A stretch of 37,633 bases of DNA, taken from the NCBI GenBank assembly GCA_003157485.1, contig PMJQ01000057.1, positions 3,321 to 40,953 on the forward strand, in the 5' to 3' direction. The position numbers and the translations under genes are program-made. Source of the stretch: Ignavibacteriota bacterium. Its GTDB lineage: Bacteria; Bacteroidota; Ignavibacteria; UBA10030; UBA6906. Below are positions 1-37,633 of the stretch, piece by piece; within the stretch, counting starts at the first letter, position 1, and every line of letters begins with the position of its first letter. The notes beneath the pieces are model-generated. The model was not told the origin of the DNA. It ran no database searches and saw nothing but the letters and a program-made list of their open reading frames with translations.

Positions 1-54
1 AGCGGCGGCTCGATGGCTGACGAAGCCATCGTGCGGATCTCTAGCAGAAATTAG
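1..54 (+). CDS. Possible 3' end of an upstream CDS cut by the window edge (reads ...SGGSMADEAIVRISSRN*)
   Basis: Frame 1 is open from base 1 to a TAG at 52-54. Only 17 codons, so weak support. Confidence 0.25.
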   Translation, partial: SGGSMADEAIVRISSRN

Positions 55-238
55 CCTCTTCCCTTATCCAAAGTCAACTATGGAACAAAAGGCTTCCAGG
101 GGTCTCCAAGGAGAAACGACCAAACAGGAACGACAGCGGAGCAACATTGTTCTTTCGGGCAGTAAGTCGTATATTCTCCCTAATGCAAGCCGCAAGTTCC
201 CCTCTCTTTGTGTCGGTTCCGGGGTCGTGTAGAATGGG

Positions 239-267
239 CTGTAGAAAGAATTTCACACTTTCTACAG
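239..267. other. Perfect 10-bp inverted repeat CTGTAGAAAG-N9-CTTTCTACAG
   Basis: Direct reading; followed by ATTTTC on the plus strand. Possible weak terminator of an upstream gene, or an operator. Confidence 0.55.
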
Positions 268-317
268 ATTTTCAAAGTAGGAAAGATGCAATCTTGCGAA
301 ATAACTGTTAGTTTGAC

Positions 318-391
318 GCGCCTGTAGCTCAACTGGATAGAGCATCAGACTTCGGATCTGAGGGTTGGGGGTTCAAATCCCTCCAGGCGCA
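318..391 (+). tRNA. tRNA-Arg, anticodon TCG
   Basis: Acceptor arms GCGCCTG/CAGGCGC pair, T-loop GGTTCAAATCC, anticodon stem TCAGA/TCTGA with loop CTTCGGA (TCG), discriminator A; no encoded CCA. Confidence 0.95.
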
Positions 392-493
392 CAGGTCAAT
401 TATCGATCTTCGCCATCCTGCGTGAATGAGTGTGTTCGTCAAATACGGACGTCCGTCTGGAAACGCCCGCCGCCGCTCCAGCCGGGGTGCTGA

Positions 494-1693
494 ATGAGCG
501 TATCCCCCCGGGGCACCGACGACGCATCGGGTCCGCGCCGTAATCCTTTTGCGGCAAACGCCGTCTGGGCGGCGCTCGGGGCCCTTAACGCATGGCGCCG
601 CTTTATCTTTCTCAACTTCCTTGCAATTACCGCCGTCGTCGTCGTTGTCATTTTGCTCCTTCCGAGATGGTACGCTGCAACGGCGTCCATTCTCCCCCCG
701 AAGGACCCAAACGCGCTTGACGGCTCCGAGTCAGCCGCAAGCTCTCTCAATGGGCTCCTTCCCGGCGCCCTGCAGCGGGAATCCCGCAATACCACCGGCG
801 CGTACAACTACCTGGCCATCCTGCACAGCCGAAGCGCCATGGAAGGGGTAGTACGTGCATTCGACCTTTTCAGAGTGTACGGCATCAGCGACTCGTCCAT
901 GGAAAAAGCCGTTAGGGAACTTTCCCGGAATGTTTCATTCGAGGAACAGGACGGCGGCAATATTCTCGTCCGGGTATACGACAGGGATCCCCGCCGCGCC
1001 AGCGCGATGGCAAGTTCCTTTATCGACCGGCTCAATGACATCAGCAGGGAGCTCGGGACCCGGGAGTCACACGACAAGCGCGAGTTCATCGGCGAACGCA
1101 TCGAGCGGAGCAGACGGGATCTACGCGCTGCAGAGGATTCGCTCCGCGATTACCAGGTGCGCTCGGGCACGATGATCGTTCCTTCAAGAGGGCGTTCCTC
1201 AGATGATCCGATCGCAGATCTGTACAGCCTCAAGGCGATAAAGGAGATACAACTGGCCGTTCTCCGGCGGACTTCGACCGAAGATCAGCCGTCCCGCCGG
1301 GAGATCGAGATCCAAATCGCTGAACTCGACGCCAGGATCGGTAAGTATCCCGGCAGCATCACGGCCTCACGCCGTCTGTATCGTGCGATTACGACTCAAG
1401 AGAGGATCATCGACGCCCTTTTCCCGTTGTACGAGCAGGCACTGCTGGACGAACAGAAAAACGTGCCTGCCATCCTTGTGCTCGACGCTCCGGTGACGTC
1501 GGAGCGGGCAGTGAAACCCCGCCGCATGCTGATTGTCTGCCTGGCATCCTCCGTCACGCTGCAGATGCTTCTTGTCGCGGCACTTATCATGCACGGCATG
1601 ATTCGTCGGGTGCCCGTGACAGGCGCCGAACAGTGGGCGCGCGGTGCAGCCGCCCGGATGGCACGATTGTACCGGGTTAACCCCGTACTGTAA
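494..1693 (+). CDS. Wzz/chain-length-determinant-like polysaccharide co-polymerase without a kinase domain
   Basis: N-terminal TM helix followed by 'RWYAATASILPPKDP' (Wzz-type start), central coiled-coil-like region, C-terminal 'RAVKPRRMLIVCLASSVTLQMLLVAAL' TM. Clear paralog of the protein at 21871-23028. Confidence 0.88.
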   Translation: MSVSPRGTDDASGPRRNPFAANAVWAALGALNAWRRFIFLNFLAITAVVVVVILLLPRWYAATASILPPKDPNALDGSESAASSLNGLLPGALQRESRNTTGAYNYLAILHSRSAMEGVVRAFDLFRVYGISDSSMEKAVRELSRNVSFEEQDGGNILVRVYDRDPRRASAMASSFIDRLNDISRELGTRESHDKREFIGERIERSRRDLRAAEDSLRDYQVRSGTMIVPSRGRSSDDPIADLYSLKAIKEIQLAVLRRTSTEDQPSRREIEIQIAELDARIGKYPGSITASRRLYRAITTQERIIDALFPLYEQALLDEQKNVPAILVLDAPVTSERAVKPRRMLIVCLASSVTLQMLLVAALIMHGMIRRVPVTGAEQWARGAAARMARLYRVNPVL

Positions 1694-1757
1694 GAACCAG
1701 TGCGGCCCGTCGTTGCTCCGTCAAGCAACCTGAAGGCCGTCCGGATTTCAATTCCTC

Positions 1758-3131
1758 ATGACTATAGCACTCACGCTCCTTGCCTGCATTCTGACCGTCC
1801 TTCTCGGGCGGTGGATGTTCGGCAGGTGGTTTAATCACGTAGGACTTTACGGGTTCCTCTGGGGAACGACCCTCGCGCTCTTTCAGTCGGGCCTGATGTA
1901 TTTCTACCCGCTTGAGCCCGAGACCTGGCTCGTAATCGGAGCAGGGTGGGCTGCATTCGTCACGGGAGCCGCATTCATCGTCGCAGCACGGTTCGCGGCG
2001 GGAGCGCCAGAGGAAAGCAGCGCACCGACCCGCCTTCCCGAGCCAATGAACGCTTCCCGCATCTTGCGGGCGGTCCTCTGGATTCTCAACGTGGTGCTTG
2101 CAATCGAGGCTATTCGACACGCGATGATCATTTCGCACCTCATCGGAGGAATCGCGAATTTTGGCCGCGTCGCAAACATTCTCTACAACCTTCGCATCAG
2201 GCAGGAGATCCCCGGCCTGATCCCGTACCTGAGCTCCGCGGACCTCGCCGCCTGTCTGCTCGCCGGGGTCTACGCATCTCGAACCGGCCGGTTTCAACCG
2301 GTCTGGCTCATCCCTCCTCTGCTGACAATCGTTGACTCGGTCCTCAACATGAGCAGGGGGACGATGATTATCGGTGGTGTCCTGTTTGCCACGGGATACG
2401 TGATGAACGAGCGGAAAGAGGCGCTCAAAAGCCTGAAACACGGCCCCTCAAAGATCAGGAGATTCATCGCCGTGGCACTCGCCCTTGCCCTGTTCGTGGC
2501 AGGTATTGATTTCGTCCGGAGCAGCCGGGGAATTGTCGAGTCCTACGGAACGGCCACGAGCGCGCTCACGCGTCTGAACGGCGAGGCTTTCATCACGGGA
2601 TCCGTCGTCTTCTACGCCACCGGCAGTTACGGCGTGCTGAATCAATATCTCAAGCAGGAGGATGAGCAGGGAATGGTGGGCGGGTACACGTTTGCGCCTT
2701 TCTGGCGGCTCATCGCCAAGATCGGGTTTCACACGTATGTCGAACAGTCACAGCCGTTTTACCTCACGCCCCGGGCGTCGAACAACGGAACGTATCTTCG
2801 CGAGCTTGACGTCGACTACGGCCTTGCGGGGATAACGGCTGGTCCGTTCGTTCTCGGGGCGTTGGCGTCATTCTACTGGTTTAAGACCCGGCGCTCGCAG
2901 AAGCTAACCCACATGATGATCCTCGGTCACATCTACGTTGTCGTCGTCATGAGCCTGTTCCTCATTGCCACGCAGTGGGGGTACTGGCTGGCAAGTCTCC
3001 TGTTCGGCCTCGCCGCCGCCGCCATTATCGATCGTTTTCCAGAACGGACACGCACCGAGGCCGCACCCACGGCAGGCAGCGGATCCCCTTCGCCCGGTCC
3101 CGGGGAGTCAACGGAGCCGATGGGCGCATGA
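1758..3131 (+). CDS. Wzy-like oligosaccharide repeat-unit polymerase (multi-TM)
   Basis: About 457 aa polytopic hydrophobic protein, located between Wzz and glycosyltransferases. Confidence 0.75.
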   Translation: MTIALTLLACILTVLLGRWMFGRWFNHVGLYGFLWGTTLALFQSGLMYFYPLEPETWLVIGAGWAAFVTGAAFIVAARFAAGAPEESSAPTRLPEPMNASRILRAVLWILNVVLAIEAIRHAMIISHLIGGIANFGRVANILYNLRIRQEIPGLIPYLSSADLAACLLAGVYASRTGRFQPVWLIPPLLTIVDSVLNMSRGTMIIGGVLFATGYVMNERKEALKSLKHGPSKIRRFIAVALALALFVAGIDFVRSSRGIVESYGTATSALTRLNGEAFITGSVVFYATGSYGVLNQYLKQEDEQGMVGGYTFAPFWRLIAKIGFHTYVEQSQPFYLTPRASNNGTYLRELDVDYGLAGITAGPFVLGALASFYWFKTRRSQKLTHMMILGHIYVVVVMSLFLIATQWGYWLASLLFGLAAAAIIDRFPERTRTEAAPTAGSGSPSPGPGESTEPMGA

Positions 3132-4120
3132 AACTGAGCATTATCATCGTCAACTTCAACAGCGGGAAGGTCCTGGGGACCTGCCTTACCTCGGTGTTTC
3201 GTGAAACCCGCGAACTCACGTACGAGGTGATTCTTGTCGACAACGCGTCGACCGACGGAAGCGTGGAGGAAGTTGAGCGGCGGTTCCCCGCCGTCCGGAT
3301 TATCCGCAATGCAGAGAACAGGGGGTTCGCGGCCGCAAACAATATCGCGACCGGACAGGCCGCGGGCGAATTCGTCCTTCTCCTCAATCCAGACACCGAG
3401 ATCCTCGATGGTGCGATCCAGAAGACCGTCGCATTCATGGAGTCAAGGCCCGGAACAGGGGTAGCGGGGTGCAAGCTCCTGTACGCGGACAGGACTGTGC
3501 AGCCGTCGGTTCGCGGGTTCCCCTCGGTGCTGAGCGCGTTCCTGGATGCGACGTTCCTGCATCTGCTTCTCCCGCGGACCCGGATCGTCCGGGGAAAGGG
3601 GATTTCTTCATTCGACGATTCGCGCGCGCAGGAGGTCGACTGGGTCATAGGGGCATATTTCATGTTCCGTCACGTTCTGACCGCGAATATCGGCCTGCTT
3701 GACGAGCAGTTCTGGATTTACGGGGAAGAAATTGATTATTGCCAGCGGGCAAAAGACGAAGGTTACGAGACCTGGTATTTTCCCGGAGCCGTCGTGGTCC
3801 ATTTCTGGGAGGGGATGAACGCCGTCAACCTCCGCATGATCGTCTGGCTCCACATCGGGGTCAAGCTGTACACGGACAAGCATTTTCACGGACCGAAGAA
3901 GTACGTGATCATGTACCTGAGGTACGCCGGCGCTGCACTCCGCCTCGTCGCATATCCGATCGCCGCCCTGCTGAAAATGGACAGAAACCTGCTGAAGAAG
4001 GCGTGCTATTACGGAGCGGCACTCCGCGTGCTCCTGACCCGGCGCGTGCGGTACAAGCGCGGATACACCGGAACGGTGATTCCCTGGACGGAATACATCA
4101 GCCACAGCTCACCGCATTGA
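3128..4120 (+). CDS. GT2 glycosyltransferase (rhamnosyltransferase/WbbL-like)
   Basis: MKLSIIIVNFNSGKVL..LVDNASTDGS..NRGFAAANNIA..LLLNPDTEI; ATG at 3128 overlaps the wzy stop. Confidence 0.93.
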   Translation: MKLSIIIVNFNSGKVLGTCLTSVFRETRELTYEVILVDNASTDGSVEEVERRFPAVRIIRNAENRGFAAANNIATGQAAGEFVLLLNPDTEILDGAIQKTVAFMESRPGTGVAGCKLLYADRTVQPSVRGFPSVLSAFLDATFLHLLLPRTRIVRGKGISSFDDSRAQEVDWVIGAYFMFRHVLTANIGLLDEQFWIYGEEIDYCQRAKDEGYETWYFPGAVVVHFWEGMNAVNLRMIVWLHIGVKLYTDKHFHGPKKYVIMYLRYAGAALRLVAYPIAALLKMDRNLLKKACYYGAALRVLLTRRVRYKRGYTGTVIPWTEYISHSSPH

Positions 4121-4125
4121 CCGGC

Positions 4126-5304
4126 ATGCTTGAGAACCGCGACCTTGTCATATTGAGCGGCGACTGGAGTCCGGGCAATCCGGCCGCCGTGCAGCATATC
4201 GCCGAGGTCTTCGCGCGCCGCAACCGCATCCTCTGGGTGAGCGGAACGCCGATTCGTACGCCGAGGATGCGGCTGTACGATCTCCGGCGCGTTGCAGACA
4301 AGGCGCGCAAGATGGTCGGGGTCAGGGGAAATCCCGGACGCGCGCCGTCGTCTGTCACCGAGATCCACCCCTTCTTCCTGCCGTACTACGACATCCCTGC
4401 AGTCCGCCGGTTCAACGACGCGATCCTCCGGTCCGCGATCCGGGCAAGTGTACGGGAGCTTGGATTTTCGAGGTACCTCATGATGCCCAGCAATCCCATG
4501 GTGGCCGGCATCGTCGGAACCTGCGGTGAATCTTCAAGCCATTACCTCTGCATCGACGACTACGGGGCAAACGACGATGCTTTCAGGTGCCTGGGGATGC
4601 TCGAGCAGGAGATTCTGCAAAAAGTCGATTCAAGTTTTTCGATGTCCGACGTGCTGATGAACACCAGGGTTCCCCGAAGCGGTGAGAATCATTTCTTTCC
4701 TGAGGGAGTGGACCTGGCCCACTTCACGGCTAGGGGCGGCACTCCGCCGGCAGGAATGGCGGGAATCAAGAAGCCCATCGCCGGGTATTTCGGCCTCCTT
4801 GCGTCCTGGGTTGATTTTGAGCTCATTCGCAGGTGTGCACAGGAATACCCGGATGTATCATTCGTCATCATGGGAGAACCGAAGACCGACATTTCCCTCC
4901 TGCAGGGACAATCCAATATCACGTGTCTCGGCCACGTCCCGTACGACATACTCCCGCGATATGCAGAGTGGTTTGACGTCGGATTGATTCCGCGGCGCAT
5001 CACAAAGCTCACCGTGGCTATGAACCCGAAAAAGCTCCTCGAGTACTTCGCTCTCGGGATGCCGGTCGTTTCGACGAACCTGCCGGAGGTGAGAAAATAC
5101 GGCGACCTTGCCTACGTCGCGGAGGACGGCGGCACATTTGTCAGGATGGTAGGCCAGGCCCTCAGGGAGAGGACACAAGAGCAGGACCGGCGGAGACGGG
5201 CCGAGGCCGAGAGGGCGTCATGGGACTCCATCGCCGACGGCATGGGGTCGGTCATGCAGAGAATTGACGAATCCAAAGCGGCACGACAGAGGACACGCGC
5301 ATGA
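4126..5304 (+). CDS. Glycosyltransferase family 1/4-like (GT-B)
   Basis: MLENRDLVILSGDW..; C-terminal 'MNPKKLLEYFALGMPVVSTNLPEVRKYGD' nucleotide-sugar binding signature. Confidence 0.9.
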   Translation: MLENRDLVILSGDWSPGNPAAVQHIAEVFARRNRILWVSGTPIRTPRMRLYDLRRVADKARKMVGVRGNPGRAPSSVTEIHPFFLPYYDIPAVRRFNDAILRSAIRASVRELGFSRYLMMPSNPMVAGIVGTCGESSSHYLCIDDYGANDDAFRCLGMLEQEILQKVDSSFSMSDVLMNTRVPRSGENHFFPEGVDLAHFTARGGTPPAGMAGIKKPIAGYFGLLASWVDFELIRRCAQEYPDVSFVIMGEPKTDISLLQGQSNITCLGHVPYDILPRYAEWFDVGLIPRRITKLTVAMNPKKLLEYFALGMPVVSTNLPEVRKYGDLAYVAEDGGTFVRMVGQALRERTQEQDRRRRAEAERASWDSIADGMGSVMQRIDESKAARQRTRA

Positions 5305-6077
5305 TAAAATTCCACAACAGGGCATACGACCTCGGATACCTCTGCTACCGCTGGGTTAAGCCCGTGATCGATCCCGTGAAGGCCGCGCGTTCGCTCCCCG
5401 GCTATGCCCGGTACTGGCGCGACTGGTTTCGGTACGGCCGTCTCGAGGGCGCCGAGCACATCGCGCTCATCGACAGCGCACCCCTGATCGGGGAGAACAC
5501 GGCGGTCACGGCCTTCGACCGGCACTATTTTCACCAGGACATCTGGGCGGCCAGGAAGATCAAACGATCGGGCGCGGAGTCTCACGTCGACGTCGGGTCA
5601 CGGATCGAGCTCGTCGGATTCCTCACCGTGATCTGCAATGTCACGTTCGTCGACATCAGGCCCCTCATCGTCGATCTCGAAAACTACAAGGGCTTGAGCG
5701 GAAGCATACTCGCCCTCCCGATGGAGAGCAACTCCGTCAGGTCTCTCTCCTGTCTTCACGTTGCTGAACATATCGGGCTGGGGCGGTACGGGGACCCGCT
5801 GGACCCCCACGGGACCCTGAAAGCGTGCAGGGAACTCGCGCGGGTGCTTGCACCGGGCGGGAATCTCTATTTTTCGCTTCCGGTGGGGAAACCGCGCCTC
5901 TGTTTCAATGCGCACCGGATTCACTCGGTCGGCCAGATCCTGGACTACTTCCGGGATCTGTCCCTCGTCGAACTTTCAGGTATCGACGACGAGAGACGTG
6001 TTATGCTGCAGATGGAGAAAAGCGCGCTGGATAACGCAGATTACGGCTGCGGGTTGTTTCACTTCACGAAGAAATGA
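5301..6077 (+). CDS. DUF268-like protein, SAM-methyltransferase-like fold
   Basis: DVGSRIELVGFLTV..FVDIRP..LPMESNSVRSLSCLHVAEHIGLGRYGDPLDPHGTLKACRELARVLAPGGNLYFSLPVG pattern; ATGA overlap with the upstream GT. Confidence 0.8.
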   Translation: MIKFHNRAYDLGYLCYRWVKPVIDPVKAARSLPGYARYWRDWFRYGRLEGAEHIALIDSAPLIGENTAVTAFDRHYFHQDIWAARKIKRSGAESHVDVGSRIELVGFLTVICNVTFVDIRPLIVDLENYKGLSGSILALPMESNSVRSLSCLHVAEHIGLGRYGDPLDPHGTLKACRELARVLAPGGNLYFSLPVGKPRLCFNAHRIHSVGQILDYFRDLSLVELSGIDDERRVMLQMEKSALDNADYGCGLFHFTKK

Positions 6078-6152
6078 ACTCTCAATGTGACGGGCCGCAC
6101 CGCGCTCCGCCTCCGCTTGCGTCTGCCCGCCCCGTGGTCGTATATTAATCCT

Positions 6153-6626
6153 ATGACCGAAGACGAACGATGGATGGAATCCGCCCTGCGCGAGGCGGAA
6201 CAGGCCAAGAAGCGGAAGGAAGTCCCCGTAGGCGCCGTGATTGTTCACGGTGGAAAGATCATCGGCAGGGGATACAACCAGATAGAGTTGCTGCAGGATC
6301 CGACGGCGCACGCGGAGATGATCGCGATTACCGCAGCGGCCGCGGGGCTCGGCAGCAGGCGCTTCGATGGGTGCACGCTTTACGTGACGCTCGAGCCGTG
6401 CGCGATGTGCGCGGGCGCGATCGTGCTGGCACGGATTCCCCGGCTTGTCTTCGGCGCTTCTGATCCGAAGGCCGGTGCGTGCGGCACCCTGTTCAATATT
6501 GTCCAGGACGCCAGGTTAAATCACCGGGTGGAACTCGCCGGGGGTATCTCCGGGGATCAATGCGGGGCGCTGCTGTCTGAGTTTTTCGCCTCCATGAGGC
6601 AATCCGGGAACGGCGGCAAGGACTGA
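6153..6626 (+). CDS. tadA: tRNA-specific adenosine deaminase
   Basis: MTEDERWMESALREAEQA..; zinc deaminase motifs HAEMIAI and PCAMCAGA. Confidence 0.95.
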   Translation: MTEDERWMESALREAEQAKKRKEVPVGAVIVHGGKIIGRGYNQIELLQDPTAHAEMIAITAAAAGLGSRRFDGCTLYVTLEPCAMCAGAIVLARIPRLVFGASDPKAGACGTLFNIVQDARLNHRVELAGGISGDQCGALLSEFFASMRQSGNGGKD

Positions 6627-6656
6627 GGAATACCAGGCGGAAGACAGGCACTCCTC

Positions 6657-7718
6657 TTACGCTTTCAGTTTTTCGGCCCTGTCCGCAATCTTCAGCGCCT
6701 CGAGGAGTTCGTCAAGCTTTCCGTCGATGATTTCGGCGAGATTGTACAGCGTCAACCCGATGCGGTGGTCCGTCACCCTGTTCTGCGGAAAATTGTACGT
6801 CCTGATCTTGTCGCTCCGGTCGCCGCTTTTGACCATCATCTTCCTCTGCGCGGCGACGTCCCCCACCTGTTTCTCGATCATGTTCTCGTAAAGCTTCGCC
6901 CGGAGCATTTTCATGGCCCGTTCGCGGTTCTGAAACTGCGAGCGCTCCTGCCTGCACACGACAATGATCCCGCTCGGGCGGTGGGTGATGCGGACCGCCG
7001 TCTCCACCTTGTTGACGTTCTGTCCCCCCTTCCCGCCTGATCGGAAAGTATCCATCTCCAGGTCTGCAGGGTTGATCTCCACGTCTACGGGTTCGACCTC
7101 GGGAAGGACGGCAACCGTTGCCGCTGACGTGTGCACCCTCCCTTGCGTCTCCGTTGCGGGCACACGCTGCACCCTGTGAACGCCGCTCTCAAATTTCATC
7201 GTCCCATAGACGTCTTCGCCGCTCAGCGCGAATGAGATCTCCTTGACTCCCCCGATCCCCGTGTCGTTGATGTCAAGAACTTCAACTTTCCACCCCTGCC
7301 TCTCCGCGTACCGGGAGTACATCCGGTAGAGGTCCGCGCCGAAAAGCGCGGCCTCTTCTCCCCCGGTCCCGGCCCGAATCTCGAGGATCACGTCCCTGCT
7401 GTCATTCGGATCCTTCGGGATCAGGAGGGCCTTCAATTCTTCCTCGATCCGGATAACCTTTCCCCGCACCTCTTCGAGCTCGCCGTACGCAAGCTGTTTC
7501 ATCTCGGGGTCGGACGACGTCTCGGTAATTTCCTTCAGGCCGGCAAGATTCTGCTTCTCTTTCCTGTACTCGTTGTAGACGCGGATCAGGGGGGCAAGGT
7601 CGCTGTGCTCTTTGCTCAATTGCCGGACCCGGTCCTGGCTCTCCAGGACGGCCGGATCGCTGAGAAGGCGGGTCAATTCTTCGTAACGTTCGCGCACTTT
7701 TTCCAGTCGATCGAGCAT
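6657..7718 (-). CDS. prfA: Peptide chain release factor 1
   Basis: [15 protein letters not shown]..; [16 protein letters not shown] (GGQ motif) and [23 protein letters not shown] (PAT, RF1-type). The longer ORF start overlaps the upstream gene; ATG at 7718 is preferred. Confidence 0.97.
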
Positions 7719-7722
7719 AGGG

Positions 7723-8727
7723 TTATCCGGCCGCCGCCTGCTCTGGAAGCGGGACGGGGACAGGACGCTCCTCCCCGAGCGCGGATCTGAGGGCCACGAG
7801 CGCCACCTCCAGCTCGCTTTCGTCGGGCTCCTTCGTCGTGATCTTTTGAAGCCAGAGGCCCGGAGCGACAATCATGCGCCCGATTGCCGTCCCGGATTTC
7901 TTCGCCGAGATCCTGATGAATTCGTACGATATCCCCCCCAGGATCGGAATAAGCGGCAGATGCGTGGCAATCCGGATCGGCAGCGAGAGCGAGCCGAGCC
8001 AGTACATCATGAGCGTATCGAAGAGACCGAACAGGAGAATCGCCACAAGCATGACGATGAGAAGGAAGCTCGTACCGCACCTGGGATGGAATCTCGTTTG
8101 TTTCGCGGCGGACTCAACGGAGAGGCCCTCCTGTCGTTCGAACGCAAATACCGCCTTATGTTCCGCCCCGTGGTATTCGAATACGCGACTGACGTCTTTC
8201 ATCGCCGAAATCGCAACGAGGTATGCCAGGAAGAGCGCGAGCCGTATAACCCCGGCGATCATGTTGAAGGCAAGAGGCTGCTGGTCGACATGAAACAGGG
8301 CAGTCGTGACAACAAGGGGCACAAGGAAGAAAATCGCCGCACCGGCCAGGAGAGCTGCCGCGATCGCGACGGCGAGCCGCAGGTTGTCCCCGGCACTGTT
8401 CATTTCGGGCGGGGTCCCATTTCCGGGTGATTCCCCGGAATCTGATCCGAGCGCCGCCTCGGCTGAATAGTTGAGCGAGCGCAACCCTATGATGAGCATC
8501 TCGATCAACCCGACCGCCCCCCGGAGGATGGGGAGCCGGAAGACCCTGTTCTTCTCCGCAAGCGATACGTACCTCTCCCTCCGGACCGCGATCGATCCGT
8601 CAGGCCTCCGGACTGCAGTCGCGACCATCCCGGGCGCACGCATCATCACCCCTTCGATCACCGCCTGCCCCCCGACAACCATCGGATTCTGAGCGTCGAA
8701 CCTGTACTGCGACGATTGAGATCCCAT
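7723..8727 (-). CDS. DUF1385 family membrane protein
   Basis: [53 protein letters not shown]; start taken at ATG 8727 (alternative TTG at 8739). Confidence 0.93.
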
Positions 8728-8732
8728 GACAC

Positions 8733-8766
8733 CCCGCAAAATACCCCAAGATACAGATTTTGCGGG
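8733..8766 (-). promoter_or_regulatory. Perfect 9-bp inverted repeat CCCGCAAAA-N16-TTTTGCGGG adjacent to the DUF1385 start codon
   Basis: In minus orientation the 3' arm TTTTGCGGG is followed by GTGTC then ATG, so the SD-like GCGGGGTG overlaps the stem. Confidence 0.5.
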
Positions 8767-8831
8767 CGAGATGCCATGCGAACAAACGGCGAACCGAATG
8801 CGCGATCAGATGCGGTCGTAAAGAGCAGGGA

Positions 8832-10304
8832 TCAGGATGAACCGGTACCCGGACCAGGGCGGATGAGCCGTCTTAAGGCGAAAAGTTCTTCGGGGAGAAA
8901 GAACCGCGTCAGATAGAGCGTCAGGCAGAAGAACAGGATGAGAGAACACTTCCACGCGATGTGATAGGAACCGGCGTCCACCACACGGAACAGCATATAC
9001 GTCAGTGCGGCTGCCAGTGCGAGGCGTACGATCCGCCCCCATTCATACCGTACAGGGTAGAACTTCCGGACGTCGAAGTAGAGAACGAACGCCATTACCG
9101 CATACGCGAGAAGCGTCGCCACAGCTCCTCCCATCATCCCCATGAGCGGGATAAGGGCGAAATTCGCCGCAATGTTCGTGACGGCGCCCGCCAGCGTGAT
9201 TGCGGGAAGGCGCTGGGTTTTCTTCTCTATGTACACACCGGCGACAAGGTTGTTATAGACGCCGAGAAAGATGTAGGCGAGAAGGACCACGGGGACGATC
9301 GGGAGTCCTCCCCAGTAGTCAGGATGGATCAGGTACCTCCCGAATATCCGCAACCGGACGATATCCCCTATGAACATCGATACCACAAGGAAAACCCCCG
9401 TCATCGCCGCCACGGAATACGTGAGCGCACGCGCAAAAAGGGGCTTCGCACCCGGCTCGGACGCATGCGAGAGAAAGAACGGCCGCCAGGCGAAATCGTA
9501 CATCGAGACCACGAGCATCATGAATATCCCGAGCCGGTAGTTCACCTGATAGATCCCCACAACCGCGAGACTCGTCAGGAACAGCATGATGGGCCGGTCG
9601 ATCACCTGAACGACGATCGAAGCAAGCCCGGCCGGGATATACGGGAGCCCGAATTTCAGAAGGGCCCTGTAAAGGGGGAGAGAGAATTCCGTGGTGAACT
9701 GAAGCGCAATCGTGGGCGCAAGCGCGAGGAGCGTCACAACGGAAGCGATGAGGCCGCTCAGAAATATCCCCTCCACACCCATGTGGTACACGAGGAGAAA
9801 AAGGAGCGTACATCCAACGTTGACCCCGATGTTGAGGATTTTCAGCGAGGCGAAAAGAAAGGGCTTCCGCCCCATTCTGAGCGAGGCGAACGGGACAATC
9901 GCGACCGTGTCAAAAAACAAGATTCCCGCGGCGTAACGCACTATCGTCAGGTGTTCCACCGGGACGGACATCCAGCCGCCTACAGTTCCCGACAGCGCGG
10001 CCATCGTGCCCGAGAGAACAAGCGACGTTGCGCAGAGAGAAAGGAACGGTGTGCTGAAATTCTGCCGCGCGCTCCCGATTTCAGCGGTCGACGAGTACTT
10101 GAAATACGCCGACTCCATCCCGTACATCCAGAGGATGTTCAGGAACGCCAGAATGGAAAAAACGTTCGCGACGATCCCGTTCTCGCCGGGGCGGATGACA
10201 TTCGTATAGACGGGGACAAGGAGGAAGCTGAGGAACCGGCCGACAACGGTGCTGATGCCGTAGATCGCGGTGTCGGTCCCCAGGCGTCTGATCTGTGCGA
10301 GCAT
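8832..10304 (-). CDS. Wzx-like flippase / polysaccharide biosynthesis protein (MOP superfamily)
   Basis: MLAQIRRLGTDTAIYGISTVVGRFLSFLLVPVYTNVI..; about 12 hydrophobic segments. Confidence 0.92.
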   Translation of the reverse strand: MLAQIRRLGTDTAIYGISTVVGRFLSFLLVPVYTNVIRPGENGIVANVFSILAFLNILWMYGMESAYFKYSSTAEIGSARQNFSTPFLSLCATSLVLSGTMAALSGTVGGWMSVPVEHLTIVRYAAGILFFDTVAIVPFASLRMGRKPFLFASLKILNIGVNVGCTLLFLLVYHMGVEGIFLSGLIASVVTLLALAPTIALQFTTEFSLPLYRALLKFGLPYIPAGLASIVVQVIDRPIMLFLTSLAVVGIYQVNYRLGIFMMLVVSMYDFAWRPFFLSHASEPGAKPLFARALTYSVAAMTGVFLVVSMFIGDIVRLRIFGRYLIHPDYWGGLPIVPVVLLAYIFLGVYNNLVAGVYIEKKTQRLPAITLAGAVTNIAANFALIPLMGMMGGAVATLLAYAVMAFVLYFDVRKFYPVRYEWGRIVRLALAAALTYMLFRVVDAGSYHIAWKCSLILFFCLTLYLTRFFLPEELFALRRLIRPGPGTGSS

Positions 10305-10317
10305 GCCCTCCCCGGGT

Positions 10318-11202
10318 CTAGCGCGCGCGGGCGCGCGCGGTCTGCGTGAGTTCGAGAGAGATGTCGAGCGCTTTCACCGAGTGGGTAAGTGCCCCGACGG
10401 AAATGAAATCGACTCCGGTCTGCGCGTACTCCCGGACTGTGTCAAGCGTGATTCCTCCCGATGCCTCCACTTCCACCCGGCGGCCGATCCTCTCTACCGC
10501 GCTCTTCATCGCCGCGGGCGTGAAATTGTCAAGCATGATCCTTCCCACCCCGGTGCACGAGAGGGCTTCGTCCACTTCGGGAAGGTTTTTCGTCTCCACT
10601 TCGATCCGCGCGTCGATGCTGTGGTCGGCCAGGTACGATCTGCACCTCGCGACAGCGGGGGCGATCCCCCCGGCGGCAACGATGTGATTGTCCTTTATCA
10701 GGACCATGTCATCGAGACCAAACCGGTGATTCACCCCTCCCCCGATCCTGACCGCAAGCTTGTCAAGGGCCCGGAGGCCCGGCGCCGTCTTCCGCGTATC
10801 CGTGATCTTCGCCCCCGTCCCGGCCACTGCGCTGACAAACCGGTCGGTAAGCGTCGCAATTCCGCTCATCCGCTGGAGGAAATTGAGCGCGGTCCGCTCC
10901 CCGCGGAGTATCCCCTTCGCGCTGCCGTCGACCCTTGCAAGCACGAGGCCCGGCGTCACACGACTCCCGTCCTTTACAATCCCGTGTACCGAGATGCTGT
11001 GGTCGCAGTATCCAAAGACAATCCTCGCAATGTCGATGCCTGCGACGATTCCCTCTTCCTTGCACAGGAACTCCGCCGCACCGAGGTCCGATTCCTCAAG
11101 GATCGCCTCGCCGGTAATATCCCCCATGCCGATGTCCTCCATCAGCGCCAGCTCCACCATCCTGCTGATGCGGCTGTCGCTCAGGGATCCCTCAGTATTC
11201 AT
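10318..11202 (-). CDS. nadC: Nicotinate-nucleotide pyrophosphorylase (carboxylating)
   Basis: LRGERTALNFLQRMSGIATLTDRFV..ITDTRKTAPGLRALDKLAVRIGGGVNHRFGLDDMVLIKDNH. Confidence 0.97.
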   Translation of the reverse strand: MNTEGSLSDSRISRMVELALMEDIGMGDITGEAILEESDLGAAEFLCKEEGIVAGIDIARIVFGYCDHSISVHGIVKDGSRVTPGLVLARVDGSAKGILRGERTALNFLQRMSGIATLTDRFVSAVAGTGAKITDTRKTAPGLRALDKLAVRIGGGVNHRFGLDDMVLIKDNHIVAAGGIAPAVARCRSYLADHSIDARIEVETKNLPEVDEALSCTGVGRIMLDNFTPAAMKSAVERIGRRVEVEASGGITLDTVREYAQTGVDFISVGALTHSVKALDISLELTQTARARAR

Positions 11203-11213
11203 TGCGGCACCGC

Positions 11214-11639
11214 CTACCCCTTCCCTGATTTTGCGATCGCTTTCTCAATTGCTTCGACAAACTGTGCCGGTGCTCGTGTCGGCTTTCCGGTCTCCGCATT
11301 GACGAAGCTGTGAATCGTATAACCGTCAGCAAGCACTTCCTTCTCCCCCTCCCTGTAGACCTCGTAGTCGAGCCGGACGCGCGCAACGGGAGCATCGCGC
11401 AGGATCGTCACGACCTGAAGGAGGTCGTCGTACCTTGCCGCCTTCTTGTAGGAGGCGTGCGCTTCGATGACGGGGAGAAAAAGCCCCATCTCCTCCACGC
11501 GCGTGTACGGCAGACCGATGTCCCGCAGGAGGTCGGAACGGCCCTGTTCAAAGTACTCAAAGAACTTCCCGTAATAGGCGGATTTCATCTGATCGGTATC
11601 CGCGTAGCGGACCCGGATGCTCGACGTGAATTTAATCAT
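11214..11639 (-). CDS. Acyl-CoA thioesterase, YbgC/4HBT hot-dog family
   Basis: SSIRVRYADTDQMKSAYYGKFFEYFEQGRSDLLRDIGLPYTRVEEMG. Confidence 0.93.
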   Translation of the reverse strand: MIKFTSSIRVRYADTDQMKSAYYGKFFEYFEQGRSDLLRDIGLPYTRVEEMGLFLPVIEAHASYKKAARYDDLLQVVTILRDAPVARVRLDYEVYREGEKEVLADGYTIHSFVNAETGKPTRAPAQFVEAIEKAIAKSGKG

Positions 11640-11654
11640 TGTTCTTCCCCTCGC

Positions 11655-12611
11655 TTAACCGACCCAGACGCCCATCTTGCTGAATTTCTCGATGCGGCGG
11701 TCCAGAAATTTCTCGGGCTTTACTTTCGCAAGCTGTCTGAGTTCCTGCAGTATCGCCTCTTTCAGGACGCGTGCGGCCTGTTCGGGGTTCCTGTGTGCAC
11801 CGCCGAGCGGCTCAGGAATAATCTCGTCGATGATCCCCTGCTTCTTCAGATCCGGCGCGGTGAGCTGCAGGGCCTCGGCGGCCTGTTCCTTGTAGTCCCA
11901 GCTCCTCCAGAGAATGCTCGAGCAGGATTCAGGGGAAATCACCGAGTACCATGAATTCTCCATCATGAGGATGCGGTCTCCAACGCCAAGCCCCAGGGCT
12001 CCCCCGGACGCCCCCTCGCCGATGATCGCGACAACGATGGGAACCCGGAGGCGGGCCATCTCGAGGAGGTTTCGCGCGATGGCTTCCGCCTGCCCACGCT
12101 CTTCGGCTTCAAGCCCGGGGAATGCGCCGGGAGTATCGAGGAGGGTCACGACCGGGATTTTGAACTTTTCTGCAAGCTTCATAAGACGGAGCGCCTTGCG
12201 GTATCCTTCAGGATTCGGCATACCGAAATTCCGGAACACATTCGATTTCGTGTCGCGTCCCTTCTGATGCCCGATAAGCATTACTTTCCTGTCATCGATG
12301 TGGGCCATTCCCCCGACGATCGCCCGGTCATCCCTGAAGTGCCTGTCTCCGTGGAGCTCGAGGAAGTCCTTCGTGATCATGCCGATGTAGTCGAGCGTGT
12401 ACGGACGGTCCGGGTGCCGTGCAAGCTGTACTTTCTGCCACCGGGTGAGGCCCGCATAGATGGAAAGCTGGAGCTGGTTGACACGCTTTTCGATTTTGCC
12501 GATCTCCAGGGCGATATCCGGATTGTCCCCGTACCGCCGCATTTCCTCCATCTTCTGTTCAAGCTCGATGATGGGCTTCTCGAACTCCAGTACCGATTTG
12601 GCCATGGGCAT
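11655..12611 (-). CDS. accA: Acetyl-CoA carboxylase carboxyltransferase subunit alpha
   Basis: [76 protein letters not shown]. Confidence 0.97.
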
Positions 12612-12633
12612 CTCCTGTGACGTTACGCGTCGA

Positions 12634-14616
12634 TCAGCGGCGGCGGAAAAGTGATTTCGCGATAATCTGCAGGTCGAGCATCAACGACTGGTTCTTCGCA
12701 TAGTACAATTTATACCGCTCCCGTTCGTCGGGATCCATGTCTTCGCGCGAGTGGATCTGAAGAAGGCCCGTGAGACCCTCGGGACCGAGCTCGCTGTCGC
12801 TTCCCGGATATTTCCCGGAGTGTCCGCTCTCCCCGACGGGAAGTCCCACGAGGCTGAGGCGCCCCCGGAGAACATCCGGGAGGAGACGGAGGATCGACCC
12901 CGGCGCGGCCCCTTTTTTCCTGAAGAGTGCCCAGGAAGGATACACGGTCAGGAGTAGCAGCGAGGCAAGGGCAATGTCGGTGGCACGCTTCACGAGCCGG
13001 TTGACCGGACGGTGTATGTTGTATTCGATGTCAATGAGCGGGAGCGTATCGAGCTCGTCGATCCTGGTCTTCCCGATGATCGATTCGAGGCTCCCCGGCA
13101 CGAGGCGGAAATGGATGCTCCGGTTCCTGCTTCGCGCGATGACCGAGAGTATGTTTTCGTACGAGAGTCCATCGGTCGAGAAGATCACATCCCCGACGTG
13201 CCGCTCGTCGATCACCTTCCCCACGTTGTCGATGCTCCCGATGATCTCGACGCCCGCCACTTTCTCCCCGATTCTCCGGCGGCTGGTGTCGATGAACCCG
13301 AGCACGTCATATCCGTCGTCAACCCGCGCGCGGAGCTTTCTGAGGATCTCCTGTGCGGACGGCCCTGTCCCGACAATAACCGTCCGCCTGCCGAAGACTG
13401 TCTTTTTTGCTCCTCCCTGCCCGAACAGAAGGACGGCAAACCGCCACCCGGGAAGAAAGACGAGGCTGAGCAAGCCAGCAATCAGGACGACCCCCCTGCT
13501 GAAGGCAAAGTCCTTGGCGAAAAAGACGGTCGCGGAGATCAGTACGTAGCCGGCCGCAACAGCACCGAACGACCGGTTCACGGCGAAGCGGGACGTCGTG
13601 TACAGCCCCGCCACCGCCGAGAGGAGGACGATGAGCGCGGCGGGGACGAGCCATATCAGGGGATACGCATATGCCGGAAAACTGAAGAGCCCCCCCCGGT
13701 AGATATATTCACCTGCCAGAAGCGCCCCGACGACGAGGGTGCCGTCGAGGACCGCAATCTGGACCGGGCGGGCCAGACGGGCGAGCGACGCCGCCGATGC
13801 CCGCAGCAGGATGCCGAGAGTCAGGAAGAGGAGTATGATCCGTGAGCGGTTGAAGTGCTTCCTGACGAACAACTGCATCGCCTGGTAGAATACCCGGATC
13901 TCGTCGATATCGCTCCTTCGCGTGCTCTCCCCTTTGAAGTGGATGATTTTCGTCGTGTGGACATAGTATACTTTGAACCCGGCCGCGGCGATCCTGTAGC
14001 ACCAATCCAGATCCTCCCCGTACATGAAGAAATCCTCGTCCAGCCCGCCCACGGTGACGTACGCCTCGCGTCTCACCATCATGAACGAACCGCTGACGGC
14101 GTCCACGGGATATGTCTCGTCTTCGGAGAGAAACGTCAGATTGTACCTGCCGAAGATTCTCGATGCCGGGAACAGCGCCGCAAGCCCGAAGATCTTCGTA
14201 AAGGCGACCCAAGGAGTCGGAAAGCTCCTGCGGCACGGGAGCTGGAATGTGCCGTCAGGATTCAACACCCTGCATCCCGCGACCCCAGCATCCGGCACAT
14301 CCGAGAAGAAGCGGAGCATGACCCGCAGGGTGTCCTCCTGAACGACCGTGTCGGGATTGATCAGGAGAAGGAATTCTCCGCCTGCGAGCCGGAGCGCCAT
14401 ATTGTTTGCACGTGCAAACCCGACGTTCGTCGTGTTCTCAAGAAGGCGGACAGCAGGGAATTTCGCCCTGACCATGTCCGAGCTCCCGTCATCAGACGCA
14501 TTGTCAACGACAAATATCTCCCCCTGGATACCCTCCAGGGCACGGCAAATCGATGTGAGGGCGTTTTCGAGGAATTGCCGGACGTTGTAGTTGACGATGA
14601 TGACGGAAAGTTTCAT
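12634..14616 (-). CDS. Fusion protein: N-terminal GT2 glycosyltransferase plus WbaP/WcaJ-like TM and nucleotide-binding-like module with a truncated/degenerate sugar-phosphotransferase tail
   Basis: N-term [35 protein letters not shown] (GT2); multi-[37 protein letters not shown] (CoA_binding_3-like); C-term [28 protein letters not shown], without the KFRSM and DELPQ blocks. Confidence 0.85.
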
Positions 14617-14623
14617 CGTGCCG

Positions 14624-15340
14624 TCAGAGCCTGTTCAGCATGCCGCGGAACTTCAGCTTCCACAGCATGAAGAATGCTTCGTAGACGATGTGCTTCGACA
14701 TTTTCGACTTCCCCGCACGCCGGTCAAGAAACACGATGGGTATTTCCTCCAGCCGGAATCCTTTGCGCCACGCCATGTAGCTCATTTCGATCTGGAACGC
14801 ATAGCCGTTCGACCGGATGCCGTCAAGGTTGATCCCGCGGAGGACTTCGATCCGATAACACTTGAACCCGCCTGTCGCATCGTTGAGAGGGAGACCGGTC
14901 CAGAATCTTGTCCACACGTTGGCCGTCCAGCTCAGCAGCAACCTCTGCATCGGCCAGTTCAGCACGCGAACCCCATTCGTATACCGGGATCCGACCACGA
15001 GGTCCGCCCCGGCCGCCTTCCGAAGAAAGGCGGGGATCTCTTTGGGGTTATGGGAGAAATCCGCATCCATTTCAAACACATAGTCGTATTCCCTGGCCAG
15101 CGCGTACCGGAACCCGGCGACGTACGCGGTTCCCAGCCCCATCTTGGACACCCGCACCAGAAGATGGATCCGGGGATCCTTCTCCCCCATCTGCCGGACG
15201 ATCTCCCCCGTCCCGTCCGGGGAGCTGTCGTCCACAATGAGCACCTCGATCCCCTCGACCTGCTCCAGGATCCTGGGGAGGAGCCGCGGGATGTTCTCCG
15301 ATTCGTTATATGTGGGTATGACGACGAGTACCTTTGACAC
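14624..15340 (-). CDS. Polyprenol monophosphomannose synthase-like GT2 (DPM1-like)
   Basis: VVIPTYNESENIPRLLPRIL..LIVDDSSPDGTGEIV..EMDADFSHNPKEIPAFL..ATGGFKCYR. Confidence 0.92.
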   Translation of the reverse strand: MSKVLVVIPTYNESENIPRLLPRILEQVEGIEVLIVDDSSPDGTGEIVRQMGEKDPRIHLLVRVSKMGLGTAYVAGFRYALAREYDYVFEMDADFSHNPKEIPAFLRKAAGADLVVGSRYTNGVRVLNWPMQRLLLSWTANVWTRFWTGLPLNDATGGFKCYRIEVLRGINLDGIRSNGYAFQIEMSYMAWRKGFRLEEIPIVFLDRRAGKSKMSKHIVYEAFFMLWKLKFRGMLNRL

Positions 15341-15358
15341 TGTTCGGTCCGGTTCTGA

Positions 15359-16477
15359 TTATCGGGATGATGATCTGTCGGCGTAGAACTCCCGCATCGC
15401 TCCCGTGATGTGCAGAAGATGTTCCTCGTTCAGTTCCGTGTGCATGGGGAGCGAAATCACCTCGGCCGCTGCCTGTTCCGCCGCCGGGAAATCTCCAGGC
15501 TTCCCACCCGACATGGCGAACGCCTTCTGGAGGTGGAGCGGAACGGGATAGTAGATCGCGTGAGGGATCCCTTTCTCCTTCAGGAATGCCGCCAGCGCAT
15601 CCCGCCGCGGCACCCGGAGCGTATACTGGTGGAATATGTGTTCCACATCCGGCGGTGCGGAGGGCACAGTCACGGGAAGACCCCGGAGAAGCTCGCCATA
15701 GCGCGCAGCCGCCTTGCGCCGGGCGGTATTATACTCCGGCAGGTGAGGAAGTTTGACCCGCAGGATCGCCGCCTGCAGGGTATCGAGGCGGCTGTTGAGG
15801 CCGAGAACTTCGTGGTAGTAACGGACCCTCGACCCGTGCGCCGCGATCACACGCATCGAATCGGCAAGTCCGGCGTCGTCGGTCACAACCATGCCGCCGT
15901 CCCCGAAGCACCCCAGGTTCTTGCTCGGGAAGAAACTTATGCAGCCGACGGCCCCTATCGAGCAGACCTTGCGCCCCCTGTACGACGCGCCCATCGCCTG
16001 CGCCGCGTCTTCGATTACCGGGATACGGTGAGCGCGAGCGACAGCCATTATGGGGTCCATGTCGGCGGGGTGGCCATACAGGTGGACCGGGATGATCGCC
16101 TTCGTATGCGCGGTCACGGCATTCCCGATGAGCGCGGGGTCGATGTTCATTGTCACGGGATCGATATCCACGTAGACGGGTTTCGCCCCGAGGATCCCGA
16201 TCGTCTCAGCCGTGGCGACAAACGTGAACGGTGTCGTGATGACTTCGTCCCCGGGGCCTATCCCGAGCGCCATCATGGCGATCTGCAGCGCGTCGGTCCC
16301 CGACGAACACCCGACCGCGTGCTTCACGCCGAGATATCCGGCTATTTCGCACTCGAGCTCTCCCACCTCTTTTCCCTGGATGAACATCCCCGAGTCGAGC
16401 ACCGTGTGTATTGCCGCATCGATATCACCCTTGATATTCCGATACTGACCGACAACATCCACCATCTGAAGTTTCAT
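15359..16477 (-). CDS. DegT/DnrJ/EryC1/StrS aminotransferase (WbpE/FdtB-like)
   Basis: CSSGTDALQIAMMALGIGPGDEVITTPFTFVATAETI..IPVIEDAAQAMGASYRGRKVCSIG..SFFPSKNLGCFGDGG. Confidence 0.94.
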   Translation of the reverse strand: MKLQMVDVVGQYRNIKGDIDAAIHTVLDSGMFIQGKEVGELECEIAGYLGVKHAVGCSSGTDALQIAMMALGIGPGDEVITTPFTFVATAETIGILGAKPVYVDIDPVTMNIDPALIGNAVTAHTKAIIPVHLYGHPADMDPIMAVARAHRIPVIEDAAQAMGASYRGRKVCSIGAVGCISFFPSKNLGCFGDGGMVVTDDAGLADSMRVIAAHGSRVRYYHEVLGLNSRLDTLQAAILRVKLPHLPEYNTARRKAAARYGELLRGLPVTVPSAPPDVEHIFHQYTLRVPRRDALAAFLKEKGIPHAIYYPVPLHLQKAFAMSGGKPGDFPAAEQAAAEVISLPMHTELNEEHLLHITGAMREFYADRSSSR

Positions 16478-16524
16478 GGAGCCTTCCCTGTGCGTCGTGG
16501 AACATGCGAAGCCTGCGCCCGGCC

Positions 16525-17919
16525 CTACCGCCCCCGTCCGAGGAGCATATGGTATGCCGTGTTAAGCATGATCTTGAAATCCATCCGGAGCGACATATTC
16601 TCTATATAAAAAAGGTCGTACTGGACCTTCTTTTTCACATCGTCGATCGTCTCGTCGTATTTGTGTTTCACCTGCGCCCAGCCGGTGATCCCGGGCCGGA
16701 CTTTCAACCGCCTCTGGTACAGCGGGATTTCCTTCAGGAGCTGCTGGACGAATACGGGACGTTCCGGGCGGGGTCCGATCAGGCTCATATCCCCTTTCAG
16801 GATGTTGATCATCTGGGGTACCTCATCCAGATGGAGTTGCCGGAGGATCTTCCCGAACCTTGTCACGCGCGGATCCCGGTGGTTCGCCCACTGCGGACCT
16901 TTCAATTCCGCGTCGCTGCGCATCGAGCGGAATTTAATCATGTTGAACGGGACGCCGTCTTTCCCCACCCGTTCCTGGATATAGAGCACGGTTCCCCGAG
17001 ATTCGACCTTGATGACGGCCGATATGAGAATCCACAGCGGGAGCCCGGCGACGATGACAAGGGCGGAGGCGACAACGTCGATCAGCCGCTTCGTCGACTC
17101 TTCCCAGGGCGGCATCAACTGGGGAGTGATCTCGATGAGAGGGAAGCCGTAAATCTGATTCGTCCTCGCCTGACCGCTGATGATGTCGTAGAGGTCCGGC
17201 ATGATCTTGATGCTGACACGATGCCCGTTACAGCTGCCGATGATGTCAAGGAGACGGTCGTGATCGGCGGAATCCAGAGCGACAAGCACCTCGCGGACAT
17301 CTTCCTTCCTGATCACCCGCGGCAGATCATCAATTCCCCCCATCACCGGGATGCCCCGATACTGAGACCCGGCACGCCGCCTGTCAAGACCCACGAACCC
17401 CACAACGTTGTAGCCCAGCGCAGGATATTTTACGACGTCACCGAAAAGATCCCGCGACCGGGTGCTGCTCCCGACGATGATCGTGTTATGCACACCGATC
17501 CCCGCAATGAGCATACGCCGCTGGATGCTCCGGAGAACCATTCTCCCCGACACAACAAGGATGAGCACGTCCAGCCAGTACACGGCGATCAGGAGCCGGG
17601 AACTCGCCCCTGTCGGTTTTCCCGCATCATCGATGAAGACGGCGAAGAAGAGAATCAGCGACCCCACGACGACGGTCTTGAACAGCAGCGCAAGCTCGTC
17701 GAACCGGGAGGCTGCGTACCACGGCCGGTAGAGTCCGACGATGAAAAAAAGCAGAAGCCAGAACACGGTCACCGCCGCCATCGGAGCCCAGAGATCGGGC
17801 TCAGTAGCGACGGCGAAAAGGCCGCTCTTCACACGGAACATGAAGTACAGCGTCCACCCGGCCGATATCGTTATGACGTCGGTGATCACAAGGACGAGGA
17901 TTTCTCTCCGGTCGGACAT
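16525..17919 (-). CDS. Polyprenyl-phosphate sugar phosphotransferase (WcaJ/WbaP-like, full length)
   Basis: N-terminal TMs, CoA_binding_3-like domain, TKRLIDVVASALVI..YIQERVGKDGVPFNMIKFRSM..LHLDEVPQMINILKGDMSLIGPRPERP..PGITGWAQV. Confidence 0.95.
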   Translation of the reverse strand: MSDRREILVLVITDVITISAGWTLYFMFRVKSGLFAVATEPDLWAPMAAVTVFWLLLFFIVGLYRPWYAASRFDELALLFKTVVVGSLILFFAVFIDDAGKPTGASSRLLIAVYWLDVLILVVSGRMVLRSIQRRMLIAGIGVHNTIIVGSSTRSRDLFGDVVKYPALGYNVVGFVGLDRRRAGSQYRGIPVMGGIDDLPRVIRKEDVREVLVALDSADHDRLLDIIGSCNGHRVSIKIMPDLYDIISGQARTNQIYGFPLIEITPQLMPPWEESTKRLIDVVASALVIVAGLPLWILISAVIKVESRGTVLYIQERVGKDGVPFNMIKFRSMRSDAELKGPQWANHRDPRVTRFGKILRQLHLDEVPQMINILKGDMSLIGPRPERPVFVQQLLKEIPLYQRRLKVRPGITGWAQVKHKYDETIDDVKKKVQYDLFYIENMSLRMDFKIMLNTAYHMLLGRGR

Positions 17920-17920
17920 G

Positions 17921-19102
17921 CTACCTTAGCACCTCCCACGTCGAGCGCTGGCGGCCGGCTATGAACCGGAAGAATCCGACAAGAAGCGCGGCATTCATCG
18001 CCGTAATGTAGTACGGCAATCCGGCAACCCCGAGACCGACGTGCGACCTGTCGGCCACGAAGCCCGCCGCGGAAAGCAGAAGAAACACGAGCTCAAGTGC
18101 AAGCACAACCGTGAAAAAAACCGATCCGGGGGCGAGAACGAGTGTCGCTCCAAACGCAAGGATGAGGAGTAACGGCACACACCAGCGGATTATTTTGTGG
18201 GACCAGAGCGCAAATGCGGTAAAACCGGCGCCGGGACCGAGCAGAGGAAGGAACTCGGAAATGCCAGCGAAGTTCTGAGCCCCGATCCGTGCTTTCCTTT
18301 TGAACTCGCCTATCATCGACCCGGAGGTCTTTTCGTATGCGAGCGCATCCCTTGCATAGATCACCCGGAACCCTTTCATGACGACCTTCAGAGGGATCAA
18401 AAAATCGTCGGTGATGGATTTCCCTTCCGGAAGCGGGACGAACAGCCCCCTCCGGATTGCGTATACACCGCCGGTGGCCCCGAGCAGAGTATGCAGATCG
18501 CTTTCATTCCGCTTGAGCCAGTTCTCATACGACCAGTACGAGATTTCCCCGACCCCTCCGGCGTCCATGCCATCCGGCAGGAGCACGAGCTCGCCGCACA
18601 CGGCGCCCACCGCGGGGTCCGCCAGCGGGCGGACGAGTCTCCCGATTGTCTCAGGCGTATACATCGTATTCGCGTCGGAAAACACGACCACTTCCCCTTC
18701 AGCGGAGCGGACAAGATCGTTCAGCACCGGGCCTTTCCCGCGCCGCCGGCTGAAACTGACCATGCGCTTGCCGGGATGTTCCCACGACTCGAGGATCCCG
18801 TTGGTTCGGTCTGTTGAACCGTCGGAACCGAATATGAAGTTGAGCTTTTCACGCGGATACCGGGTCGCCTCCAGATTTCGCAGTTTCTCCGGCAGGACGG
18901 CCTCCTCATTGTAGATCGAGATAACTACAGAGACAGAGGGCGCGAACCCGTCATCGGCCGCCACAGGGCGCGACCCTGCCATCCTGACCATGATCGCTAC
19001 GACGAGCGGGTAGACGAAATATGAATAGACCACTGCGCCGATCGAGCACCAGAAAAGAACCCCGGCTACATCCATGAGCCCTTGAGCAAATCCCACTGTC
19101 AC
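17921..19102 (-). CDS. Membrane-anchored GT2 glycosyltransferase (processive/cellulose-synthase-like)
   Basis: SVSVVISIYNEEAVLPEKLRNLEATRYP..GSDGSTDRT..VVFSDANTMYTP; TMs at both ends. Confidence 0.9.
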   Translation of the reverse strand: MTVGFAQGLMDVAGVLFWCSIGAVVYSYFVYPLVVAIMVRMAGSRPVAADDGFAPSVSVVISIYNEEAVLPEKLRNLEATRYPREKLNFIFGSDGSTDRTNGILESWEHPGKRMVSFSRRRGKGPVLNDLVRSAEGEVVVFSDANTMYTPETIGRLVRPLADPAVGAVCGELVLLPDGMDAGGVGEISYWSYENWLKRNESDLHTLLGATGGVYAIRRGLFVPLPEGKSITDDFLIPLKVVMKGFRVIYARDALAYEKTSGSMIGEFKRKARIGAQNFAGISEFLPLLGPGAGFTAFALWSHKIIRWCVPLLLILAFGATLVLAPGSVFFTVVLALELVFLLLSAAGFVADRSHVGLGVAGLPYYITAMNAALLVGFFRFIAGRQRSTWEVLR

Positions 19103-19105
19103 CTG

Positions 19106-20182
19106 CTATGCTTTCGAAACGTTCATCACGCCAACTGTCCTGAATATCGATTCAAAACGCTGTTCGTACGTATGGTCGCGGCACGCACGGCGGTAGCCCG
19201 CCTCGCGTATCGCTTCCCTCTCCCCCTCGTGCGCGAGATAGTACCGTATGGAGTCACGAAGCTCACGATCGGACCGGAACACCGCGATTTCTTCTCCCGG
19301 CACGAAATAGTCGCTCAAGCCGTGAGCGCTCGACGTCAGCAGGAAACCGCCCGCGCCCGGGATTTCAAAATTCCGGGCCTTGATCTGGGAAGCGCGGTCG
19401 TTGAGAAGCACGCGTGCCTGCTCCACGATCCGCAAAGGGGAATTCACGGTGATGCTGTCATCCGCCCGGCGATTCATAAACACCTTGGCCAGGGGTTTCC
19501 ATCCCGGGGCCGCGGAACTTTCGGTAAAGTTGAGATTGATGCGACTTCGTGAATACATTGCAATCATCTCCTCCTGGTCCAGTCTTCCGTTCTTCCATCC
19601 CCTCCCCCAGCATTCGACGGGAATACCCTCCCTCACGAGATTCGCGATGCGCGACCGGCGCCGGGAGTGGACCTGCCCGATGAACGTCACATCAAACTCA
19701 GGGGGGACATTTTTTCTCACGACCCGGTGATGGTTGAATGCCCACTGGGACAGGATCACGTGCGTACAGCCGGATGCCCGGTACCGGTCCAGCGACCGGG
19801 TATCGGTGGTCACCGCCCAGTGGAAAAGGGGTGCCCAGTGCCGGGAGTAGGGCAAAAACCTCCAATGATCATCACCGAACCAGTTGAGCGTGATGGACCC
19901 GCTCGCGCGCGTGATCCTGCGAACGGTCTCCGTCGTGATCTCATCGGTGAAGAGAACAAAGAAGCAGACCTCCGGGCGGAATTCATCGACCTCGCGGAGG
20001 AGCGACCTGTTCATCCCTTCCCGCCCGTCGCGCCGCATTTCTTCATCAAGCGGAAAGAACCGCACGTCGACGCCCTGCATGCGGCCGAGAGTCCCGAGGA
20101 AATTCACATGTTCGTAACTGAACCCCCTCTCCGGCTGGCCGTAATCGTATTTCAGCCCGATATAGAGAACACGCAGCGGCAT
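19106..20182 (-). CDS. CgeB-like glycosyltransferase (Glyco_trans_1_2 type)
   Basis: VLYIGLKYDYGQPERGFSYEHVNFLGTL..LNWFGDDHWRF..ARNFEIPGAGGFLLTSSAHGLSDYFVPGEEIAVF. Confidence 0.88.
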   Translation of the reverse strand: MPLRVLYIGLKYDYGQPERGFSYEHVNFLGTLGRMQGVDVRFFPLDEEMRRDGREGMNRSLLREVDEFRPEVCFFVLFTDEITTETVRRITRASGSITLNWFGDDHWRFLPYSRHWAPLFHWAVTTDTRSLDRYRASGCTHVILSQWAFNHHRVVRKNVPPEFDVTFIGQVHSRRRSRIANLVREGIPVECWGRGWKNGRLDQEEMIAMYSRSRINLNFTESSAAPGWKPLAKVFMNRRADDSITVNSPLRIVEQARVLLNDRASQIKARNFEIPGAGGFLLTSSAHGLSDYFVPGEEIAVFRSDRELRDSIRYYLAHEGEREAIREAGYRRACRDHTYEQRFESIFRTVGVMNVSKA

Positions 20183-20243
20183 CAGATGAGCTCGCCGGGC
20201 GCCTGCAGCGGCGGCCTTTCACAGATGCCTCGCCGGGGGGTAT

Positions 20244-21878
20244 TCACGAAATTCCACCGACGAATCTCGCACGCAATCGCATCATGAGTTGTTTGTCGCC
20301 GTCGTTCAGCGCGTACCTCCACACGAACAGTGCGTACGCGGGGAGGAACAGGGCGGCCGCAGACACCCGAACCACGCTGCTCCCGACGGCAAGAGCAGCT
20401 GCGATAAGCAGCGCAAGCAGCACCATCAATGCCGTCCCCCGGGAGGTCCAAAACGCCGCACGCCCTGGGATCCCGGGAAATGCAATATGCCTCCGGACTC
20501 CCCGAAAGAGGAGAATTGCATCCAGCGTCACCCGCACCAGGGAGGCAAGCGCCGCCCCCGCTATGCCGAGTACCGGGATCAGGAGCAGATTGAGTGCCAC
20601 CATGAGCGGCAATTCTGCCGCGTGGTACTTCGCCGTCAGATCCGGCCGGCCGAACGCATGCAGCGCGGTAAAAGGCACCTGCGCTACTGAAGAAATACAA
20701 AAACCGCAGGCGAGTATCCTGAGCGACAGGCTGCTGGCGGCGGAGAACTCCTTCCCCATCCAGAGCGTGAGGACTTCCGGCGCGACGAGTACCAGCACTG
20801 CGGTCAGGGGGAGCGCGATCAGGGCGATGTACAGCACGGATCGAGTGTACAGCGCGCCTGATGTCAACTGACCGCCCGGGCTGACGGTTCCGCCGCTGAA
20901 CACGGGATACAGGGCTGTCGTCAGGCTGAGCGGCAACACAAGCATCCGCATGACAGTCTCCTGAGGTACCGTATAGTAGGCAACCGCCGTGAGAGCAAGA
21001 AATGAACCGATCATGAGCCGGTCAAGATATATAAACAGGGGCGAAACGACCTGGGAGACCGAAACCCACCCTCCAAATGAAAGGAGCCGCTTCGCCAAGT
21101 GGCCGTCCCACAGCCTGATGCCGGTAAAAATTCCCTCATCGAGGGACCTGAGGAGCCAGACCCCGGCGGCAGCGGCAACCACCCTGATGACAACAGTCAA
21201 AAGGACGACATGGAATACGCCGCCGCCCATCAATACGATCGCCACGGAGCCGAGCCACTGTGCAAGGCCCATCACGGCCTGAAACGCGTTCACCATGTCA
21301 AACCGCTGGTAGGCCGACTGGATTCCCCGGATCATGCCGTTCGCGAGCATAAGGGGAATGCCAAAGGCGGCAATCACCAGGGATGCGTATGCTTCTCCGG
21401 CCATCGCTGCCGGAATGTGGAAGACCCCGGAAATCACGGGGCCTATAGCGGCGAGAAGTGCCAGCCCCACGACCGCCCCGACTATGGCACTCAGAGAGAG
21501 GGACGTCCAGCAGATGCGGCGAATCAACGGCCGGTCACCCGCCGCCAGCGCTTCCGCGACATACTTTGTGATCGCGCGGCTCACTCCGAGGTCGAGGAGG
21601 CTGAAGTATCCGACGACTATCCAGATGAGCGAAAGCAGGCCGAATCCGTCGGCCGACAGCTTTCTTACAAGGATCGGAAAACTCAGGAACGAGACCGCGA
21701 TGACAAAGACCTGTGTGAAGAAGTTGTACGCGGTGTTTTTCGCGACGACGCGAAGGTTCCCTGATCCGGGCATTTTCCGCGCATCCGGAGTATCGGGCCC
21801 CGGCGACGGTTCGACGCTTCCGCTACGCATGGAGGCAGGAGATGACCGGAGGGACCATACCCGCCTCTTATTATTCAA
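20244..21878 (-). CDS. Second Wzx-like flippase (start uncertain: TTG 21878, ATG 21830 or a further downstream ATG)
   Basis: NLRVVAKNTAYNFFTQVFVIAVSFLSFPILVRKLSADGFGLLSLIW..; polytopic MOP-like protein. Confidence 0.9.
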   Translation of the reverse strand: MNNKRRVWSLRSSPASMRSGSVEPSPGPDTPDARKMPGSGNLRVVAKNTAYNFFTQVFVIAVSFLSFPILVRKLSADGFGLLSLIWIVVGYFSLLDLGVSRAITKYVAEALAAGDRPLIRRICWTSLSLSAIVGAVVGLALLAAIGPVISGVFHIPAAMAGEAYASLVIAAFGIPLMLANGMIRGIQSAYQRFDMVNAFQAVMGLAQWLGSVAIVLMGGGVFHVVLLTVVIRVVAAAAGVWLLRSLDEGIFTGIRLWDGHLAKRLLSFGGWVSVSQVVSPLFIYLDRLMIGSFLALTAVAYYTVPQETVMRMLVLPLSLTTALYPVFSGGTVSPGGQLTSGALYTRSVLYIALIALPLTAVLVLVAPEVLTLWMGKEFSAASSLSLRILACGFCISSVAQVPFTALHAFGRPDLTAKYHAAELPLMVALNLLLIPVLGIAGAALASLVRVTLDAILLFRGVRRHIAFPGIPGRAAFWTSRGTALMVLLALLIAAALAVGSSVVRVSAAALFLPAYALFVWRYALNDGDKQLMMRLRARFVGGIS

Positions 21879-23028
21879 TGCGAACGCGGTAGAATCGGGC
21901 GACGCGCCGTGCCGCCTTTTGAACGCGGCGTTCGAAAACCGTCGCTCCTTCAGGCCCGAAGACCCCCTGCATCAGGAGCGCCAGGAGCACGGACAACGCC
22001 AGCGTGAGGACACACGCGAGAAACACGATCAGCATCCGCTGCGGCTTCGATTTCTTCTCGGCCGGCACGGCGCGATCCAGCACAAGCAGCACAGGGATGT
22101 CCTTGTGTTCGTTGATCTTTGCCTGTTCATACAGCGGCACAAGGAACTCAATGATCTTTTGCTGAATCGCCACGTTGCGGTACAGGCGGAGCGACTCGAC
22201 GCCGATCCCCGGTATTCCCCCGATCTTCTTGTTGATCTCCCCCACCTCCACCTCAAGCTGCTTCAGCGCCGGGTTGTCCCCCGTCGCGGTCCGCTTTGCG
22301 ATGGCAAGCTCCAGGTCCTTCCGCGCTTTCATGCCGTACAGCTCCGCGATCGGGCCGATCCCTGAGGCCCCTTCCCCCTCCGGGACGATCAGCATTCCCG
22401 TGCGTTCCTGGTACGCCTGGAGCGAATCCTCGGCCCGGCGGAGGTCCGCGTAGATCCCGTCCAGTCTCGTCTCGATAAACTCCCTGTTGCTCCCCGCCTC
22501 CTTCGTCCCGAGCTGAACGCTGATCCCGTTCAGCAGTTCCACGAAATAGTTGGCTATATCCGCCGCCCGCAGAGGGTCCCTGTCAAACACTTCAATCGTG
22601 ATGTTGTCGTCATCCTGGGTATCAAATGCCGTATTTCCTGAGAGCGCCTTTACCGCTTTCTCCATCGAACTGTCGGTAATCCCGTATTCCCCCATCAGGT
22701 TAAATTTCCTGACCACAGCCTCCATCGCCTCCCGGCTCTTCAAAATCGCAAAATAATTGTACGTTCCGCCGCTGCCCCCGAGCGATCGCCGCGCGAGACC
22801 CGGCAGGCCGCGCAGCAGGCTCCCCGCGCTCCCCAGGGCACCGAACATGTCAGGCTCTTTCGGGGGGAGGATCGACGCCGTCGACTTGTACCATTGAGGA
22901 AGAAGAAGGCTCACAACCACCGCCGCCACGGTCACGACAATCACGTTGACCAGAATAAACCGCCGCCATGCCAGCAGGGTTCCAATCACGTTGAAGAGGG
23001 CGCCGCCGGAGGGTGAAGATGGAGTCAT
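21871..23028 (-). CDS. Second Wzz-like chain-length determinant without a kinase domain
   Basis: WRRFILVNVIVVTVAAVVVSLLLPQWYKSTASILPPKEPD..SKPQRMLIVFLACVLTLALSVLLALL; ATG 23028 chosen because the upstream gene ends at 23036. Confidence 0.9.
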   Translation of the reverse strand: MTPSSPSGGALFNVIGTLLAWRRFILVNVIVVTVAAVVVSLLLPQWYKSTASILPPKEPDMFGALGSAGSLLRGLPGLARRSLGGSGGTYNYFAILKSREAMEAVVRKFNLMGEYGITDSSMEKAVKALSGNTAFDTQDDDNITIEVFDRDPLRAADIANYFVELLNGISVQLGTKEAGSNREFIETRLDGIYADLRRAEDSLQAYQERTGMLIVPEGEGASGIGPIAELYGMKARKDLELAIAKRTATGDNPALKQLEVEVGEINKKIGGIPGIGVESLRLYRNVAIQQKIIEFLVPLYEQAKINEHKDIPVLLVLDRAVPAEKKSKPQRMLIVFLACVLTLALSVLLALLMQGVFGPEGATVFERRVQKAARRVARFYRVRIE

Positions 23029-23035
23029 TATCGGC

Positions 23036-24706
23036 TCATTTCTTGTATTGATTGACAAGGAGGACGATGCTGATCGCGACACTCAGGACCGTTGCGGACT
23101 GCGCGATGATCCCGAGATAGTAGCCGAAGGGGTGGTCAGGGACTTTCGGCACCCAGATAAAATCCCCCTCTTCGACGGAAGTGTCGCCGGGATTCAACCA
23201 CTGCCGGCTCCTCGCCTTGATCACCTTGATGTCGCCCCGACGCGAGCGGTCCGTGACGCCGCCGGCCCTCTCGATGTAGCGCCAGACGTCTTCACCGGCA
23301 ATGAACGGAACGTGGCCCGGGCTGACGACCTGGCCGAACACGTAGACGGTCTTCTTCCTGGAGGGAATGATCACCTCGTCCCCTGACTGCAGAAAGACGT
23401 CGCTCGATTGATCGCCGCGCACGAAGAGCTTTACAAAGTCGGTCGTCACCTGCTCCTTCCGCATGCGCAGGGTGGTTTCAATGTAGAAATCGGTCGTATC
23501 GTCGGGTGGGACGCCTCCACGGATGCTCATGAGGCGCTCCGTCTCGACGTCGGACTCCCTGACCGGCTGACGGAGCACCTCCGCGGAAGAAAGAAGGGCG
23601 TCATCGCTGAATCCCCCCGCGGACCTGACAAGTTCGGAGAGGCGCGTGGAATCCCGCGTGATCGGGTACAAACCGGGGAACAGAACTTCCCCCGTGATTT
23701 TCACCCTGTAATCGCCCCGCTGGTCCACGGTTCCCCGAACGAGGATCCGGTCGCCGGGCTGCAGGGGAATATCCGGGACCGTCCCGGCAAGGATTCCCCT
23801 TGCGTCAATCGACGTGCGCTCGCGGATATAGCCCGTACGATCCTGACGGGTGAGCTCGACGCTGTCTTCGCGTGCTCCCGGGGAGAAACCGAACGCGAAT
23901 CGAATCGCATCACTCACGCTGTCCCCGTCGGCAAACTCGAATCTTCCCGGCGCGTTGACCTGGCCGTAGACACCGATCACGTTGCGGTGGACGTCGTACG
24001 GGGGAACGACGACGACGTCCCCCTCTCGAAGGTACGGGTTCCAGCGGTCCTCTTTCAGAGCCAGGAATCTCTGCAGGTCGACGCGGGACTGCGTCCGGTC
24101 GTTATGCCGGAGAATTATGCGGCGGGTCGACATGAGGAACTTTATGTTGTCAAGTTCACTCTGCGCCTCCCCCGGCATGAGCTTATTCGCCGCTTCGAGG
24201 ACTTTGTCCACCCTGTTGTAGGCAGCCATCGTGTACGAGCCGGTGTTCAGCACCTCCCCCTCCACGGTAACAACGATCGGGCGGGGATTCACCAGTGTCA
24301 TTGTCAGCTCGCTTTCAAGGTAGCGTTTCCTGACCGCGGCGGCGACTTTCTCCTTGGCGGCGGCAAGCGTCATTTGCGAAACCTGGACCTCGCCGACTGT
24401 CGGGATGATCAGCGTCCCCTCCGGCGTTACCGTGAGCTCGAAGGCAAGGGGCTTGCTGCTCCAGATATTGACCGAGAAACCGTCCGACGGTCCCACAAAA
24501 TAGTTCGCGGGATTGATGACGGACTCGAGCGCGGGCCCGCGGGGCTGTACCATGACCGTGCCCTGCGAAACCCTGTCTTTGTCGCCGGGGAAATCGGTCT
24601 CCGAAGTCTCTCTCCTCGTCTGCGCCGTGACGCACGTAAACGACAGTGCCACGAACACAAACATCAGCAGCCGCGGCACACGCCGTGTGAGTTCTTCAGG
24701 TTTCAT
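23036..24706 (-). CDS. SLBB-domain polysaccharide export protein (Wza-like)
   Basis: Signal-peptide-like N-term; YFVGPSDGFSVNIW..VTPEGTLIIPTVGEVQVSQMTLAAAKEKV (Poly_export); repeated SLBB-like blocks (VYGQVNAPGRFEF, ITGEVLFPGLYPI, VFGQVVSPGHVPF); C-terminal hydrophobic helix. Confidence 0.93.
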   Translation of the reverse strand: MKPEELTRRVPRLLMFVFVALSFTCVTAQTRRETSETDFPGDKDRVSQGTVMVQPRGPALESVINPANYFVGPSDGFSVNIWSSKPLAFELTVTPEGTLIIPTVGEVQVSQMTLAAAKEKVAAAVRKRYLESELTMTLVNPRPIVVTVEGEVLNTGSYTMAAYNRVDKVLEAANKLMPGEAQSELDNIKFLMSTRRIILRHNDRTQSRVDLQRFLALKEDRWNPYLREGDVVVVPPYDVHRNVIGVYGQVNAPGRFEFADGDSVSDAIRFAFGFSPGAREDSVELTRQDRTGYIRERTSIDARGILAGTVPDIPLQPGDRILVRGTVDQRGDYRVKITGEVLFPGLYPITRDSTRLSELVRSAGGFSDDALLSSAEVLRQPVRESDVETERLMSIRGGVPPDDTTDFYIETTLRMRKEQVTTDFVKLFVRGDQSSDVFLQSGDEVIIPSRKKTVYVFGQVVSPGHVPFIAGEDVWRYIERAGGVTDRSRRGDIKVIKARSRQWLNPGDTSVEEGDFIWVPKVPDHPFGYYLGIIAQSATVLSVAISIVLLVNQYKK

Positions 24707-25706
24707 ACATATCCTTATAATACTCGCGGTATGCCCCGCTCATGATCCTCCGCCACCAGGGCTCGTGCTTCAGATACCACTCAACGGTCTGCTCAATCCC
24801 CTGTTCAAATGTTACGCCCGGTGCCCACCCGAGTTCTCCCATGACTTTCGACGCATCGATTGCATAGCGCAGGTCGTGCCCGGGACGGTCTTTGACGTAG
24901 CTGATGAGGCTCTCCGGCTTCCGGAGCTTCCTGAGGAGGAGGCGGACGATGTCGATGTTGCGGCACTCGTTGTTCCCGCCAATATTGTATACCTCCCCGT
25001 TCCGGCCCCGCTCCATGACCGCATCAAGCGCCGTGCAGTGGTCGCGCACATAGAGCCAGTCCCGGACGTTTATCCCCTCCCCGTACACGGGGAGGGGCCG
25101 GTCGTCCATCGCACAGGCGATCATGAGGGGGATGAGTTTCTCCGGAAACTGGTAGGGGCCGTAGTTGTTCGAGCACCGCGTGACGATGGCCGGAAAGGAG
25201 AACGTATGGACGGCGGCAAGGACGAGCAGGTCGGAAGCGGCCTTGCTCGCGGCATAGGGGCTGTTGGGATGAACGGGGGTCGATTCAGTGAATTTCCCCT
25301 CCCGCCCCAACGACCCGTACACCTCGTCCGTCGAGACGTGCAAAAATCTCTCCACGTTCCGTTCGCGGGCGGCGTCAATAAGGACCTGCGTCCCCAGGAC
25401 GTTCGTCGCGACGAACACCGCCGCGCCGCTTATGCTCCTGTCGACGTGCGATTCCGCCGCAAAATGCACGACCGCGTCGGTCTCGTGCTTCTTCATCACG
25501 GCAAGGACTTCGTCCCTGCTGCAGATGTCGCCCCGGACGAACGTGTAGTCCCCGTTCTCGCCTATATCCCGCAGGTTGTCCAGATTCCCGGCGTACGTGA
25601 GCTTGTCGTAATTGACAACACGGACCCCCGGATGCGATTCGAGGTAGTAACGGACAAAATTGCTTCCGATGAACCCTGCGCCGCCTGTCACAAGGAGTGA
25701 GCGCAT
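24696..25706 (-). CDS. rfbB: dTDP-glucose 4,6-dehydratase
   Basis: LVTGGAGFIGSNFVRYYLESHP..DKLTYAGNLDNL..HFAAESHVDRSI..HVSTDEVYGSLG..SPYAASKAASD. Confidence 0.95.
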   Translation of the reverse strand: MRSLLVTGGAGFIGSNFVRYYLESHPGVRVVNYDKLTYAGNLDNLRDIGENGDYTFVRGDICSRDEVLAVMKKHETDAVVHFAAESHVDRSISGAAVFVATNVLGTQVLIDAARERNVERFLHVSTDEVYGSLGREGKFTESTPVHPNSPYAASKAASDLLVLAAVHTFSFPAIVTRCSNNYGPYQFPEKLIPLMIACAMDDRPLPVYGEGINVRDWLYVRDHCTALDAVMERGRNGEVYNIGGNNECRNIDIVRLLLRKLRKPESLISYVKDRPGHDLRYAIDASKVMGELGWAPGVTFEQGIEQTVEWYLKHEPWWRRIMSGAYREYYKDMYET

Positions 25707-25710
25707 CGGG

Positions 25711-26184
25711 TCAGTCCAGCAGGAATGACGTGCCCGGATCCGCCTCGTGTCGTATTTCGTCCACGGGGTGCTTCTTTCCCTCCCCTGCGAAGAGACGGTT
25801 GGGGAAGTTCAGAACCATGCCCCGGCCCTCTCCGATGTTTCTGTACGCGTGGACAACCCCCCGCGGGATAATAATCGACCGGGGGGCATCCTCCCCTGCG
25901 TACACAATCTGACGTGTCATGAACGTCGGAGAGGGCTTCCGGTTGTCCCAGAGAACAATCTTGAAGTTCGAGGGGCCAAAGAACGCGAAGCAGTCGGCCT
26001 GGTCGGCATGTTCATGCGGGCCCCGCGTCACACCCGGCGCCGTCATCGAAACATATCCCATGACGGGAAAGAACTCCGGAAAGATTTCGTCGCTGCGGAA
26101 CAGCTCCGAAAGCCACCCGCGGTCGTCGATGTATTTCGTGAGGTTGCGCACGACCACATCCTGAATCGTCCCGTTTTTGAACAT
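25711..26184 (-). CDS. dTDP-sugar epimerase/isomerase-like cupin (RmlC superfamily)
   Basis: VVVRNLTKYIDDRGWLSELFRSDEI..SMTAPGVTRGPHEH..IVLWDNRKPSPTF..IIIPRGVVHAYRNIG; ATG 26184 (MFKNGTIQDV). Confidence 0.8.
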   Translation of the reverse strand: MFKNGTIQDVVVRNLTKYIDDRGWLSELFRSDEIFPEFFPVMGYVSMTAPGVTRGPHEHADQADCFAFFGPSNFKIVLWDNRKPSPTFMTRQIVYAGEDAPRSIIIPRGVVHAYRNIGEGRGMVLNFPNRLFAGEGKKHPVDEIRHEADPGTSFLLD

Positions 26185-26301
26185 TGGGTACCTTCCCGAA
26201 TCTGTTGTCACGTCATGCCCTCCGGAGAAAACCGTATCTATCCGACGTTTGCCGGAGACAGAGTTTTCGCGCGGCGCCAGCTGGTGTGGAGGGAAACAAT
26301 T

Positions 26302-26340
26302 GTAGCAAAGGGGGGGGCTACTCTTCCTTTCCGGAAAGAG
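26302..26340 (-). promoter_or_regulatory. Structured leader element upstream of the cupin-rfbB-wza operon
   Basis: Minus strand: CTCTTTCCGGAAAGGAAGAG (contains the 12-bp palindrome CTTTCCGGAAAG) followed by GTAGC-CCCCCCCTTT-GCTAC stem-loop. Confidence 0.4.
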
Positions 26341-26372
26341 CCAGGTCTACACGGTTCGTTGTTCCGCAACTG

Positions 26373-26401
26373 AATTTATTGATTTCGGGGGGAAAAGTCA
26401 A
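26373..26401 (-). promoter_or_regulatory. Sigma70-like promoter TTGACT-N17-TAAATT driving the cupin/rfbB/export operon
   Basis: Minus strand TTGACTTTTCCCCCCGAAATCAATAAATT located between the receiver gene stop and the operon, about 190 nt upstream of ATG 26184. Confidence 0.5.
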
Positions 26402-26414
26402 CGCCGGGAGGGGT

Positions 26415-26774
26415 TCATGGCGGGAGCGCGGCCCTGATTCGCTTGACAAATTCCGCGTAATCCACCGGTTTCCGGACAAAATCGCACGCCCCGTACCGCA
26501 ATGCGACTTCCGCGGATTCATCGGACCCGGAACCAGTCACCACGATCACTTTCGCGTGATCGTTCAACTGTCTGATCTTCCGCAGAACTTCAAGGCCGTT
26601 CATGCCGGGAAGCGCCAGATCCAGAAGAACGATATCGGGACGACGTTCCTTGTACAGGGTCAGCCCCTGGGGACCGTCTGCGGTCGTCAGGGTTTCGAAT
26701 CCCTCGAGGCTCAGGATATGCTGGACGAGGGCGAGGACCATCTCGTCGTCGTCGATGACAAGGACTTTCGGCAT
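26415..26774 (-). CDS. Stand-alone response-regulator receiver (CheY-like)
   Basis: MPKVLVIDDDEMVLALVQHIL..DIVLLDLALPGMNGLEVL..VIVVTGSGS..DFVRKPVD; acidic pocket, phospho-Asp, Thr and Lys all present; no output domain. Confidence 0.93.
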   Translation of the reverse strand: MPKVLVIDDDEMVLALVQHILSLEGFETLTTADGPQGLTLYKERRPDIVLLDLALPGMNGLEVLRKIRQLNDHAKVIVVTGSGSDESAEVALRYGACDFVRKPVDYAEFVKRIRAALPP

Positions 26775-26780
26775 GGGGTA

Positions 26781-26809
26781 AAGTTACGGCCAACGGAGCT
26801 GAATTGCAA
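26781..26809 (-). promoter_or_regulatory. Candidate promoter of the receiver gene, TTGCAA-N17-TAACTT, with -10 only 6 nt from ATG (leaderless-type arrangement)
   Basis: Minus strand TTGCAATTCAGCTCCGTTGGCCGTAACTTTACCCCATG; no SD-like sequence before ATG. Confidence 0.35.
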
Positions 26810-26831
26810 GGCAAGGAAATTGCTGGTGCGC

Positions 26832-26891
26832 CCCGGGAAGAACACCCGGAAAGGCCAGCGGGCGGCTCCGGGGCGCAAAAGCGCCCCGGAG
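26832..26891 (-). terminator. Strong hairpin (11-bp perfect stem CTCCGGGGCGC-TTTT-GCGCCCCGGAG in minus orientation) followed by a smaller CCGGG/CCCGG hairpin; no U-tract
   Basis: 26866-26891 is a perfect inverted repeat just after the stop codon of the dehydratase (26902). Confidence 0.55.
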
Positions 26892-26901
26892 TGACGCGCG
26901 A

Positions 26902-28920
26902 TCATGACTTGACGCTGACGGCGGCTTTCTCCATGCTCACCCTGGCGATCGCCTCGTCGGCTTCGGCAGAGGGGTCGGGCATCCGGAACTGCGGGACGAG
27001 CTTCGAGAAAAGCCGCAGGACGATGCTCTCCGAGCCCTGATGGGCCGCCTCGATGAGCGTGTCGACATCCATGCCAAGCGGGTTCTCGTAGCCGGGCATG
27101 CCGCTCACGATATGCTGGTGGATGCTGACATTCCCGTCCCCCATCGGCACCGTCACGTCGCGGTCCATGCTGTTGTACGAAACGAGGATCTTGTCGTGCG
27201 TCGTCCGCTCGATCCGCGCCCCTTCGTAGAAGAGCTCTTCATACATCTTTTCACCGGGTCTCAGGCCCGTGAACACGATGTCGATGTCCCGCCCCTCCTC
27301 GAGGCCGTTCAGCCGGATCAGATCCCGCGCCAGCTCGACGACGGGAATCTGCTCTCCCATGTCGAGGACGAACGTCTCACCGCCGGTCCCCATCGTGGCC
27401 GCCTGGAGGACGAGCTGGACCGCTTCCGGGATCGTCATGAAGAATCGCTTGACGTCAGGATGGGTCACCGTGACCGGCCCGCCCATCTTGATCTGGCGTT
27501 CAAACACCGGGACAACGCTGCCGCTGCTTCCGAGCACGTTGCCGAAGCGGACAGTGACAAACGTCCTGCCGACCCGCATCGCTGCATTCTGCACGATGAG
27601 TTCCGCGATCCGCTTCGAGACGCCCATGATGCTCGTCGGGTTCACCGCCTTGTCGCTCGAGATCATCACGAAGCGCTGGACCCCGTGGCGTTCCGAGAGC
27701 TCCACGAGATTCCGCGTCCCCAGCACATTGTTCGTCACGGCTTCGGAAATGTTGACTTCCATCAGGGGGACATGCTTGTGCGCTGCCGCGTGAAAGATGA
27801 CCGCCGGCTTGTGCTGCGCGAAAACGCTGTCCATCCTGTCCTTGTCCCGGATATCCGCAATAACGGTGCGTACGGCGACGCCTCTCTTGGGGTGTTCCAT
27901 GAGCTCCTGCGCGATCCGGAATATCGAGTTCTCGCCGTGGCCGACCAGGATGAGTTCCGTCGGGCCGAATTCCTTGATCTGCCGGCAGATCTCCGAACCG
28001 ATCGAACCTCCCGCGCCCGTGATCATAACGCGCGCGCCCTTGAGGAGTCCGACGACGCTCTTCGTGTCGGTCTTCACGGGTCCGCGGCGCAGAAGATCCT
28101 CCAGCTGAATGTTCCTGAACTGGTCGACGCGCGCCGTTCCCCTGAGGATCTCGAACAGCGCGGGGACGATCTTGCTCGTCACGCCCTGTTCCTTGCACAC
28201 CTGGACGACCTCCCGGACTTTCTTCCCGGACGCCGCCGGCATCGCGATGATCACCTGCTGCGCATGGTGTTCCTTCAGAAGCTTCGTGAGCTCCTTGAGC
28301 GTTCCGAGAACGGGGACGCCGTGAATGTTCTTCCCCACTTTCTCGAGGTTGTCGTCGATATACCCCACCGGCAGAAGGCCGAGATGCCGGTTGACCTGTA
28401 GTTCTTTCACGATCATTGCGCCCGCCACGCCTGCGCCCACGATCAGGGCCGGTTTCATCGATACGCTTTCCTCCGAACGGGTCTGCCACGACTGCACGAG
28501 CCTGATACTGAAGCGCATCGCGCCGACAAGAAGCATTCCCAGGAGCCCGTCAAGCACGGGAAGCGAACGCGGGAAACCGTACGGGATGATGCCGAGGGGA
28601 GTGAAGAGGGCGAAGAAGAGCACAACTTCGACAAGCGCGGCCAGAATCGTCGCGCGCAGAAGCGTTGCAAGCTCCTGGACGCTCGCATAGCGCCAGTACT
28701 GGGCATACAGCCCCGTGACATAAAAGATGGCGAGCTTGCAGATCCCGTCCAGCGCCATAAACATGGACAGGGGGTTGATGTACTGGCGGAGCTCGTGCAG
28801 ACTTTCCGTACGGATATAAAAGGAGATCCAAGGAGCAAGCGAGATCAGCAGGATATCCACAACGAGCAGATCCCGATTCCTCAGCCTGGAGAGCATTTCC
28901 AAACGTTTTTTCATTATCAC
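26902..28920 (-). CDS. Membrane nucleotide-sugar 4,6-dehydratase (CapD/PglF/FlaA1-like)
   Basis: Four N-terminal TMs; VMITGAGGSIGSEICRQI..HAAAHKHVPLME..MISSDKAVNPTSIMGVSKRIAE..VRFGNVLGSSGSVVP. Confidence 0.95.
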   Translation of the reverse strand: MIMKKRLEMLSRLRNRDLLVVDILLISLAPWISFYIRTESLHELRQYINPLSMFMALDGICKLAIFYVTGLYAQYWRYASVQELATLLRATILAALVEVVLFFALFTPLGIIPYGFPRSLPVLDGLLGMLLVGAMRFSIRLVQSWQTRSEESVSMKPALIVGAGVAGAMIVKELQVNRHLGLLPVGYIDDNLEKVGKNIHGVPVLGTLKELTKLLKEHHAQQVIIAMPAASGKKVREVVQVCKEQGVTSKIVPALFEILRGTARVDQFRNIQLEDLLRRGPVKTDTKSVVGLLKGARVMITGAGGSIGSEICRQIKEFGPTELILVGHGENSIFRIAQELMEHPKRGVAVRTVIADIRDKDRMDSVFAQHKPAVIFHAAAHKHVPLMEVNISEAVTNNVLGTRNLVELSERHGVQRFVMISSDKAVNPTSIMGVSKRIAELIVQNAAMRVGRTFVTVRFGNVLGSSGSVVPVFERQIKMGGPVTVTHPDVKRFFMTIPEAVQLVLQAATMGTGGETFVLDMGEQIPVVELARDLIRLNGLEEGRDIDIVFTGLRPGEKMYEELFYEGARIERTTHDKILVSYNSMDRDVTVPMGDGNVSIHQHIVSGMPGYENPLGMDVDTLIEAAHQGSESIVLRLFSKLVPQFRMPDPSAEADEAIARVSMEKAAVSVKS

Positions 28921-29561
28921 AATCCCCCGATTGTCCGCAGTATGATCCTCAGATCCGACAGGACCGTCCGCCGTCTGAGGTACGCAATATCGATCGACAA
29001 CTTGTGCGGCAGGATCTTCCCGAGATAGAGTTCCTCGGTGTTGCCGCCCGACAAAAGCTCTTCCTCGTTTCTGTAGTGAAGCGACGCCGGGCTCGTGATG
29101 CCCGGCCTGTACCGGAGAATCTCCCGCTGGTCAGGCGTGTAGCGCGCAACGTACCCGGGATTCTCCGGCCTGGCGCCGACGAGACTCATATCTCCCTTAA
29201 ATACATTCAGGAGCTGAGGAAGTTCGTCGAGTTTGTATGCACGAAGCAGGCGTCCCACGCGGGTCACGCGGCTGTCTCCCCTGACCGTCAGTCCGCCCCC
29301 CGCAACATCCGCTCCCTGCACCATACTCCGAAATTTGTATATGGAAAAGAACCTGCCTTCGATTCCCACCCGGCTCGAACGGTAGAAGACCGGGCCGCGA
29401 TCCTGGAGCTTCACTGCAGCCCCGATGACGAGAAAAAGCGGCGACAGGAAAACCAGTCCGGCTGCGGATGCAATAATGTCGACGATGCGCTGCGCAAATG
29501 CGCTGTGAACAGGAGGCGCACTCCGTGCGCCTCCGCCAGAAGGGTGATCAAATATCGACAT
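28917..29561 (-). CDS. Short PglC-like bacterial sugar transferase (polyprenyl-phosphate phosphosugar transferase)
   Basis: AQRIVDIIASAAGLVFLSPLF..DRGPVFYRSSRVGIEGRFFSIYKFRSM..YKLDELPQLLNVFKGDMSLVGARPENP. Confidence 0.95.
   Translation of the reverse strand: MSIFDHPSGGGARSAPPVHSAFAQRIVDIIASAAGLVFLSPLFLVIGAAVKLQDRGPVFYRSSRVGIEGRFFSIYKFRSMVQGADVAGGGLTVRGDSRVTRVGRLLRAYKLDELPQLLNVFKGDMSLVGARPENPGYVARYTPDQREILRYRPGITSPASLHYRNEEELLSGGNTEELYLGKILPHKLSIDIAYLRRRTVLSDLRIILRTIGGL
29512..29534 (-). other. Perfect 9-bp inverted repeat in the first codons of the sugar transferase
   Basis: Plus strand GGAGGCGCA-CTCCG-TGCGCCTCC; lies at about codons 10-17 of the gene starting at 29561. Confidence 0.6.
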
Positions 29562-29621
29562 TTTCCTCCGGAATTACTGTGATGCGCCGCACCGGGAAAA
29601 ATCCGATTAAATCGCCGGCAA

Positions 29622-30581
29622 TCAATGGGTTACGGCCCGGACCGGCTCGCCTGAGCGCTCCCTGTACCAATCGACGGTCCTCCGGAGGCCCGCCCGGAAC
29701 TCCACAGAGGGCGCATACCCCAGTTCGCTTGTCACCAGACCAATGGCGGCGAAGGAATGTTTGATATCCCCCGCTCGAGGTTTCTCGAACACGGGTGTGA
29801 TGGAAGTGCCCAGGATCACGTTGATCTCGGCGACAAGTTGGTTCAGGGAGATCCTGTCATGGCAGGCGCAGTTCATGGCAAGCCCCTGCCGGCAGGGCGC
29901 GCTTCCGGCACGGAGATTCGCATCGACCACGTTGGAGACAAACGTGAAATCACGCGTCTGTTCGCCGTCGCCAAAGATGACCGGCTGACGTCCGCCCAGC
30001 ATCGCACGTATGAATTTGGGTATCACCGCCGAATACTGGGACGCGGGATCCTGCCGCGGCCCGAAGACGTTGAAATACCTGAGCGCCACCGTTTCCATCC
30101 CGTACAGTGACGCGAACACCCGGCAGTAATGCTCGGCTGCGAGCTTCGACACCGCATACGGAGACTGCGGATTGGGGGTCATTCCTTCGTGTTTCGGCAG
30201 CTCCGGCGTATCGCCGTACACCGACGAGGAGGACGCATAGACTACGCGGCGAACGCCGGCGTCTCTCGCGGCATACAGGATATTCAGGGTGCCGTCCACG
30301 TTGACGGCGTTTGAAGAAATCGGATCCCGCACAGACCTGGGGACGGACGGGAGCGCCGCCTCGTGAAAGACGACTTCGATGCCCTGCACGGCCTCCCGCA
30401 CGGTGTGATAACTCCGTATGTCCCCTTCCACGAGCTCGATGTCTCCCCCCAGGCCTGAAAGGTTTTCGCGCTTCCCCGTCGAAAGATTATCGAGAACGCG
30501 GACGCGATGCGCCCCCCCGACAAGCGCTTCGACGATATTGGACCCAATGAATCCGGCACCTCCGGTGACTAATGCATGCAT
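29622..30581 (-). CDS. NAD-dependent nucleotide-sugar epimerase (WbpP/VipB-like SDR)
   Basis: MHALVTGGAGFIGSNIVEALVGG..LDNLSTGKRENL..ALPSVPRSVRDPISSNAVNVDGTLNIL..YASSSSVYG..YAVSKLAAE. Confidence 0.93.
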   Translation of the reverse strand: MHALVTGGAGFIGSNIVEALVGGAHRVRVLDNLSTGKRENLSGLGGDIELVEGDIRSYHTVREAVQGIEVVFHEAALPSVPRSVRDPISSNAVNVDGTLNILYAARDAGVRRVVYASSSSVYGDTPELPKHEGMTPNPQSPYAVSKLAAEHYCRVFASLYGMETVALRYFNVFGPRQDPASQYSAVIPKFIRAMLGGRQPVIFGDGEQTRDFTFVSNVVDANLRAGSAPCRQGLAMNCACHDRISLNQLVAEINVILGTSITPVFEKPRAGDIKHSFAAIGLVTSELGYAPSVEFRAGLRRTVDWYRERSGEPVRAVTH

Positions 30582-30634
30582 GTGACGTCCCTGCTTTTGT
30601 GTGTGAAATGTCTGATTTCCCTGCAATCCGCCGT

Positions 30635-31795
30635 TCAGCGGCGGTGCTCCGCGACAATTGCGGTGACGGCATCGACAACGCTCTCAACGTCTTCGTCGGA
30701 CATTCTGGAAAAGATCGGCAGCGATACCTCGCGCATATACTCCCGGTGCGCGACGGGCAGGTCCGACTCCCGGTATCCGAACGTCTCACGGTAGTAGGGA
30801 TGGATGTGGAGCGGGATGAAGTGGACGCTCGCGCCGATGTTCCGATTCTTCAGCTCCTCCATGAACCGGGCGCGGTCGATCCGGAGCCGGTCGAGGTTCA
30901 GTCTGAGCATATAGAGGTGCCACGCATGCTGCGCATCCCCGGAGTCCGCAGGCACCTGCGTTTCTCCTACGGACGAGAACGCCTCATTGTATTTCAGGGC
31001 GATCGCCTTACGCCGCTCGTACATTCTCCCGGCTTTCCGGAGCTGCGCAAGACCCATCGCGGCCGCTACGTCGGTCATGTTGTATTTGTATCCCGGCGCG
31101 ATGATTTCGTAGTACCACGACCCTTCAGCAGTATAGCGTTTCCACGCATCCTTGCTGATCCCGTGCAGCGCCATGATCCGGCACCGCTCCGCCAGCGCCT
31201 CGTTCTCCGTACAGATCATCCCCCCTTCGCCCGTCGTGATCGTCTTCGTCGCGTAGAAGCTGAAACAGGTTATTTCGCTCAGAGCGCCGATCATGCGCCC
31301 TTTATATATTGAGGGAAACGCGTGCGCGGCGTCCTCGATCACGGGAATCCCGTGATGTGCCGCGACGGCATGCACGGCGTCAATGTCAGCCGGGAGCCCG
31401 GCGATGTGCACGGGCATCACCGCCTTCGTCCGGCCCGTGACTGCACGTTCGATCAACGCAGGATTGATGTTCAATGTCCGGGGCTCGACGTCGACAAAGA
31501 CCGGCCGGGCGTCGAAATAGCGGATGACCTCCGCCGTCGCGGCAAACGTATACGGCGTCGTTATCACCTCGTCGCCGCGCTTCAGTCCTATCGCGTCCAG
31601 CGCGAGGTGCATGGCGGCGGTGCAGGAATTGACAGCGATCGCATGCTTCGCGCCCACGACGGCCCCGAATTCCGCCTCGAACTTTTTCGTCTTCGGTCCG
31701 GTTGTCACCCAGCCGGACCGGAGGGTTTCTTCAATCTCCCGGAATTCTTCGCCGTCAAGGTCGGGGAGGGCAAATGGAAGGAACTGTTGTCTCAT
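30635..31795 (-). CDS. DegT/DnrJ/EryC1/StrS aminotransferase (ArnB/PglE-like)
   Basis: FLPFALPDLDGEEFREIEETLRSGWVTTGPKTKKFE..VNSCTAAMHLAL..IPVIEDAAHAFPSIYKGRMIG..FYATKTITTGEGG. Confidence 0.94.
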   Translation of the reverse strand: MRQQFLPFALPDLDGEEFREIEETLRSGWVTTGPKTKKFEAEFGAVVGAKHAIAVNSCTAAMHLALDAIGLKRGDEVITTPYTFAATAEVIRYFDARPVFVDVEPRTLNINPALIERAVTGRTKAVMPVHIAGLPADIDAVHAVAAHHGIPVIEDAAHAFPSIYKGRMIGALSEITCFSFYATKTITTGEGGMICTENEALAERCRIMALHGISKDAWKRYTAEGSWYYEIIAPGYKYNMTDVAAAMGLAQLRKAGRMYERRKAIALKYNEAFSSVGETQVPADSGDAQHAWHLYMLRLNLDRLRIDRARFMEELKNRNIGASVHFIPLHIHPYYRETFGYRESDLPVAHREYMREVSLPIFSRMSDEDVESVVDAVTAIVAEHRR

Positions 31796-31819
31796 TGTCG
31801 TTCGATCATTGTTATTGGT

Positions 31820-32839
31820 TCACCATTGTGCCGCAGGCTGATCCCCCCACCGGTTCCGGAACTTCACAAGGCCTCTGAGAAACCCGAGGCCATAGGAGAA
31901 ATGAAGCGCCGCATAGGCCGTCGGGAGCAGAATCAGCACGTCGCGGTCGGCCCCCCGCGCCGTGAGGAGTGACGCAAGGATATTTGTCGCCATATACGCG
32001 ATCAGGATCGCCCCCAGAGTGAACAGGCCGGCGGCTGGAGCGGGGATGCAGAGCGCCGCCGCCGCACAGAGAGACGCGACAAGCGCCGCGGGCACGAATT
32101 GACGCGCGCTCATCTGCATGGGATGTTTCTGAAGCACGCGCACCTTCCAGTAACCGTACTGGTAATACTGGCGCCAGAGCGACCGGAGGGAGCTCCGGCT
32201 GAAATACTCGGACCGGACATCGGAGGCCAGAAGAAGTTTCGCCCCGAGCTTGCGGAGCCGGTAGTTGTATTCATCGTCCTGGTTCCGGACGAGCTCTTCG
32301 TCGTAGGGCCCGGCACGCTGGACGATTGCGCGGGTGTAGGCCGGAAAGGGGACCGTGTCCGCGAGCATCGTGCGGTCGGTGATCGTGCGGAATGCCGAGC
32401 CGCCGACGCCAAACTTCGAACTCATCGCCAGCGCGATGACGCGGGCGACGCGCGTCGAGCCCACGGTGTGCACCGGCCCACCCACGCCGTCGACACCGTC
32501 GTTTTGCAGATGGCCGACGCAGCGACTGACGTAATCACGCGCAATCGTGCAGTGCCCGTCAACGCGCACGAATATGTCTCCGCGCGCCCGCCGGAGGGCG
32601 ATGTTCATCCCCACCGGAACGATTTTCCCCGGGTTGTCAAGAAGAATAATATTCGGTGAACGGGACTGCATGGAGAGGACGATCTGCCGCGTATCGTCCG
32701 TCGACATCCCGTCCACGACAAGGATCTCCATCCTGTCCTGATCATAGTCCTGGGCCAGAACAGCCTCGAGGCTTTCCCGGATAATCGCACCCTCGTTCCG
32801 GATCGGCATGATGACGCTCAGAAATGGCAGGGCGGTCAT
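31820..32839 (-). CDS. GT2 glycosyltransferase (ExoA-like, C-terminal TMs)
   Basis: FLSVIMPIRNEGAIIRESLEAVLAQDYDQDRMEILVVDGMSTDDTRQIV..LDNPGKIVPVGMNIALRRARGDIFVRVDGHC. Confidence 0.94.
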   Translation of the reverse strand: MTALPFLSVIMPIRNEGAIIRESLEAVLAQDYDQDRMEILVVDGMSTDDTRQIVLSMQSRSPNIILLDNPGKIVPVGMNIALRRARGDIFVRVDGHCTIARDYVSRCVGHLQNDGVDGVGGPVHTVGSTRVARVIALAMSSKFGVGGSAFRTITDRTMLADTVPFPAYTRAIVQRAGPYDEELVRNQDDEYNYRLRKLGAKLLLASDVRSEYFSRSSLRSLWRQYYQYGYWKVRVLQKHPMQMSARQFVPAALVASLCAAAALCIPAPAAGLFTLGAILIAYMATNILASLLTARGADRDVLILLPTAYAALHFSYGLGFLRGLVKFRNRWGDQPAAQW

Positions 32840-32845
32840 AGGGCG

Positions 32846-33763
32846 TCACTCTCCCCGCGCGGACGATGGAGCGGTGCGCTTTGCCCGGCGCAGCCGGTCG
32901 GTGAGGCGGTACGGGGCGAGCACGCCGCGTATTTTGGCGCGAAGAACCGGTGGGGTGTCCAGCGCGTGCGCTTCCACACGCGGCAGCGCAAGGAGGTCGT
33001 CCCCCGGCCCCGCCATGCCAAGGTCGGTCGTGACCGCAAGACGGAAGCCCGCCCCGGCCACCGCCGCGATATACTGGTCCGTCACCTGACCGAGCCTTCT
33101 GCTCCCATACGGGTACGAGTACGCCCTCCCTGCGGATTCTCCGAGGCGTTCGACAAGAATTGCGCGCGACCGCCCGGCCTCCTCGTCAAGCTGCATACGC
33201 GTGCTCGCCAATCCGTTGCGATGCGTGTGAGAGTGGGCGCCGACGTCGACGATCCCGGACGACATGCACTGCTCCAATTCGTTCCATGTTATGGGGCGCC
33301 ATGCCTCTTCCGTCGTCCGTCCGGCGTTGGCGAGGGACCAGGCGTCAAAGGGCATCGGTCCCTCCCGGCCGACCGCGTCCGTGACAACAAAAAGCGTCGC
33401 CGGGGCCGCATAGTGCAGGAGAACGGGGAGCGCCCGCGAGGAGAAATTCGCATAGCCATCGTCAAACGTGAGGCACACGAGCGGCCGCCGGCTCTCACGG
33501 TCTTCCGCCAGGCGTGCGGGGAGATCCGCGAGTGGGATGATCTCTGCCGCCGACGCGAGCGCCGCGACCTGCCGTTCGAACATCACCGGGCTGACGTTCC
33601 AATCGTCGAGGCGCGGATCGACGAACGGAAGATCCGCAATCCTATGATAGACGAGTATGCACGCCGAGCGCCCGCCGGGGGGCGTCGCCACCGCGGCGCC
33701 GCATGAAGACGCAAGGCCCGCCGTTCTCTTCAGAAACCGTTTCACGGTGATCTTCCCGATCAT
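32846..33763 (-). CDS. Polysaccharide deacetylase (NodB homology domain)
   Basis: ILVYHRIAD..LVCLTFDDGYANFSSRALPVLLHY..VDVGAHSHTHRNGL. Confidence 0.94.
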   Translation of the reverse strand: MIGKITVKRFLKRTAGLASSCGAAVATPPGGRSACILVYHRIADLPFVDPRLDDWNVSPVMFERQVAALASAAEIIPLADLPARLAEDRESRRPLVCLTFDDGYANFSSRALPVLLHYAAPATLFVVTDAVGREGPMPFDAWSLANAGRTTEEAWRPITWNELEQCMSSGIVDVGAHSHTHRNGLASTRMQLDEEAGRSRAILVERLGESAGRAYSYPYGSRRLGQVTDQYIAAVAGAGFRLAVTTDLGMAGPGDDLLALPRVEAHALDTPPVLRAKIRGVLAPYRLTDRLRRAKRTAPSSARGE

Positions 33764-35187
33764 AAGGGCCCCGCAGGAGGGACGGACCCGGATGACCGTG
33801 CGGCGGCGGGAATTCTATTGACGACCGCGCGAAATTTCCCGTTCGCAGACCGGGGGATCCTCTCCACGGGCTCAAGCGTCACGCGAATCTCCCCCATCCG
33901 CGCCCGCAATCGTTCGACGATCGATTGTCCCGCTTCCGCAGTGTAAGCGTCGGTCGGAACGTACAGGACGGTCACGTGATCGACCCCATCCTGAATGATC
34001 TGCGCCTCGCGCACGGGGAGGTTCCCCTTGAAGATCGTATCAAGGCGCCCCACGGGCCTTCCGTCGACTGTGCGAAGGACGTCGTCCGATCTCCCTTCGA
34101 TCGAGCTGAGTGAGGGGAGCAGGCGCCCGCACGCGCATGCAAATTCCCGGGGGGGACGCGTCGCGCGGTCTCCGACACGGTACCGTATCAAGGGCATGTC
34201 GGGATTCATCAACCCCGTGCATACGAGGTCGCCGCTTTGTCCAGCCGGGACCGCGGTCTCTCCCTCAAGGATCTCCACAAATCCCACCTCCGGCCAGAGA
34301 TGCATGGTCCCGTGGCCGCATTCACCCGCCGCAACGGCGATTTCGGTCATCCCGTATGTCTCACGCACGGGACATCCGAACGCCGCGGTGATTACCTCCC
34401 GTTGATGCGCGTACAGCGGCTCCGCATTCGTGACGGCAACGACCGGCCGCACACCGGTCATCTTGAGCCGGAGCATCACGTCCGCGAGCGCAAAAAGGGA
34501 CGATGAATAGCCCCACACATATCTGACCCCGTACCGCCGCATCGCATCGAGATACCGGGGAATGAATTCCGGCGACAGATGATATGACGACATATACAGC
34601 TGGCGGAGGCCCGCGTTCCAGACCCAGAACGGCGGGGTGCGTTGTCCCACCGGCGTCACGAGCTGGCCTCCGAGGATCGCCCACCGGTCATAGAGTGATA
34701 TCCCGTACCACCGTCTCCAGCGCGCCTCGAAGACGGCGTACCAGTTTCTCACCGTCTCCCTGGTAAACCACATGTCGAGCGGTTTTCCCGTCGTCCCGCT
34801 CGTATGCTCGTGAAACATCCTGGCGGGCGAACAATCGTCCGCAATGAAGGCTCTCGCGTTCCGCCGGATTTCCTCTTTCTCAAGAACCGGCCAGTGATCC
34901 AGGTATTCCGGAGACCTCAAGTCCCCCCGCCGGCGCCTTTCCGCCCAGAGCGCACGGTAGTACGGGACGTCATTTGCGGCCCTCCTCAAGAGAAACCCGA
35001 GGCGGGAATCCTGCCACGCCGTCCACTGCGCCTGCGTCCATGATTCCCGTGATAGCGCCTCGGCCACGAGGCGCTCGGTATCTCCGGAATATCGCCAGGC
35101 CCGGAGATAGTATCCTCTGATGCTTGCGACCGCGGATCGGACCGGCGCGGGGGACTCGTTGTAGAGCTTCATCACCGTGTCGTTCAC
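33760..35187 (-). CDS. PaaK/CapK-like AMP-forming ligase (phenylacetate-CoA ligase family)
   Basis: HEHTSGTTGKPLDMWFT (P-loop-like AMP-binding), VRETYGMTEIAVAAGECGHGTMHLWPEVGFVEI; GTG start at 35187 overlaps the upstream stop, ATG at 35172 is the alternative. Confidence 0.88.
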   Translation of the reverse strand: MNDTVMKLYNESPAPVRSAVASIRGYYLRAWRYSGDTERLVAEALSRESWTQAQWTAWQDSRLGFLLRRAANDVPYYRALWAERRRRGDLRSPEYLDHWPVLEKEEIRRNARAFIADDCSPARMFHEHTSGTTGKPLDMWFTRETVRNWYAVFEARWRRWYGISLYDRWAILGGQLVTPVGQRTPPFWVWNAGLRQLYMSSYHLSPEFIPRYLDAMRRYGVRYVWGYSSSLFALADVMLRLKMTGVRPVVAVTNAEPLYAHQREVITAAFGCPVRETYGMTEIAVAAGECGHGTMHLWPEVGFVEILEGETAVPAGQSGDLVCTGLMNPDMPLIRYRVGDRATRPPREFACACGRLLPSLSSIEGRSDDVLRTVDGRPVGRLDTIFKGNLPVREAQIIQDGVDHVTVLYVPTDAYTAEAGQSIVERLRARMGEIRVTLEPVERIPRSANGKFRAVVNRIPAAARSSGSVPPAGPL

Positions 35188-37364
35188 AGGCCGCCGCTCC
35201 CCGGATTGCTCCGCGGGCCGTCGGCTGGATACTCGAGCGACCGGAGGAGGGTCTCCCACTGCGGGATGGTGATGGACCAGTCGAACTGCTCCACCTTTTT
35301 CCGCGCATTGCGCGAAAGGCGCCCGGAGAGTCCTTTCTCAGCAAGCACCCGGCTCACGGCACGTGCGAGGGAGACCGCGTCGCCGGGTTCGGCGAGCAGA
35401 GCATCTTCGCCGTCGGCAAGCAAATACGGGAGCCCCCCCACATTTGTGCTCACGACGCACAGGCCGCACGCCATGGCCTCCATCACGCTTACCGGCGTGT
35501 TATCGACGTTCGTCGTATTCAGAAAGATGTCGAACCTGTCGAGCCAGCCGGGCACTGTCGCCTTTGTGACTCCCCCCGGAAATTCGATCCGGTCCTCAAC
35601 GCCCAGCTCCCTGGCGACGGCCCGCGCGGCCTGATACGTGCCGTCCCCCTTGTCACGACCCACCATCGTCATCCGGACGTCCGGATGTTCCCGGACGAGC
35701 CCGGCAAGGACCCTGGGCGCAAGCGCGGGATTGTAGATCTCGTGAAACGCCCTGAGCCAGATGATGCGCGGCTGCGCGACTGAACGCTCACGGTAGCAGT
35801 ACTGATGCAGGTCAAGCGAATTGGGGAGAAGGACCGATCCCGCGCAATAGGGATTCAGCCGTTCCCTGAGGTACTCCGACGGCACGACGACCGCGGCGGC
35901 CGACGTGAGGAGCCGGCGGACGCGCCCGGGCCACTTCGCCGCAAACTGGGGGAGGTTTCCCCCGCGCAGCGTGAGGATGTACCGTTTTCCCGCGCGCCGC
36001 AGAACCCAGCAAACGGCTTCCGCCCAGAGGAAGGCATCCCCGCTGAAGACGTCGACGTGGGCGAGCCGGTATCTCTCCCGCAAACTCCATGTTCTCCATA
36101 CCATGTCCGCGAGCTTGGGGAGACGGCGGGTTTTGCGCGACGTCGTGAATATCTCCCATCCCGCCGCGGCAAGGTGACCTGCCACGTCTTCGCTCAACGA
36201 ATTTGCGCCGGTCACCGCCGAGATAAAATTCCCCACGAACAGGACGGGAAACACGCCGGACTCGCGCACAGCCATCCCGGCGGCACGGGGGGTCATGCTC
36301 TCAAACAGCGCTTCCCATCGAGGAAGCGTCGCCGACCAGTCATATTCCTGTGCTTTCTTCCTCGCGTTCCGCGAGAGCCGCGCGGCCAGACCGGCGTCCG
36401 TCAGGAGCCGGCGGATCGCCTGCGCAAGGGACGCCGCATCGTCAGGCGGAGAGAGCAGCGCATCCTCGCCGTCGTCGAGCATGTACGGGATACCGCCCAC
36501 ATTCGTGCTCACGACGCACAGGCCGCTCGCCATTGCTTCGAGCACGCTCACCGGCGTGTTGTCCACGTTCGTCGTATTCAGGAAGATGTCGGACCGGTCA
36601 AGGAGTTGAGGCACCTCTTCTTTCGGCACTCCTCCAGAGAACTCTATGCGCTCCGCAACGCCGAGTTTCTTTGCCAGCGCCCGGGTTGCACGATACGTGC
36701 CGTCCCTCCGGTCCGCCCCCGCCATCGTCAGACGAATGTCAGGGAATTCTCCGGCAAGCTCGGCGACGACCCGCGGCGCGAGCAGGGGGTTGTAAATCCC
36801 GTGAAATGCACGGAGCCATATGATGTGCGGCCGGAGAGAGTTCCGTTCACGGTACCGGTAACCGCTGAGATTGAGCGCATTCGGCACGCGGATGCATCCT
36901 GAGAAAGAGGGCTTCATGCGCTCCTGCAGGTAGCACGAAGGGGTCGTTACAAGTGACGCCGACTGAAGGAGACGCCTCACCCGCCCCGGCCAGCGCCGGG
37001 CAAATTCCGGGAGATTGCCACCGTGGAGCGTCAGCGCATACGGCTTCCCCGCCCGCCGGAACACCCAGCAAACGGCCTCCGCCCAGATGAACGCATCGCC
37101 GCTGAAAATGTCCACATGCCCGAACCGGTACCGGCGGCGTTCCCGCCACGCGGTGGCCATCATGTTCCAGAGCCGGGGGAGGCGCGCAACGTGCCCCGAC
37201 GTCGTCAGGATCTTCCATCCCCGTTCCCGGAGGGCCACCGCGAGATCGTGGCTGTACATGCTCGCACCCGTGATGCTCGAGAGGTAGTTCCCGACGAAGA
37301 GCGCGCTCCGCTCTCCGTCCTGCGCATCGGAACGCTGCTTTTTCTGCACCGTCTTTTCGCTCAC
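35184..37364 (-). CDS. Tandemly duplicated GT4-type glycosyltransferase (two full-length GT-B copies in one polypeptide)
   Basis: Copy 1 (LFVGNYLSSITGAS..FLNTTNVDNTPVSVLEAMASGLCVVSTNVGG..WEALFESM) and copy 2 (LFVGNFISAVTGAN..FLNTTNVDNTPVSVMEAMACGLCVVSTNVGG..WETLLRSL) align end to end with essentially no gaps. Confidence 0.93.
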   Translation of the reverse strand: MSEKTVQKKQRSDAQDGERSALFVGNYLSSITGASMYSHDLAVALRERGWKILTTSGHVARLPRLWNMMATAWRERRRYRFGHVDIFSGDAFIWAEAVCWVFRRAGKPYALTLHGGNLPEFARRWPGRVRRLLQSASLVTTPSCYLQERMKPSFSGCIRVPNALNLSGYRYRERNSLRPHIIWLRAFHGIYNPLLAPRVVAELAGEFPDIRLTMAGADRRDGTYRATRALAKKLGVAERIEFSGGVPKEEVPQLLDRSDIFLNTTNVDNTPVSVLEAMASGLCVVSTNVGGIPYMLDDGEDALLSPPDDAASLAQAIRRLLTDAGLAARLSRNARKKAQEYDWSATLPRWEALFESMTPRAAGMAVRESGVFPVLFVGNFISAVTGANSLSEDVAGHLAAAGWEIFTTSRKTRRLPKLADMVWRTWSLRERYRLAHVDVFSGDAFLWAEAVCWVLRRAGKRYILTLRGGNLPQFAAKWPGRVRRLLTSAAAVVVPSEYLRERLNPYCAGSVLLPNSLDLHQYCYRERSVAQPRIIWLRAFHEIYNPALAPRVLAGLVREHPDVRMTMVGRDKGDGTYQAARAVARELGVEDRIEFPGGVTKATVPGWLDRFDIFLNTTNVDNTPVSVMEAMACGLCVVSTNVGGLPYLLADGEDALLAEPGDAVSLARAVSRVLAEKGLSGRLSRNARKKVEQFDWSITIPQWETLLRSLEYPADGPRSNPGSGGL

Positions 37365-37380
37365 GTTCTCGCACCCCGGG

Positions 37381-37633
37381 TCATGATATTTTCCTCACCA
37401 CATGGGTGCGGTACCACTCGACTTCGCGCGACAGCCCGGCTTCCGCCGTCGTCCGGGGATCATAATTCAGGACCTGCCTCGCTTTCCCGATATCGGCATG
37501 GGTCGTCAGTTGATCACCCGGCCGGCGGGGGCGCATCACGATCCGGGCGGGTGTTCCAATGATCTTCTCGACGATGCGTATACCTTCCCCCGTCGTGATG
37601 GCGGTGTCGCACCCGATATTGAAAATCTGGCCC
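37381..37633 (-). CDS. C-terminal fragment of an NAD-dependent nucleotide-sugar epimerase/dehydratase, truncated at the window edge
   Basis: Minus strand reads GQIFNIGCDTAITTGEGIRIVEKIIGTPARIVMRPRRPGDQLTTHADIGKARQVLNYDPRTTAEAGLSREVEWYRTHVVRKIS*; absent from the supplied ORF track because its start is outside the window. Confidence 0.85.
   Translation of the reverse strand, partial: GQIFNIGCDTAITTGEGIRIVEKIIGTPARIVMRPRRPGDQLTTHADIGKARQVLNYDPRTTAEAGLSREVEWYRTHVVRKIS

Follow-up and report, generated by a model that had tools for sequence, protein, structure and literature searches.

A 726-aa open reading frame on the minus strand of the window (the whole 37,633-nt stretch of DNA analysed here) carries two complete GT4-type glycosyltransferase modules in one polypeptide, the frame across their junction being taken as assembled. 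Judged by the comparison of its two halves, this protein is a real tandem duplication in which both copies have been preserved. We consider it somewhat probable (at roughly 0.57) that the protein is a dual-module retaining enzyme of GT4 type which, by analogy with the systems discussed below, would extend a lipid-linked repeat unit by two sugars in succession. The architecture is uncommon but not unprecedented, and no paper came up in a literature search on ‘two GT4 domains’.

Two diverged copies in one reading frame

The frame runs from a GTG start at 37364 to a TGA stop at 35186-35184, and both the frame and the window as a whole are free of N. A first-pass annotation, which did not state the strand, had proposed that the protein consists of two tandem full-length GT4 copies, and self-alignment of the translation bears this out. 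The halves share 214 identities over 343 aa (62%) without a gap (E = 3e-161), a single offset of 353 residues leaves 217 of 373 positions identical, and the motifs quoted in that annotation are found in both halves. At the DNA level, the copies lie 1,059 nt apart throughout and include three long blocks of 72-73% identity.

The way in which the copies differ is informative about their age. Nucleotide identity across the 343 aligned codons is 64.9%, which breaks down to 0.711, 0.781 and 0.455 at first, second and third codon positions, and each half has the same G+C content (64.3%). Synonymous divergence is near saturation (dS ~1.64) and dN is 0.29. The low identity at third positions, together with the resulting dN/dS of ~0.18, points to two long-diverged copies that have both been constrained at the protein level. 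A mis-joined recent repeat would show a different pattern of codon-position identities. Recent duplication or gene conversion is ruled out by the value of dS (~1.6) and by the longest in-register identical run, which is only 22 nt.

A search for single-copy homologs in relatives had been suggested in the first-pass annotation, and 44 such relatives were used to build a tree. Modules A and B are sisters in this tree (support 100/99), their branches measuring 0.42 and 0.41, and a larger tree that includes flavobacterial-type gene pairs agrees. The duplication thus arose within this lineage, and not by the merging of two pre-existing subfamilies. Flanking genes are 69-91% identical to those of another genome of the same genus (G001), which marks the region as native. 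A chimera of two strains created during assembly was considered as the source of the duplication and rejected, because the halves are sisters, the sequence is without N and the flanking operon matches the same-genus genome to this extent. On these sequence comparisons, the protein is the product of an old tandem duplication, with A and B each under purifying selection. Between the modules, the N-terminal acceptor-side domain is 59% identical vs 69% for the other domain; when pairs within the family are ranked by this ratio, A and B come only at the 78th percentile, and a switch of acceptor read from the domain divergence was therefore dismissed as not significant.

Fold and active-site residues of the modules

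Three Pfam families (PF00534, PF13692 and PF13524) match above their gathering scores in two stretches of the protein. The modules were modelled apart with AlphaFold2; an alignment of the single-copy relatives onto the full protein covered only module B. Prediction for each half, which had been named earlier as a useful check, gave a confident GT-B fold with a pLDDT near 93 in both cases: 92.7 for module A (pTM 0.89) and 92.9 for module B (pTM 0.90), each from 34 sequences. Foldseek comparison with the PDB placed BshA, PimA, MshA and sucrose-phosphate synthase at the top for both halves, with TM scores up to ~0.79. As predicted by these models, both modules are intact GT-B folds of the GT4 type. 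The best NCBIfam match is EPS_EpsE (NF041876), a GT4 of an exopolysaccharide pathway, at 187.7 bits summed over the two stretches. We did not accept this equivalog assignment, as the score is far under the curated cut-off of 400 bits.

BshA (3mbo, 2jjm) provides the closest solved fold, with TM scores of 0.76 for A and 0.77 for B against 3mbo. The residues reported to be essential in it are H118, T120, K209, E280 and E288 (PMC10361700). According to profile and family alignment, the equivalent residues are H114, G116, Y191, D268 and E276 in module A, and R467, G469, Y544, D621 and E629 in module B, where the pairing of Lys209 with Tyr derives from the profile alignment and not from superposed coordinates. 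Among the 44 single-copy relatives, the first of these columns holds H in 32, R in seven and N in five, the second G, the third Y and the fifth E in every relative, and the fourth D in 43 and E in one. BshA differs from the window protein in being a single module, with 19% identity, and at four of its five essential positions most or all members of the window protein's own GT4 family have another residue. The donor site of this family is possibly altered relative to BshA, as far as aligned residues can indicate.

The first-pass annotation had also drawn attention to D-x7-E in both halves, where GT4 enzymes usually have E-x7-E. The motif is indeed present in both, but its special status is not borne out, given that 43 of the 44 single-copy relatives have D-x7-E and only one has E-x7-E. 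We therefore reject it as the mark of an unusual or dead enzyme specific to the 726-aa protein; it is a trait of the whole family of relatives. GX7E occurs in GacB, a characterised and active GT4-type enzyme (PMC6802508).

Two further observations concern the family as a whole. An invariant R-x5-YNP signature (R185/Y191 in module A and R538/Y544 in module B) is present throughout the 44-relative family where BshA-like GT4s have the catalytic Lys. In addition, the equivalents of T120 and E280 are G and D across the family.

Operon setting and distribution among relatives

The duplicated gene is part of a polysaccharide operon whose features are collected in the table. The GTG start of the following ligase gene overlaps the GT4 stop codon by 4 nt (GTGA, 35187-35184), which indicates translational coupling. 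From their domain matches, the export genes appear to form a Wzx/Wzy-type context. Upstream of the duplicated gene, and beyond the window, lie a gene for a Wzy_C protein, further GT4 and GT2 genes, and two further deacetylase genes.

Features of the tandem GT4 gene and its operon (positions in the window)
Feature	Positions	Strand	Basis
GT4 module A, residues 1-361	36282..37364	-	Pfam PF00534/PF13692; AlphaFold2; start GTG 37364
Junction between the homologous cores, residues ~358-370	36255..36293	-	Holds ATG 36275 and a C6 run (36292-36287)
GT4 module B, residues 364-726 plus stop TGA	35184..36275	-	62% identical to A; AlphaFold2; in-frame ATG 36275
CapK/PaaK-like adenylate-forming ligase	33760..35187	-	PF00501; NCBIfam AMP-ligase matches under cut-off; synteny
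Polysaccharide deacetylase	32846..33763	-	PF01522; start overlaps end of ligase gene by 4 nt
GT2 glycosyltransferase, conserved operon member	31820..32839	-	PF00535; synteny
DegT/DnrJ-type sugar aminotransferase	30635..31795	-	PF01041; synteny
NAD-dependent sugar epimerase/dehydratase	29622..30626	-	PF01370
Small priming phosphoglycosyl transferase (Bac_transf), starts lipid-linked glycan	28917..29561	-	PF02397; synteny
CapD/PglF-type nucleotide-sugar 4,6-dehydratase	26902..28920	-	PF02719; 91% identical over 518 aa to same-genus L062
OPX exporter	23036-24706	-	Part of export block 20244..24706
Wzz	21871-23082	-	Part of export block 20244..24706
Wzx-like flippase	20244-21878	-	PF01943, PF02563/PF10531 and PF02706, jointly for export genes 20244..24706

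The window contains two polysaccharide clusters, at 494-6077 on the plus strand and at 14624-37364 on the minus strand, each with its own Wzz. Between them are genes of housekeeping type (tadA, prfA, nadC and accA by eye; DUF1385 by Pfam). A gene at 12634-14616 on the minus strand encodes a 660-aa protein in which an N-terminal GT2 domain is combined with CoA_binding_3 and with a Bac_transf domain reduced to its C-terminal part, so that a GT2 is joined to a shortened priming transferase.

Outside the flavobacterial group, nearly all relatives have a single member of this GT4 family ahead of the CapK-like ligase gene, so that the extra module in the window is a gain. The order GT4, ligase, GT2 recurs among these relatives in Acidobacteriota, Chloroflexota, Omnitrophota, KSB1 and the window's own family. 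None of the 42 loci in a GTDB contig scan has two full copies of this GT4 in one open reading frame. No other self-fusion was recovered in 1,907 genome searches among relatives, the order, the phylum and four other groups (some genomes being counted twice), where the best few candidates were scored per genome and groups were sampled, such that this absence is not proof. Long frames in G707, G793 and G1319 proved to be stop-to-stop extensions without a second GT4.

Separate pairs of GT4 genes do exist. They were met in a second family of the phylum (probably Flavobacteriaceae), where 204 genomes matched and 12 of these did so twice. Eight of these 12 loci were read, and seven have adjacent separate genes (genomes G363, G940, G952, G1008, G1019, G1155 and G1164; loci L086, L127, L128, L129, L131, L135 and L136), while the eighth has two genes ~800 nt apart. 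Six of the seven adjacent pairs overlap or abut, with ATGA in G363 and G1155 (ATGA loci L086 and L129) and the others in G952, G1008, G1019 and G1164. The G940 pair was considered as a second self-fusion on the basis of a 732-aa open frame and rejected, because a TGA and 123 nt part its two genes. These pairs resemble the window protein in placing the same GT4 family twice in series in a polysaccharide operon. They differ in that the copies are separate open reading frames, are 31-38% identical to the window copies and are followed by a Bac_transf-type gene. Moreover, the first copies of the pairs form one clade in the tree, which indicates that their duplication is older than, and independent of, the one described here.

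Other fusions involve the same GT4 family. In the corresponding operon of G001, this GT4 is joined to one from another subfamily in an 860-aa protein (L062:7594-10176, minus strand), with a linker of ~100 residues and a second half that is ~26% identical to the window modules; it stands ahead of a weakly similar ligase-like gene. In Bacteroidetes MedPE-SWsnd-G1, this GT4 and the CapK/PaaK-like ligase share one 806-aa open reading frame (L036:5986-8400, plus strand), which suggests joint action of the GT4 and the CapK-like protein, whose role is poorly understood.

Competing explanations and a proposed function

The existence of a single polypeptide depends on the junction, where one indel, whether genuine or an error, makes the difference between a fused protein and two coupled genes. 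Homology in module A extends to residue 357 and module B would have its own start at ATG 36275, so the fusion abuts two near-complete proteins with a very short linker. It is quite improbable, in our estimation, that the organism carries two translationally coupled genes and that an assembly error of 1-2 nt, or a very recent indel, merely gives the appearance of a fusion. In support of such an error, ATG 36296 just upstream of the junction is overlapped by a TGA in the +1 frame that creates ATGA exactly at this point, two flavobacterial-type pairs show ATGA overlaps at the same place, a C6 run lies nearby, and the genome is a draft in 239 contigs. However, the in-frame homology is gap-free up to residue 357, and +1-frame stops occur once per 32 codons, making one near the junction not improbable by chance; the ATGA could be the relic of a coupled gene pair or could be due to chance. 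The genes of the window are intact, and the window itself is an N-free stretch between two 2-N scaffold gaps (G000:C107:3319-3320 and 40954-40955) that look like short-read scaffolding, for which indel errors would be few. The earlier statement that the protein is not an assembly artefact therefore stands for the duplication, on the strength of 62% identity and the lack of N, but not in full for the in-frame join, which hangs on a few nucleotides. Likewise, the ATG at 36275 is in frame, as had been noted, but the separate short product proposed from it is disfavoured by poor ribosome-binding pairing (-2.2 vs -6.3 kcal/mol for the main start), an argument whose weight is limited if, as may be the case, the phylum relies little on SD pairing. 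At another contig gap (L066:18206-18207), near-identical sequence is found on both sides, representing a small assembly duplication.

It seems unlikely that only one module is catalytic and that the other serves as a structural or regulatory pseudo-dimer partner or as a binding domain. Module B has Arg467 at the catalytic His position where A keeps His114, and B evolves faster in a relative-rate test with the outgroup G001/L015 (41 vs 24 unique changes, chi2 4.45). Yet the difference is not significant with the four other outgroups of the five used, and the tree branches of A and B are equal, whereas degenerate modules usually show relaxed constraint. Module B retains D621, E629, R538 and Y544 as in single-copy relatives. 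Close relatives share 48 fixed columns, of which 46 are preserved in A and 43 in B, a degree of conservation compatible with each module catalysing its own linkage. Arg467 was rejected as proof that B is dead, given the single-copy relatives with Arg or Asn at this position, and the substitution is tolerated in the family. Furthermore, two GT4 steps in series seem to have been reached in three or more ways, and this speaks for a second catalytic step rather than a second copy with only a structural role. A different role, as a processive polymerase whose modules take turns in making a long homopolymer, is very improbable. Polymerases of the WbdA type do carry two GT modules in one chain (PMC11231755), but they belong to ABC-transporter loci. 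The locus studied here encodes Wzx-like, Wzy-like, Wzz and OPX proteins, and no Wzm/Wzt pair or WbdD was found among the proteins scanned, which were part of the locus ORFs. Because the locus looks like a Wzx/Wzy-type system, such a polymerase is less likely than two successive transfers.

Two successive transfers by one protein have precedent in KpsC (PMC10148158) and WbdA (PMC11231755), dual-module glycosyltransferases in which each module forms a distinct linkage. KpsC has two retaining modules in tandem in one chain, each adding one linkage, and acceptor and linkage specificity reside in the N-terminal domain of each module (PMC10148158). Unlike the window protein, it is a Kdo transferase (retaining beta-Kdo) and not a GT4, and it acts on a conserved glycolipid terminus in an ABC-transporter group 2 capsule system. 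WbdA, the mannosyl polymerase of E. coli O9/O9a and K. pneumoniae O3, also combines two modules in one polypeptide, both GDP-mannose-dependent and one per linkage type (PMC11231755), but it is an O-antigen polymerase of an ABC-transporter pathway and is coupled to WbdD. The suggestion of the first-pass annotation that the fusion is a bifunctional enzyme adding two sugars thus holds in part, as the likeliest reading given these precedents and the separate gene pairs elsewhere.

Under the two-sugar reading, the tandem duplication of one GT4 gene was followed by an in-frame fusion. The priming transferase would start an undecaprenyl-diphosphate-linked repeat unit, onto which modules A and B, each with its own active site, would transfer one sugar apiece in succession. 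Their donors are probably the same or similar and their acceptor positions different, and the finished unit would be handled by the Wzx/Wzy-type system. Fusion would fix the stoichiometry and proximity of two steps that other bacteria assign to two translationally coupled genes. We put forward more tentatively, as a possible refinement, that a covalent homo-tandem of GT4 modules in a Wzx/Wzy-type pathway, from a GT4 branch in which the donor site is altered (Y is invariant in place of Lys209 of BshA, and the first Glu is replaced by D), makes a specific two-sugar block, the acceptor being handed on from the one module to the other.

If true, the protein would be a natural case in which duplication, specialisation and fusion of a glycosyltransferase lengthen a glycan by one sugar, and this would be one route to a repeat unit with an additional sugar. 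The GT4 family concerned occurs as a single gene and as a coupled pair, and it is also found fused to itself, to another GT4 or to its CapK-like neighbour. This range of states makes it a good family in which to compare how fusion affects glycan assembly.
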